Positions 1 to 43,902 of a stretch of DNA of 43,902 bases are shown here, piece by piece. The notes beneath the pieces are model-generated. The model searched no databases. It was not told the DNA's origin and was given only the letters and a program-made list of their open reading frames with translations. Source of the DNA: Bacillota bacterium (GTDB lineage Bacteria > Bacillota > Negativicutes > Sporomusales > CTSoil-080); contig JAGGAC010000010.1 of the NCBI GenBank assembly GCA_017889635.1, positions 82,105 through 126,006 on the forward strand. The letters are read 5' to 3'. Position 1 is the stretch's first letter, and the number at the start of each line of letters is the position of its first letter. A program made the position numbers and the translations under genes.

Positions 1-260
1 TAGCTCAAGGAGGAGAATTTATTGGCATCAGTGCTTTAAACGCTTTGAACTTTTTGGCTATTATCAGCCTAGATCTTTTTATATTAAATCTATTACCTAT
101 TCCAGTTTTGGACGGAGGCAAGATTCTACTTTATTTCACAGAAAAATTGCATCCAGTCTTCCTTAAGCTTCACTTCCCACTTGCCATCGCTGGCTGGATT
201 TTCGTACTTGGTCTAACTGTATTTACACTATTTACCGATATAAGAAGACTTATTGTATAA
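1..260 (+). CDS. Site-2 (M50) membrane metalloprotease, C-terminal end only
   Basis: The frame is open from the window edge (first full codon at 3) to the stop at 260, so this is the last 85 or so residues of a gene that starts outside. The sequence contains NLLPIPVLDGGK, the conserved NxxPxPxLDGG motif of M50 proteases, whose Asp is a zinc ligand. Two hydrophobic segments flank it and the protein ends in a short basic tail (DIRRLIV). Family members (RseP, SpoIVFB, RasP) cut transmembrane segments of regulatory proteins. An internal TTG at 45 is not a plausible start because the family match begins upstream. The substrate and the exact subfamily cannot be told from this fragment. Confidence 0.85.
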   Translation, partial: AQGGEFIGISALNALNFLAIISLDLFILNLLPIPVLDGGKILLYFTEKLHPVFLKLHFPLAIAGWIFVLGLTVFTLFTDIRRLIV

Positions 261-299
261 AGCTTCTTGCTCTGTTTTCTAACGAAAGAAAATGGTCGC

Positions 300-610
300 A
301 TGGATAATCTTTGGCTTATCTTCGGAGTTTTGTCGGCAATTACCGCTGCCCTTGTAGGGATATTCGGAAAAATCGGTCTACAAACGGCGGACGCTAATAC
401 CGCGACCGCCGTCCGTGCAATAATTATGGCGCTGTTTCTGCTATTAATTGTTATCGGTCAAGGCAACATCAGTTAAATCCACAACATTATATCTGATAAA
501 ATATAGCCACCATACTCGCGGTGGCTTTTTTAGGTGAAAAACTAAGTTTATTAAACATAGTTGGTGTAGGGCTAATAGCAATAGGTGCAATTCTAGTTGC
601 TTTAAGCTAA
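300..610 (+). pseudogene. EamA/DMT transporter remnant with internal deletion
   Basis: ATG at 300 opens a typical EamA N-terminus (MDNLWLIFGVLSAITAALVG, then GKIGLQTADANTATAVR) that stops at 476. From 524 to 610, in another frame, the sequence reads AFLGEKLSLLNIVGVG and ends ILVALS, the typical last segment of the same single-domain family of about 140 residues. The middle, perhaps 60 residues, is missing. It is replaced by about 50 bp that include a terminator-like hairpin at 505-531. The gene is therefore broken and cannot make a functional transporter. The product of the intact family is a small multidrug-resistance-like membrane exporter of uncertain substrate. Confidence 0.75.
505..531 (+). 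terminator. Rho-independent terminator-like hairpin inside the EamA remnant
   Basis: AGCCACC (505-511) pairs with GGTGGCT (520-526) across an 8-base loop and runs into six T. The right arm and T tract also encode the first codons of the surviving C-terminal transporter fragment. The hairpin therefore sits exactly at the deletion junction. It would end transcripts coming from the M50 protease gene. Confidence 0.6.
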
Positions 611-691
611 CACATAAAAACACTTTCATGTCCAACATTCACTGCGTCCACCACTTCTCCAAAATTCTGTTTCTGCAAGTCTTCTATCATT

Positions 692-1240
692 TCAACGAGC
701 CACCGTTCTCAGAAAATGCTTATTCACAGCAGTCCCAATAACGGCAGCGACAAATACCTTAAATAAGTCCCCTGGAATAAAAGGCAAAGCACCAATCATT
801 ATTGCTTTGTTCAAATCAACGCCAGTAACAAAGCTCAGCCATAATACCCCCGGTATATAAACGACACAAATTCCACCGACAACATTAGCTAGCGCTAGAC
901 GCCATAGTTTATCTGTTGAACCTTTTACTAGTGCAATAATAATTACTCCTGCAAAAAAACCAGTGAGATACCCGCCTTTGGGACCGACAAGAACTCCGAT
1001 TCCGCCTGTTAAGCCACCAAAAACAGGTATCCCCACTGCACCAAGCAAAAGAAATGTCAACACACTAAGAGCCGCCTGTTTTGCTGACAAGATACTTCCT
1101 GTAAGCATAATCCCTAAAGACTGGCCACTAACCGGAACTGGGCTAAACGGAATCGGAATCGAAATAGCTCCCAAAACCGCAGTCAAAGCCGCAAAAACTG
1201 CAGCATAAATAAAATCGGTTAATGCATATCGTTTTACCAT
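692..1240 (-). CDS. bioY: Biotin transporter substrate-binding component BioY
   Basis: The protein is 182 residues, the normal length for BioY, the membrane S-component that binds biotin for ECF-type uptake. It has the family N-terminus with an IPIPFSPVPVSGQ-type segment after the first helix, the conserved GGLTGGIGVLVGPKGGYL loop, and about six hydrophobic helices. A GGAGG site lies 6 bases before the ATG at 1240. No bioM/bioN or EcfAT genes are adjacent, so it probably uses a shared energizing module encoded elsewhere. A strong promoter overlapped by a BirA-like inverted repeat lies upstream, so repression by biotinyl-BirA is likely (inference). Confidence 0.95.
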   Translation of the reverse strand: MVKRYALTDFIYAAVFAALTAVLGAISIPIPFSPVPVSGQSLGIMLTGSILSAKQAALSVLTFLLLGAVGIPVFGGLTGGIGVLVGPKGGYLTGFFAGVIIIALVKGSTDKLWRLALANVVGGICVVYIPGVLWLSFVTGVDLNKAIMIGALPFIPGDLFKVFVAAVIGTAVNKHFLRTVAR

Positions 1241-1295
1241 TCATATCCTCCACAATGGAATCATATTGTAATAATCTTATAAGTTCCAGTTTAAA

Positions 1296-1324
1296 AGTAT
1301 AGTCCACCTCCAAAGCATTGTCAA
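1296..1324 (-). promoter_or_regulatory. Sigma-A type promoter of bioY
   Basis: On the minus strand the -35 box is TTGACA (1319-1324) and the -10 box is TATACT (1296-1301), with a 17-base spacer. The -35 is perfect and the -10 has one mismatch. It is placed about 50 bases before the bioY start codon and partly covered by the BirA-like operator. Confidence 0.8.
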
Positions 1325-1349
1325 CTACATATTTCCAGCAAGTTAACCT
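1318..1349. promoter_or_regulatory. BirA-type biotin operator candidate
   Basis: Plus-strand half sites TTGTCAACT (1318-1326) and AGTTAACCT (1341-1349) are separated by 14 bases. They resemble the bacterial BirA consensus TTGTAAACC-N14-16-GGTTTACAA. One half site overlaps the -35 box of bioY, which fits repression by biotin-loaded BirA. The match is imperfect (about 7 and 6 of 9 positions), so the call rests mainly on position and context. Confidence 0.6.
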
Positions 1350-1392
1350 TTTAATAATTTTTCTCCGCTCATTACCAATAGCATTCTACTCT

Positions 1393-1452
1393 AAATCGCC
1401 CTGAATGAAGTTGGCACCGATTACTCGGTGCCAACTTCATTCAAGGCGATTT
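1393..1452. terminator. Very long near-perfect hairpin, probable terminator after the EamA gene
   Basis: Bases 1393-1420 pair with 1425-1452 in 27 of 28 positions around a 4-base TTAC loop. The outer arm ends in GGCGATTT rather than in a clear U tract. It lies 67 bases beyond the stop of the minus-strand EamA gene and upstream of the bioY promoter. A terminator or insulating structure is the simplest reading. The unusual length also allows a small palindromic repeat element. Confidence 0.55.
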
Positions 1453-1518
1453 TACACTTCGTACACATTTAAACAGATCGATCTCTCAACAAGTTCCATT
1501 CTAAAAAACATCCTCCAA

Positions 1519-2448
1519 TCACAAACGTCTTACCAATACTTGCTCAAAATTAACTATAATTATTGCAATAATCGTAAGCACGCCACCGGCCAACTGAATT
1601 AACTGCACATTCTCATTCAGTATCAGATACCCACTGATCACCCCAACTACCGGAACCAAATTTAAGTAAAGTGTTGTAATTGTTACATCCAACCGTTTGA
1701 GCACATATAAGTACAAAACATAACATCCTACTGAACAGCAGACTGCCAAAAACAATACATTCCAGAAGGAAACAAGCGAAAAAAACTGCCACTCCCTATA
1801 TTCAAACAACGATAACGGTATTAAACATAACGTTCCCACTACTGTTTGACATGTAGTAAGAAATACCCCTGAATACTTATCCTGTAATGATTTATTGACA
1901 ATAGTATAAAGCGCCCAAGATAACATAGCTCCTACCATTAACATATTCCCAACAAAATTATTTGAGTTAATATCGATATTCCCATTGGCGGTAACTGATA
2001 GATAAGTTCCTATAACCGCCATACCTATGCCTGCCAGTTTCAAAATAGATATCCTGCCATGATAAAATACTACATCAAGAGTAATCGCAATTATCGGGAC
2101 AGTCGTTACAATCAATGATGCGTTTGACGCTGTTGTCAGCTTCACCCCTAGGTTTTCAAAATAAAAATATATGGTGATACCAAGCACACCACCAAGTAAT
2201 ATTTGCGGAACATCTTTCTTATCAACTTTTCTATTCGGCTCAACTCTCTTTAGAATTATTAACAACAGCGTCGAAGCAATTGCAAATCGAATAAGAGCCA
2301 TTGTCGTAGGCGGTATTTCACTTACCGCTATTTTTATGCTGATAAATGAAATACCCCAAAAAGCTATTACTGTTATCATAATAAGGTTTGCTAGCAACTG
2401 CTGTCTGCCCACTATAGCATTTATCACTTTTCTGAGATTTCCATACAT
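1519..2448 (-). CDS. EamA-family (DMT superfamily) transporter
   Basis: The protein is 309 residues with about ten hydrophobic helices arranged as two EamA repeats, the usual full-size DMT layout. The first repeat opens with VIAFWGISFISIKIA and PPTTMALIRFAIAS. The second repeat holds GAMLSWALYTIVNK and a C-terminal NLVPVVGVISGYLILNE segment. These are the standard family landmarks. The family moves amino acids, nucleotide-like compounds or drugs out of the cell, and the substrate here cannot be inferred. A GGAGGGG site precedes the ATG. The gene is monocistronic, ending before the long hairpin at 1393-1452. It is not the source of the remnant at 300-610, which is of the single-repeat type. 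Confidence 0.9.
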   Translation of the reverse strand: MYGNLRKVINAIVGRQQLLANLIMITVIAFWGISFISIKIAVSEIPPTTMALIRFAIASTLLLIILKRVEPNRKVDKKDVPQILLGGVLGITIYFYFENLGVKLTTASNASLIVTTVPIIAITLDVVFYHGRISILKLAGIGMAVIGTYLSVTANGNIDINSNNFVGNMLMVGAMLSWALYTIVNKSLQDKYSGVFLTTCQTVVGTLCLIPLSLFEYREWQFFSLVSFWNVLFLAVCCSVGCYVLYLYVLKRLDVTITTLYLNLVPVVGVISGYLILNENVQLIQLAGGVLTIIAIIIVNFEQVLVRRL

Positions 2449-2789
2449 AACATCCCCTCCGCCTTATATATTACCAAATACAAATAGAGGCGCATTGTAA
2501 AAAATTGCTTGCTTTACTTATATAGTAAGACTTAGTATTCTTTTCGCTTAACTACAACGCAGTATATTCCCAGCTATATCCAATTATAGCATGAAACACA
2601 CCTACGAAAAGCATTTTTCGCTTCCTAGAAAATTAGCCTTGAAAAAAAATTGTTGAATTATATTTTTCTCTAAATACTGGTTATCCTCAGAATTCTGATG
2701 CTATAATATTATTACAGAGCAATAAACGCATATTTTCTTGTGCAACATGTATCATAATATAGTAACAACGCAGAAAGAAGGTCTGTCCT
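2449..2789. other. Intergenic region between divergent genes
   Basis: This AT-rich stretch separates the start of the minus-strand EamA gene from the plus-strand hemolysin III-like gene and must hold both promoters. A TATAAT at 2702-2707 is a plausible -10 box for the plus gene, but no good -35 lies in front of it. I see no RNA gene or repeat here. Confidence 0.4.
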
Positions 2790-3449
2790 ATGACAATACT
2801 TGCTTCACGGCAAGAACAACTTGAGGAAATTCTTAATGCTGTTACACACGGCGTCGGCGCTATATTAGCACTGGTCGGGCTTATTGCTCTTATTGTAGCA
2901 GCCTCGATCTACGGTAACATCTGGCATCGCATAAGTTTTAGCATTTACGGGGTTTCTCTCTTTCTCTTATATTTAGCCTCCACTCTTTATCACAGTTTTC
3001 AGAATCAAAAGCTAAAATATGTCTTTAAAATCTGCGACCATGCGGCAATATACCTTTTGATTGCTGGATCTTATACCCCATTTGCGCTTGTAATACTTCG
3101 TGGCGTATTAGGCTGGACCGTCTTCGGGATTATATGGGGCTTAGCAACCATTGGCGTTATCCAGCAAATTCTTTTTGTGAAACGGTTCAAAATATTTTCT
3201 ACGCTTTGTTATATTTCAATGGGATGGTTTGTTATAGTATTCATTAAACCGCTAATCATCGCATTACCCTTTGCTGGCCTATGCTGGTTAGTTGCTGGCG
3301 GCCTATTATACACTATCGGCGCCGGATTTTACCTTTGCCGAAAGCTACCCTATAATCACACTGTCTGGCATTTTTTTGTCATTGGCGGCAGCGTGTGCCA
3401 CTTCGTCACTATTTTGCATTTTGTCCTGCCTATTACCACTCCGGCATAA
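2790..3449 (+). CDS. Hemolysin III / PAQR-family membrane protein (TrhA-like)
   Basis: The protein has 219 residues and seven predicted helices, the normal size of the bacterial PAQR (YqfA/hemolysin III) family. Conserved family positions are visible: HGVGA near the start, STLYHSF after helix 2, CDHAAIYLLIAGSYTPF, and a C-terminal VWHFFVIGGSVCHFVTI segment. The three histidines and the Ser/Asp residues in these motifs form the metal site of the superfamily. The role in bacteria is linked to membrane lipid balance, and the name hemolysin is historical. An AGAAAGAAGG ribosome site precedes the ATG. No operon partner is seen. Confidence 0.9.
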   Translation: MTILASRQEQLEEILNAVTHGVGAILALVGLIALIVAASIYGNIWHRISFSIYGVSLFLLYLASTLYHSFQNQKLKYVFKICDHAAIYLLIAGSYTPFALVILRGVLGWTVFGIIWGLATIGVIQQILFVKRFKIFSTLCYISMGWFVIVFIKPLIIALPFAGLCWLVAGGLLYTIGAGFYLCRKLPYNHTVWHFFVIGGSVCHFVTILHFVLPITTPA

Positions 3450-3596
3450 GACGCTGTTATTTTTTATTGACATCCAGCGCTCCACATGTTATTCTAGAAA
3501 AGATTATTTACCTAAGAACTTAGTTAAAACATTGTAGTATGGGGCATGATGCTGGCTTTAAACTCTATTCTGACTCAGTATTGGTAAAAGTCGAAA

Positions 3597-3645
3597 GGTA
3601 ATTTGCGGCTGATGACACCTCGGAGTGTCAGAATTACCGGTAATT
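3597..3645 (+). promoter_or_regulatory. Leader with mutually exclusive pairings before the 66-aa gene
   Basis: GGTAATT (3597-3603) can pair with AATTACC (3632-3638), enclosing a TGACAC/GTGTCA hairpin (3613-3630). The same AATTACC is also the left half of a perfect 14-bp palindrome with GGTAATT at 3639-3645. Only one of the two pairings can form, and the second ends 6 bases before the GGAGG of the next gene. It could be an RNA switch or a protein operator. No known class was recognised. Confidence 0.35.
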
Positions 3646-3663
3646 GAGAACGGAGGAAGAAAT

Positions 3664-3864
3664 ATGAAACAGCGTATCCAGCAACTCTTTAAGCGTCTAG
3701 CTCTTTTGGGTTATTGCTCATTTGAAATTAAATCTATCATAGAAGAAGCAATTGGTGCCCAAGAACTGGACATCGGAAACGATTCACACTGCGCTGACGC
3801 TATTGTCGCATTAGAAAAATACGTAAAACTCGGATCGCACTTTTCAAATTGCTATAGCAAATAA
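3664..3864 (+). CDS. Small protein of unknown function, 66 aa
   Basis: I chose ATG 3664 because GGAGG sits 8 bases before it. A possible in-frame start at 3625 lies inside the palindromic leader. The product is soluble, with a basic amphipathic N-terminus (MKQRIQQLFKRLALLGY) followed by an acidic helix (FEIKSIIEEAIGAQELD) and a short tail containing two cysteines. I do not recognise the family. A strong terminator follows directly, so it is a single-gene unit. Confidence 0.65.
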   Translation: MKQRIQQLFKRLALLGYCSFEIKSIIEEAIGAQELDIGNDSHCADAIVALEKYVKLGSHFSNCYSK

Positions 3865-3876
3865 ATTGTGTGACCC

Positions 3877-3921
3877 AAAAGAAGTACACCATCCGATAGA
3901 TTCGGAAGCTGTACTTCTTTT
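3877..3921. terminator. Terminator after the 66-aa gene
   Basis: AAAAGAAGTAC (3877-3887) pairs with GTACTTCTTTT (3911-3921). Inside the loop a second small stem TCCGA/TCGGA forms. The A and T flanks allow use on either strand. It lies 12 bases after the stop of the 66-aa gene. Confidence 0.75.
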
Positions 3922-4060
3922 TTGTTTAATCCCAACGCTCCACCCTATGCCATTTACCATAATTTAGGACCACAAAAGCGGTTTTTACTTTTTTAAGGCT
4001 ATTTTCGAATAAAATACATACCCTAAAATGCAATAAACACATTTTTTTGTCGTTAAGCTC

Positions 4061-4090
4061 TTGTCGAGTGTTTACTAAGTTTCGTATAAT
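4061..4090 (+). promoter_or_regulatory. Promoter of the aminotransferase gene
   Basis: A perfect TATAAT (4085-4090) is preceded by TTGTCG (4061-4066) with an 18-base spacer. The start codon is 28 bases further, with AAAGGAG in between. Confidence 0.6.
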
Positions 4091-4117
4091 GGTAAAAGGT
4101 TAAAGGAGCGATGCATT

Positions 4118-5407
4118 ATGGCTGAATTGCAAACATTAAATAACTCAGACCTTCAAGAATATTATTCTGCTTTATCTTACAACTACAAAGAGTTTCAGAA
4201 TAAAAATCTCAGATTGGATATGTCACGAGGCAAGCCTTGCACAGAACAGTTGGATCTATCGCTTGGGCTTATCGACTGCCTCAGTAGCTCCGATTATTTG
4301 GCAGCTGATGGAATTGATTGCCGAAACTACGGTGGAATAGACGGTCTTCCCGAAATAAAAAAACTTTGCGCCGAAATCCTGGAAGTAAAACCCACCGAAA
4401 TCATTGTCGATGGTAACTCCAGTTTAACTCTGATGCACGATCTGGTAGCCCGAGCTATATTACACTGTCTTCCTGACAGCGAAACCCCCTGGGGCAAACT
4501 TCCTAAAATCAAATTTCTCTGTCCCAGCCCTGGCTATGATCGCCACTTTGCAATATGCGAATACTTTGGAATTGAAATGATTAGAATTGACTACTTAAGC
4601 GATGGCCCCGATATGGATCAAGTGGAAAAGTTGGTAGCAGCCGACTCTGCTATTAAAGGAATTTGGTGCGTACCAAAATACAGTAATCCTACTGGCATTA
4701 CCTATTCCGACGCTATAGTAACACGCCTTGCCAAAATGTCCACCAAAGCCCCGGATTTTCGGATTTTTTGGGATAACGCTTATGCATTGCACCATCTAAC
4801 TGATACTCCGGACTCGCTACAGAATATTTTGACCGCTTGCCAAAAAGCTAATCACCCCAATCGCTGTTTTATATTTGCCTCTACTTCTAAAATTAGCTTT
4901 CCCGGCGCTGGTATCGCTATGCTTGCCAGCAGCGAAACCAATATAGCCTGGCTAAAAAAACAAATGCTTATACAAACCCTGGGGCCCGATAAACTTAACC
5001 AATTACGCCACATCCGATTCTTTAAAAACTTGTCTGGCATTGAAAACCACATGCGTCGACACGCAGCAATTATCAAACCAAAATTCGATTTAGTATTAAA
5101 TATTTTGCAAACTCAACTAGCTGTAAAAAATCTTTGTTCCTGGAGCACACCGCAGGGCGGTTACTTTATTAATCTTAATACCCAGCCGGGTTGCGCTAAA
5201 AAAGTAGTTACTATGGCCGCCGAAGCCGGAGTAGTTCTAACATCAGCCGGAGCAACCTTCCCATATGGTCTGGACCCGTTAGACCAAAATATCCGGATTG
5301 CTCCCACACTCCCCTCCCTATTAGATTTAAAACAAGCCGCAGAGTTGCTTACCCTCTGCATTAATCTGATTAGTACCGAAGAAGAACTTCGAAAAAGAGG
5401 ACTTTAG
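4118..5407 (+). CDS. PLP-dependent class I aminotransferase (aspartate aminotransferase type)
   Basis: The 429-residue protein is a fold-type I pyridoxal phosphate enzyme of the subgroup annotated as aspartate or alanine-type aminotransferase (PF12897-like). Visible landmarks are LDMSRGKPCTEQLDLS near residue 35, NYGGIDGLPEIK at 70-81, VPKYSNPTGITY at 185-196, the Asp/Tyr pair in FWDNAYALHHL, and STSKISFPGAG, where Lys258 should form the Schiff base. The C-terminal GGYFINL and RIAPTLPS segments hold the substrate-carboxylate Arg. It starts at ATG 4118 after AAAGGAG. It faces hisC convergently and is not in an operon. The exact amino donor is uncertain. Confidence 0.85.
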   Translation: MAELQTLNNSDLQEYYSALSYNYKEFQNKNLRLDMSRGKPCTEQLDLSLGLIDCLSSSDYLAADGIDCRNYGGIDGLPEIKKLCAEILEVKPTEIIVDGNSSLTLMHDLVARAILHCLPDSETPWGKLPKIKFLCPSPGYDRHFAICEYFGIEMIRIDYLSDGPDMDQVEKLVAADSAIKGIWCVPKYSNPTGITYSDAIVTRLAKMSTKAPDFRIFWDNAYALHHLTDTPDSLQNILTACQKANHPNRCFIFASTSKISFPGAGIAMLASSETNIAWLKKQMLIQTLGPDKLNQLRHIRFFKNLSGIENHMRRHAAIIKPKFDLVLNILQTQLAVKNLCSWSTPQGGYFINLNTQPGCAKKVVTMAAEAGVVLTSAGATFPYGLDPLDQNIRIAPTLPSLLDLKQAAELLTLCINLISTEEELRKRGL

Positions 5408-5435
5408 AATAAAAAACTAACTGGAACCAAAATAG

Positions 5436-5476
5436 AAACACCCCCAATGTGTATTATCACAGGAGGTGTTTTTATT
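5436..5476. terminator. Bidirectional terminator between aminotransferase and hisC
   Basis: AAACACC (5436-5442) pairs with GGTGTTT (5465-5471), with an inner TGTG/CACA stem. T tracts on the plus strand and A tracts on the left serve both convergent genes. Confidence 0.75.
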
Positions 5477-5493
5477 GGTTTCACACTATACCT

Positions 5494-6549
5494 TTATACA
5501 ATCTCATTTAATGCCTGAAGTAGCGTCGCCATTTCTTCATCCGAACCAATACTTACCCTTAAAAAATTATCTATTCTTGGTTTTTTAAAGTATCTAACTA
5601 GAATTCCTTTTTCTCTTAGCCGTTGATAAATTTCATCTGCATTCATTTGCGAATGACTGATAAAAATAAAGTTGGCCTTTGAAGGAATAACATTAAACCC
5701 GCTAGCAGTTAAGCTCGCCGAAAAGTTATCCCGTGTCGCAATAACTTTTCGTCTTGTCTCCTGAAAATATTTCTCATCTTCGAATGATGCAAGTGCCCCA
5801 GCAAGCGCTAACTGATCAAGCGTATAAGAATTGATAGAGTTTTTTACCCTATCTAGACCATCAATCAGCTCTTTTTGGCCTAATGCCAGTCCAACCCTCA
5901 ATCCTGCTAGCGAACGTGATTTTGACAGCGTTTGAACAACTAATAAATTGGAGTATTTCTTAATAAGCTTAACCGCCGACTCGCCGCCAAAATCAATATA
6001 CGCCTCATCAACAATAACCACCTGCTCAGTATTTCGTTGTATAATAGCTTCTACTGCTTCAAGAGGTATGTACTTGCCTGTAGGAGCATTAGGATTAGGG
6101 AAAATTATCCCCCCATTATTTTCAAAAAACTGTTCAACAGGAATAGAGAAATCTCCATTAAGCGGGACAACTTTATAGTCAATATGAAATAATGCAGAAT
6201 ATACCGGATAGAAACTGTAGGTTATATCCGGAAATAAAATTGGTATTCCCGGATTAAAAAACGCCTGAAAACTAAAAGCCAGAACCTCGTCTGAGCCATT
6301 TCCTACAAATACTTCTTCTTTAGCTAAGCCATAATATTGGGCAATACATTGTCGCAACTCATCACACGTAGGGGTAGGATACAGTCTTAAGTTCTCATTT
6401 GCCGCCTCCCGAATAGCTGCTAACACCTTGGGTGATGGAGGATAAGGGTTTTCATTGGTATTTAGTTTCACATACGTCTTATCTTTAGGCTGTTCACCAG
6501 GAACATAAGGTTCAATACTGCGTACTACTTGACTCCAATACTTGCTCAT
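5494..6549 (-). CDS. hisC: Histidinol-phosphate aminotransferase
   Basis: The protein is 351 residues, the usual HisC length. It catalyses transamination between imidazole-acetol phosphate and glutamate in histidine synthesis and often also serves aromatic amino acids. It shows KLNTNENPYPPSP near the N-terminus, GNGSDEV for phosphate binding of PLP, IFPNPNAPTGKY, VDEAYIDF with the PLP-contacting Asp and Tyr, and QTLSKSRSLAGLRVG with the Schiff-base Lys near 210. C-terminal FLRVSIGS completes the family set. The start ATG 6549 follows AAGGGAG. No other his gene is present, so it is a stand-alone copy. A TATAAT (minus strand, just before the GGAGGG of a possible leader ORF) may be its promoter. 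Confidence 0.92.
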   Translation of the reverse strand: MSKYWSQVVRSIEPYVPGEQPKDKTYVKLNTNENPYPPSPKVLAAIREAANENLRLYPTPTCDELRQCIAQYYGLAKEEVFVGNGSDEVLAFSFQAFFNPGIPILFPDITYSFYPVYSALFHIDYKVVPLNGDFSIPVEQFFENNGGIIFPNPNAPTGKYIPLEAVEAIIQRNTEQVVIVDEAYIDFGGESAVKLIKKYSNLLVVQTLSKSRSLAGLRVGLALGQKELIDGLDRVKNSINSYTLDQLALAGALASFEDEKYFQETRRKVIATRDNFSASLTASGFNVIPSKANFIFISHSQMNADEIYQRLREKGILVRYFKKPRIDNFLRVSIGSDEEMATLLQALNEIV

Positions 6550-7122
6550 CTATACTAGCTCCCTTCAGTCATATATTCAAAGCTTTGTTATGTTACCACC
6601 ACTAATTTTTATTGTACCAATAATCATTGACATCTCCAATACCTCTTCCAACTTTTTCTCCCATATAATATTTCTATCCCTCCTTCTATTATAGCTCTTA
6701 CAAATAGCAAAAACTAATTACAATAGCTAATTATACCAACTTGAATAGGAAACAATTTATGACAATTGCGACCAAAAAAACTTGGTTTCCTTATAAACCG
6801 GATATTCTGCTTACACCGGGGCATCAATAATCGTAGACATGGTTGCTCACCGCGCTTAAAGCAACGCTTTGCGTCTACCCTCAAGTTAAAGGTCACATAT
6901 ACTTGCACTCACTGTTGAGACTTTTATTTCCACTGTCGCGACTTATATAGTTTGTCAGTAGTTTCCTGCCAAAATCAATAACTTTTCCTCAACACTAAGC
7001 TTTATTATAGTATCTCTTCAATACATATATTTTCTAACCAGAATGCTTAATTGGTTTTACCTTTTATGTGAAATTGTAGTAAAATAATATCTAGCTGTAT
7101 CATCAGAAGGAGGATTAACAAC
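6550..7122. other. Long intergenic region between hisC and the TSUP gene
   Basis: Apart from the candidate RNA at 6774-6878, the region contains a possible 24-codon leader ORF on the minus strand (6577-6651). That ORF has a TTG start after GGGAG, has no histidine codons and stops 27 bases before hisC. It also holds promoter-like TATAAT boxes on the minus strand. Nothing else could be supported. Confidence 0.4.
6774..6878 (-). ncRNA. Candidate structured RNA (small RNA or leader) upstream of hisC
   Basis: On the minus strand GTAGAC (6873-6878) pairs with GTCTAC (6833-6838). Inside it, GTTGCT (6860-6865) pairs with AGCAAC (6842-6847). Further downstream GGTTT/AAACC (6784-6799) is followed closely by seven T (6774-6780), a weak intrinsic terminator. 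The block is clearly richer in G+C than its surroundings. The 64-codon ORF that crosses it has no ribosome site. I could not match it to a known riboswitch. A GACGCAAAGC string recalls c-di-GMP-I riboswitches, but the other conserved parts are missing. Confidence 0.35.
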
Positions 7123-7482
7123 ATGGAACTCATTTTATATGCATTAGTTGGAGTAGTTGCAGGGCTCTTGAGCGGCTTTTTTGGCATTGGCGGAGGAATA
7201 ATCATTGTCCCAGCATTGATATATTTATGCGGCTTTAGCCAGTTAAAGGCACAGGGAACTTCTCTTGCTGTCATGTTGCCACCAGTTGGAATGCTGGCAT
7301 TTTGGCAATACTATAAAAATGGCAATGTCGATATCAAGGCTGGAATAGTGATTTGCATAACCTTACTTATCGGAGGAATGTTTGGTGGCAAAATTGCCCA
7401 AATCGTCCCTGCCGATATATTAAAAAAGGCTTTTGCCATTTTTTTAATGTTTATATCTGTCAAAATGTTAATTAGTAAATAA
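7123..7482 (+). CDS. Half-size TSUP-family (TauE/SafE-like) membrane transporter
   Basis: The 119-residue product has four hydrophobic helices and the signature GLLSGFFGIGGGIIIVPAL of the TSUP (UPF0721) family near residue 15, followed by QGTSLAVMLPP. Full-length members (about 250 residues) contain two such halves and move sulfite, sulfoacetate or related anions. This is a single half, so it must work as a dimer or with a partner half encoded elsewhere. No partner gene is adjacent. GGAGG precedes the ATG by 8 bases. The gene ends at a strong hairpin shared with the convergent PAP2-like gene. Confidence 0.88.
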   Translation: MELILYALVGVVAGLLSGFFGIGGGIIIVPALIYLCGFSQLKAQGTSLAVMLPPVGMLAFWQYYKNGNVDIKAGIVICITLLIGGMFGGKIAQIVPADILKKAFAIFLMFISVKMLISK

Positions 7483-7510
7483 GATATTTCCCCCTGCCAA
7501 AATTTTTAAC

Positions 7511-7561
7511 AAATAAAACGGACGCTGCAAATCCTAAACATCTGCAGCGTCCGTTTTATTT
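7511..7561. terminator. Bidirectional terminator, TSUP / PAP2-like genes
   Basis: A perfect 19-bp stem joins 7511-7529 and 7543-7561 around a 13-base loop, with A/T-rich outer ends that act as U tracts on both strands. The stop codon of the minus-strand PAP2-like gene lies inside the right arm. Confidence 0.85.
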
Positions 7562-8605
7562 GTCAAAAACACCATCAAATACATTATACCTTCTGTCGGC
7601 TTCAACCTCCGACGTCCCATCTATACCTAGAATATATTTTTGAAACATCAGGCTCCCGATTATACGATTCGCCAAATATACAGCTACATATCCAATCAAT
7701 ATCCCCAAAACCACGTCTACAACCCAATGTACAGCTAACCACAGCGTCGCTATAACAACCAGAACACAATAAGTACACCAAGACCATTTAAATATTTTAT
7801 ATGGTTCTTGAAGTGCGACAAGCAACGAAGCTGTTGCTATAGATGTTTGCATGCTGGGAAAACACCAGGAAACCATAAAGTTCCTTTCCACTTCACTAAA
7901 AAACATGCGGCCTAACCCATCAGGAATGCCGTTAACATACCATATTTCTTGTACTTGAAACAACAAATATAAAGGGGTTACTAAAAATATCTGGAGTAAA
8001 TGCCCTGACAATAAATATTGCCATACTTTTTCATAACGTAGCTTTATTAGACTTGCAAAAATTGGAATGTAGAAAGGTAATAAAAACCCAGTACTATAAA
8101 CTATTCGAAAGAATTTTTTTATAAACTCAGGGCTTTCCCTGGAAAGCGAAGACAGATTATTTCCTGGAATAGCAGCAAATACATTAGATAGATTAAACGG
8201 TGCTGGATTTTCTATTCTCCAAAGTAATAATTTTACCCATAAAACGATTATCAATGCCAGAAAACAAATTGCACCCGCTAACCCAATAGAATTAATATAA
8301 AACCTCCTTGAGGATAGCATCTTTATCGGAGTATTAGCTGATGATACTATATATATTCCATAAAACACAGACCATACATACAACAGTTGCTCTATGGAGA
8401 AATATGAAATAGGGTAATTTAATACGTACCACTTAAACACACCGCATGCGCCTATGCCAAAAAGAGCAAAACCAATTAGTAGCATAATTATCTCATTAAC
8501 CAGTTTCATACCACCAGCCCTTGCTTCAGCACGCTGTAAATAATTAGTACTAGACTTATATTCAATTATCATCTGATTATCACATACTGCTTGTTTACAT
8601 TTCAT
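7556..8605 (-). CDS. PAP2-superfamily-like membrane protein with altered catalytic motif
   Basis: The 349-residue protein has about eight hydrophobic helices. Its C-terminal third resembles the PAP2 phosphatase / inositolphosphotransferase-like group (PF14378 type): SWCFPSMQTSIATAS, then TLWLAVHWVVDVVLGILIGY. The second motif keeps the His and Asp of the third PAP2 motif (HxxxD). In the first, the expected His of FPSMH is Gln. It may therefore be inactive or use different chemistry. The start is not certain: ATG 8605 follows AGAGGAA at long spacing, and an internal ATG near 8510 (GGMKLVNE) is possible. It lies downstream of a CPBP protease gene on the same strand, 116 bases away. Confidence 0.7.
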   Translation of the reverse strand: MKCKQAVCDNQMIIEYKSSTNYLQRAEARAGGMKLVNEIIMLLIGFALFGIGACGVFKWYVLNYPISYFSIEQLLYVWSVFYGIYIVSSANTPIKMLSSRRFYINSIGLAGAICFLALIIVLWVKLLLWRIENPAPFNLSNVFAAIPGNNLSSLSRESPEFIKKFFRIVYSTGFLLPFYIPIFASLIKLRYEKVWQYLLSGHLLQIFLVTPLYLLFQVQEIWYVNGIPDGLGRMFFSEVERNFMVSWCFPSMQTSIATASLLVALQEPYKIFKWSWCTYCVLVVIATLWLAVHWVVDVVLGILIGYVAVYLANRIIGSLMFQKYILGIDGTSEVEADRRYNVFDGVFDK

Positions 8606-8721
8606 ATATATTTCACATTTCCTCTTCGCACTTTCGTCAGATTAGATCCAGCATACGCCAATTTACACTCGCAAACTCATCTCAATGCTTAATATCGATT
8701 TCACAATTAGCTTATTATAAT

Positions 8722-9906
8722 CTAACGATCAGTTGTCAACATAAATTCATCCCCAACTTCCTTAGGCCAGTTATTCCAAAGATAATAGCAAATCCCAGGC
8801 AGGGAAACAATCAAGAATATAGCCCCTGTCCAAAGTTCTGCCAGAAGCTGCCCATTGATATTGACTATGTCTGGTTGCTGAAAAAATAACGACATACAAA
8901 GCAATACATATGCCACGAAATTATTAAGCATATGGGCCAATATAGGTATTAAAATTGTCTTAGTTTTTACATAAAGCACCGCTAGTATTACGCCAACCAT
9001 AAAAGTCCCAAACATTCGTTCATCCAGGTGAGCTATCCCAAATAAAAACGACGAAACAATAATTCCCATTGTTAAGCCCCACTTCGCTACTAGCCGCCGT
9101 AGGATTATACCTCTAAAAATAAATTCTTCCATAATCGGACCAATGATTACTATTAATATTCCATACAAACTTTGATAAATTAATCCGCTAAGACCAGATG
9201 AGCCACGCAAAGGATTAAATTCAAATATATCTCGTACATGCTCAGGAAAAACAAATGACTCCGCATACAACACAAAATGGCTTATTCCCAAGCTAAACAT
9301 CGCAGCAAATAAAAGCACAACCATATCTTTCTGCCATAAACAGTCTTTTGGAAAGACTCCAATAAATCTCCTAAAGCCGATATCATATTTTTCAAATTTT
9401 CCCAAAATCCAAAAAAGCATTACACCATATTCTACAAAACCAATAATAATACCCAGAGGAAGCATATCCTTACTATCCAACTTAAAGAATACCATTGCAC
9501 CGACAGCGCCGATTAGCGCAACAATAACACTAACGACATACCATAACAGAAAATATCTAACTTTTACACCAACTAAAAAATGCACCTTTGGCTTTTCAAT
9601 CTCGCTTGTGCCCAAAGCCTCTATGGTTTTCTTTTTCCACCGGCTATAGCCCCACATAATATAACTTACAACAAATATGTCACGTAAATAGGGCACAATT
9701 AGACACCCCAGCACCAAAGCTATTCCCCATCGCATTTCAGTAATTTTTTTTAACTTTATTGAAACTGCGACACTTGCCACTAATGCTATACCTACCCATA
9801 TTCCCCATCCCAAATAATAGTTATATTGGGCCAATCTACTAATTAATAATCCTGACACCAGCCACAAAAGTACACCGCAAAAAAATAGTTTTATCTTGCT
9901 AGGCAT
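8722..9906 (-). CDS. CPBP-family intramembrane metalloprotease
   Basis: The 394-residue membrane protein has the three CPBP (CAAX/ABI, PF02517) motifs in its second half: MEEFIFRGIILRRL with the EExxFRG core, FGIAHLDE with the FxxxH core, and ILAHMLNNFVAY with the last His. These Glu and His residues form the glutamate-dependent active site of Rce1-like proteases. The N-terminal 130 residues add extra helices of unknown role. Bacterial members act in protein maturation or peptide immunity, and the substrate here is unknown. AAGGAG precedes the ATG. The gene begins 17 bases after the pentapeptide-repeat gene and is probably cotranscribed with it. Confidence 0.88.
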   Translation of the reverse strand: MPSKIKLFFCGVLLWLVSGLLISRLAQYNYYLGWGIWVGIALVASVAVSIKLKKITEMRWGIALVLGCLIVPYLRDIFVVSYIMWGYSRWKKKTIEALGTSEIEKPKVHFLVGVKVRYFLLWYVVSVIVALIGAVGAMVFFKLDSKDMLPLGIIIGFVEYGVMLFWILGKFEKYDIGFRRFIGVFPKDCLWQKDMVVLLFAAMFSLGISHFVLYAESFVFPEHVRDIFEFNPLRGSSGLSGLIYQSLYGILIVIIGPIMEEFIFRGIILRRLVAKWGLTMGIIVSSFLFGIAHLDERMFGTFMVGVILAVLYVKTKTILIPILAHMLNNFVAYVLLCMSLFFQQPDIVNINGQLLAELWTGAIFLIVSLPGICYYLWNNWPKEVGDEFMLTTDR

Positions 9907-9923
9907 TACACTGCTCCTTTATT

Positions 9924-10532
9924 TCATCTTACCTGCAGCCCTTTAGTCCCGGTCAAATTAGCGCCGTACAAGTTTGCCCCCGCCAGATTTGCGCCACTTA
10001 AATCCGCATAACTTAGGTCCGTATCACCAAAGTTGGCATTACGTAGGTCAGCGCCATTCAACTGCGCCATTGAAAGATCAGCCAACTCTAGATTCGCCCC
10101 CTTAAGTGATGACTCCTGAAGATTTGCCTGCTTCAACTTAGCGCCGGTAAAGTCCACACCATCCAAATTTGTTTTTGCAAGCGTAGCATCATTCAATACA
10201 GCTAAAGTCAAATCAGCGTTTGTTAAAACCGCGTGGTACATTATAGCACCCCTCATCGTTGCCCCAGCCAAATTTGCCCCGCTTAGATTCGCATACCGAA
10301 AATCGGCTTCCGCTAAATTTGCCTTAATAAGTACAGCGCCGCTAAAATTGGCATTAATAAAATTCCCCCGCGCCAGCTGGGCACCAGTTAAATCGGCGCA
10401 AGAGAAATCCCCCTCTGCACCATTCCGTAAATATAGCAACCGTCTAATACGTGCTTGCTTATAATCTAAAACCAAGGCCAAATTGATTCCCAGTACCAAC
10501 ATCGCAAATATATTTGACGCTAATTTCTTCAT
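9924..10532 (-). CDS. Membrane-anchored pentapeptide-repeat protein
   Basis: The 202-residue product starts with a hydrophobic segment (residues 7-23, signal anchor) and then consists of about 28 tandem A(D/N)LxX units from residue 45 to the end. Examples are ADLSMAQLNGADLRNANFGD and ANLYGANLTG. Such repeats fold as a right-handed quadrilateral beta helix. The function cannot be deduced from the fold, as pentapeptide proteins include DNA mimics and scaffolds. The N-terminal anchor suggests it faces the outside of the membrane. It is the first gene of a probable unit with the CPBP protease. Confidence 0.88.
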   Translation of the reverse strand: MKKLASNIFAMLVLGINLALVLDYKQARIRRLLYLRNGAEGDFSCADLTGAQLARGNFINANFSGAVLIKANLAEADFRYANLSGANLAGATMRGAIMYHAVLTNADLTLAVLNDATLAKTNLDGVDFTGAKLKQANLQESSLKGANLELADLSMAQLNGADLRNANFGDTDLSYADLSGANLAGANLYGANLTGTKGLQVR

Positions 10533-10892
10533 ATCAGTCTCCCTTTATCCCGTAAGGGAAAAGCTACTCTTAATATCGCGCTTTGTCGTCTTATGTTTAT
10601 CGACATGATTTCTTCTATTTTATCTTATTTCTACAATATTCAACATTTCCCTTTTTTGTGTTTTATTTTATATTTTTTATGAAGAAATTAATAAATTTAA
10701 TATATTTTTAACACTCAATTCAGTTCGATAATTTGCAACTTAAAATATTTAATTTATCACTATATAATGAAATGACTACTTCACAGATGTAAAGTAGCCA
10801 TTTTCAGTCATATTTCGCTTTGTTTTAGCTCAATTTATCCTGCTAAAGTCAAATCTTATGTTAACTCTACCAACCAGATAAGAACCACTAAA
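10533..10892. other. Very AT-rich intergenic region
   Basis: This holds the promoter of the pentapeptide gene on the minus strand. On the plus strand a TATAAT (10762-10767) is followed by an imperfect hairpin, TGAAATGACTACTT (10768-10781) against AAGTAGCCATTTTCA (10792-10806). A short RNA could arise here, but there is no good -35 box. No gene was found. Confidence 0.35.
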
Positions 10893-10960
10893 AACTTATA
10901 AACAAAAACAGGCTACACCGAAGCAAAAAGATCAGCATAGCCTGTTTTTGTTTATAAGTT
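10893..10960 (-). terminator. Terminator downstream of deoB
   Basis: A perfect 23-bp stem joins 10893-10915 and 10938-10960 around a 22-base loop. The arms contain T5 and A5 runs after a GGCTA core. It begins 36 bases after the deoB stop on the minus strand. Confidence 0.85.
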
Positions 10961-10995
10961 GGAATAAATATTAATCATCCAGCCAAAATATATGA

Positions 10996-12174
10996 TCATT
11001 TATCATAAAGTTCTCCAAGAAAACTATTGCCGTACTCTAAAGCACCTAAGGAAAAATTCTCGGCAATTGTGGCGGCAATGTCTGCAAAAGTTCTCCGAAC
11101 CCCTAGTTCTCCAGCAGAACACCCTTTATAGCATGCTATCAACGGCACATATTCCCGAGTATGGTCGGTTCCCTTTGTAGTAGGATCACAGCCGTGATCA
11201 GCAGTAACAATTAAGAGGTCTGCATCCTTCAACAAAGAAATAACTAGTTCTAGTTGACCATCCAATCTTTCAAGCGCTTTTGCATAACCAACACTATCAT
11301 TACGATGACCATAAAGGCTATCAAACTCAACTAGGTTCGCCATTACCAGACCTTCACAATTTGTTTCTGTCAACAATCGCACAACAGTCTCAATGCCATC
11401 ATCATTGGATTTTGTCGGATATGATTTGGTTATTCCTCGCCCTGAAAAGATGTCCGAGATTTTACCAACACCAACAACTTCCCGGCCAGACCTCGCCAGC
11501 AACTCCAACACGGTTAGAGCCGGAGGCTCCAAGCTATAGTCATGGCGGTTAGGTGTACGAATAAACTTACCAGGAGACCCAATAAACGGTCGGACAATAA
11601 CCCGCCCCACAGCATGCTCACCGATACACACTTCGCGCCGAACTCTTTTCCCAATCAAATAAAGTTCCTCCAGCGGTACCACTTCTTCATGAGCAGCAAT
11701 TTGCAGTACACTATCCGCCGAAGTATATATAATAAGCGAACCGGTATTCACATGATTATCGCCTAATTCAGCGATAATCTCCGTTCCTGAAGCCGCTTTA
11801 TTGCCAATTACCTGCCGACCAGTAATTGCAGTTATTTTTTCAATCATTGTGGCAGGGAAACCATCAGGATATACAGGAAAAGGAGTAAATACCGGACATC
11901 CGGCCATTTCCCAATGACCAGTAGTCGTGTCCTTCCCTGTCGAAATTTCAGCCATCTTCCCATACCATGCTATCGGTTTAATATCTTGCCGAACTCCATC
12001 AATTTCTGTAATGCATCCTAACCCTAGTTTCTCCAATGTCGGCAAAAAAAGCCCGCCTTGCGAACGAGCTATATTCCCCAATGTATTAGCGCCAGCATCG
12101 CCATATTCAGCAGCGTCAGGCATAGCACCAGCACCGACGCTATCTAACACAACTACAACAATCCTTTTAAACAA
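10996..12174 (-). CDS. deoB: Phosphopentomutase
   Basis: The enzyme interconverts ribose- or deoxyribose-1-phosphate and the 5-phosphate in nucleoside salvage, using two Mn ions. The N-terminus RIVVVVLDSVGAGAMPDA carries the first metal Asp. GANTLGNIA, KDTTTGHWEMAG (with the phospho-accepting Thr), VEFDSLYGHRND and VTADHGCDPTT are the remaining metal and substrate motifs. I place the start at TTG 12174, because GGAGGAG lies 9 bases before it, giving 392 residues, the usual DeoB length. The upstream ATG codons (12204 and 12192) have no proper ribosome site. It follows xerD on the same strand, matching the ripX-drm order of Bacillus. Confidence 0.93.
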   Translation of the reverse strand: MFKRIVVVVLDSVGAGAMPDAAEYGDAGANTLGNIARSQGGLFLPTLEKLGLGCITEIDGVRQDIKPIAWYGKMAEISTGKDTTTGHWEMAGCPVFTPFPVYPDGFPATMIEKITAITGRQVIGNKAASGTEIIAELGDNHVNTGSLIIYTSADSVLQIAAHEEVVPLEELYLIGKRVRREVCIGEHAVGRVIVRPFIGSPGKFIRTPNRHDYSLEPPALTVLELLARSGREVVGVGKISDIFSGRGITKSYPTKSNDDGIETVVRLLTETNCEGLVMANLVEFDSLYGHRNDSVGYAKALERLDGQLELVISLLKDADLLIVTADHGCDPTTKGTDHTREYVPLIACYKGCSAGELGVRRTFADIAATIAENFSLGALEYGNSFLGELYDK

Positions 12175-12245
12175 AGCCAGCTTCTCCTCCATTACATGCA
12201 CCATGAAAACTCTGTACTGCTAAAATAGCGGTTACATACCTACTA

Positions 12246-13133
12246 TCATGCACGGGGATGGGATTTGTCATACACTTCTTTAAGCCGATTTTTGGTAACA
12301 TGAGTATAAATTTGGGTCGTAGAAATGTCCGCATGGCCAAGCATTTCCTGTACCGAGCGGAGATCAGCTCCATTTTCTAAAAGATGCGTAGCAAAAGAGT
12401 GCCGCAAAGTATGAGGCGTAATTTCTTTATTAATACTTGCTTCCATAGCGTATTTTTTTATTATTTTCCAAAAACCTTGTCTGGTGAGACGATTACCATG
12501 ATGATTAACAAACAGCGCTGCTTCTTCATATGTACGAACAAGTTTTTGACGTCCCCGCTGAATATACTCTTGAACACATTTAGCGGCTATCGATCCCAAG
12601 GGAACAATCCGTTCCTTGGCTCCTTTTCCGAAACACTTGATATAGCCCATGTCAAGATTAACATCGGATATATTCAAAGAAATTAGTTCAGAGACCCTAA
12701 TTCCGGTTGCATATAACAACTCAAGCATCGCCTTGTCTCTCAAGCCTGCCGGCAAAAAGGTATTCGGCTGTCTTAACAGTTCTTCCACTTCTCCGATAGA
12801 AAGAACCTTCGGCAACTTTTTCTCCAACTTAGGAGACTCCAAATGCACAGCAGGATCTTTTTCCAAATACCGTTCACGAACCAAGTATTGATAAAACGAC
12901 TTAATGGCGGCAAGATTTCGAGATATCGTTGAGACAGCACGACCTTTGCTTTGAAGGTTACTAAGATAATTGATTATCGTATTGCGATTAGAGTCCTTAA
13001 TAAAGTCAAGCTGTCCGCTCTGCAGGAAATTTTGATACTGCCGCAAATCTCTTCCGTAAGATTCCAAGGTATTTTGAGCTAAGCCTCGCTCCACCGCCAG
13101 ATAATTGATAAACTCGTTGACGTAACCTTCCAT
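12246..13133 (-). CDS. xerD: Tyrosine recombinase XerD
   Basis: The 295-residue protein has an N-terminal SAM-like core-binding domain (to about residue 90) and a catalytic domain. The catalytic residues are visible: Arg in [13 protein letters not shown], Lys in [28 protein letters not shown] for His-x-x-Arg, [10 protein letters not shown] for the second His, and the Tyr in [10 protein letters not shown]. XerD acts with XerC at dif to resolve chromosome dimers. Length, motifs and synteny (yqkK-like gene before it, deoB after it) all point to the housekeeping XerD and not to a phage integrase. Confidence 0.93.
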
Positions 13134-13273
13134 ATCAACTCAACCACCCTTTTATCGCCAATATTTATAAGTATAGACGCACTCACTCGATGGTATCAAT
13201 AGTTCTATTCGACATAAGAAGACGCTTTCCTTTGTTTCCCTGTCAAAACTGCACTTTTTTTTGTAAACTAACG

Positions 13274-13480
13274 CTATGTATTTTTGGTAGTACTGGAAAT
13301 AACCCGTAGTGGCCTTTCATTGTACTGTTCTTCACGGGTTTTTGGAATGTATTTATAAATATTACCAAGAACATCAAATAGCTTAGTCAATATAATAAAC
13401 ACGATGATAAGGACAATAAATAATTTTAATAATAACCTAGAGTACTTTACTATCTCCCGTTTGGAAATACTAAAAATCAT
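13274..13480 (-). CDS. Small single-helix membrane protein, YqkK (DUF4227)-like by position
   Basis: The 68-residue product has a short basic start, one strong hydrophobic helix (residues 17-38, LLLKLFIVLIIVFIILT) and a charged tail. GGAGG precedes the ATG. In Bacillus the gene just upstream of xerD is yqkK, a similarly small single-helix protein (DUF4227). The call rests on size, topology and this synteny, as the sequence itself has no diagnostic motif that I can see. Its role is unknown. Confidence 0.6.
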   Translation of the reverse strand: MIFSISKREIVKYSRLLLKLFIVLIIVFIILTKLFDVLGNIYKYIPKTREEQYNERPLRVISSTTKNT

Positions 13481-13664
13481 CGTGCTCCTCCTTTATTGCA
13501 GAAAACAAGTACTACGGAAATGTTAATCCGAACTAGTAAATCATAAACGGCCATGATCACAAAACCAAATTCATGCCTAAAACTCCATGTAAATTCGTAC
13601 TTAACTTAATACCATACTTATTCACTATAGGTTTAGATTATTCTTAAAACTGTAAATTAAGAAA

Positions 13665-13690
13665 GGGCCAGCTCACAAATGAGCTAGCCC
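13665..13690 (-). terminator. Terminator of the spoIIM unit
   Basis: On the minus strand GGGCTAGCTCA pairs with TGAGCTGGCCC around TTTG and is followed by TTTCTT. It lies about 20 bases past the spoIIM stop. Confidence 0.75.
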
Positions 13691-13708
13691 CTTATCCACT
13701 CATTGCTA

Positions 13709-14347
13709 TTAATTTATTAGCATTTCAGCCACCAATTTCATAAATACCGGGGATATATACACTTCGATTATCGCGGAAAAAACCATCACAGCCAGCATCA
13801 TAAGACAAACTACTGTATAGCCTATAGACTCATACATTAAATTAACTTTACCCCTACCGCGTCGTCGTACCAGCATCAATGAATACGCGGTCGCTGATAC
13901 TCCAGTCACAAGCACTGCAGGCACAGCAAAAAAGTTATGGGGTAAAATAGCTGTCAAGGCAAAAGCCAAACCTTTTATAACATATTCATTAATCAAAAAA
14001 CCCACTGTAAAGCCAATAACAAAACCTCTGGTAAACACGATGAATAGAACAATCGGTATACCGACCACAGTAAATCCGAACAGCCACATGAGAATAACCG
14101 TTTTAAGGTTATTTATTAATACAATACCGAAGAGATCAAAATCACCTACATTAGTCGGCCGTTGCTGTAATCCTTGAAAAAAAAGCTTAAGATAACCGAC
14201 AAGTTCAATTTTTTGGTCTTCAGGTAACGTTTTAACAGCTAAAGCTCCAATTACAACTCCCACAATAAAGATCAGTGTCATAAAAAAATATGCTACAATG
14301 TTTGCGCGAAAGTATTCATTCAATTTTTGGCGAAAAGCCACAGGCAT
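13709..14347 (-). CDS. spoIIM: Stage II sporulation protein M
   Basis: SpoIIM is part of the DMP complex (SpoIID, SpoIIM, SpoIIP) that drives septal peptidoglycan remodelling and engulfment. The 212-residue product has five to six hydrophobic helices and the family features FDLFGIVLINNLKT, LWLFGFTVVGIP and GLAFALTAILPHNFFAVPA, the last being the PHG/PHN-type motif of the SpoIIM/DUF95 fold. I place the start at ATG 14347, preceded by GGGAGGA. The longer frame from 14380 has no ribosome site. It follows the nudF-endonuclease Q pair, as in Bacillus. Its presence supports an endospore former. Confidence 0.92.
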   Translation of the reverse strand: MPVAFRQKLNEYFRANIVAYFFMTLIFIVGVVIGALAVKTLPEDQKIELVGYLKLFFQGLQQRPTNVGDFDLFGIVLINNLKTVILMWLFGFTVVGIPIVLFIVFTRGFVIGFTVGFLINEYVIKGLAFALTAILPHNFFAVPAVLVTGVSATAYSLMLVRRRGRGKVNLMYESIGYTVVCLMMLAVMVFSAIIEVYISPVFMKLVAEMLIN

Positions 14348-14416
14348 AAGCGTTCCTCCCCGATAGTCCCTGCTTAACACTATGTCATGCGAAGAACATT
14401 TATGCCAATTTGTCCA

Positions 14417-15604
14417 CTATTCTTTTGCCATCTTCCCGTACACTCCGCCACCGCCAGGCTGAATAACCGCCTCGCCTTTACGGACGTTTATAATAGCCTT
14501 AGCCAATTTCGCTCCCACCAATGCCCCAAGTTTATCTTCTTCGGCATAGTGAAGCACAGCCATCTCAGTGCCGAAAGCATCTAATAGTTTAGTAAGAGCT
14601 GCTTTACCCAAACCAGGAATAAAGCTTAACGGTATTTGATGTTTATAGGTAGGACGCCAAACCGGATGATGCGGCTCGTCAAAATCAGAAATCATAGTAA
14701 TCCGATCCATAACACCGCGGACAATCTTCCTCCCTCCACACCGAGGACATTGCCCAGAAACAACTATATCGGACTCTGCAATATAACCGCAACTGTTGCA
14801 AGCAGTACGGTGATATTTTCCCAAGCGAGGGTCAAGGCCAAAGTTGGCTGCTATTTCCCGTCCTTTCTGATATTTAAAAGCGTATTGTAATTCCCTGAAA
14901 GTAGGGGTTTCAAGAGCCACAATATTGTATTCCCTAGCTATTTTATCTGGTGAATGAGCGTCCGAGTTGCTTAAAAATGAAAATGCAGCAAGCTCGCTAA
15001 TTCGGTCAGCAAGTTGAGTATCAGAACTCAACCCCAGTTCAATAGCCGCAACCGCTGAAATTTCCCGATCACTCAGTAAGTTAACGAGCCGGTCAGTACA
15101 TGCGCCATAGACACTCTTATGTGGCGTAAAAACATGGGCCGGAACAATTAGCGAATCAAAGTCCGCAGCAATGCTAATAAGCCTGGCCAGTGACATATGA
15201 GCATTCTGGGAGCTAAGATTTATATTCCTTATGTACCGCTGCATTACAGCAGCAAAACTTTCCATTTGCGCCTTGTCCGGAAGAAAAATTAACGTATGGG
15301 CAGTGCCGCCATCTAACTCGGTTGTCTCAATCTCAGCCCCTAAAATAAGGGTCAGTTTATTATCATAACGATAACCGCCCTCATTATCCAGTTCTAAAAT
15401 GCCCTCAGTCAAAAGTCGTTCTAAGTCCTCTCTAACCAATGGCGACAGAGCATCGACAATGCCGATTATTTCCATTCCCTTACGGTTGGCGGCCTCATGC
15501 AGAATGTTGCGCAGCGTTAATTGCCGCGAAGTTGGAATCTTCACCCATTTCCCAGCCTCATTAATACCTACATGTATGTGAAAATCAGCAAAATATTTCT
15601 TCAT
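14417..15604 (-). CDS. Endonuclease Q family protein (PHP domain)
   Basis: The 395-residue protein starts with a PHP phosphoesterase domain (FADFHIHVG, IIGIVDALSP, LILGAEIETT, VPAHVFTPHKS, SNSDAHSP give the metal ligands). A four-cysteine zinc site follows (CNSCGY near 260, CPRCGG about 16 residues later). The C-terminus has a helix-hairpin-helix-like segment (FIPGLGKAALTKLLDAFG). This is the layout of endonuclease Q / the YqxK family, which nicks DNA 5' of deaminated or abasic sites, as shown for archaeal members and some bacilli. Its ATG overlaps the nudF stop (ATGA), so the two are translationally coupled. The substrate range in this organism is inferred. Confidence 0.88.
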   Translation of the reverse strand: MKKYFADFHIHVGINEAGKWVKIPTSRQLTLRNILHEAANRKGMEIIGIVDALSPLVREDLERLLTEGILELDNEGGYRYDNKLTLILGAEIETTELDGGTAHTLIFLPDKAQMESFAAVMQRYIRNINLSSQNAHMSLARLISIAADFDSLIVPAHVFTPHKSVYGACTDRLVNLLSDREISAVAAIELGLSSDTQLADRISELAAFSFLSNSDAHSPDKIAREYNIVALETPTFRELQYAFKYQKGREIAANFGLDPRLGKYHRTACNSCGYIAESDIVVSGQCPRCGGRKIVRGVMDRITMISDFDEPHHPVWRPTYKHQIPLSFIPGLGKAALTKLLDAFGTEMAVLHYAEEDKLGALVGAKLAKAIINVRKGEAVIQPGGGGVYGKMAKE

Positions 15605-16131
15605 TTTGCCCTTGCCAGCAAAAGTCCTGCTATTGTTTTCGCATCCTGAATAGCACCGTCCGCCAACATTTCCTTAATCTCTGGCCAAGAATATTTTTCA
15701 ACAGTCAAAAATTCATCGTCATCAAGCTTCTGTACAGTTTTGCACAAATTTTGGGCAAGATAAATGTGAATTATTTCATTAGAAAACCCCGGCGCAGTAT
15801 AGATTGCCGTAAGTTTTTCGAGACTGCCAGCCACGTAGCCAGTCTCTTCTTCCAATTCACGTCTAGCACAATCTTCCGGTTTTTCACCTATATCAAGTTT
15901 TCCGGCCGGTATCTCCAATAACATTTTTCCAACCGGATACCGATATTGACGCACCATAAGTACATGACTACCATCCAAGATTGGCACTACTGCCACTGCC
16001 CCCGGATGCTCAACAACTTCCCTGGTTGCTTCTTTACCATTCGGTAACAATACTCGATCAACTCGAACATTAAGCACTCTTCCCTCAAGCACGGGTTGTT
16101 TTTCGATTAATTTTTCCGTAAAGTTTTCCAT
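15601..16131 (-). CDS. nudF: ADP-ribose pyrophosphatase (Nudix)
   Basis: The 176-residue protein carries a full Nudix box at residues 78-100 (GKLDIGE, then REL EEETGY after seven residues) and the family extension AVAVVPILDGSHVLMVRQYRYPVGKMLLEIPAG. It splits ADP-ribose into AMP and ribose-5-phosphate. I prefer ATG 16131, with AGGAGG just upstream, over ATG 16167, which has none. It heads the minus-strand unit nudF - endonuclease Q - spoIIM and diverges from a small plus-strand ORF. Confidence 0.92.
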   Translation of the reverse strand: MENFTEKLIEKQPVLEGRVLNVRVDRVLLPNGKEATREVVEHPGAVAVVPILDGSHVLMVRQYRYPVGKMLLEIPAGKLDIGEKPEDCARRELEEETGYVAGSLEKLTAIYTAPGFSNEIIHIYLAQNLCKTVQKLDDDEFLTVEKYSWPEIKEMLADGAIQDAKTIAGLLLARAK

Positions 16132-16193
16132 ATTTACCTCCTGGAATATTTGACAGCCGCCTATCATATATTACCTCCGAGGGAGGGACAACT

Positions 16194-16322
16194 ATGCATA
16201 TTATTATTATGGCGGACCGCCTTTGCTTTAGCGGCAAAATAAAAGACTTTCGCAGCTTGCTAACCAGACTGACCGATAAAAAAGTGAAAATGGCCGATTA
16301 TCTCAAAAGCCGCCGCCACTAA
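16194..16322 (+). CDS. Small ORF, 42 aa, unknown function
   Basis: ATG 16194 is preceded by GGGAGGG at good spacing and opens 42 codons that encode a basic, mostly helical peptide (MHIIIMADRLCFSGK to the end YLKSRRH). It is transcribed away from nudF. The strong ribosome site and high Lys/Arg content make it a likely real gene. I do not recognise the family. Confidence 0.5.
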   Translation: MHIIIMADRLCFSGKIKDFRSLLTRLTDKKVKMADYLKSRRH

Positions 16323-16516
16323 CAAAATATCAATCAGTCTACATAAACCAATAAAAGAGTCTAACCATCAGGCTATTTGTTATATATTACCCGTTTATGA
16401 AATATTTCCTGCTCCTAAAACTAAAGGACAGCCGCGACAACAGATAATACCATCTCCATCCAGTCTTGATCATCATTGTCTCAGTACACATATACGTCGA
16501 CGCAGCTTGTACTATT

Positions 16517-16532
16517 ATATTGCAAGCAATAT
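16517..16532. repeat. Palindrome in the spore coat gene upstream region
   Basis: ATATTGC (16517-16523) and GCAATAT (16526-16532) form a perfect inverted repeat around AA. It lies about 65 bases before the first coat gene and could be an operator. The rest of 16323-16598 shows no gene. Confidence 0.35.
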
Positions 16533-16598
16533 TATAACGTATATAAATATGCTTCTATACACATATTAAAGTTAGCATTATTTAGGAGGTGAAACAAT

Positions 16599-16814
16599 TT
16601 GCCTTATCAAAACAATCTGACATCCAAAGAGCGGAGCTATTTAGAAGATGCCCTGCAAATGGAAAATCTCTGTATGACAAAATGCAGCGTTTACGCAAAT
16701 CAATGTCAAATGCCTGAGTTCAAATCACTATTTTCAGATCACGCCAAAGCTAAACGCCAACACGCCAATGAAATTAAGCGTATTCTAGGTCAGACCAATA
16801 GTCAAATGAGCTAA
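16599..16814 (+). CDS. Small spore coat protein (CotF-associated, helical)
   Basis: TTG 16599 follows AGGAGGTGA and starts a 71-residue helical protein (LTSKERSYLEDALQMENLC, then HAKAKRQHANEIKRIL). The pattern of a ferritin-like helical pair with a downstream CotF gene is common in Clostridia and Negativicutes, where it is annotated as spore coat protein. The spacing to the next gene is 24 bases and both use TTG starts with strong ribosome sites, so they form an operon. The coat role is inferred from the partner and from family knowledge. Confidence 0.75.
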   Translation: MPYQNNLTSKERSYLEDALQMENLCMTKCSVYANQCQMPEFKSLFSDHAKAKRQHANEIKRILGQTNSQMS

Positions 16815-16838
16815 CAAAAATATTGGAGGTGAATAACC

Positions 16839-17264
16839 TTGGCTTATCGCAGTAGTAATACTCCAACCAGCCGAAATCGGCTGTCTGACCGCGATATGCT
16901 GCTTGACATACTTGCCACAACCAAGTCAATGTCAAGTTTGTATGATCATGCTATTCTGGAATCAAATGATTCTATGGTTAGGGAAACATTTGAGAATTTG
17001 CAACAAGACGAACACCACTCGGCAGAAATGATCTACAATATTATGCAAGAGCAAGGTATGTATAATATCGGTTCAAGACAATCCTTAGGTCAGCGTTACC
17101 GGAAATCTCAAAATAGCGACAGCCGATATAATATGCAGAACATTGACCGTTACTCTCACACTTCCAGCAGAAGTCAACTATCTCGCAAATTGTCCGGCGG
17201 TGCTACAAACACCACAGCTTCCCGCAGTCGCGAACTGAGTAGTCAAACAAACTGGAATATGTAA
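16839..17264 (+). CDS. CotF-family spore coat protein
   Basis: TTG 16839 follows GGAGGTGA. The 141-residue product has a CotF-type helical domain (PF07875) in residues 17-70: LSDRDMLLDILATTKSMSSL, then LQQDEHHSAEMIYNIMQEQG. It continues with a low-complexity tail rich in Ser, Arg, Asn and Tyr. That tail is typical of spore coat proteins that become cross-linked or interact with the outer layers. It is the second gene of the coat pair and ends at a strong terminator. Confidence 0.85.
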   Translation: MAYRSSNTPTSRNRLSDRDMLLDILATTKSMSSLYDHAILESNDSMVRETFENLQQDEHHSAEMIYNIMQEQGMYNIGSRQSLGQRYRKSQNSDSRYNMQNIDRYSHTSSRSQLSRKLSGGATNTTASRSRELSSQTNWNM

Positions 17265-17315
17265 ATAACGCGGTGCCAAACAAGCTATTCCGCGTCAATT
17301 AAAGAAAACCCACCT

Positions 17316-17349
17316 CAAAAAACACCAGCTCAATGCCCGGTGTTTTTTG
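17316..17349. terminator. Bidirectional terminator after the coat genes
   Basis: CAAAAAACACC (17316-17326) pairs with GGTGTTTTTTG (17339-17349). It separates the plus-strand coat pair from the minus-strand peptidase fragment. Confidence 0.8.
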
Positions 17350-17362
17350 TTATTTTTAATCG

Positions 17363-18015
17363 CTATATCATAAGCGTAACATCCAACGCTTCCAATACTT
17401 TATCAATTTGACACAATATAGTTACTTGCTCAGATCCTGCAAAAAGCAAACCAACAGCATAATTATCCTCAGTCAAAACAAGTGAACCGCTGTCTCCCGG
17501 CATACTCATCGGACCTGCCAGAATTTGTCCGGAAAATATTGCGTACTCAAAATGACTAAGACTTACTTGACAAGTTACTTCAGTTGCCAATACCACACTA
17601 GATGTCAATCCAGAACTACGACCACTTTTTTTAACCACCATTCCCACTGTCGCTTTTTTTGTTCCGCGTACGGCGCCAATGTTAATTATCTCAGCCTTGA
17701 TAGCATCATCATCTACCGGTGCAGCTACAGCGCAATCCACATAATTTATTCGTTCAGTTTCTCTTAGCACCTTGATCCGGTACCGCGGCTGAAATACTTT
17801 AACACACTTATTAAGCCACTCTTCGAATTTATTCGCAATGCGACACTGCGATGAAGCAATTTCACTATGAATAGGAACAAATCTTGTTAAATGCCCTATT
17901 ACCCCTGTCCCAATATCACCGCCGTCATAAAGTCCTGGTTGTAAAATTGCGTCACCTACTCCAGCCCGTTCATCATAACCATTAGTCAAATTAGCTAAAA
18001 CATGATTATTGGATA
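17363..18015 (-). pseudogene. Trypsin-like serine peptidase, 3' part of a split gene
   Basis: On the minus strand the frame reads SNNHVLANLTNGYDERAGVG up to a serine motif MPGDSGSLVL, a chymotrypsin-type peptidase with His (SNNHV), Asp (NYVDCAVAAP) and Ser (GDSGS) positions. The N-terminus is absent. Beyond the SNNH codons the frame hits a TAG at 18026-18028. The codons for SNN-H lie inside the 14-bp repeat at 18002-18015. The same repeat ends the missing N-terminal part at 32542, so the gene is interrupted by the inserted elements. A TTG at 17989 might start a shortened product, but it would lack the catalytic His. Confidence 0.88.
18002..18015. repeat. Attachment core 1 (left chromosomal junction)
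   Basis: ATGATTATTGGATA, first of three identical copies (others at 22332 and 32542). It is preceded by an extra C shared with copy 2. It lies in the active-site codons of the split peptidase gene and marks the left end of the inserted DNA. Confidence 0.85.
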
Positions 18016-18223
18016 CTCCACAACGCTAGACAATACTAATCAGCTAATCACTCTTAAATTGTTAGAATAATTGTTAGCTAGAGTCGGACAAGTCAATATG
18101 CGTTTTACGCAAAGAAATTGAAAAACTATATAAATCTTAATAATTAATCGATCCAATAATTTAGCAATTTATTTGCAGGAAATTAACCTAACTTGTTGTA
18201 TTTTATTTGCGAGGAGGGAATCA

Positions 18224-18862
18224 ATGCACTATTCATTTAAAAAGTATCTAATAACACTCATTGTTCTATTAACAGTATTTACATCCGGTATTATTATCGG
18301 CCATACAAACCAAACCTCTGCCGAACAATCTTCGGCGATTATGCCAAATACCTTAAAAGGCATTCACTCAGTCCCAGCAACTGGTTCTGTTGATGTAGCA
18401 TTTAGTCCCGCAGGTGGCATAACCGAAATGATAACTAACACAATCGCCAAAGCTAATAAAAGCGTCTATGTACAAGCATACAGTTTTACCTCTCCCGAAA
18501 TTATTAAAGCTCTCATCGACGCAAAAAAACGCGGCATAGATGTTCGAATTATCGTTGATAAAAGTAATGTGTCGGGACTAGATAAAAACTCATCGCGCGC
18601 AAAAAAATTAAGGAATCTTTACTCTTCCCTAATTAATAATGCTATTCCGCTAAAAGTCGATGATGCTTTTCAAATCGCCCACAGCAAAATCATGATTATC
18701 GATGGCATTGATGTTATCACCGGTTCTTTCAACTTTTCCTATTCAGCCGAGCATAATAACGCCGAAAATTGCCTAATACTCCATGGCAACAAACAACTTT
18801 CCGACGAATATATGAAGAATTGGCAATGGCGTTGGGACGCAACCGAAAATTATAGTATGTAG
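18224..18862 (+). CDS. Exported phospholipase D-type (single HKD) nuclease-like protein
   Basis: The start at ATG 18224 is set by GAGGAGGG; the frame itself is open further upstream. The 212-residue protein has an N-terminal hydrophobic segment (residues 8-26), a signal or anchor, followed by a PLD domain. VYVQAYSFTSPEIIKALIDA at 81-100 is the usual first strand-helix, and H153-x-K155-xxxx-D160 (HSKIMIID), then TGSFNFSYSAEHNNAEN, is the catalytic HKD region. Single-HKD proteins such as Nuc work as dimers. The family contains extracellular nucleases, so a role in DNA degradation outside the membrane is likely but unproven. It is first in element A. Confidence 0.85.
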   Translation: MHYSFKKYLITLIVLLTVFTSGIIIGHTNQTSAEQSSAIMPNTLKGIHSVPATGSVDVAFSPAGGITEMITNTIAKANKSVYVQAYSFTSPEIIKALIDAKKRGIDVRIIVDKSNVSGLDKNSSRAKKLRNLYSSLINNAIPLKVDDAFQIAHSKIMIIDGIDVITGSFNFSYSAEHNNAENCLILHGNKQLSDEYMKNWQWRWDATENYSM

Positions 18863-18896
18863 TAACATTACTTATTCGAAAAAACGCGAATGATAC

Positions 18897-18939
18897 AAGA
18901 GGGCATTCTAAAGCTAATCTTGCTTTAAAATGCCCTCTT
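18897..18939. terminator. Bidirectional terminator, PLD / DUF4127
   Basis: AAGAGGGCATT (18897-18907) pairs with AATGCCCTCTT (18929-18939), and AAAGC/GCTTT pairs inside the loop. It serves the convergent genes on both sides. Confidence 0.85.
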
Positions 18940-18943
18940 ATCT

Positions 18944-20503
18944 TTAATGCTTAACTTCTACTTGTAGTTCGAACATTCTGTTCCATGGAAAAGAAACTTT
19001 AATTTTTTCCGGTTGAAACCAAAGATTTTCTTTTGCAAATCCCTGTACCTGTCTTTGAGCCTCAGCTGTTAAAATTGGTTTAAAATCATTAAGATAAACC
19101 GCACTCCTTTTATTTGGCGAAACAAATTGATTATCCAAAATTTTTCTAATATTAGCCTCATAAGCCCAATCATCAAGATAACGAACGGCCAACAAACGCC
19201 TGCGACTTTCTTCGCTCATTGCTCCTGACATCATCCCCTGCCCAATAGCATAACCAATAGTATTACTGGCAGTATTCCACCCAGAATAGGCGCTGAGTTT
19301 ATCCAGTAAACTACGCCTGGATAATTCGGCCATAAGCGCATTGTCTGCTCCATTAGCAAATGAAATATCAGCAATCGCCACTTTATTTTCTTCTTTTAAC
19401 TGAGCCTCTATCCCATCAATAAACTTAGCTATTCTTGGGGTAAGCACTGTCGTATTTTTAAGCGATCCGGCTTCTAAGGTTTTTCCTGTTTCTGAAGTAT
19501 TCACCGCAAACACTAAATCAGGATGCACAGGATTATCAAATACGATTCCGCCAGCTGCGGTAATGTGATCAACAATCGTTTTGCCAACTTTTTGATCTTC
19601 GTAACTAGGTATTGAATCACCACCGGCCCCTGAAGCATATTGCAACTTAACTATAGGGATTTGCATCGTCAAGTTGTTGTACGCTCTGACTAACATAATC
19701 ATACCTAATTGATCGGCTCCAGGAAAGGTTTGGAAAATATCTGGCGATAAATCAGCTGCAAGTTTTACAAATTCTCGACCTTCTTTATGACTTTGAGAAT
19801 AAGGTGCTGTATCATCTCTTCCTAACAAGAAGAAACGAAATAAACCTTTCCTATCCATATCAATAAGAGAAGCATTAACGTCAAAGTTTTTTTGCCGGCG
19901 TTTCATCCAATCCTCTAAAAAAGCTGACGGAATAGCCGCCAATTTAGAATTAAGTTCTTTTTCTTCTTGTTTCGTAAGTCCTACTATTTCCTCTTTATCT
20001 TCTAACGCTGTTAACCGAAAAATATCCCATCCATATTTTTCATAATAACCAGGCTCAACGCCCCCTTCACTGCCCTGTGGAGTTCGTAAAACAGTAGTAT
20101 ATACATACAGGCCAAGATCAGGAAATGCTTTATGCAATTCACCAAACCGTTTCAAACGCTTCTGTAGTACCAATTCATCAAAACTATGCATCCGAGAATC
20201 AACTAAACCACCATAAATTAACGAATCTCCCGACAACACCATTGCGTCGGCTTGTCCACCGTTTTCCATAATCCATCGCCACAATTTTTCTGGGTCACCT
20301 TTTTTCCCCCGACTAGCTATTATTTCTTTCGGCGGTACTAAAATCTTAATATTTGCTGCCTTAGCAGTATCTATTACATATTCCAGACTAACCGGGCGAT
20401 CATCTTGTGGTACGTACAATATAGTACTAGCGTGAGTGATAGCACTCCCTATCAAAAATGACAATAAAAAAGCAAATCCCACAATCAACTTTCTTAACTT
20501 CAT
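18944..20503 (-). CDS. DUF4127 family protein, exported
   Basis: The 519-residue protein begins with a clear signal peptide (residues 1-26, LIVGFAFLLSFLIGSAITHAS). The rest matches the DUF4127 family: ILYVPQDDRPVSLEYV at the start of the mature part, DAMVLSGDSLIYGGLVDSR, LLGRDDTAPYSQSHKEG and ADISFANGADNALMAELSR. The paired conserved Asp residues and the GRDD motif suggest an enzyme, but no activity is established for the family. GGAGG precedes the ATG. It is convergent with the PLD gene, and its mature part should lie outside the cytoplasmic membrane. Confidence 0.9.
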   Translation of the reverse strand: MKLRKLIVGFAFLLSFLIGSAITHASTILYVPQDDRPVSLEYVIDTAKAANIKILVPPKEIIASRGKKGDPEKLWRWIMENGGQADAMVLSGDSLIYGGLVDSRMHSFDELVLQKRLKRFGELHKAFPDLGLYVYTTVLRTPQGSEGGVEPGYYEKYGWDIFRLTALEDKEEIVGLTKQEEKELNSKLAAIPSAFLEDWMKRRQKNFDVNASLIDMDRKGLFRFFLLGRDDTAPYSQSHKEGREFVKLAADLSPDIFQTFPGADQLGMIMLVRAYNNLTMQIPIVKLQYASGAGGDSIPSYEDQKVGKTIVDHITAAGGIVFDNPVHPDLVFAVNTSETGKTLEAGSLKNTTVLTPRIAKFIDGIEAQLKEENKVAIADISFANGADNALMAELSRRSLLDKLSAYSGWNTASNTIGYAIGQGMMSGAMSEESRRRLLAVRYLDDWAYEANIRKILDNQFVSPNKRSAVYLNDFKPILTAEAQRQVQGFAKENLWFQPEKIKVSFPWNRMFELQVEVKH

Positions 20504-20817
20504 TATTTTTCCTCCACCATTAACTTTAAGTCAAGATAACATTATGTTAATTCTTTATGTAATTATAAATCCCTACATTTTCATTAAGGTAATATTTCCC
20601 ACCGCTCTCCAAGCCGCAACCTCAGCACCTTTGCAGAGGGATCATCTCACAAACTTAGACAGCCCTGAAAATTTTATTATCACCTTAAAATCTGTCATGG
20701 TACTTCATCATGATATAGAAATGAAACTAATTATCTAACAAATAGTAATAATTTTGTAAGCTTATCGTAACATTAGTTCAGTAGTATTGAATCATAAAAC
20801 AAAGGAGGATGCACATT
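20504..20817. other. Intergenic region between divergent genes in element A
   Basis: The region must carry the promoters of the DUF4127 gene (minus) and of the small His/Pro-rich gene (plus). I see no convincing -35/-10 pair, RNA gene or repeat. Confidence 0.35.
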
Positions 20818-20991
20818 ATGAAAAAGAAACTATCAGCATTAATCCTGGGTTTAATGATTATGAGTTTTGCCGCTACGGTAAGTGCTCATGGCGGACCAGG
20901 ACCGGGTCCAGAGCCAGGACATGGACCAGAACCTAGACCTCATCATCATCACCACGCACCACCACCGCCACCTCCTGATTATGAGTGGTAA
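20818..20991 (+). CDS. Tiny exported His/Pro-rich protein, 57 aa
   Basis: The start at ATG 20818 is preferred because GGAGG (20804-20808) sits 9 bases before it. An ATG at 20809 directly abuts the ribosome site. Residues 1-24 form a signal peptide ending in VSA. The mature 30-odd residues are only Gly, Pro, Glu, Arg and His with a short aromatic end: PGPGPEPGHGPEPRP, then five His, a Pro run and DYEW. The His cluster could bind transition metals. The strong SD, signal peptide and own terminator make it a credible gene. The family is not recognised. Confidence 0.7.
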   Translation: MKKKLSALILGLMIMSFAATVSAHGGPGPGPEPGHGPEPRPHHHHHAPPPPPPDYEW

Positions 20992-21024
20992 ATCACAAAC
21001 TCATCACAACTAAATAATATTTTG

Positions 21025-21063
21025 AGCCAGGAACAACGCTTCATCGCGTCTCCTGGCTTTTTT
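21025..21063 (+). terminator. Terminator after the His/Pro-rich gene
   Basis: AGCCAGGA (21025-21032) pairs with TCCTGGCT (21051-21058), followed by T6. It also insulates the integrase gene that begins 72 bases later. Confidence 0.85.
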
Positions 21064-21134
21064 ATGTGCCAACTAATTAATGATGCATCGGATACTAAAT
21101 AAATTAATAGATTGTTAAGCAGGAGGTGAAATAA

Positions 21135-22274
21135 ATGAGTATTCACCAAAAGAACAGCAATTGGTATGTAATAATTTCCTATAAGGATGCATTTGGAAAG
21201 TTCAAGAAGAAGTGGTACAAATCTGGGCCAATTGCAAGTGACAAAGATGGAAAAAAAGCATTACAACTGGAAATAAAATTGCTCTTAGACTTGGAACGTG
21301 GCAATATAACCCTATCGGAAAAATCGACCGTTAAGGAGTTTTTAGCTAAATGGCTTGACTTAGAAATTAATCTGACTAAAAAGCCGCGAACAGCCTATAC
21401 CTATAAAAAAAAAATGGATAACATTTCAAAAGATATTGGGCATATAACAATATCTAAATTAACAGCAATCCAGATTAAAGAGCATATTAACTCTGAACTA
21501 AAGCGTGGACTAAAGCCAAATTCTATAAACGCAGAAATGACGGTTTTTAAGCAAGCAATGAAAAAAGCCGTTCAATGGCAAATCATAACCAAAAATCCTT
21601 GCGAGTTTGTAGACCTTCCAAAGCGCAATGAGCCAAAAAGCAGCATATATTCGTCGGAACAAGTCGAAAAGTTTTTTGCAATAATAAGGGATACTGATCT
21701 ATACTTGCCTTGTATGCTTGGTTTTATGTGCGGTCTACGCAGAGGAGAGATATGCGGCCTCAGATGGCAAGATATCGACCTTGACAATAAGGTCGCCATC
21801 ATCGCCCATAGTTACAACCGTAATCCGTTTACCGGCAAAATGGAGTTACAGGAAGTCAAAACATCTGCCAGTAAATCCCGAATCCCCTTACCGAATGTTG
21901 TAATTTCGGCATTAACCTTAGAACAACTAAAGCAAAAAAAAGATAGGCTGAAATATAAGACAGCCTATCAAGAGTCCGGACATGTTTGGGCACAGAAAAC
22001 AGGGCAACCACACCAGCCCGATCATTTTTATATAAAATTTCGCAAGATATTAACGGCTCACAATTTGCCTGTTATTCGTCCCCATGACATGCGCCACACC
22101 TTCGCTACCCTGTTATACGAATCCGGCTTAGATGATAAGGCAGTTTCAGGGGCAGTCAGACATTCAAAAGCAAGCTTTACATCAGATTATTATGTCCACC
22201 TGCGGGAACAAGTTAAACGCAAGCCAGCAGATGCGATCAACGACTTGTTCACCCGGTTGTTAGATAATTGTTAG
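21135..22274 (+). CDS. Tyrosine integrase of element A
   Basis: The 379-residue protein starts at ATG after AGGAGGTGA. Residues 3-55 form an arm-type DNA-binding domain (AP2-like: NWYVIISYKDAFGKFKKKWY). Residues 63-150 are the core-binding domain, and the catalytic domain follows. Catalytic residues visible are Arg at 202 in CGLRRGEICGLRW, Lys near 247 (TSASKSRI), His317-x-x-Arg320 in PHDMRHTFATLLYESG, His343 (VRHSKASF) and Tyr 352/353 (SDYYVHL). Its stop lies 57 bases before core 2. By eye about two thirds of residues in the central block are shared with the element B integrase, which has exactly the same length. Confidence 0.92.
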   Translation: MSIHQKNSNWYVIISYKDAFGKFKKKWYKSGPIASDKDGKKALQLEIKLLLDLERGNITLSEKSTVKEFLAKWLDLEINLTKKPRTAYTYKKKMDNISKDIGHITISKLTAIQIKEHINSELKRGLKPNSINAEMTVFKQAMKKAVQWQIITKNPCEFVDLPKRNEPKSSIYSSEQVEKFFAIIRDTDLYLPCMLGFMCGLRRGEICGLRWQDIDLDNKVAIIAHSYNRNPFTGKMELQEVKTSASKSRIPLPNVVISALTLEQLKQKKDRLKYKTAYQESGHVWAQKTGQPHQPDHFYIKFRKILTAHNLPVIRPHDMRHTFATLLYESGLDDKAVSGAVRHSKASFTSDYYVHLREQVKRKPADAINDLFTRLLDNC

Positions 22275-22331
22275 ATAGACAGAAGACAATACTACTTCGC
22301 CAGCACCATTGCCAACTTACTTAAACTTAAC

Positions 22332-22345
22332 ATGATTATTGGATA
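22332..22345. repeat. Attachment core 2 (junction between elements A and B)
   Basis: Second copy of ATGATTATTGGATA, with the same preceding C as copy 1. It lies 57 bases after the element A integrase stop, in a region without genes. Confidence 0.8.
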
Positions 22346-22509
22346 TAATAATATTTTATGCTACCATACATAAATCCGCCCCTACAGGGCTTAGCATTCC
22401 TCATACTTATTTGAACAAGCCAGACAAGACATTAAAAAGTTAGATTTTAAAAGCGTTAAATAGTTTAGAAAATAGATTAGACACTGAAAAGTAAACCCAT
22501 AACCGAAAC

Positions 22510-25500
22510 CTATTCTCCCTGACGAAATCCATTCTTCCACCGTTTCAAAACGGCACCAACGTTTAAATTGCCTAACGGTATGTTTTGAAAGTAAATAAAT
22601 ATTATCGGAATGATTATCAGGGTAAATACCGTTGAAGTTAATAGCCCACCTATTAGTACCAAAGCCATACTAACCCGGGTTTCCGCCCCCTCGGTAACCG
22701 ACAATGCTGTAGGCAGCATACCAACTACCATTGTTATTGTTGTCATAAAAATAGGCTTAAGTCTGGTCTTACCCGCCTCGATAATCGCGTCATATGCATT
22801 TTTGCCTTGCTCCATAAGAGTAAGGGTATAATCCAAAAGCAAGGTTCCGTTTTTTGCCACAAGTCCATCCATAATCAGAATCCCGATTAGCGAATATAGA
22901 TTTAAGGTATTGTGAGTCACCGCCAAAAATAGCAGCGAACCAATTAATCCTAACGGCAGAGAAAACATCCTGATCAATGACGTTGACAGCGACTCATAAA
23001 GTACCGCCAGTAATATATAAACAAGAATTAGCGACAAAGCTAGTGCCTGATACATTTCACTAAAAGTATCATCCATGCTGCTTGCCTGACCAGCAAAACG
23101 ATAACTTATATTTTGTCCCAAAACATCCGGAGTCATCTTTTGCGCCAATTCATTTAAAACCTCCTTTAGCGGCCTGTCAGTAATATTAGCAGTAATAGTA
23201 ATCGTCCGTTGTTTATCAAATCTAAATAACTGAACCGGACCAGTCCCGTCCGTTATCTTCGCAACATCACCGATTGATATCTGGTGGTTGCCCGCCATTA
23301 TCGGCAGTGATCGAATGTCTGATACCGTAAAACCGTCGCTGCCTTTCAGTCTGACCATAATATCAGTATCCTGTCCATCATTGGTCGGATCATTGGCATA
23401 AACCCCGGCTTGTTGACCGACTATCGCAGCATTAAAAACATTGGTAATTTCTGCAACTGAAGTGTTATAAAACTTGAGCTTTTCCCGATCAACGCTTAGT
23501 TGAATTTCTGGCATCCCCTCGGAATATGTGCTTCTCACATCTTTTAATCCCCTGACCTGTAAAAGAACAGCTTGGAGTTTATAATTTGCTTTAATTAAAC
23601 TATCCAAATTAGCGCCAAGTAATTGAATTTGGACTGGTGCAGAAGAGCCACCTCCACTACCGCTGGTACCTGATACACCAGCTACAGAGGACTGTGTCTC
23701 ACTAACCCTTATAATCACATTCGGCATATTTTTTGCCGCGTATGCCCTAACCTGATCAGTTACCTCCCACACGGTATGTTTACGGTCTTTCCGGTCAACT
23801 AATTGAACCGATATCGATCCGGCATTGCTTGTCGGCGTACCGATACTCGAAAGATACTTCGTTACTTCTGGAATAGTTGCTAGATACTGTTCCAGACTTG
23901 CAATAGCAATATTAGTTTGCTGAATATTTTGCCCAACCGGTAATTCCACAGCAATCCTAAAACTGCCTTCATCAGTTCGCGGCATATATTCAGCTCCGAT
24001 AATTCCCAGCGGAATCAGAGCTACCGCCAAAATAAACATAATTAAAACCCCGGCAACAACTTTTTTCCTGTTAGCCAGTGCCCAGCGCAGAAAAATTTCA
24101 TATTTAACAATCGCGCTTTTCTCCAATCGATCCATAAAAGTCCAAACATGTCCCGTAGGCTCACTAAGTCCATTTTTAAAAAGCTTTGATGCTAACATCG
24201 GAGTAAGCGTAAATGATATTAACATTGAAAACAAAGTAGCAAAAACTATTGTAAGACCAAATTGACGAAAGAACTGTCCTGTCATCCCATTCATAAATGC
24301 AATCGGCATAAAAACTACAACGTCACATAGCGTAATCGCAATAGCCGCCATACCGATTTCGGTACGTCCCTCTTCGGCGGCAACAGCTGCCGTTTTACCC
24401 AATTTCATATGTCGGTGAATATTTTCCAGCACAACAATGGAATCATCAACTAAAATTCCAATACACAAGGCCAGCCCCATTAATGACATCATGTTAAAAG
24501 TAAAACCGGCTATATACATAGCAAAAAAAGTGGCTATAATCGATGTTGGAATGGCAATAATAACAGCCGCAGTAGACCGCCAGCCACGCAAGAACAGATA
24601 TAGCACCAGGCCAGTAGTAAAAAGACCTTCAATCAAGCTTGCTAAAGTATTATGCAATGAATTATTAACATATTGTGACGAGTCAGTTATAATCACAAAT
24701 TGATAGTCTGGGTATTCCGCCTTTAATGTAGCCAATTGGTCCATCGTATTTTTAGCAGTATTAACAATGTTGGCATCACTATTCATATATACCGACAAAG
24801 AAATCGCGTCAGCCCCCTGGGTTCGGCTGTAGCGGCTTACACGGGCATCCTGTTCTTTTATTGTCGCTACATCTTTTAGCGGTATCGATATTCCGTTGCC
24901 GTTGGTTACCTCTAATTTCGCAATTTCTTCAGGTGTTAGATATTGAGCAAGTAACCGGACATCAGCCTGAGTTTTATCATTATATACCGTACCCGAAGGG
25001 AGTAAAACGTTCTCCCCCTTAATTTTACTGATTATCTGACTTATTGAAAGGTTATAAAATCGTAGTTTATTGCGATCGACCTCTACAGCAACCTCTTTAT
25101 CCCGTCCACCATAAAGCTGTACCTCGGATACTCCGTCAGCGCGACCTAACCGTTCCTTAAAAACATTATTGGCAACCGAATATACATCACTCAAGGGATC
25201 ATTAGCCACAACTGCAATCTCCATAATCGGAGTGGCATTAATATCACGCTTTACGACAACAGGTTCGTCAATGCCGTCAGGCAATTTTTTTCTAACTGAG
25301 TTTACCTGTTTAGTAACGTCGATAGCTGCAATATCGGTATTGGCTGTAAAGTCAAACTCCATAATAACTCTGGCGTTTTGAGGACTGGCGATTGACGTGA
25401 TATGCTTCAAATGAGCCACTGAAGACAACGATTCTTCCAATGGCTTAATGACCTGATTTTCCATCTCCTCTACACCGGCTCCAGTGTAATGAACAGAAAC

Positions 25501-25638
25501 TGTTACATAGGGCGAATTTAGCGCCGGAAGAAGTTCAACCCCAATCCGTTGAAGGCTATATAGTCCCAGCACCACAAAAAGCATAACAATCATAGTTATT
25601 CCTACCGGTCTTTGTATGGAAAATCTAGTAATATTCAT
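22510..25638 (-). CDS. RND-family efflux pump, inner membrane permease (AcrB/HAE1-like)
   Basis: The 1042-residue protein is a full-length RND drug exporter that trades protons for substrate. It starts with the family N-terminus SIQRPVGITMIVMLFVVLGL. The proton-relay Asp pair is at 398-399 (GILVDDSIVVLENIH). The C-terminal half repeats the fold, with DEGSFRIAVELPVGQ and the relay Lys in GLVAKNGTLLLDY. Twelve helices and two large outer-side loops are present. It lies 27 bases after the adaptor gene on the same strand. No outer membrane channel gene is in this element, so it must use one encoded elsewhere. Substrates are unknown. Confidence 0.95.
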   Translation of the reverse strand: MNITRFSIQRPVGITMIVMLFVVLGLYSLQRIGVELLPALNSPYVTVSVHYTGAGVEEMENQVIKPLEESLSSVAHLKHITSIASPQNARVIMEFDFTANTDIAAIDVTKQVNSVRKKLPDGIDEPVVVKRDINATPIMEIAVVANDPLSDVYSVANNVFKERLGRADGVSEVQLYGGRDKEVAVEVDRNKLRFYNLSISQIISKIKGENVLLPSGTVYNDKTQADVRLLAQYLTPEEIAKLEVTNGNGISIPLKDVATIKEQDARVSRYSRTQGADAISLSVYMNSDANIVNTAKNTMDQLATLKAEYPDYQFVIITDSSQYVNNSLHNTLASLIEGLFTTGLVLYLFLRGWRSTAAVIIAIPTSIIATFFAMYIAGFTFNMMSLMGLALCIGILVDDSIVVLENIHRHMKLGKTAAVAAEEGRTEIGMAAIAITLCDVVVFMPIAFMNGMTGQFFRQFGLTIVFATLFSMLISFTLTPMLASKLFKNGLSEPTGHVWTFMDRLEKSAIVKYEIFLRWALANRKKVVAGVLIMFILAVALIPLGIIGAEYMPRTDEGSFRIAVELPVGQNIQQTNIAIASLEQYLATIPEVTKYLSSIGTPTSNAGSISVQLVDRKDRKHTVWEVTDQVRAYAAKNMPNVIIRVSETQSSVAGVSGTSGSGGGSSAPVQIQLLGANLDSLIKANYKLQAVLLQVRGLKDVRSTYSEGMPEIQLSVDREKLKFYNTSVAEITNVFNAAIVGQQAGVYANDPTNDGQDTDIMVRLKGSDGFTVSDIRSLPIMAGNHQISIGDVAKITDGTGPVQLFRFDKQRTITITANITDRPLKEVLNELAQKMTPDVLGQNISYRFAGQASSMDDTFSEMYQALALSLILVYILLAVLYESLSTSLIRMFSLPLGLIGSLLFLAVTHNTLNLYSLIGILIMDGLVAKNGTLLLDYTLTLMEQGKNAYDAIIEAGKTRLKPIFMTTITMVVGMLPTALSVTEGAETRVSMALVLIGGLLTSTVFTLIIIPIIFIYFQNIPLGNLNVGAVLKRWKNGFRQGE

Positions 25639-25665
25639 TGTACCACCCCGAATTGTCTGTATTTA

Positions 25666-26922
25666 CTACTCTGACACTACGGCAGGATTAGCCTTCATTC
25701 CGTTCTTTAGCCGTGCTAGATTAGAAATGACAACTTTTTCACCTTCGTTAATTCCAGCGATAATTTCAATACTACTATCGTTACGCGCGCCAGTTTGGAT
25801 AACGCGTTCTATCACTTGATTATTTTCATCGACGATAAATATTCGGTCCTTTCCATTCAAAGAAGTCACAGCTTCTTTCGGCACAAATAAAGTTTGCGGT
25901 CTAAGAAGCAAAGTAAAATCAGTCCTGGCAAACATTCCAGCCTTGAGTGTGTTATCGGTATTATCTAGGGCCAGACGAACAGAAAAGGACTGTGTGGCAG
26001 CATCAATTGCTGGACTGACATAAATAATCTTACCATTATAGTTCTTACCAACTGCATCAATTACGATTGACGCAGTCATCCCAGTCCTAAATAGCCCGAT
26101 GTCCTGCTCTGAGACGGAGCAATCAACATAGATATTGCTATTATCAACAATCGACAACAGCTTCTGCCCGGCTTGAACCAAGTTGCCGACTTCCACCTGC
26201 CGATAGCCAATTTCTCCTGCTCGCGGCGAACGTATAACCATGTCATTTCTCTGATTTTCCAGGGCGTCAATCGCCCCAGCAGCTTTGTCCCTAATCGCCT
26301 CTTTCGACATTACAACAGCCGCACTTCCTGATGAAACCTGATTAGCTAATGTATCCAAAGCCGCTTTTGCAGCATTCATTTGCTGTTCAGCATTATCCAA
26401 AGCCTCTCTCGACACACCACCCATCTTAGATATAGCCTTATACCGTTCATAATTTATTGAACTCAACTTATAATCTGCCTGAGCTTTTTGGTAACTTGCT
26501 CTAAACGAAGCATTACTTTCCACTACATCGGCATTGGCGCCGCGAAAAGCAGCCTCATTTTGTGTCAAGGCTGCGTCGATATCCTTAGTGTCCTGAACAA
26601 CTAACACCTGACCAGGCTCAACCGGTTGGCCGAGTTCAACATTAACTTGAATTATTTTGCCGGAATATTTAGCTGAGATATCTACCTGGGACTCCGGTAC
26701 CGTCTTGCCGGTTAATTCAATAGTTTTCATCATATCTTTGCGGTGTACGGTCATAATATCGACATTCGGCTTTACCTCAGACCGCGGATTATTTGCTGCG
26801 TTCTTGCTATGAAACCCAAATATCGCCAAAGGCAAAATCAGCAAAACAACCACACCAGTAATTACCTTTGTTTTCATCGGTATTGTACGTAATCGCTTTC
26901 TTATTGGCATAGTCTTTATCAC
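25666..26922 (-). CDS. RND efflux periplasmic adaptor subunit (membrane fusion protein)
   Basis: The best start is GTG 26922, with AAGGAG eight bases before it. A GTG at 26931 overlaps the ribosome site and ATG 26910 is too far, giving about 418 residues. One N-terminal helix (about residues 18-38) anchors it. The lipoyl-type halves (ELTGKTVPESQVDISAKYSG and the second part DMVIRSPRAGEIGYRQVEVG) flank a long alpha hairpin rich in Ala. Beta-barrel and membrane-proximal domains follow, with AGMFARTDFTLL near the end. It links the permease to an outer membrane channel. A triple 11-bp repeat and promoter lie upstream. Confidence 0.93.
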   Translation of the reverse strand: MIKTMPIRKRLRTIPMKTKVITGVVVLLILPLAIFGFHSKNAANNPRSEVKPNVDIMTVHRKDMMKTIELTGKTVPESQVDISAKYSGKIIQVNVELGQPVEPGQVLVVQDTKDIDAALTQNEAAFRGANADVVESNASFRASYQKAQADYKLSSINYERYKAISKMGGVSREALDNAEQQMNAAKAALDTLANQVSSGSAAVVMSKEAIRDKAAGAIDALENQRNDMVIRSPRAGEIGYRQVEVGNLVQAGQKLLSIVDNSNIYVDCSVSEQDIGLFRTGMTASIVIDAVGKNYNGKIIYVSPAIDAATQSFSVRLALDNTDNTLKAGMFARTDFTLLLRPQTLFVPKEAVTSLNGKDRIFIVDENNQVIERVIQTGARNDSSIEIIAGINEGEKVVISNLARLKNGMKANPAVVSE

Positions 26923-27002
26923 TAAAATCACTCCTTGTCCTGGCGATAATTCTCTAATCCATTGCTACTTTCCGGCTTATTAAATCCTGTTCATTACTTA
27001 TT

Positions 27003-27031
27003 ATGTTACCAACCTATAATTACTGAGACAA
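27003..27031 (-). promoter_or_regulatory. Promoter of the RND efflux operon
   Basis: On the minus strand TTGTCT (27026-27031) and TAACAT (27003-27008) are separated by 17 bases. Both boxes deviate from consensus, fitting a promoter that needs an activator. The start codon is about 80 bases further. Confidence 0.5.
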
Positions 27032-27043
27032 GCGTCCAAACCA

Positions 27044-27076
27044 GAACTTTCTGTGAACTTTTTGTGAACTTTTTGC
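27044..27076 (-). promoter_or_regulatory. Three tandem 11-bp direct repeats, probable response-regulator site
   Basis: The units GAACTTTCTGT (27044-27054), GAACTTTTTGT (27055-27065) and GAACTTTTTGC (27066-27076) follow one another without gap. An 11-bp period is the spacing used by OmpR/PhoB-type regulators. The block ends 12 bases before the -35 box of the efflux operon, a usual place for an activator. No regulator gene is in the window. Confidence 0.65.
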
Positions 27077-27208
27077 ATTTCATAGTAAAATTACTTGAAT
27101 TTTTTTTATAACTCAATCTCATTTAAAATCAGGTAGCCCATTCAAAGCTAGATAAGTAAGTATCCTAAGCCCCCTCGGCAAGCTCTTAATCAAGAGAGCG
27201 TAAATTAT

Positions 27209-27242
27209 AAAACCGCTTAAAACTTAAGTTCTAAGCGGTTTT
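27209..27242 (-). terminator. Terminator of the TadE/TadG gene cluster
   Basis: AAAACCGCTTA (27209-27219) pairs with TAAGCGGTTTT (27232-27242). It lies about 65 bases past the stop of the last pseudopilin gene and separates it from the efflux operon. Confidence 0.8.
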
Positions 27243-27306
27243 ATTGGTCTGGTTTTAACATAGCAAGTTAGTTCTCTAGCTTTTAAAGAAATCTCCCCCC
27301 AAATCT

Positions 27307-28320
27307 TTAAGACCACGTCCAATCATCATCAACCAAATAAATATTTACCGGCCCATAATATGAAGATGCTGTGCTCGCACTAGTAGTTGGCGGCAAAGAT
27401 ACTTTCACAAAACGTCCCTTGACTTGAAGGTTTGGATAATACGTAACCCCATCTTTAACTACCGCCGTTCCCGTGTCAACAGATTGAAGGAAAAACCCAA
27501 CGAATCCTTGGATTTTAAGTTTATCACCCGAATAGTATTTGGCTAGACCGCTAGGTAAACTACTTACCACCGGTACCATCATCAGCCTGGCTTCGCCAAC
27601 CGTTAAGCTGTCATAATTTGTATTAGTATCTGAAGTCAACCTTGTCATAAATGCGTTTACCCCAAGCTGACCGCCTGTAGCATCAGACCAATAATATAAC
27701 GTATCATCAATTGTAAGTACATTGGGATCACCACTTTTTAGATAACTAAGATACTCACTATCTGTTGCGTTGTTTTTGAAACAAATATTCGCATAGCCGA
27801 ACTCATTCGCGCCTGTTGGATTAATCTTCATCGTATATTGCTGAGTATGTGAGCCATCCCACGTCATATTGGTAGGTGCCTCCATTACAAAAGGCGCAGC
27901 AATCCCAGCCGGCAGCGAATTAGCAGGAACCGCAACAGCTTTTGCAGTTGCAGTCACAGTTACCGAACCACCAGAAGCAAAAAAAGCTGGTATTGTTCGA
28001 CTGGTAGTCACCTTAACAAGTACCCCAGATCCGTTTACTGTAGCATCTGCAGTTACGGTATCGCTTGACTTCCCCGGCGATTGTTGAGCATAGCTTTGGG
28101 CTACGCTTTCTATAGTACTTTCGACAATATCACTGTTATTGGTTGAAGCAGCACCGGCAAGGGCAGCTTGATCAACTGCCGCCTGCAGCTTGCTCTTGAT
28201 CACTGCTCGATGTCCCAGATCTATCACCACTGCGCTGACACCAATCATAACTACCACAGCAATTGCAGCAATGGGCAAGACTTGTCCCTTGTTATTTCCA
28301 ATAACTTTAAACACCATCAT
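27307..28320 (-). CDS. TadG-like Flp pilus-associated protein
   Basis: The 337-residue protein opens with NNKGQVLPIAAIAVVVMIGVS, the TadE/TadG-type N-terminal helix with the usual Gly-Gln before the hydrophobic stretch. It continues with AVVIDLGHRAVIKSKLQAAVDQAALAGA, typical of Tad_N (PF13400) domains. The remaining 260 residues are a beta-rich exported region without a recognised domain. I set the start at ATG 28320 (ribosome site GGTG is weak; ATG 28317 is equally possible). It is the last of three such genes, and no Tad ATPase or secretin is nearby. Confidence 0.8.
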   Translation of the reverse strand: MMVFKVIGNNKGQVLPIAAIAVVVMIGVSAVVIDLGHRAVIKSKLQAAVDQAALAGAASTNNSDIVESTIESVAQSYAQQSPGKSSDTVTADATVNGSGVLVKVTTSRTIPAFFASGGSVTVTATAKAVAVPANSLPAGIAAPFVMEAPTNMTWDGSHTQQYTMKINPTGANEFGYANICFKNNATDSEYLSYLKSGDPNVLTIDDTLYYWSDATGGQLGVNAFMTRLTSDTNTNYDSLTVGEARLMMVPVVSSLPSGLAKYYSGDKLKIQGFVGFFLQSVDTGTAVVKDGVTYYPNLQVKGRFVKVSLPPTTSASTASSYYGPVNIYLVDDDWTWS

Positions 28321-28398
28321 CACCAACTTTAAATAAAGTATGCATATTAACAATGTTGAATCAGAACAGGGAAACTTATTACTTGAAGAGTAGACCCG

Positions 28399-28824
28399 TC
28401 AGTTTGTAGGAGACGTCTGTAACATAACCGTTGACGTACTTGAAACTGTATAAGGACTTGACAAAATAGCACTCATAACCGGAAAAAGCATATTCATTGA
28501 GCAGGATACTGTAACCGTTACTGGATTAGCAGCTTTCATAGGAGTAGGACTCACAGTAACCGTTAAGTTATCAACTACAGTGGCATTAACGCCAGCAGTT
28601 AAGTAAGCTAATGCAGCTGTATTTGCTGTTTTCCGATTACCGCTTTTGGCGACTGCTAAACTAGCTTCACGAGTAGCCTGAACAACCATTTCATACCTGT
28701 ATATTAGACGCCCGAAATCTATGATTCCTGCTAACAAAAATAAGAGAACCGGCACAATTATGGCAAATTCGACAATACTTTGTCCACCATTATTGCGGAA
28801 ACATTTACTTATCCTTCTCAGCAC
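28399..28824 (-). CDS. TadE-like pseudopilin
   Basis: GTG 28824, seven bases after GAGGTG, begins a 141-residue protein. NNGGQSIVEFAIIVPVLLFL is the TadE signature (GQ-x-x-x-EF followed by a helix), then IIDFGRLIYRYEMVVQATRE. The mature part is beta-rich. TadE proteins are minor pseudopilins of the Flp/Tad pilus, processed by a prepilin peptidase. The longer reading from 28839 overlaps the ribosome site. It follows the Ser/Thr-rich TadE-like gene and precedes the TadG-like gene. Confidence 0.85.
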   Translation of the reverse strand: MLRRISKCFRNNGGQSIVEFAIIVPVLLFLLAGIIDFGRLIYRYEMVVQATREASLAVAKSGNRKTANTAALAYLTAGVNATVVDNLTVTVSPTPMKAANPVTVTVSCSMNMLFPVMSAILSSPYTVSSTSTVMLQTSPTN

Positions 28825-28896
28825 TATAAAGCACCTCACTCATCCCACGGCCGGGACTATCAATCAGTATTTTTACCCAACAAATTTCTCGGCGGC

Positions 28897-29715
28897 TCAC
28901 AGGTTTACACACCCACTTGATGATGATGACGAACTCGATGACGATGACGAACTCGATGACGATGAACTTGTTGACGAACTTGACGTTTGACCTGACGATG
29001 TCGACGATGAACTTGTTGACGTCTTACCCGACGATGTTGAACTCGTTGTTGAACTCGTCGACGTCTTACCCGATGATGTCGAACTTGTTGTTGAACTTGT
29101 TGATGTCTTACCCGACGATGTCGATGTCGAACTTGTTGTTGAACTCGTTGACGTCTTACCCGACGATGTCGATGTCGAACTTGTTGTTGTCGTTCCCGAT
29201 GTTGACGACGTCGAACTTGTTGTTGTCGTACCTGATGTTGACGACGTCGAACTCGATGTCGAACTTGTTGACGTTGTCGAACTTGTTGGAAGAGTAGAAG
29301 ATTTAGCCGAATTAGCTCCTTGCTGATAAACAGTGGCTACATACTTAATGGTATACGAACTCCCCACAAAAAGTTTTCCTACTGGAGTTAGTAGTGGTAC
29401 ACTCGCCACTGCTGTAATTTTAGTCGGGTTACTCACTGACAAAGTCGATACAGTAACAGTGCAATCCTGAACTAACTTGTGAATTTCATCTGTTGCAGTC
29501 GCTGTAGCAACTGCAGACGTGCTATTAGTAGCTATCAGCGATACCGCCCGTCCACCTCTTCGAGTTGCCTCTGCCAGCATCGCCTGACGAAACAGGACAT
29601 TGCCAAAATCAATTGCTCCCAACACTACCGTAATAAAAATCGGCAATACCAGCGCAAATTCAACCATGGCTTGCCCTCGTCTATTTCGAACAACTCTCAT
29701 AATCTGGCATAACAT
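28897..29715 (-). CDS. TadE-like pseudopilin with a long Ser/Thr-only tail
   Basis: Residues 1-150 form a TadE-type domain (NRRGQAMVEFALVLPIFITV, then GAIDFGNVLFRQAMLAEATRR). From about residue 145 the chain is almost entirely Ser and Thr with a few Gly and Lys, built from variable repeats such as TSSGKTSTSSTTSS. It ends in a run of about 20 Ser and GCVNL. The tail repeats are also near-identical at the DNA level (28915-29285). Such a tail suggests a glycosylated stalk or adhesin extension and is a hot spot for length change. AGGTGA precedes the ATG. The C-terminal Cys is odd. It heads the three-gene cluster. Confidence 0.8.
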   Translation of the reverse strand: MLCQIMRVVRNRRGQAMVEFALVLPIFITVVLGAIDFGNVLFRQAMLAEATRRGGRAVSLIATNSTSAVATATATDEIHKLVQDCTVTVSTLSVSNPTKITAVASVPLLTPVGKLFVGSSYTIKYVATVYQQGANSAKSSTLPTSSTTSTSSTSSSTSSTSGTTTTSSTSSTSGTTTTSSTSTSSGKTSTSSTTSSTSTSSGKTSTSSTTSSTSSGKTSTSSTTSSTSSGKTSTSSSSTSSGQTSSSSTSSSSSSSSSSSSSSSSSSGCVNL

Positions 29716-29899
29716 TAAAATATCACCTCTTTAATAAATCATTGCTAGTAGATATTTTTCAGTCAGTCGCTAAAGGAAAAAACACCAATACAAAGACGCT
29801 AAATCCCCCCTTTTTGGGCAAAGAATTATGCTTAAAAACAGAAACTAATCAGTATTTGCTTGCTAATTTATTTTATCAGTTAACCTGTCCACCAAAATG
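29716..29899. other. Intergenic region upstream of the pseudopilin cluster
   Basis: It contains the presumed minus-strand promoter for the cluster and the end of the ICMT-like gene. A short plus-strand ORF here has no ribosome site. A C6-T5-G4 run at about 29806-29818 is unexplained. Confidence 0.35.
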
Positions 29900-30925
29900 T
29901 CAGTATAGTCCAGGTATAAAGCGATATTTTACAACTTTACAATATTCTTGATAGTCTGGATCTGTAATAAGATGCCGCTCTTCAGTTATTGCACGCATAA
30001 AATAGATAAAAGATAAGAATATCATTCCAATATAGGCTGTTGGAGTATTAATTGCGAATATGCTAATCCACCAAGCAAGATTTTTTGATATATATGCCGG
30101 ATGACGCACATAAGCGTAGGGACCATTTGTGACTATACCGCGATTAGTTAGATTTGAGGCCTTCATACCTAATGCAACAGATCCCCAAACATATATAGTA
30201 AACAGCATTAACGCCGTTAATCTTGCTAAAAACGTTATATTGTCAGAATCAAAAACAGCATAATCATCTGCATAACAAGAAATATAATAATTGGTGATAT
30301 TATTAAACGGAGGATAACAGAGTAAAGCCACTATCCAGCCAAGCATCGTTGGTTCCACAGAGCGAATTTTATTGCGGAAAATTTTCGCATCTACCATGTA
30401 GCCAAAGGTAAATATTGAACAATCCACCAATAATAACAGCCCAAATAAAAGTGGATAGATGGCATTATTGAATGCACCTACTGTTAATTCAACATTATAG
30501 TCTAACGTCCAGGCAGCATAGCCTCTGATAACCGAATCAATATTACCAAATATAAAATTAATCATAATCGGGAAAAAAAATATTTTTACAGCTAAAAACA
30601 AAAGATTGGTTTTTTCTGTGAAACTAATGTGGGGCATTTTGAAATTAGGGTCAGATGTAAACTTCCCAAGATATACAATAGAATGTTTTAAAAAATTCCG
30701 AATTGTTCTTAATGCTATGTAACCTTTTGTTTCCGATACCTTTTTCTCATCTATAAAGTAGTAATATATAAATCCTCCGAGTGTATAGAGAACAGCATAG
30801 CAGCCTAAAATATATTGCGTTTCTATTCGCAAAAAATCAATATAATATTTGTTGTTTAAGTAAAAAGCTAATACCAAATAGATGACTAATAAATTTGCAC
30901 TATAATATTTAAATTTTAAACTCAT
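29900..30925 (-). CDS. Isoprenylcysteine-methyltransferase-like membrane enzyme
   Basis: The start ATG 30925 follows AAGGAG; the longer frame from 30958 is unlikely. The 341-residue protein has about eight hydrophobic helices. Its last 90 residues hold the ICMT/PEMT-family motif NRGIVTNGPYAYVRHPAYIS, then EERHLITDPDYQEYCKVVKYRFIPG. GPY-x-x-x-RHP-x-Y and the later EE pair bind S-adenosylmethionine at the membrane face. In bacteria such enzymes methylate lipids or small hydrophobic molecules, and the substrate is unknown. It uses noticeably more A/T-rich codons than the pump genes. Confidence 0.8.
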   Translation of the reverse strand: MSLKFKYYSANLLVIYLVLAFYLNNKYYIDFLRIETQYILGCYAVLYTLGGFIYYYFIDEKKVSETKGYIALRTIRNFLKHSIVYLGKFTSDPNFKMPHISFTEKTNLLFLAVKIFFFPIMINFIFGNIDSVIRGYAAWTLDYNVELTVGAFNNAIYPLLFGLLLLVDCSIFTFGYMVDAKIFRNKIRSVEPTMLGWIVALLCYPPFNNITNYYISCYADDYAVFDSDNITFLARLTALMLFTIYVWGSVALGMKASNLTNRGIVTNGPYAYVRHPAYISKNLAWWISIFAINTPTAYIGMIFLSFIYFMRAITEERHLITDPDYQEYCKVVKYRFIPGLY

Positions 30926-31352
30926 TTTTTCTCCTTCTGATACAAATTCTTTAATCATCGTTTTCTAAATACTTAGCAAAGCAACTTTTTAGACGTTTCT
31001 ATCGCATTTTGCAATATATTAAAATTTCTTTTTTATATATTGGTTATTTTAGCATATTATGTAGTAATAAGTAAAGGATCTTTAGAATTTTTTGTCACTT
31101 TTTATTAAGAAAACGCAAAAAAGAAGAATTCAAAAACGTCAATACCTAATATATAATCAAACTTTCAATAGCCTTCACCGCCACTAGTAAATAGCTAAAG
31201 GCAGGTTACTATCAAGCGATAGACCTGCCTTTAGCTATTTATATTGCAATAATCAAAGGAACGTTTACTATCTCTCCAGCATACTATAGAAAATCAGCCA
31301 TTTGTAACATCAATATAATCTAAGTCTATCTGATAATTTAGGGGGTGATTCC
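30926..31352. other. Intergenic region before the element B integrase
   Basis: AT-rich DNA with the promoter of the minus-strand methyltransferase, a 19-bp hairpin (31188-31241) and the integrase leader. A TATAAT-like box is at about 31313-31318 on the plus strand. No gene was found. Confidence 0.4.
31188..31241. terminator. Perfect 19-bp hairpin upstream of the element B integrase
   Basis: Bases 31188-31206 and 31223-31241 pair fully around a 16-base loop. It is not downstream of any gene, because both neighbours read away from it. It therefore acts as an insulator or an attenuator, 112 bases before the integrase start. Confidence 0.5.
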
Positions 31353-32492
31353 ATTAGCATTCAGCGGAAAGGAAATACTTGGTATGTAGTCCTTTCTTAC
31401 AAAGATACCTTCGGAAAGAAAAAACAAAAATGGTATCGCGCTGGTCCAATAGCCGACGATAAAAGTGGTCAAAAAGCTGAAAAACTTGAGCGCCAATTAC
31501 TCATAGATCTTGAACGCGGTGAAACAGTCGCAAGTAACAAATTAACTGTCAAAGAATATCTCGACAAATGGCTTGATATTGAAATAAGGCCTAGCCTCCG
31601 GCCACGTACAATTTACCATTACACCATGCAAGTCATTAATATTTGCAAAAACATTGGCGGTATTGAAATACAAAAACTTACTCCACTTCAAATAAAAGAG
31701 CACATTAATGCTGAATTCGCTAGAGGCATTAAAGCAAATTCTATTGGAACACAAATGGCCATCTTCAAATGTGCAATGAGAAAAGCAGAAGAGTGGCAAA
31801 TCATAACCAAAAATCCTTGTGAATACATCAAGTTGCCAAAACGTACTGAACCTAAAAACGCCATATATTCACCAGAGCAGGTCGAAAAATTATTGCTGAC
31901 AGCAAAAAGCACCAATCTTTATTTACCTTGTGTTCTTGGTTTTTTGTGTGGTCTGCGCCGTGGCGAAATATGCGGTCTTAGATGGCAGGATATTGATATC
32001 GAAACTAAAACAGCAGATATCCAACACAGCTTTGATCGGAATCCATTAACCAAAACTTTAGAACTTGGCAAGGTTAAAACAATGGCCAGCAAGTCAAGAA
32101 TAGTTCTATCTGACATCGTTATTATCGCCCTTAAACAAGAACAATTACAGCAAAAAGAATATCAGCTAAAAAATGGCCCTAACTATAAAAACCTTGATTT
32201 TACATGGGCCCACTCCGACGGTTCTCCTTATCTTCCTGATTACCTTTATGCTGCATTTATCAAGTTGTTAAAAAAAGCAGGCTTGCCTGTCATTCGCCCG
32301 CATGATATGCGTCATACCTTTGCCACCTTGCTATGGGAAAGCGGTCTAGATGATAAAAGTATTTCTGCTGCCGCCCGCCATGCTAAAACAAGCTTCACAA
32401 GCGACTATTATGTTCACCTAAGGCAAACTGCCAAAAATCGTCCTGCCGCAGCGATTGACAGCATGTTTAAAAGAAAATTAGAAAAAGATTAG
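31353..32492 (+). CDS. Tyrosine integrase of element B, probable ATT start
   Basis: The open frame reads SIQRKGNTWYVVLSYKDTFG from an ATT codon at 31353. That is the exact counterpart of the ATG of the element A integrase, preceded by GGGGGTGA at the right distance. No ATG, GTG or TTG occurs in frame until 31626, which would lose the arm-binding domain. From ATT the length is 379 residues, identical to the first integrase. Catalytic residues are all present: CGLRRGEICGLRW, HDMRHTFATLLWESG, the RHAKTSF His and SDYYVHL. ATT is a known rare start (as in infC). A decayed start codon, making the gene silent, is the alternative. Confidence 0.85.
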   Translation: MSIQRKGNTWYVVLSYKDTFGKKKQKWYRAGPIADDKSGQKAEKLERQLLIDLERGETVASNKLTVKEYLDKWLDIEIRPSLRPRTIYHYTMQVINICKNIGGIEIQKLTPLQIKEHINAEFARGIKANSIGTQMAIFKCAMRKAEEWQIITKNPCEYIKLPKRTEPKNAIYSPEQVEKLLLTAKSTNLYLPCVLGFLCGLRRGEICGLRWQDIDIETKTADIQHSFDRNPLTKTLELGKVKTMASKSRIVLSDIVIIALKQEQLQQKEYQLKNGPNYKNLDFTWAHSDGSPYLPDYLYAAFIKLLKKAGLPVIRPHDMRHTFATLLWESGLDDKSISAAARHAKTSFTSDYYVHLRQTAKNRPAAAIDSMFKRKLEKD

Positions 32493-32541
32493 AAGCTACA
32501 ATTATCAACCTTTAAATCTATTGTTTCGTTTAAAACTAACT

Positions 32542-32555
32542 ATGATTATTGGATA
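32542..32555. repeat. Attachment core 3 (right chromosomal junction)
   Basis: Third copy of ATGATTATTGGATA, 49 bases after the element B integrase stop. It abuts the 5' part of the split peptidase gene. Confidence 0.85.
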
Positions 32556-32849
32556 AAATCAGCGGCCGACCAGTACTGTTATCTCTAACAACCGCTCCAA
32601 AAGTACCGGCGGAAATTCTAAAATGTCCAATACTTATTCCACCACATCTGTAAGCATTCCATCGATTCTCTTGGGTATAATTGCCGATCTTCTAAGGTTA
32701 TCTTTTGCATACTTTTTTTTAACTAATATAACAGCAGCTTGCTTGCCGGTATTTTCTCCTCTCACTTGTTTAATCCCATTGCCGACCCCTACCACATTTT
32801 CAATACCGCGCAATTCTTGAAACAATTCAAAAATCCTTTTTCTCTCCAT
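32542..32849 (-). pseudogene. Trypsin-like serine peptidase, 5' part of the split gene (also frameshifted)
   Basis: ATG 32849, after AGGAGG, opens the conserved N-terminus MERKRIFELFQELRGIENVV to TDVVE, then stops at 32634. In another frame the sequence continues [20 protein letters not shown] to [10 protein letters not shown], ending inside core 3. The gap between the two frames is 5 bases, so one base was lost or two gained. Joined at the core to 17363-18015 it gives a chymotrypsin-fold peptidase with the catalytic triad. The gene is disrupted twice: by insertion and by this frameshift. Confidence 0.85.
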
Positions 32850-32902
32850 TTTCCTGTACCTCCTGTACTAAAATGGCGGTTACATTTTATGTTATGTGAA
32901 GC

Positions 32903-33853
32903 TTAAATTCTAGGTAACTTTTGTCGCGGAACAAGCCTTTTTATTTCATCAATCTTTTTCCACGCAGTTTCTGAGCCTCTATTGACGCATAGTTTAACCT
33001 GTTTGGCATCTTTAAACGAAATATCACCAGTAATTGGTCGTATAATAACATCGGCGTACTGCTCGCCTTTTAACAATGTAACTTCCCGTCCCATAATATC
33101 AATGCATTGTAATAATATTTCCCCCACTGACTTAATATCGTTATTTGGCTGACCAGCATAACCTAGGTCTACAGCAATAACAATATCAGCCCCCATATAC
33201 CGTAATATATCTGTAGGCACATTGTTTTTAACTGCCCCATCTACTAACATCATCCCGCGATACTTTTTAGGAAAAAATATTCCGGGTATAGAAATACTAG
33301 CCCGCACTGCATCTGACAGTAAAGAATTATTATAATAGCGGGCATTTAAAATACCCCGTCTGCGCTCTAGCGGAGTAGTAAAAAAAACGGTATCCCCAGA
33401 ATTTATGTCAACGGCCGTAATTGCTAACGGAATTTTAGTGTCCCGTACAGTTTGCCGTTGCCACAGAGTTTCAAAATACTGCTCAATCTTATCTCCTTTT
33501 ACCAATCCGGTAGGCAAAACTGACCAAAACCGAAATTTCCCGCTTAATAGCCATTTCGTACCATGTTTAAAGAGATCACCAACAGTTACTTTTAAGTCGA
33601 CCAGTTTGCTTAGGTCCAAGTTTTCTGCGATGGTTTGCATATTGAGCGGGGTATAGCCACAGGCGTACATAGTTGCGATAATCGCCCCGGCGCTGGTTCC
33701 TGCAACCATATCAATAGGAATATGGTTCTCAAGCAAAACCTTTAGCACACCGATATGGGCAACGCCCCTTAATCCACCGCCGCTTAAAGCCAGGCCTACT
33801 TTGCTTTTGCGACTCATCACCCTGCCACTAACACGAATTATTTTTTCTTCCAC
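32903..33853 (-). CDS. Patatin-like phospholipase (RssA/NTE type)
   Basis: GTG 33853 follows GAGGAGGG and gives 316 residues. The patatin motifs are clear: oxyanion loop SGGGLRGVAHIGVL at 24-37, nucleophile elbow GTSAG with Ser54, and the catalytic dyad Asp205 in LVDGAVKNNVP. Such enzymes hydrolyse acyl chains from lipids. Bacterial members are often membrane-associated, but no signal peptide or membrane helix is seen here. It lies upstream of, and on the same strand as, the split peptidase 5' part. Confidence 0.92.
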   Translation of the reverse strand: MEEKIIRVSGRVMSRKSKVGLALSGGGLRGVAHIGVLKVLLENHIPIDMVAGTSAGAIIATMYACGYTPLNMQTIAENLDLSKLVDLKVTVGDLFKHGTKWLLSGKFRFWSVLPTGLVKGDKIEQYFETLWQRQTVRDTKIPLAITAVDINSGDTVFFTTPLERRRGILNARYYNNSLLSDAVRASISIPGIFFPKKYRGMMLVDGAVKNNVPTDILRYMGADIVIAVDLGYAGQPNNDIKSVGEILLQCIDIMGREVTLLKGEQYADVIIRPITGDISFKDAKQVKLCVNRGSETAWKKIDEIKRLVPRQKLPRI

Positions 33854-33946
33854 CGTCAGACCCTCCTCATTATTATCCTATGACCTAAGAAGATATCTGT
33901 GCGCTAAGAATAACCATCGCCGCCTCTTTAAAACTTGGTAAGCAAC

Positions 33947-33980
33947 AAAAAAATCGTCACGAATTCGTGGCGACTTTTTT
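33947..33980. terminator. Bidirectional terminator after the methyltransferase gene
   Basis: TCGTCACGAA (33954-33963) pairs with TTCGTGGCGA (33964-33973) with one G-U pair, flanked by A7 and T6. It follows the minus-strand methyltransferase by about 20 bases. Confidence 0.8.
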
Positions 33981-34000
33981 GGACCGGGTATTCCCAGGAA

Positions 34001-34714
34001 TTATTCTTTTTGAGCAATTATTATCATCCGGGGTGAGTCAGTGCCATAACGGCTAAAAGCAAAACCGCCATAAGTTGACCGCACCTTTAGCCCGCATTTG
34101 TCTAATATGGATGTCAGTTCATCCAGGGAATATGACCTAAGAACAAATTCGTGCTGGGTTTTGTCCCCCGTAACCTGGTTAATCAATATCCGGTTCATAG
34201 TTACAATCCCGTGCTTCAACTCAATTTTGTAGGATAATACATACTCTCCGCTAGGATGACGCCAATAACGATTAAGATTATTGCGCACCATCCAATCCCG
34301 ATTAATCATGTCAATAAGGAAAAATCCGCCTGAACGTAAAGCCTTGCTTACCCTTTTTAGGACTTGAGCATTTTCTTCATCACTGAAGTATCCAAATGCT
34401 GCAAACATATTTATTATATAATCGAACTCAGAGGTATAATCCATTTCACGCATATCACACAGACGAAAGGCAACGTCTACTTTTTCTTCTTTAGCTTTTT
34501 GTCTGGCAATATCTAAAAAAGCTTGGGTAGCGTCAATACCAGTTATATTTACTCCCATTTTTGCTAATTCGATAGCATGCCGACCATAGCCGCAATATAG
34601 ATCAAGCAGTTTAGTGTCCTTCTTCAGGTTCAGTACACTAGCAATAAATTGCACTTCCTGTTCAGTTCCGGCAAATGAATTAAATTTAGCATCACCTGTT
34701 AATTCTTGTGTCAT
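34001..34714 (-). CDS. Class I SAM-dependent methyltransferase
   Basis: ATG 34714 follows GAGGTG; the frame from 34729 overlaps that site. The 237-residue protein has the Rossmann-type motifs LLDLYCGYGRHAIELAKMG (motif I), NITGIDATQAFLDIARQKAK, FRLCDMREM and FDYIINMFAAFGYF. A C-terminal segment matches the family of small-molecule methyltransferases that follow SAM binding with a mixed sheet. The substrate is unknown. The surrounding genes give no clue. Confidence 0.88.
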   Translation of the reverse strand: MTQELTGDAKFNSFAGTEQEVQFIASVLNLKKDTKLLDLYCGYGRHAIELAKMGVNITGIDATQAFLDIARQKAKEEKVDVAFRLCDMREMDYTSEFDYIINMFAAFGYFSDEENAQVLKRVSKALRSGGFFLIDMINRDWMVRNNLNRYWRHPSGEYVLSYKIELKHGIVTMNRILINQVTGDKTQHEFVLRSYSLDELTSILDKCGLKVRSTYGGFAFSRYGTDSPRMIIIAQKE

Positions 34715-35024
34715 TTTTTTACACCTCATCTAGCCGCATCTATCGCCATTAGCCATTACAGTTATTGTTCCTTAACACAGTATGGTTTAGCCAAACCGTT
34801 ATTGTGCATTTTATCAGATATTTCGCTGCATAATTTTGAAATTCCTCCCCCTTAAGGTGGAACAGCAGTACTTTAACATATTTAATTTACAGACAAGAAA
34901 ATACCTCGCGATATACGCGAGGATAGGTTTTTCTCCAAGAAAAACTAAGAAACAACCACAGGCGATCAGCCCAACAGACCAATTTTTAAAAGAAGCCCTC
35001 TATATCTAGTAACTTTTGACCATA
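34715..35024. other. Intergenic region downstream of spoVS
   Basis: Apart from the terminator at 34904-34922 it contains only the upstream region of the methyltransferase gene. No gene or RNA was recognised. Confidence 0.35.
34904..34922 (-). terminator. Terminator after spoVS
   Basis: CCTCGCG (34904-34910) pairs with CGCGAGG (34916-34922) around a 5-base loop. On the minus strand it is followed by TATTTTCTTGT, on the plus strand by a shorter T run. It lies about 100 bases after the spoVS stop. Confidence 0.65.
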
Positions 35025-35285
35025 TTACCGCGGTTCTACAATAAAACGTATTGCTGTCCGTTCTTCTCCATCAATGGAGATTTCGGCAAAAGCCGGTACT
35101 GCTACAAGATCAATACCGTTTGGTGCCACAAACCCTCGGGCAATAGCAATAGCCTTAATGGCCTGATTTACTGCCCCTGCTCCCACCGCCTGTACCTCGG
35201 CTGTACCTTTTTCCCGCAGTACGGCTGAAAGGGCACCTGCTACAGATTTAGGACTCGATGATGCGGATACTTTAAGTATCTCCAT
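35025..35285 (-). CDS. spoVS: Stage V sporulation protein S
   Basis: The 86-residue product is a typical SpoVS: MEILKVSASSSPKSVAGALS at the start, AVGAGAVNQAIKAIAIARGF in the middle and ERTAIRFIVEP at the end. SpoVS is an Alba-like nucleic-acid-binding protein that affects septation and coat assembly in Bacillus and is one of the most conserved small sporulation genes. GGAGG precedes the ATG. It stands alone with its own terminator. Confidence 0.96.
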   Translation of the reverse strand: MEILKVSASSSPKSVAGALSAVLREKGTAEVQAVGAGAVNQAIKAIAIARGFVAPNGIDLVAVPAFAEISIDGEERTAIRFIVEPR

Positions 35286-35366
35286 TACTTAACCTCCTTT
35301 GCTGCTAAGGGCCTCATGTTAAATATCATATTCTACTCTTTTCCTAATAATTCCTGCTTTGGTATT

Positions 35367-36419
35367 TTAAGTGAATAACATAGTTTTATTTACAATTGAA
35401 GTCAACCCATTAAAATGTATGACCAGCTCGCCCTGTCGATTCCAGTCCGGTATGAAAAAACATTCTTTTATACCATATTTTGCTCGCCAGCTTTGTAGGT
35501 TTGTATTTGATATTCCTCGAACCTTTGAATGATCCTTTGGATGATGATGAATTGTTAGTTTTTGCGAGAAAATTGGGTATGTCTTTTCAATTACCAGGCT
35601 AACCATCAGGCTATAAAGAAAGGCTTCCACCATTTCACCAAAAGCAGGATGATAAGGTCCTGCCAATACTTTTCCCGGTTCAGAAAGCCCCTCCGTTGCC
35701 TGCAGCCCTGTCCTAATTACAGTTATCTCATGCTGCTCAAACAACAACTTCAAGTATGCTGACCGGGAAACAGCCGCTGAAAGCGTTAACGGTTTATACT
35801 GCCCCTGGGAAAATAGCTCTGCTAAAGGAGTATTCTTGATAACCACAGTAGGATATATTCGTACTATATCTGGATGTAGCTCAACCACTCGCTGCCCTGT
35901 TTTTATTAAACTTATCCAGTCTTCTTTCGGTAGTCCGGGCATAAGCTGAAGGCCACACTTTATATCGACTTTTTTTAATATGCCAACGGCATTCTCAACC
36001 GCAGCTGCACTATGGCCTCTTTTAGCGGCCATTAAAACCCTGTCATCCATTGACTGAGCTCCAAGTTCCACCGTTTGAACACCGTTTTTCTTTAGCCTTA
36101 GTGCAATTTCAACACTAATAGCATCTGGCCTGGTAGAAAGCCTGATCGCCTGAATCAGGCCACGATCAAGCGCCTCTTTTGCTGGCGCTAGAAGCTTGAG
36201 TTGTAGTTCACTCGGCAATGCGGTAAAACTACCGCCATAAAACGCCACCTCAATTTTATATGGCCGGTCAATTGCGTCAAGATGTTGTTTAATAGTCTTA
36301 GCAACATCTTCAGCGAGTACGGGATAATTTTGTCCAGTAATTGCTCGTTGATCACAAAATACACATTGGTGCTGACACCCGTAATGAGGTATAAACATTG
36401 GAATAATGTAAAGTTTCAC
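35367..36419 (-). CDS. Radical SAM protein (Elp3/HemN-like group)
   Basis: GTG 36419 follows AAAGGTG and gives the usual start MKLYIIPMFIPHYGCQHQCVF; the frame is open further upstream without a site. The Cys-x3-Cys-x2-Cys cluster motif (CQHQCVFC) binds the [4Fe-4S] centre that activates S-adenosylmethionine. Next come VAFYGGSFTALPSEL, RLSTRPDAI, VELGAQSMDDRVL and LMPGLPKEDW, all of the Elp3-like radical SAM core. There is no acetyltransferase domain at the C-terminus. The reaction is unknown. The gene follows rnc with the long hairpin between them. Confidence 0.88.
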   Translation of the reverse strand: MKLYIIPMFIPHYGCQHQCVFCDQRAITGQNYPVLAEDVAKTIKQHLDAIDRPYKIEVAFYGGSFTALPSELQLKLLAPAKEALDRGLIQAIRLSTRPDAISVEIALRLKKNGVQTVELGAQSMDDRVLMAAKRGHSAAAVENAVGILKKVDIKCGLQLMPGLPKEDWISLIKTGQRVVELHPDIVRIYPTVVIKNTPLAELFSQGQYKPLTLSAAVSRSAYLKLLFEQHEITVIRTGLQATEGLSEPGKVLAGPYHPAFGEMVEAFLYSLMVSLVIEKTYPIFSQKLTIHHHPKDHSKVRGISNTNLQSWRAKYGIKECFFIPDWNRQGELVIHFNGLTSIVNKTMLFT

Positions 36420-36433
36420 AATATACACCTTTA

Positions 36434-36478
36434 ATAGTTAATACAGGAGCAACCTCCGGTTGCCCCTGTATTAACTAT
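36434..36478. terminator. Long hairpin overlapping the end of rnc
   Basis: Bases 36434-36453 pair with 36459-36478 in 19 of 20 positions around a 5-base loop. The rnc stop codon (36471-36473) lies within the stem. There is no U tract on the minus strand, so it may be an RNA processing signal, possibly cut by RNase III itself. Confidence 0.5.
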
Positions 36479-37184
36479 GCTTATTATTAAATTGCTGTAA
36501 CCCTTGTTTAGCAGCATTCTGTTCTGCCTCTTTTTTGTTTTTTCCAAAACCCCAGCCCCACTCTACACCGCCTACCTGTACAACAACTTCAAAAACCTTG
36601 CTATGGTCTGGTCCACTCTCAGCAATTACCTGATAGCCAATTTTAGCGTCTCCGTTTTTTTGAACAGCTTCCTGAAACAGCGTTTTATAATCATTAACAT
36701 ATTCACCTGACTCGATTGTCGCCAAATCTTGCCCCAAACAGCTAAGGACAATTTGTCGTGCATCATCCAATCCGCGGTCTACGTAAATAGCGCCGATAAC
36801 AGCTTCAAAAGCGTCAGCTAGTATTGAAACTCTTTCTCGCCCACCGGATGCAGCTTCGCCTTTACCTAGTAGGAGATACTGGCCCAACCCCAGCTCCCCA
36901 GCAACCCTAGCCAACGAAGCCTCACAAACCAATGCCGCTCTAGCTTTAGTCAACTCGCCTTCAGGAAGATGAGCAAATTTAGAATAAAGATAATCGCTAA
37001 TAATTAGATCAAGTACTGCATCACCAAGAAATTCCAGGCGCTCGTTATGTACTTTGTTCCCGGACTTTCGCTCATTGGCGTAAGAGGAATGGGTTAACGC
37101 CTGATATAAAAGCCCGGGATTAATAAATCGTACTCCCAGTTTGCGACACAAAGACTCCATCGAATAAGAATATTGCCTGTCCAT
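36471..37184 (-). CDS. rnc: Ribonuclease III
   Basis: The 237-residue enzyme cuts double-stranded RNA in rRNA maturation and mRNA decay. Residues 46-58 (HNERLEFLGDAVL) are the RNase III signature, with further active-site residues in LADAFEAVIGAIYVDRG. A C-terminal double-stranded RNA-binding domain starts at about 160 (DYKTLFQEAVQKNG to AEQNAAKQGL). Its ATG overlaps the last base of the fabF stop (TAATG), so translation is coupled. rnc directly after the fab genes is the common arrangement in Firmicutes. Confidence 0.96.
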   Translation of the reverse strand: MDRQYSYSMESLCRKLGVRFINPGLLYQALTHSSYANERKSGNKVHNERLEFLGDAVLDLIISDYLYSKFAHLPEGELTKARAALVCEASLARVAGELGLGQYLLLGKGEAASGGRERVSILADAFEAVIGAIYVDRGLDDARQIVLSCLGQDLATIESGEYVNDYKTLFQEAVQKNGDAKIGYQVIAESGPDHSKVFEVVVQVGGVEWGWGFGKNKKEAEQNAAKQGLQQFNNKHS

Positions 37185-38434
37185 TACCCGATATATTTTT
37201 TCACAAGAAGAGTAGCATTATGCCCGCCAAAACCGAAGGAATTTGATATAGCTACATTCACAGCCATTTTACGTGCCTGCCCTGGTACATAATCAAGATC
37301 TAACTCAGGATCAGGGTTTTCATAATTGATAGTCGGGTGAACCATGTCATTATACACAGATAATGCCGAAGCAATACATTCAATGCCGCCAGATGCACCT
37401 AAAAGATGTCCAGTCATCGACTTGGTTGAACTTATCGCCAGTTTATAGGCATGGTCGCCAAACAGCGTTTTTATAGCCAAGGTTTCGTTTTTATCATTTA
37501 ACGGAGTTGACGTGCCATGAGCATTTACGTAGTCTACATCTGTCGGAGCAAGGCCTGCATCTTTAATCGCCAAAGCCATGCATTTTGCTGCCTGCGATCC
37601 TTCTGGAGCTGGCGCAGTAATATGGTACGCATCAGCATTAGCTCCATATCCCGCAACTTCGGCGTATATACGGGCTCCTCTAGCCAAGGCGTGTTCTAAA
37701 CTTTCAAGAATAACAACACCACTACCCTCACCCATAATAAACCCGTCACGATCGCGGTCAAATGGACGCGAGGCTTTCTCTGGTTCATTATTATTGGTTG
37801 ACATAGCTTTCATGGATGCAAAACCTGCCAAAGCAGCTGGAGACAAGCTTGCTTCAGTACCGCCAGCCACCATTACGTCAGCGTCACCTCGCTGAATTGT
37901 TTTAAAGGCTTCGCCAATAGAGTTTGTTCCTGTAGCACAGGCTGTTACAACACAAGTACAAGGACCTTGGAGTCCAAAAGTTATCGAAGTGAGACCTGAT
38001 GCCATATTGGCAATCATCATCGGAACAAAGAACGGACTTATGCGATTTGGCCCCTTATCAAACAGTGTTTTATACTGGTCATGAAGCGTTTCCATGCCAC
38101 CTATGCCAGTACCAATTATCGTACCGATACGACTGCGATCCTCTTGTTCCAGATTAATTCCCGAATCACGAAAAGCCATATGGGAACAAGCTAGCGCAAA
38201 CTGAATAAACCGATCAATGCGCCTGGCATCTTTCTTGTCCATATAAGCCCCGGGTTCAAACCCCTTTACTTCCCCTCCGATTTGGGTTGAATATTCACTA
38301 ACATCGAAGCGGGTAATACGGGTAATGCCGGAAACTCCAGCTACAAGAGACTGCCAGAATGCATCTGTTCCAATACCTATCGGTGTTATTGCTCCCATAC
38401 CGGTAATTACTACTCGTTTTTTCACGTAGTTCAC
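37184..38434 (-). CDS. fabF: 3-oxoacyl-ACP synthase II
   Basis: The 416-residue condensing enzyme elongates acyl-ACP chains with malonyl-ACP. The catalytic Cys166 is in VVTACATGTNS, and the two His are in NAHGTSTPLND and SMTGHLLGASGG, with the full thiolase fold between. It follows the second FabK-like gene by 6 bases and overlaps rnc by one base. There is no FabB paralogue in the window. Confidence 0.96.
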   Translation of the reverse strand: MNYVKKRVVITGMGAITPIGIGTDAFWQSLVAGVSGITRITRFDVSEYSTQIGGEVKGFEPGAYMDKKDARRIDRFIQFALACSHMAFRDSGINLEQEDRSRIGTIIGTGIGGMETLHDQYKTLFDKGPNRISPFFVPMMIANMASGLTSITFGLQGPCTCVVTACATGTNSIGEAFKTIQRGDADVMVAGGTEASLSPAALAGFASMKAMSTNNNEPEKASRPFDRDRDGFIMGEGSGVVILESLEHALARGARIYAEVAGYGANADAYHITAPAPEGSQAAKCMALAIKDAGLAPTDVDYVNAHGTSTPLNDKNETLAIKTLFGDHAYKLAISSTKSMTGHLLGASGGIECIASALSVYNDMVHPTINYENPDPELDLDYVPGQARKMAVNVAISNSFGFGGHNATLLVKKYIG

Positions 38435-38440
38435 CTCTCG

Positions 38441-39391
38441 TTAGGTATGTATTGACTCGACTTCATTAAGAAGTCGCGCAAATATTTCTTTTACAGGTAA
38501 TATCTCATCTATTTTATGAATGTACTCGCCAGTGAAAACAAGGCCGGTTTCCACATCCCCTTGTTGGGCCCTAATTAGCGCCTTGATAATGCAAAAGTTT
38601 CGAGCGCAATGTTTTAGACAGGCGTCGCACGAAAGAGGAGGTTCGACAGTACCTTCAATAATTTTCGCTGCATAAGGATTTTTTACCGCTTGGCCAGGAA
38701 GTCCCACCGGACTTTTAATATGGACGACATCCTCAGACTTGGCCTTGAGATAAAACTCCTTTAGGGCAGGGGCGGCATTTGACTCATCACTAGCCGCAAA
38801 CCTTGTCCCCATTTGAACACCGTCAGCGCCTAACTTGAAAGCTTCCACGATGTCCCTTCCGTTAATTACACCGCCTGCGGCAATTACCGGAAGCTTTACT
38901 GCCTTTTTAATTTCAGGCACCAAAACGCGCATAGGTTGATCGGTTCCGAGATGGCCCCCAGCTTCTTTTCCTTCAACTATAACAGCAGCAGCCCCCAAAG
39001 TTTCAGCAATTTTCGCACCTTTAACCCAAGAAGTCACCGGAACAATAGGAGTACCAGACTCCTTACCTATGCCAAATACATCGCGAGAAAAGCCAGCACC
39101 TGGAACTACAAGGTCAATCCCTTCGTCGATTGCGGTCCGAACAAGACCAATAAACTGCCGCGCAGCAACCATGACGTTAATACCAATAATTCCTTTTGTA
39201 AGCGAACGAGCCAAACGAATTTCCTGTCGCAATTCATCAAATGTCATACCAGAAGCCGCAATCAAGCCAATACCACCTTCTTCAGCTACAGCGGCCGCCA
39301 ATCTTGCAGTTGACAGTCTTACGGCCATGCCACCTTGAATAATAGGTATTTTAGCTACCAGATGACCAATCCTTAATTCAGGAAGCCTCAA
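38441..39391 (-). CDS. Second FabK-like flavin oxidoreductase with a Cys cluster
   Basis: TTG 39391 with GGAGGAG seven bases upstream gives 316 residues beginning LRLPELRIG. It is a nitronate-monooxygenase / enoyl-ACP reductase II (FabK) fold: IPIIQGGMAVRLSTARLAAA, GIIGINVMVAARQF, IVEGKEAGGHLGTDQPM, VIAAGGVINGRDIVEAFKLG and GADGVQMGTRFAASDES bind FMN. Unlike FabK it carries SCDACLKHCARNFC near residue 260, four Cys with 2-3-4 spacing that could hold an iron-sulfur cluster. It sits between acpP and fabF, so a role in fatty acid reduction or in repair of flavin by-products is possible. The natural substrate is not known. Confidence 0.82.
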   Translation of the reverse strand: MRLPELRIGHLVAKIPIIQGGMAVRLSTARLAAAVAEEGGIGLIAASGMTFDELRQEIRLARSLTKGIIGINVMVAARQFIGLVRTAIDEGIDLVVPGAGFSRDVFGIGKESGTPIVPVTSWVKGAKIAETLGAAAVIVEGKEAGGHLGTDQPMRVLVPEIKKAVKLPVIAAGGVINGRDIVEAFKLGADGVQMGTRFAASDESNAAPALKEFYLKAKSEDVVHIKSPVGLPGQAVKNPYAAKIIEGTVEPPLSCDACLKHCARNFCIIKALIRAQQGDVETGLVFTGEYIHKIDEILPVKEIFARLLNEVESIHT

Positions 39392-39430
39392 GTAACAACT
39401 CCTCCAATCAGTAGAAACACTACCTTTAAG

Positions 39431-39462
39431 AAAGTCCCGCGAAACAACTTCCACGGGACTTT
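39431..39462. terminator. Hairpin between acpP and the second FabK-like gene
   Basis: AAAGTCCCG (39431-39439) pairs with CGGGACTTT (39454-39462). It could partially terminate transcription after acpP and thus keep ACP levels above the distal genes. The plus-strand T run is longer than the minus-strand one. Confidence 0.55.
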
Positions 39463-39482
39463 CTTTTTTAACAGGTAATGTG

Positions 39483-39719
39483 TTAACCTTGCTTCTCTTT
39501 GTCTATGTACTCCACAGCATCTTTTACAGTTTTAATCTTTTCAGCCGCTTCGTCAGGAATCTCAATATTGAATTCCTCTTCAAAAGCCATAATCAATTCA
39601 ACAATATCCAGAGAGTCGGCACCTAAGTCATCAATAAAGGTGGAGTCCATAACTACATCAGCTTCATCAACGCCCAACTGTTCAACAACAATGTCTTTTA
39701 CTTTGTCAAAACTTGTCAT
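39483..39719 (-). CDS. acpP: Acyl carrier protein
   Basis: The 78-residue acidic helical protein carries the phosphopantetheine attachment Ser36 in [26 protein letters not shown] 39719 is chosen because AAGGAGGTG lies six bases before it; a GTG upstream is inside the ribosome site. It is the substrate carrier for all the surrounding Fab enzymes and lies between fabG and the second FabK-like gene. Confidence 0.96.
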
Positions 39720-39746
39720 AATGTTCACCTCCTTCCAAAAATAAAC

Positions 39747-40490
39747 TTACATCACCATTCCGCCGTCAACATTTATAACTTGACCGGTTATATACTTTGC
39801 AGCATCTGATGCTAAAAATAATACTGCATTGGCTACATCTTCCGGCGTTCCCAAACGGCTTAACGGGATATTACCAGCTAAGTCAGTTTTTACCTGATCA
39901 GACAATTTATCAGTCATATCGGTGGCTATGTAGCCAGGCGCGATGGCATTTACATTAATTCCACGCGAGGCCAGTTCTTTAGCCATTGATTTAGTAAATC
40001 CGATAACGCCAGCCTTGGCTGCTGCGTAGTTAGACTGCCCAGCATTTCCTGTAACACCTACAACTGAAGCCATGTTAATTACTTTACCACTTTTCTGTTT
40101 AATCATAATCCGCGAAACGGCCTTCGTGCAGTTGAATACGCCTTTAAGATTAGTATTAATAACTGCATCCCAGTCTTGTTCTTTCATCAGCATCAACAGA
40201 TTATCGCGAGTAATACCAGCGTTATTTACCAAAATATCTATACGACTATATGTAGCAATGGTAAATTTTATTAAAGCATCAACAGCTTCAGCACTAGAGA
40301 TATCTGCCTGAAACGCCACGGCCTCTCCGCCATTTTCTTTTATTAAGGCCACCACTTCATCAGCCGCAGCCTGATTACCGGAATAATTAACTACCACCTT
40401 TGCACCTGCCTTAGCCAGCACAATCGCTGTTGCTCGGCCAATGCCTCTGGAAGCTCCGGTGATTATTGCCACTTTATCATCTAAATGCAT
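39747..40490 (-). CDS. fabG: 3-oxoacyl-ACP reductase
   Basis: The 247-residue short-chain dehydrogenase reduces 3-oxoacyl-ACP with NADPH. It has the TGASRGIG cofactor loop (residues 11-18), NNAG, the catalytic Ser in NMASVVGVTGNAGQ, and Tyr-x-x-x-Lys in SNYAAAKAG. The C-terminal GQVINVDGGMVM is standard for FabG. ATG 40490 follows AAGGAGG; the frame to 40517 overlaps fabD and lacks a site. It follows fabD by 23 bases. Confidence 0.95.
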   Translation of the reverse strand: MHLDDKVAIITGASRGIGRATAIVLAKAGAKVVVNYSGNQAAADEVVALIKENGGEAVAFQADISSAEAVDALIKFTIATYSRIDILVNNAGITRDNLLMLMKEQDWDAVINTNLKGVFNCTKAVSRIMIKQKSGKVINMASVVGVTGNAGQSNYAAAKAGVIGFTKSMAKELASRGINVNAIAPGYIATDMTDKLSDQVKTDLAGNIPLSRLGTPEDVANAVLFLASDAAKYITGQVINVDGGMVM

Positions 40491-40513
40491 TTTAGCGAAC
40501 CTCCTTGAAATAA

Positions 40514-41398
40514 TCAAGGGCTTTTTGTAATGACGCAGTATCTTCTAAAACCGGTCAGCACCTTACCTGGACCAACCTCAACAAAGACTGTAGTACCATA
40601 ATTTAGCATTTGCGCCACACAATCTTCCCATAATACAGGACTGGCAGCTTGCCTTACTAGCGAAGAGCTAATAGCGTCACCTTGGATAATAATCTCGCCG
40701 CTAACATTAGCTACTACAGGAATTTTTGCATCGCTAACAGTAAGTTTTTCAAGCTCGACCGCCAAGCGTTCAGCAGCTGGTTTCATAAGTGAGCTATGAA
40801 ATGGCGCACTCACAGGGAGAGATACAGCTCTTTTAGCACCTGCCTGTTTAAGCTCATTTACCGCTTCATTCACAGCCTCAGTCTTACCAGCAATAACCAC
40901 TTGTCCAGGGCAATTGAAATTCACGGCCTGAACAGCATTGCCTTTAGCCTCAATAGCTTTACAAGTATCAACAATAACTTTGCGCTCAAGTCCTAGTATT
41001 GCGGCCATACCGCCCTCACCAAAAGGTACCGCTTCCTGCATAAACTGGCCACGCTTACGCACCAAGCTAACTGCCTCCTTAAAGCTAAGAGCCCCGGCTG
41101 CTACTAGCGCAGAATACTCTCCCAGACTATGGCCAGCGACAATATCAGGTATTAACCCAGCTTCCTCAAGAACACGATAGCAGGCTACGCTGATAGTAAG
41201 AATTGCTGGTTGGGTATTATAGGTCTTCATCAGTTCTTCTTCTGGACCATTAAAACACAGTTCTGTAATTGAAAACCCTAAGGCTTCATCAGCTTCTTGA
41301 AAAACAGCTTTTGCCGCAGCAAAATTATCGTATAACTCTTTGCCCATGCCGACGGCTTGGGACCCCTGGCCAGGAAATACAAATGCCGTCTTCGACAT
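40514..41398 (-). CDS. fabD: Malonyl-CoA-ACP transacylase
   Basis: The 294-residue enzyme transfers malonyl groups to ACP. It opens with FVFPGQGSQAVGMGK, has the nucleophile Ser91 in IVAGHSLGEYSAL, and the catalytic His in SAPFHSSLMKPA near residue 200. The C-terminal VFVEVGPGKVLTGF is also typical. It lies between fabK and fabG in the usual operon order. Confidence 0.95.
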   Translation of the reverse strand: MSKTAFVFPGQGSQAVGMGKELYDNFAAAKAVFQEADEALGFSITELCFNGPEEELMKTYNTQPAILTISVACYRVLEEAGLIPDIVAGHSLGEYSALVAAGALSFKEAVSLVRKRGQFMQEAVPFGEGGMAAILGLERKVIVDTCKAIEAKGNAVQAVNFNCPGQVVIAGKTEAVNEAVNELKQAGAKRAVSLPVSAPFHSSLMKPAAERLAVELEKLTVSDAKIPVVANVSGEIIIQGDAISSSLVRQAASPVLWEDCVAQMLNYGTTVFVEVGPGKVLTGFRRYCVITKSP

Positions 41399-41454
41399 AT
41401 TTAAGCATCCCCTTTATATTACTATTTATAATTATATTAGCAAAATATCCCCAC

Positions 41455-42387
41455 TTAATGGAGCTTAGCTAAAACCGTCGGAATGCCATCAACTAATTCT
41501 GCCATAATTGCGGCAACAGTTTTAGTCTCGTTGACCATCCCAGCTACTTGGCCCAGCATAACTGATCCATGATTTATATCACCGTCCCGGACGGCTGCTT
41601 TAAGTTTGCCAGCCCCTAACCGTTCCAACTCTTCAATAGAAGCGCCTTGTTTTTCCAGTTCGGCATATTTTCGCGCTAATTTATTTTCAAGTATCCGCAC
41701 AGGATGTCCGGTAGATGCACCTGTAACCACCGTCGAGCGGTCTCTTGCTTTAAGAATAACCTCTTTATATTTTGGATGAGCAATACACTCCTGGGCAACA
41801 ACAAAACGGGTACCTATCTGCACCCCACGCGCCCCCAAGGCAAAAGCAGCAATAATGCCGCGTGCATCACCTATGCCACCAGCGGCTATAACCGGAATCT
41901 TTACTGCATCAACAACTTGCGGCACCAGTGCCATAGTTGTAATCTCCCCTACATGCCCCCCGCTTTCCATGCCCTCAGCAATAATAGCATCAACCCCTAC
42001 GCGTTCTAACCGTCTTGCAAGAGCCACCGAGGCTACCACGGGTATTACCTTGCTGCCGATTTCTTTTAGTGCCCCGATATATTCGGCCGGATTGCCAGCT
42101 CCTGTGGTAATAACAGAAACCCGTTCCTCAATAACCACGCCCATGACATCTCTAACAAACGGCGACATAAGCATAATATTGACACCAAAAGGACGAGAAG
42201 TCAATGTTTTTGCCTTTTGAATTTCAGCTCTGAGTGCATCTGGGGGCATATGACCAGCTCCGATGAGCCCTAAACCTCCGGCGTTTGACACAGCTGCAGC
42301 CAGTTCCGCCGTAGCCACCCACGCCATTCCCCCCTGTAATATCGGATACTTTATATTTAAGAGTTCGCAAAGCGGACTATTTAGCAA
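41455..42387 (-). CDS. fabK: Enoyl-ACP reductase II (FMN-dependent)
   Basis: TTG 42387 follows AAGGAGG and gives 310 residues. The protein has the FabK signature set: YPILQGGMAWVATAELAAAV, GVNIMLMSPFVRDV, ITTGAGNPAEYIG, IAEGMESGGHVGE, VIAAGGIGDARGIIAAFALG and VQIGTRFVVAQE. It reduces the trans-2 double bond of acyl-ACP using NADH and FMN and takes the place of FabI, which is absent here. It overlaps the fabH end by 11 bases, so the two are coupled. It lacks the Cys cluster of the other FabK-like protein. Confidence 0.94.
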   Translation of the reverse strand: MLNSPLCELLNIKYPILQGGMAWVATAELAAAVSNAGGLGLIGAGHMPPDALRAEIQKAKTLTSRPFGVNIMLMSPFVRDVMGVVIEERVSVITTGAGNPAEYIGALKEIGSKVIPVVASVALARRLERVGVDAIIAEGMESGGHVGEITTMALVPQVVDAVKIPVIAAGGIGDARGIIAAFALGARGVQIGTRFVVAQECIAHPKYKEVILKARDRSTVVTGASTGHPVRILENKLARKYAELEKQGASIEELERLGAGKLKAAVRDGDINHGSVMLGQVAGMVNETKTVAAIMAELVDGIPTVLAKLH

Positions 42388-43393
42388 TATATTGAGCCTC
42401 CTTGCCCCACTTCAGCACACACGATGCCCACGTTAGACCAGCACCGAAGCCAACCAAAACTATAGTATCGCCATCTTTTATTCTGCCAGAATCAACAGAT
42501 TCCTTCAAGGCAAGCGGAATAGATGCTGCTGATGTGTTACCATATTTGTCTACATTAACTGCAACTTTATTCATTGATAGCTTTAAACGTTTAGCCGCCG
42601 ACTGAATAATTCTGATATTAGCCTGATGCGGTATCAATAAATCTACTTGATCAGAATCAAGACCAGCCAACTGCAGTGATTTAACAGCCGATTCTCCCAT
42701 CACCCTGACCGCAAACTTGAACACTTCATTGCCAGTCATGTGTATATAGTGCATTCTGCCTTCGATTGACTCTTTCGATGCCGGATTTTTAGAACCGCCA
42801 CCCGGCATTTTCAGAAAATCACCGCCAGTTCCATCCGCACCAAGATCGGCGCCTAAAATACCAAATCCATTCGTAGTTTCACCTAAAACAGCAGCGCCGG
42901 CGCCATCACCAAAAAGCACACATGTTCCGCGATCAGTCCAATCTAGTATACGGCTCAAGGTTTCCGCTCCGATTACAAGAACCTTTTTATATAATCCCGC
43001 CTGAATAAACTGAGCGCCAGTTATTAAGCCATAGACAAAACCAGAGCAACCGGCTGCCAAATCAAATGCCGCTGCATTGACGGCTTTCAGATTCGCCTGC
43101 ACCAAGCAGGCTGTAGCTGGAAATAGCATATCAGGTGTAGCAGTCCCAACAATTATTAAATCAATTTCATCGGCAGAAACTCCAGCATCAGCCAGTGCCC
43201 TTTCGGCAGCAAAAGTAGCCAAATCGGAAGTGGCCATCGAAGGATCTGCTATCCGTCGTTCGCGAATACCGGTTCGTTCAACAATCCATTCGTCACTTGT
43301 TTCAACAATTTTTTCCATATCTTTATTGGTGAGGATCTTATCCGGGACATAGGTGCCCAGACCGATGATGCCTACCGATTTTGTGTTATTCAT
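42377..43393 (-). CDS. fabH: 3-oxoacyl-ACP synthase III
   Basis: The 338-residue enzyme starts fatty acid synthesis by condensing an acyl-CoA primer with malonyl-ACP. The catalytic triad is visible: Cys116 in DLAAGCSGFVYG, His in LIPHQANIRI and Asn in YGNTSAASIP. It begins with VGIIGLGTYVPDKILTNKD. AAGGAGG precedes the ATG, which overlaps the plsX end by 8 bases. Confidence 0.96.
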   Translation of the reverse strand: MNNTKSVGIIGLGTYVPDKILTNKDMEKIVETSDEWIVERTGIRERRIADPSMATSDLATFAAERALADAGVSADEIDLIIVGTATPDMLFPATACLVQANLKAVNAAAFDLAAGCSGFVYGLITGAQFIQAGLYKKVLVIGAETLSRILDWTDRGTCVLFGDGAGAAVLGETTNGFGILGADLGADGTGGDFLKMPGGGSKNPASKESIEGRMHYIHMTGNEVFKFAVRVMGESAVKSLQLAGLDSDQVDLLIPHQANIRIIQSAAKRLKLSMNKVAVNVDKYGNTSAASIPLALKESVDSGRIKDGDTIVLVGFGAGLTWASCVLKWGKEAQYIAK

Positions 43394-43902
43394 TTACAAA
43401 GTATCCCTCCTTGGCGATATTTTCATGAATATGCTCGACAACTTTCTTCTCACAAAATTCCTTGGCAACCCGAATGGAGTTTTTTATCGCCGTATCTTTT
43501 GAACTTCCATGACAAATTATAAAGACGCCATTAATTCCCAGCAGCGGTGCACCACCATATTCATGGGGGTCAAACTTTTCCTTCATTCTCTTCAGCGCCG
43601 GCAAAATAAGCCATGCGCCTATTTTTACCAATAAACCGGCTCCACGCAAAGCATCGCTTAAAAGATGTAATATTGCGCTAGCAAAGCCCTCACCAGCCTT
43701 AAGTACAATATTACCGATAAACCCGTCGCAAACAACTACATCAACTGATCCCTTGGGAACATCGCGTCCTTCGGCGTTGCCAATAAAATTAATAGTCTTA
43801 AGTTGCTTAAGTAGCGGATAGGTAGCTAATACCTGCTCATTGCCTTTAGTCTCTTCTTCCCCGATATTTAAAAGTCCAACCCGTGGAGACTTAATATTAA
43901 GT
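43386..43902 (-). CDS. plsX: Phosphate acyltransferase PlsX, 5' end outside the window
   Basis: The open frame continues to the window edge and reads SPRVGLLNIGEEETKGNEQV, INFIGNAEGRDVPKG, VVVCDGFIGNIVLK and KEKFDPHEYGGAPLLGINGVF, all conserved in PlsX, which makes acyl-phosphate for phospholipid synthesis. The ATG near 43649 is internal. It overlaps fabH and heads (as far as seen) the fab operon. The fapR repressor that often precedes it would be outside the window. Confidence 0.93.
   Translation of the reverse strand, partial: LNIKSPRVGLLNIGEEETKGNEQVLATYPLLKQLKTINFIGNAEGRDVPKGSVDVVVCDGFIGNIVLKAGEGFASAILHLLSDALRGAGLLVKIGAWLILPALKRMKEKFDPHEYGGAPLLGINGVFIICHGSSKDTAIKNSIRVAKEFCEKKVVEHIHENIAKEGYFVNE

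Follow-up and report, generated by a model that had tools for sequence, protein, structure and literature searches.

Two probable integrase-bearing islands stacked head to tail within a peptidase gene of a Sporomusales bacterium

Two separate site-specific islands, termed A and B, very probably lie head to tail at one attachment site in a chromosomal peptidase gene of a Sporomusales bacterium, where they would have been assembled by tandem accretion. They are located within a window of 43,902 nucleotides (the whole stretch of DNA that was analysed), are bounded by three copies of one 14-bp core, and each carries its own tyrosine integrase (Table 1). According to the proposed mechanism, the integrase would bind the TTAGA arms and the core of a circular island, whose core would recombine with the same sequence in the Ser-Asn-Asn-His codons of the peptidase; the integration would cut the gene and duplicate the core, and the second island would then target one of the duplicated cores. 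We infer the circular forms, the order of insertion, the binding of the TTAGA motifs by the integrase and the mobility, and the passage between cells has to be deduced as well, because the islands are without transfer genes.

Table 1. Coordinates of the tandem islands, their ends, genes and target in the window
Feature	Position	Strand	Remarks
Split peptidase, 3' part	17363..18015	-	Contains GDSG; His codon kept; 66/66 columns invariant in intact relatives retained
Core copy 1	18002..18015		Joins the peptidase 3' side to the left end of island A (outer left junction); exact repeat
Island A	18002..22345		4.3 kb; extends from core 1 to core 2; doubled TTAGA motif at each end
Doubled TTAG[AC] motif, A left end	18062..18078	+	12-bp period; probable arm site
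PLD-like (PLDc_2) protein, cargo A	18173..18862	+	PF13091
DUF4127 protein, cargo A	18944..20503	-	PF13552; hairpin at 18897-18939
Small His/Pro-rich ORF, cargo A	20809..20991	+	60 aa; AGGAGG; ORF only
Tyrosine integrase int1	21135..22274	+	379 aa; PF00589, PF14659; R, K, HxxR, H, Y regions conserved
Doubled TTAGA motif, A right end	22260..22275	+	11-bp period; overlaps int1 3' end; probable arm site
Core copy 2	22332..22345		Junction A right / B left; exact repeat
Island B	22332..32555		10.2 kb; extends from core 2 to core 3; doubled TTAGA motif at each end
Doubled TTAGA motif, B left end	22465..22481	+	12-bp period; probable arm site
RND efflux permease, cargo B	22510..25638	-	PF00873
RND periplasmic adaptor, cargo B	25666..26931	-	TIGR01730 above cut-off
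Three Tad/TadE-like genes, cargo B	27307-28353, 28399-28839, 28897-29715	-	PF13400, PF07811
ICMT-like membrane methyltransferase, cargo B	29900..30958	-	PF04140
Tyrosine integrase int2	31353..32492	+	379 codons; apparent ATT start, AGGGGGTG upstream; Pfam Phage_integrase match
Doubled TTAGA motif, B right end	32478..32493	+	11-bp period; overlaps int2 3' end; probable arm site
Core copy 3	32542..32555		Joins the right end of island B to the peptidase 5' side (outer right junction); exact repeat
Split peptidase, 5' part	32542..32849	-	With 64-bp deletion and frameshift

Attachment core and target gene

The core, ATGATTATTGGATA, is present in the window as an exact 14-mer on one strand only, three times and nowhere else, and the whole genome (4,536,269 bases in 152 contigs) also contains three copies, all at the island ends, versus none of the reversed control, so that a chance repeat as the origin of the cores was rejected. 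The window and genome counts bear out the threefold occurrence that had been claimed in an earlier, sequence-only reading of this DNA, and the second and third copies do lie 57 and 49 bases past the integrase stops, as that reading had it. Two islands, three cores and two integrases correspond to the arrangement of tandem accretion, in which n islands are delimited by n+1 cores and each has its own co-oriented integrase; the integrase at one end of each island, next to the right core, and the direct repeats at both ends, which match the uninterrupted target of relatives, are those of a genomic island. No tRNA or RNA target was found in the window.

The target gene encodes a Nal1-like serine peptidase (PF25819; rice NAL1 structures were matched by profile), and the outer cores are indeed, as had been claimed, the two break points of this one gene. 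The sequence-only reading was correct as to the two-part gene but overlooked that the 5' part has lost 64 bp and carries a frameshift; the deleted bases encode a conserved stretch and the 5' part is out of frame, therefore the peptidase gene of this genome would stay disrupted even if the islands were lost. The core is read as the Ser-Asn-Asn-His (SNNH) codons of the peptidase and falls within ILSNNHVLAN, the longest run of invariant residues among 17 intact peptidases; in the alignment with rice NAL1, its His falls in the TN-x-HV motif and, by analogy with the chymotrypsin-like family, would be the catalytic one.

A match to the peptidase was found in 29 of 300 related genomes, including the source genome and the genome G001 described below, and in 26 of the other 27 it is contained in one ORF, the remaining one (G024) having it frameshifted into two frames that overlap, away from the core region, which is whole. 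Comparison with relatives in which the peptidase is uninterrupted, as proposed in the sequence-only reading, revealed the empty site in nine checked relatives amid the same neighbours (methyltransferase, patatin, cotF-like), the patatin gene being present in 9/9 and the methyltransferase and cotF-like genes in most, with fewer neighbours within the fetched stretch in 3/9. Neither of the two outcomes that had been named as refuting the integration, namely close relatives carrying the 14.5 kb without the flanking repeats or the peptidase halves lying apart with no core in many genomes, was seen in the relatives searched.

Integrases and island ends

The integrases of both islands are 60% identical to each other and have conserved catalytic residues. 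The description of two related, co-oriented integrases of 379 codons holds for int1 and for the relatedness, whereas int2 reaches this length only from an ATT codon: its homology begins at the ATT at 31353 behind AGGGGGTG (31341-31355), where the G001 homologue has an ATG, and no ATG, GTG or TTG precedes position 31626 in its frame. Judged by this apparent start, int2 may be poorly translated, in which case island B would depend on another integrase. The search for carriers of the integrase subfamily, which covered about 550 genomes, gave none beyond the source genome and G001, and its presence in phages or plasmids was rejected, as all matches there were below 60% identity.

At every island end there is a doubled TTAGA motif, which was absent from the sequence-only reading. 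The two TTAG[AC] units are on the same strand and are spaced by 11 bp at the integrase end and by 12 bp at the other end of both islands, and on the + strand of the window the doubled motif occurs only four times, which are exactly the four island ends. In two genomes, the pattern TTAG[AC]-N5-7-TTAG[AC] was found in the same orientation at 8/8 island ends examined, while dinucleotide shuffles of each 200-bp end gave such a pair in 0.4-2% of cases, rates that understate chance because the pattern was defined after inspecting the ends. Better evidence for the motif than the shuffles is its recurrence at four ends in G001 and beside integrases of 36-42% identity, which have it at the gene end or just past. 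Judged by this placement, the doubled motifs are probably the arm sites of the integrase.

In three of these 36-42% identical integrases, a tRNA gene (Ala, Val, Val) lies within about 100 bases downstream; tRNA targeting by these relatives rests on position, as the stretches searched yielded no att repeats at the tRNA genes. Such tRNA-adjacent positions, seen in at least three relatives, point to a change of target in the present subfamily, which probably switched from a tRNA gene to protein-coding DNA.

Second occurrence in a related genus

The genome G001 is the MAG CTSoil_081, assigned by its authors to the Sporomusales family UBA7701 (PMC8084988). It represents another genus of the same family, and the cut in its peptidase gene likewise follows the LSNN codons. 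Beyond the peptidase 5' part come integrase a at 17444-18583, a core at 21216 and then integrase b at 21276-22475; another contig, C36, starts with the core and the peptidase 3' part, past which it carries the genes known from the window's left flank, and a third one, C45, has a TTAGA pair of its own and terminates precisely in the core. Since the contig breaks fall at the core, the array of G001 is not fully assembled. Island a of this genome has a length of 3.8 kb and the same minimal plan, with cargo unlike that of A and B. The integrase tree pairs int2 with a, and int1 with b, each pairing having 99% bootstrap. The proposed search for other integrases having the same core has thus yielded a related pair at the same peptidase codons, and the same-site integration of two elements is supported both by the empty sites and by this same-codon cut beside related integrases in a second genus. 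Islands at this site are known from these two genomes only, and no strain with a single island at the site was seen among the genomes searched.

Several other features of the G001 contigs may be mentioned. An unassigned 144-aa gene beside the core end of C45 (20753-21389) could be a regulator or an excisionase of a third island. The core copy on contig C83 lies inside a transporter gene and was taken as a chance occurrence. On contig C53, RqcH, dapF, metK, priA, def and fmt are located past integrase b, with no further core, and comparison with the genomes G000 and G018 gave no explanation of this gene order, which may stem from a rearrangement or a chimeric contig.

The order of peptidase 5' part, int2 type and int1 type is identical in both genomes. 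Such a shared order arises by chance half the time, and common ancestry would give the same order too. It also fits the entry of A and B as one already-tandem composite, that is, one insertion event instead of two, which the structure accommodates equally well and for which there is a precedent in the transfer of whole composites reported in a review of IMEs (PMC5704250). However, A and B both possess complete ends and an integrase of their own, the integrases are only 60% identical and the cargo is unrelated, and entry as a composite is considered unlikely.

Cargo of the islands

All ORFs of at least 110 aa in islands A and B, except the antisense ORFs inside them, were identified. Among these genes there are no relaxase, coupling protein or type IV secretion genes, which are expected of an ICE or IME, and no virion, packaging or replication genes, the PHROGs matches being limited to the integrases and families of unknown function, in discordance with a prophage or PICI; at this ORF length, the claim that neither element has transfer, replication or phage genes was upheld. 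An excisionase gene was not found in A or B. Defence cargo was rejected, as the PLD protein matches DrmC models weakly and is without DISARM partners. The third of the TadE-like proteins (28897-29715) has a long repetitive Ser/Thr-rich tail, for which a degenerate DNA repeat codes.

The gene content would also be explained if the islands were remnants of a larger ICE or prophage stripped of its transfer or virion genes, and the more distant integrases of the clade do occur next to tRNA genes and on contigs of putative viral origin. This origin seems quite unlikely, in view of the intact ends of both islands, in which no transfer or phage pseudogenes were seen, and of the minimal plan shared by island a of G001. 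An autonomous relative having the same integrase and core was found in none of about 550 genomes.

As for the cargo sources, the DUF4127 gene of island A with its hairpin (18897-20577) has 82% DNA identity to a chromosomal locus of G001 (C79, 19597-21269), with a pS of 0.51 versus 0.63-0.88 for the flanking genes, and there is no second DUF4127 copy in the source genome; taken together, these values suggest that the gene was gained horizontally from a relative. The RND permease of island B has 79% identity to other families versus 68% to G001.

Recent cuts or an inherited pair

The peptidase 3' halves of the source genome and G001 were compared with each other and gave a pN/pS of 0.22, while nine intact flanking genes gave 0.14-0.37 (the int1/b pair was excluded from this comparison). 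Of the residues invariant in intact relatives, the 3' half of G001 keeps 65/66 and its 5' half 32/32, the 3' half of the source genome having lost none. With the invariant residues kept and the pN/pS like that of the intact neighbours, the cuts in the two genera appear recent, and, as judged from the same values, they probably arose by separate insertions rather than from one inherited split. An ancestral tandem pair, inherited vertically by both genera with the cargo swapped later, would account for the orthologous integrase pairs, their same order, the same codons and the protein identity of int2 and a (67%), which is like that of vertical genes; however, a gene cut since the divergence of the genera is expected to decay, and the 3' halves are without relaxed selection and retain nearly all invariant residues, which makes such inheritance very unlikely.

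Relation to known systems

The stacking of two site-specific islands is well supported here and belongs to a known kind of event; no description of the target gene or of the arm motif was met in the literature searched. The Islander database lists 125 tandems of at least two islands and four of at least three (PMC4383910), and these, as well as the tandem accretion of ICEs and IMEs and tandem SGI1 (PMC4383910; PMC5704250), resemble the present case in that several islands, every one having an integrase and an att copy of its own, occupy a single target. However, the Islander islands reside in tRNA or tmRNA genes, whereas here the internal active-site codon run of a peptidase gene is occupied and the gene is not restored, and ICEs and IMEs have transfer genes, which A and B lack. 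The islands moved by jumbo phages (PMC12595487) are alike in the tyrosine integrase, direct repeats, cargo and lack of transfer genes, but they lie beside tmRNA in Pseudomonas and carry defence systems, none of which was confidently found here, nor is a helper known. HE-PICIs (PMC10111431) share the doubled co-oriented motif, with one copy per crossover side, and the protein-coding targets, but have a motif of their own, TGTATTGC, and a phage-satellite gene set with alpA, and neither the set nor alpA is present here.

Skin, SPbeta in spsM, gin in gerE and yin in yabG are also inserted within a protein-coding gene of a spore former, and their excision restores the intact gene. That A and B likewise form a gene-control element is hardly credible, even with the precise intragenic cut, the cotF-like spore coat gene next to it, the membership of a spore-forming order and the otherwise well conserved halves, as excision here would leave the 64-bp deletion and frameshift in place and no excisionase was found. 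In distinction to GInt, with its ginABCD operon and several integrases (PMC5385486), there is one integrase per island, and, in distinction to the integron, where one integrase platform captures attC cassettes, each unit has its own integrase and end motifs.

Significance

It is conceivable, if quite doubtful, that the tandem islands represent a family-wide type of minimal island, in which two integrase lineages return to the same active-site codons and stack there with freely exchangeable cargo drawn from family members' chromosomes, the DUF4127 gene and its hairpin being one example. If true, this would be a shared docking site to which every cassette brings its own integrase. The site is a clean natural comparison, with many empty targets, islands stacked in two genera, a compact arm motif and defined island ends, and the probable switch from tRNA to protein-coding targets offers a case for study. 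As the core encodes the most conserved part of a protein found widely across the order, the integrases may be tested as tools for Sporomusales.

Follow-up and report, generated by a model that had tools for sequence, protein, structure and literature searches.

The window, by which we mean the whole 43,902-nt stretch of DNA analysed here, contains a gene for a predicted peptidase of the NAL1/S1 type that is split by two islands lying in tandem. These islands very probably inserted successively, both using a single attB in this conserved gene, with integrases that had switched to it from tRNA genes. The window elements are integrase islands with an unusual target, and our reading of how they arose draws on the core and arm repeats at their ends, on the peptidase gene that is split in two genera and intact in relatives, and on the integrase tree, all of which can be read directly from the DNA.

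The letters at 18002-18015, ATGATTATTGGATA, recur exactly at 22332 and 32542, in all three cases on the plus strand. Only 0.002 exact copies per window would be expected from base composition, and none beyond these three is found in the whole genome (4,536,269 bases in 152 contigs). The middle copy, at 22332, indicates that there are two elements rather than one: element A (18002-22345) and element B (22332-32555), arranged head to tail with an integrase at the end of each (Table 1). The integrases are about 60% identical (59.6%), and their stop codons lie 57 bp from core 2 and 49 bp from core 3, respectively. No phage structural, satellite or conjugation genes were recognised by Pfam among the seven open reading frames of B and the three of A, integrases included, and the window holds no tRNA gene of the kind that marks one end of a tRNA-targeting island. 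What is found is a Phage_integrase-type gene at the end of each element, att cores and arm-type repeats at both ends, and an uninterrupted target in relatives, as in tyrosine-integrase islands. Two smaller features of element B are the dense degenerate repeats at 28924-29294 in a TadE-like gene, and the homologous start of its integrase (31353), which is without ATG, GTG or TTG and reads ATT after AGGGGGTGAT.

Table 1. Features of the window and of related loci. Positions are those of the window unless a contig or locus is named; the window genome is G000.
Feature	Position	Strand	Remark
Peptidase, C-terminal part	17363..18001	-	Asp and GDSGS side; no own start recognised
Core copy 1	18002..18015	+	junction of peptidase C-part and element A left end
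Element A left arm-type repeats	18061..18079	+	GTTAGAA, GTTAGCT
Element A cargo, PLD-like protein	18224..18862	+	PLDc_2
Element A cargo, DUF4127 protein	18944..20503	-	
Integrase A, tyrosine recombinase	21135..22274	+	Phage_integrase, Phage_int_SAM_3
Element A right arm-type repeats	22259..22276	+	GTTAGAT-AATT-GTTAGAT, 11 nt apart
Core copy 2	22332..22345	+	junction of elements A and B
Element B left arm-type repeats	22439..22482	+	three NTTAGAN
Element B cargo, RND efflux permease	22510..25638	-	
Element B cargo, HlyD-family membrane fusion protein	25666..26931	-	
Element B cargo, three Tad/TadE-like genes	27307-28353, 28399-28839, 28897-29715	-	
Element B cargo, ICMT/PEMT-like methyltransferase	29900..30958	-	
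Sigma-K-like pattern AC-N17-CATACTATA	31261..31288	+	upstream of integrase B; weak
Integrase B, tyrosine recombinase	31353..32492	+	start codon reads ATT
Element B right arm-type repeats	32477..32494	+	ATTAGAA-AAAG-ATTAGAA, 11 nt apart
Core copy 3	32542..32555	+	junction of element B and peptidase N-part
Peptidase, N-terminal part	32556..32849	-	64-bp frameshifting deletion relative to G001
CATAACATA, sigma-K/E-like -10 element	32888..32896	-	upstream of peptidase
Split sigK halves	G000 C62:2345-2773, C34:3906-4136; G001 C71:15-278, 5339-5773		
DapB-like genes	L249:2099-2920, L064:14185-15009		

The ends of the elements were compared in the integrase direction, using four left and four right ends from the window and from the related genome G001 (see below). 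Two NTTAGAN copies spaced 11 nt apart are present at all four right ends, and three copies at three of the four left ends, the left end of A having one copy plus a variant; the expectation for TTAGA is 0.16 per 150 nt on one strand. The core is extended to ATTATT-ATATCC-AATAAT (peptidase direction) at three of the four left ends, and the left end of A is without the ATTATT half of this inverted core, which counts against our reading. The NTTAGAN repeats and the core presumably correspond to the arm-type and core-type sites of tyrosine integrases. Islands A and B, each carrying NTTAGAN arm repeats beside its integrase and at its far end, would have inserted in turn at an attB inside the peptidase gene. 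They would have recombined within an 11-bp common core, TATCCAATAAT, that encodes L-S-N-N just before the catalytic His. Integration would recreate the core at both ends, so that a second island could insert beside the first. Both the recombination itself and the order in which the islands entered are what we infer.

When 32542-32900 and 17341-18001 are joined with a single core copy between them, the minus strand has a frame that reads LSNNHVLAN and continues through GDSGS to the stop. A sequence profile of intact relatives matches rice NAL1 and streptogrisin-type proteases, placing the snnHv block opposite NHHV in the FLTNHHV of rice NAL1 and GDSGS opposite NAL1's own GDSGS. Fold comparison of the intact relatives also returns NAL1 first, together with streptogrisin-type proteases (model mean pLDDT 71), and both the S1/NAL1-type fold and the His and GDSGS motifs are found in these relatives; a match to Pfam Nal1_C falls below the Pfam cut-off. 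The split gene is, by profile and predicted fold, a NAL1/S1-type peptidase cut at the codons around its predicted catalytic His. Its neighbours, a patatin-like gene upstream and CotF-type genes on the other side, are kept in most relatives. An earlier note on this DNA had placed a 14-base core at 18002-18015, on the catalytic-His block of a trypsin-like peptidase, and the three exact copies and the profile and fold matches uphold both statements. The middle core copy at 22332 is absent from the note, and the continuous frame described there holds downstream to the stop and fails towards the start, where the window gene has lost 64 bp by comparison with G001; the deletion lies about 80 bases ahead of the core as the gene is read and leads to a TAA after DVVE. 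This deletion is a second lesion of the window peptidase, independent of the insertions. The further claim that insertion destroys the enzyme is right for the DNA as it stands, and has to be qualified by this separate lesion and by the G001 gene, whose frame excision could restore.

We surveyed 380 genomes of the class, including the window genome, with a peptidase profile at a threshold of 1e-10, which was matched in 31. Leaving out two genomes with weak matches only (G073 and G093), 29 have an orthologue, and this is uninterrupted in 26. The exceptions are the window genome and G001, both split at LSNNH, and G024, in which the peptidase is broken at another place, by a frameshift at about residue 240 (G024:C4:620686-621695). 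Insertion at LSNNH is confined to two of the 380 genomes, and all four close integrases found among the 380 are located at that site. Since identical codons of this gene are interrupted in G001, which belongs to another genus of the same family as the window genome, LSNNH appears to be a true and repeatedly used target, as opposed to a chance hit.

Besides the restriction to two genomes, it counts against our reading that G001 is a draft MAG in which the relevant pieces, C53, C45 and C36, are not joined. The N-part of its peptidase runs to a core copy at C53:17362 that directly adjoins an integrase; C53:21216 marks another core, again with an integrase; and the C-part begins with a third core at C36:6. 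The first bases of C36 overlap the end of C45, and the hit there is counted. The window and G001 copies have 11 core bases in common, TATCCAATAAT, followed by CAT, CAA or AAA, and the joined G001 halves give an intact 336-aa frame. Apart from the integrases, none of the cargo of the G001 elements matches that of the window elements, which favours separate insertions. Beyond element 2, C53 continues into RqcH, Ca-ATPase and dapF (L064:16475-20000, L065), housekeeping genes that lie elsewhere in the window genome (RqcH on another contig), reflecting a rearrangement or a misassembly. Further matches to TATCCAATAATMA in G001 were rejected as att sites: those in C48 and C97 mark a single locus outside the peptidase, whose two ends overlap, and the one in C83 has unrelated surrounding sequence.

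The four integrases at LSNNH pair across the two genomes. Integrase B and int1 of G001 are 66.6% identical and integrase A and int2 58.4%, compared with 55.2% for integrase A and int1 and 59.6% for integrases A and B; in a tree of the 45 best matches by score the same pairs are grouped, and the partners occupy the same positions in both genomes. All four form one clade with a long-branched phage sequence, L175 (support 100/99). The next branch is L068, which lies at a tRNA-Val gene (100/99); all of these belong to a 12-member group (100/100) whose remaining members with a called target are all at tRNA-Val or tRNA-Ala genes. The same pattern is seen among the 157 distinct loci with scored integrase relatives: the 12 nearest, with at least 200 bits, include nine in which a tRNA gene starts -37 to 157 nt downstream of the integrase stop, as against 17 of the remaining 145 with a tRNA start within 250 nt. 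Two phage contigs among the 12, L173 and L174, have tRNA-like 3' segments by eye, for which the tRNA finder made no call. The simplest reading of these relationships suggests that the integrases switched target from a tRNA gene to a protein gene; they would have arisen in a tRNA-gene-targeting clade before moving to the peptidase, where the same codons came to be used in two genera. Integrase matches in plasmids and phages are all below 60% identity, TATCCAATAATCATGT occurs at 21 loci in viral contigs, and a search of viral contigs with the joined peptidase found no relative. In the phage L175, whose integrase gene is at L175:4742-5857, TTAGAA-type repeats flank a presumed attP on either side.

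The amino acids at the target are strictly kept, LSNNHV[LM]AN being invariant in all 26 intact relatives. At the DNA level the core window ranks 17th of 884 fourteen-base windows (mean pairwise identity 0.82), the exact 14-mer is present in three and the 11-mer in four of the 26, and other windows are more conserved, the best of them about 510 bases further on. Because third positions vary, the conservation seen in the protein is only in part shared by the DNA. The earlier proposal that selection holds the core codons constant is therefore borne out for the protein, and for the DNA the high rank of the core has to be set against the rarity of its exact copy; conservation of the core as the driver of target choice finds little in these figures to recommend it. 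Conserved codons may keep the target available, and do not fix it in the way that a tRNA gene does. The analogy with tRNA-gene integrases, also drawn in the earlier note, is stronger than first put because sister integrases sit at tRNA genes, and the check that the note proposed, for integrases in the same codons of other genomes, succeeded in the second genus.

Comparison of the split C-parts of the window genome and G001 over 212 codons gives pS 0.70, pN 0.16 and dN/dS 0.09, and neither part contains a stop codon. In a simple neutral simulation, the share of stop-free runs was 16%, 1% and zero at 0.1, 0.25 and 0.5 substitutions per site, respectively. Taken together, these results make an old shared inactivation unlikely. 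They bear on an alternative history in which one tandem insertion preceded the separation of the genera, the cargo was later replaced and the peptidase has been dead ever since. The shared order of B-type and A-type integrases, with their 66.6 and 58.4% identity, is what such a history would predict, and an ancestor may indeed have carried both types in this order, which is the counterpoint to separate entry. However, a gene dead for so long should hold several stops, the dN/dS is low, and the elements of the two genomes have no common cargo, so we regard this history as very improbable. Recent separate insertions and a gene that is restored at times both fit the low dN/dS.

Successive insertion at the peptidase is compatible with plain decay, that is, with a recent and irreversible disruption of a dispensable gene that has no regulatory role, and we give this outcome an even chance. 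The second lesion in the window peptidase, the frameshift in that of G024 and the presence of profile matches in only 31 of the 380 class genomes all point towards dispensability, whereas the conserved neighbours and the strong sequence conservation wherever the gene is present speak against it.

Integrating elements usually restore their target, and exceptions can usually be understood as regulated gene integrity (PMC10111431), examples of which include skin in sigK, gin in gerE and yin in yabG (PMC5595907, PMC10747680, PMC10111431). Helper-embedded satellites also target protein genes without restoring them (PMC10111431). The HE-PICIs and fis-PICIs described there resemble the window islands in several respects: their integrase clade has protein genes as recurrent targets, HE-PICIs supply no replacement sequence, the attP core is flanked by a doubled motif on either side, fis carries tandem pairs, and one PICI of the same integrase subclade is in a tRNA gene (PMC10111431). 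They are, however, enterobacterial phage satellites found in prophage late genes or in fis/hpt (PMC10111431), whereas the window islands occupy a peptidase gene of the chromosome, next to genes of the spore-coat type, and no satellite genes were recognised in them. The gin element in gerE of Bacillus cereus is a non-phage element in a sporulation gene of a spore former, as the window islands may be, but uses serine recombinases, and its excision was demonstrated (PMC5595907); the window elements have tyrosine integrases and are known from sequence alone. Similarly, yin interrupts a protease gene of a spore former, yabG of Clostridium botulinum, but it is prophage-like, its target encodes a cysteine protease rather than a serine peptidase of the S1/NAL1 type, and excised and circular forms were observed (PMC10747680). 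Genomic islands at tRNA genes are linked to the window islands by the nearest integrase relatives, which adjoin tRNA genes, and differ in that the window has no tRNA gene and its target is split, not restored. No insertion in a NAL1/S1-type peptidase is described in the titles and abstracts searched, which came mostly from outside the subscription literature. The islands would be a clear-cut example of a move by integrases from tRNA genes to a protein gene, with stacking and with use of the same active-site codons in two genera; in them one can study how such a change of target comes about and whether codons that protein function keeps constant make a stable landing site.

Upstream of the peptidase, CATANNNTA is found within 110 bases in 22 of 28 genes, often as GCATATCATA, compared with a mean of 1.06 and a maximum of 5 in 500 mononucleotide shuffles; the start codons defining these regions were chosen by ribosome-site matches. 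Going by the sigma-K/E consensus, we take this motif to be a mother-cell-like -10 element. This promoter motif and the CotF-type neighbours are the evidence that the peptidase may be a sporulation gene, one that would serve the sporulating mother cell, where its interruption might be tolerable. The islands might even leave the chromosome of the mother cell, so that the peptidase is restored there, a reading that is also compatible with successive insertion and that we consider unlikely. It accords with the upstream motif, the dN/dS of 0.09, the lack of stops where the neutral simulation soon produces them, and the intact frame of the joined G001 halves, and further points in its favour are the sigma-K-like pattern upstream of integrase B, a sigK that is also split in both genomes near a serine recombinase gene, and the published cases (PMC5595907, PMC10747680, PMC10111431). 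Yet the window gene, unlike that of G001, would stay frameshifted even after excision, no excision factor was recognised, and recent insertions explain the low dN/dS equally well. Moreover, the full sigma-K pattern occurs no more often in the window than chance predicts (4 observed vs 4.3 expected) and, of the four integrases, is found upstream of integrase B only. Less likely still is a fuller version in which the tandem islands are a sporulation switch at the catalytic-His codons, evolved from tRNA targeting and excised in the mother cell, with that of the window broken by a later deletion. Serine recombinases are credited with excision in sporulation intervening elements (PMC5595907); if excision occurs here, tyrosine recombinases would provide a further route by which genes are restored in connection with sporulation.

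As a separate observation, both genomes have a sigK that is split at about residues 140-148 and, close to it, a gene for a large serine recombinase (Table 1). In the order survey of 28 genomes, the sigK halves are apart in eight and the gene is uninterrupted in 13. On the sigK-element side, the window genome has a DapB-like gene that is 81% identical to one in peptidase element 1 of G001, and DapB-like cargo is thus, judging from this match, seemingly common to two different intervening elements.
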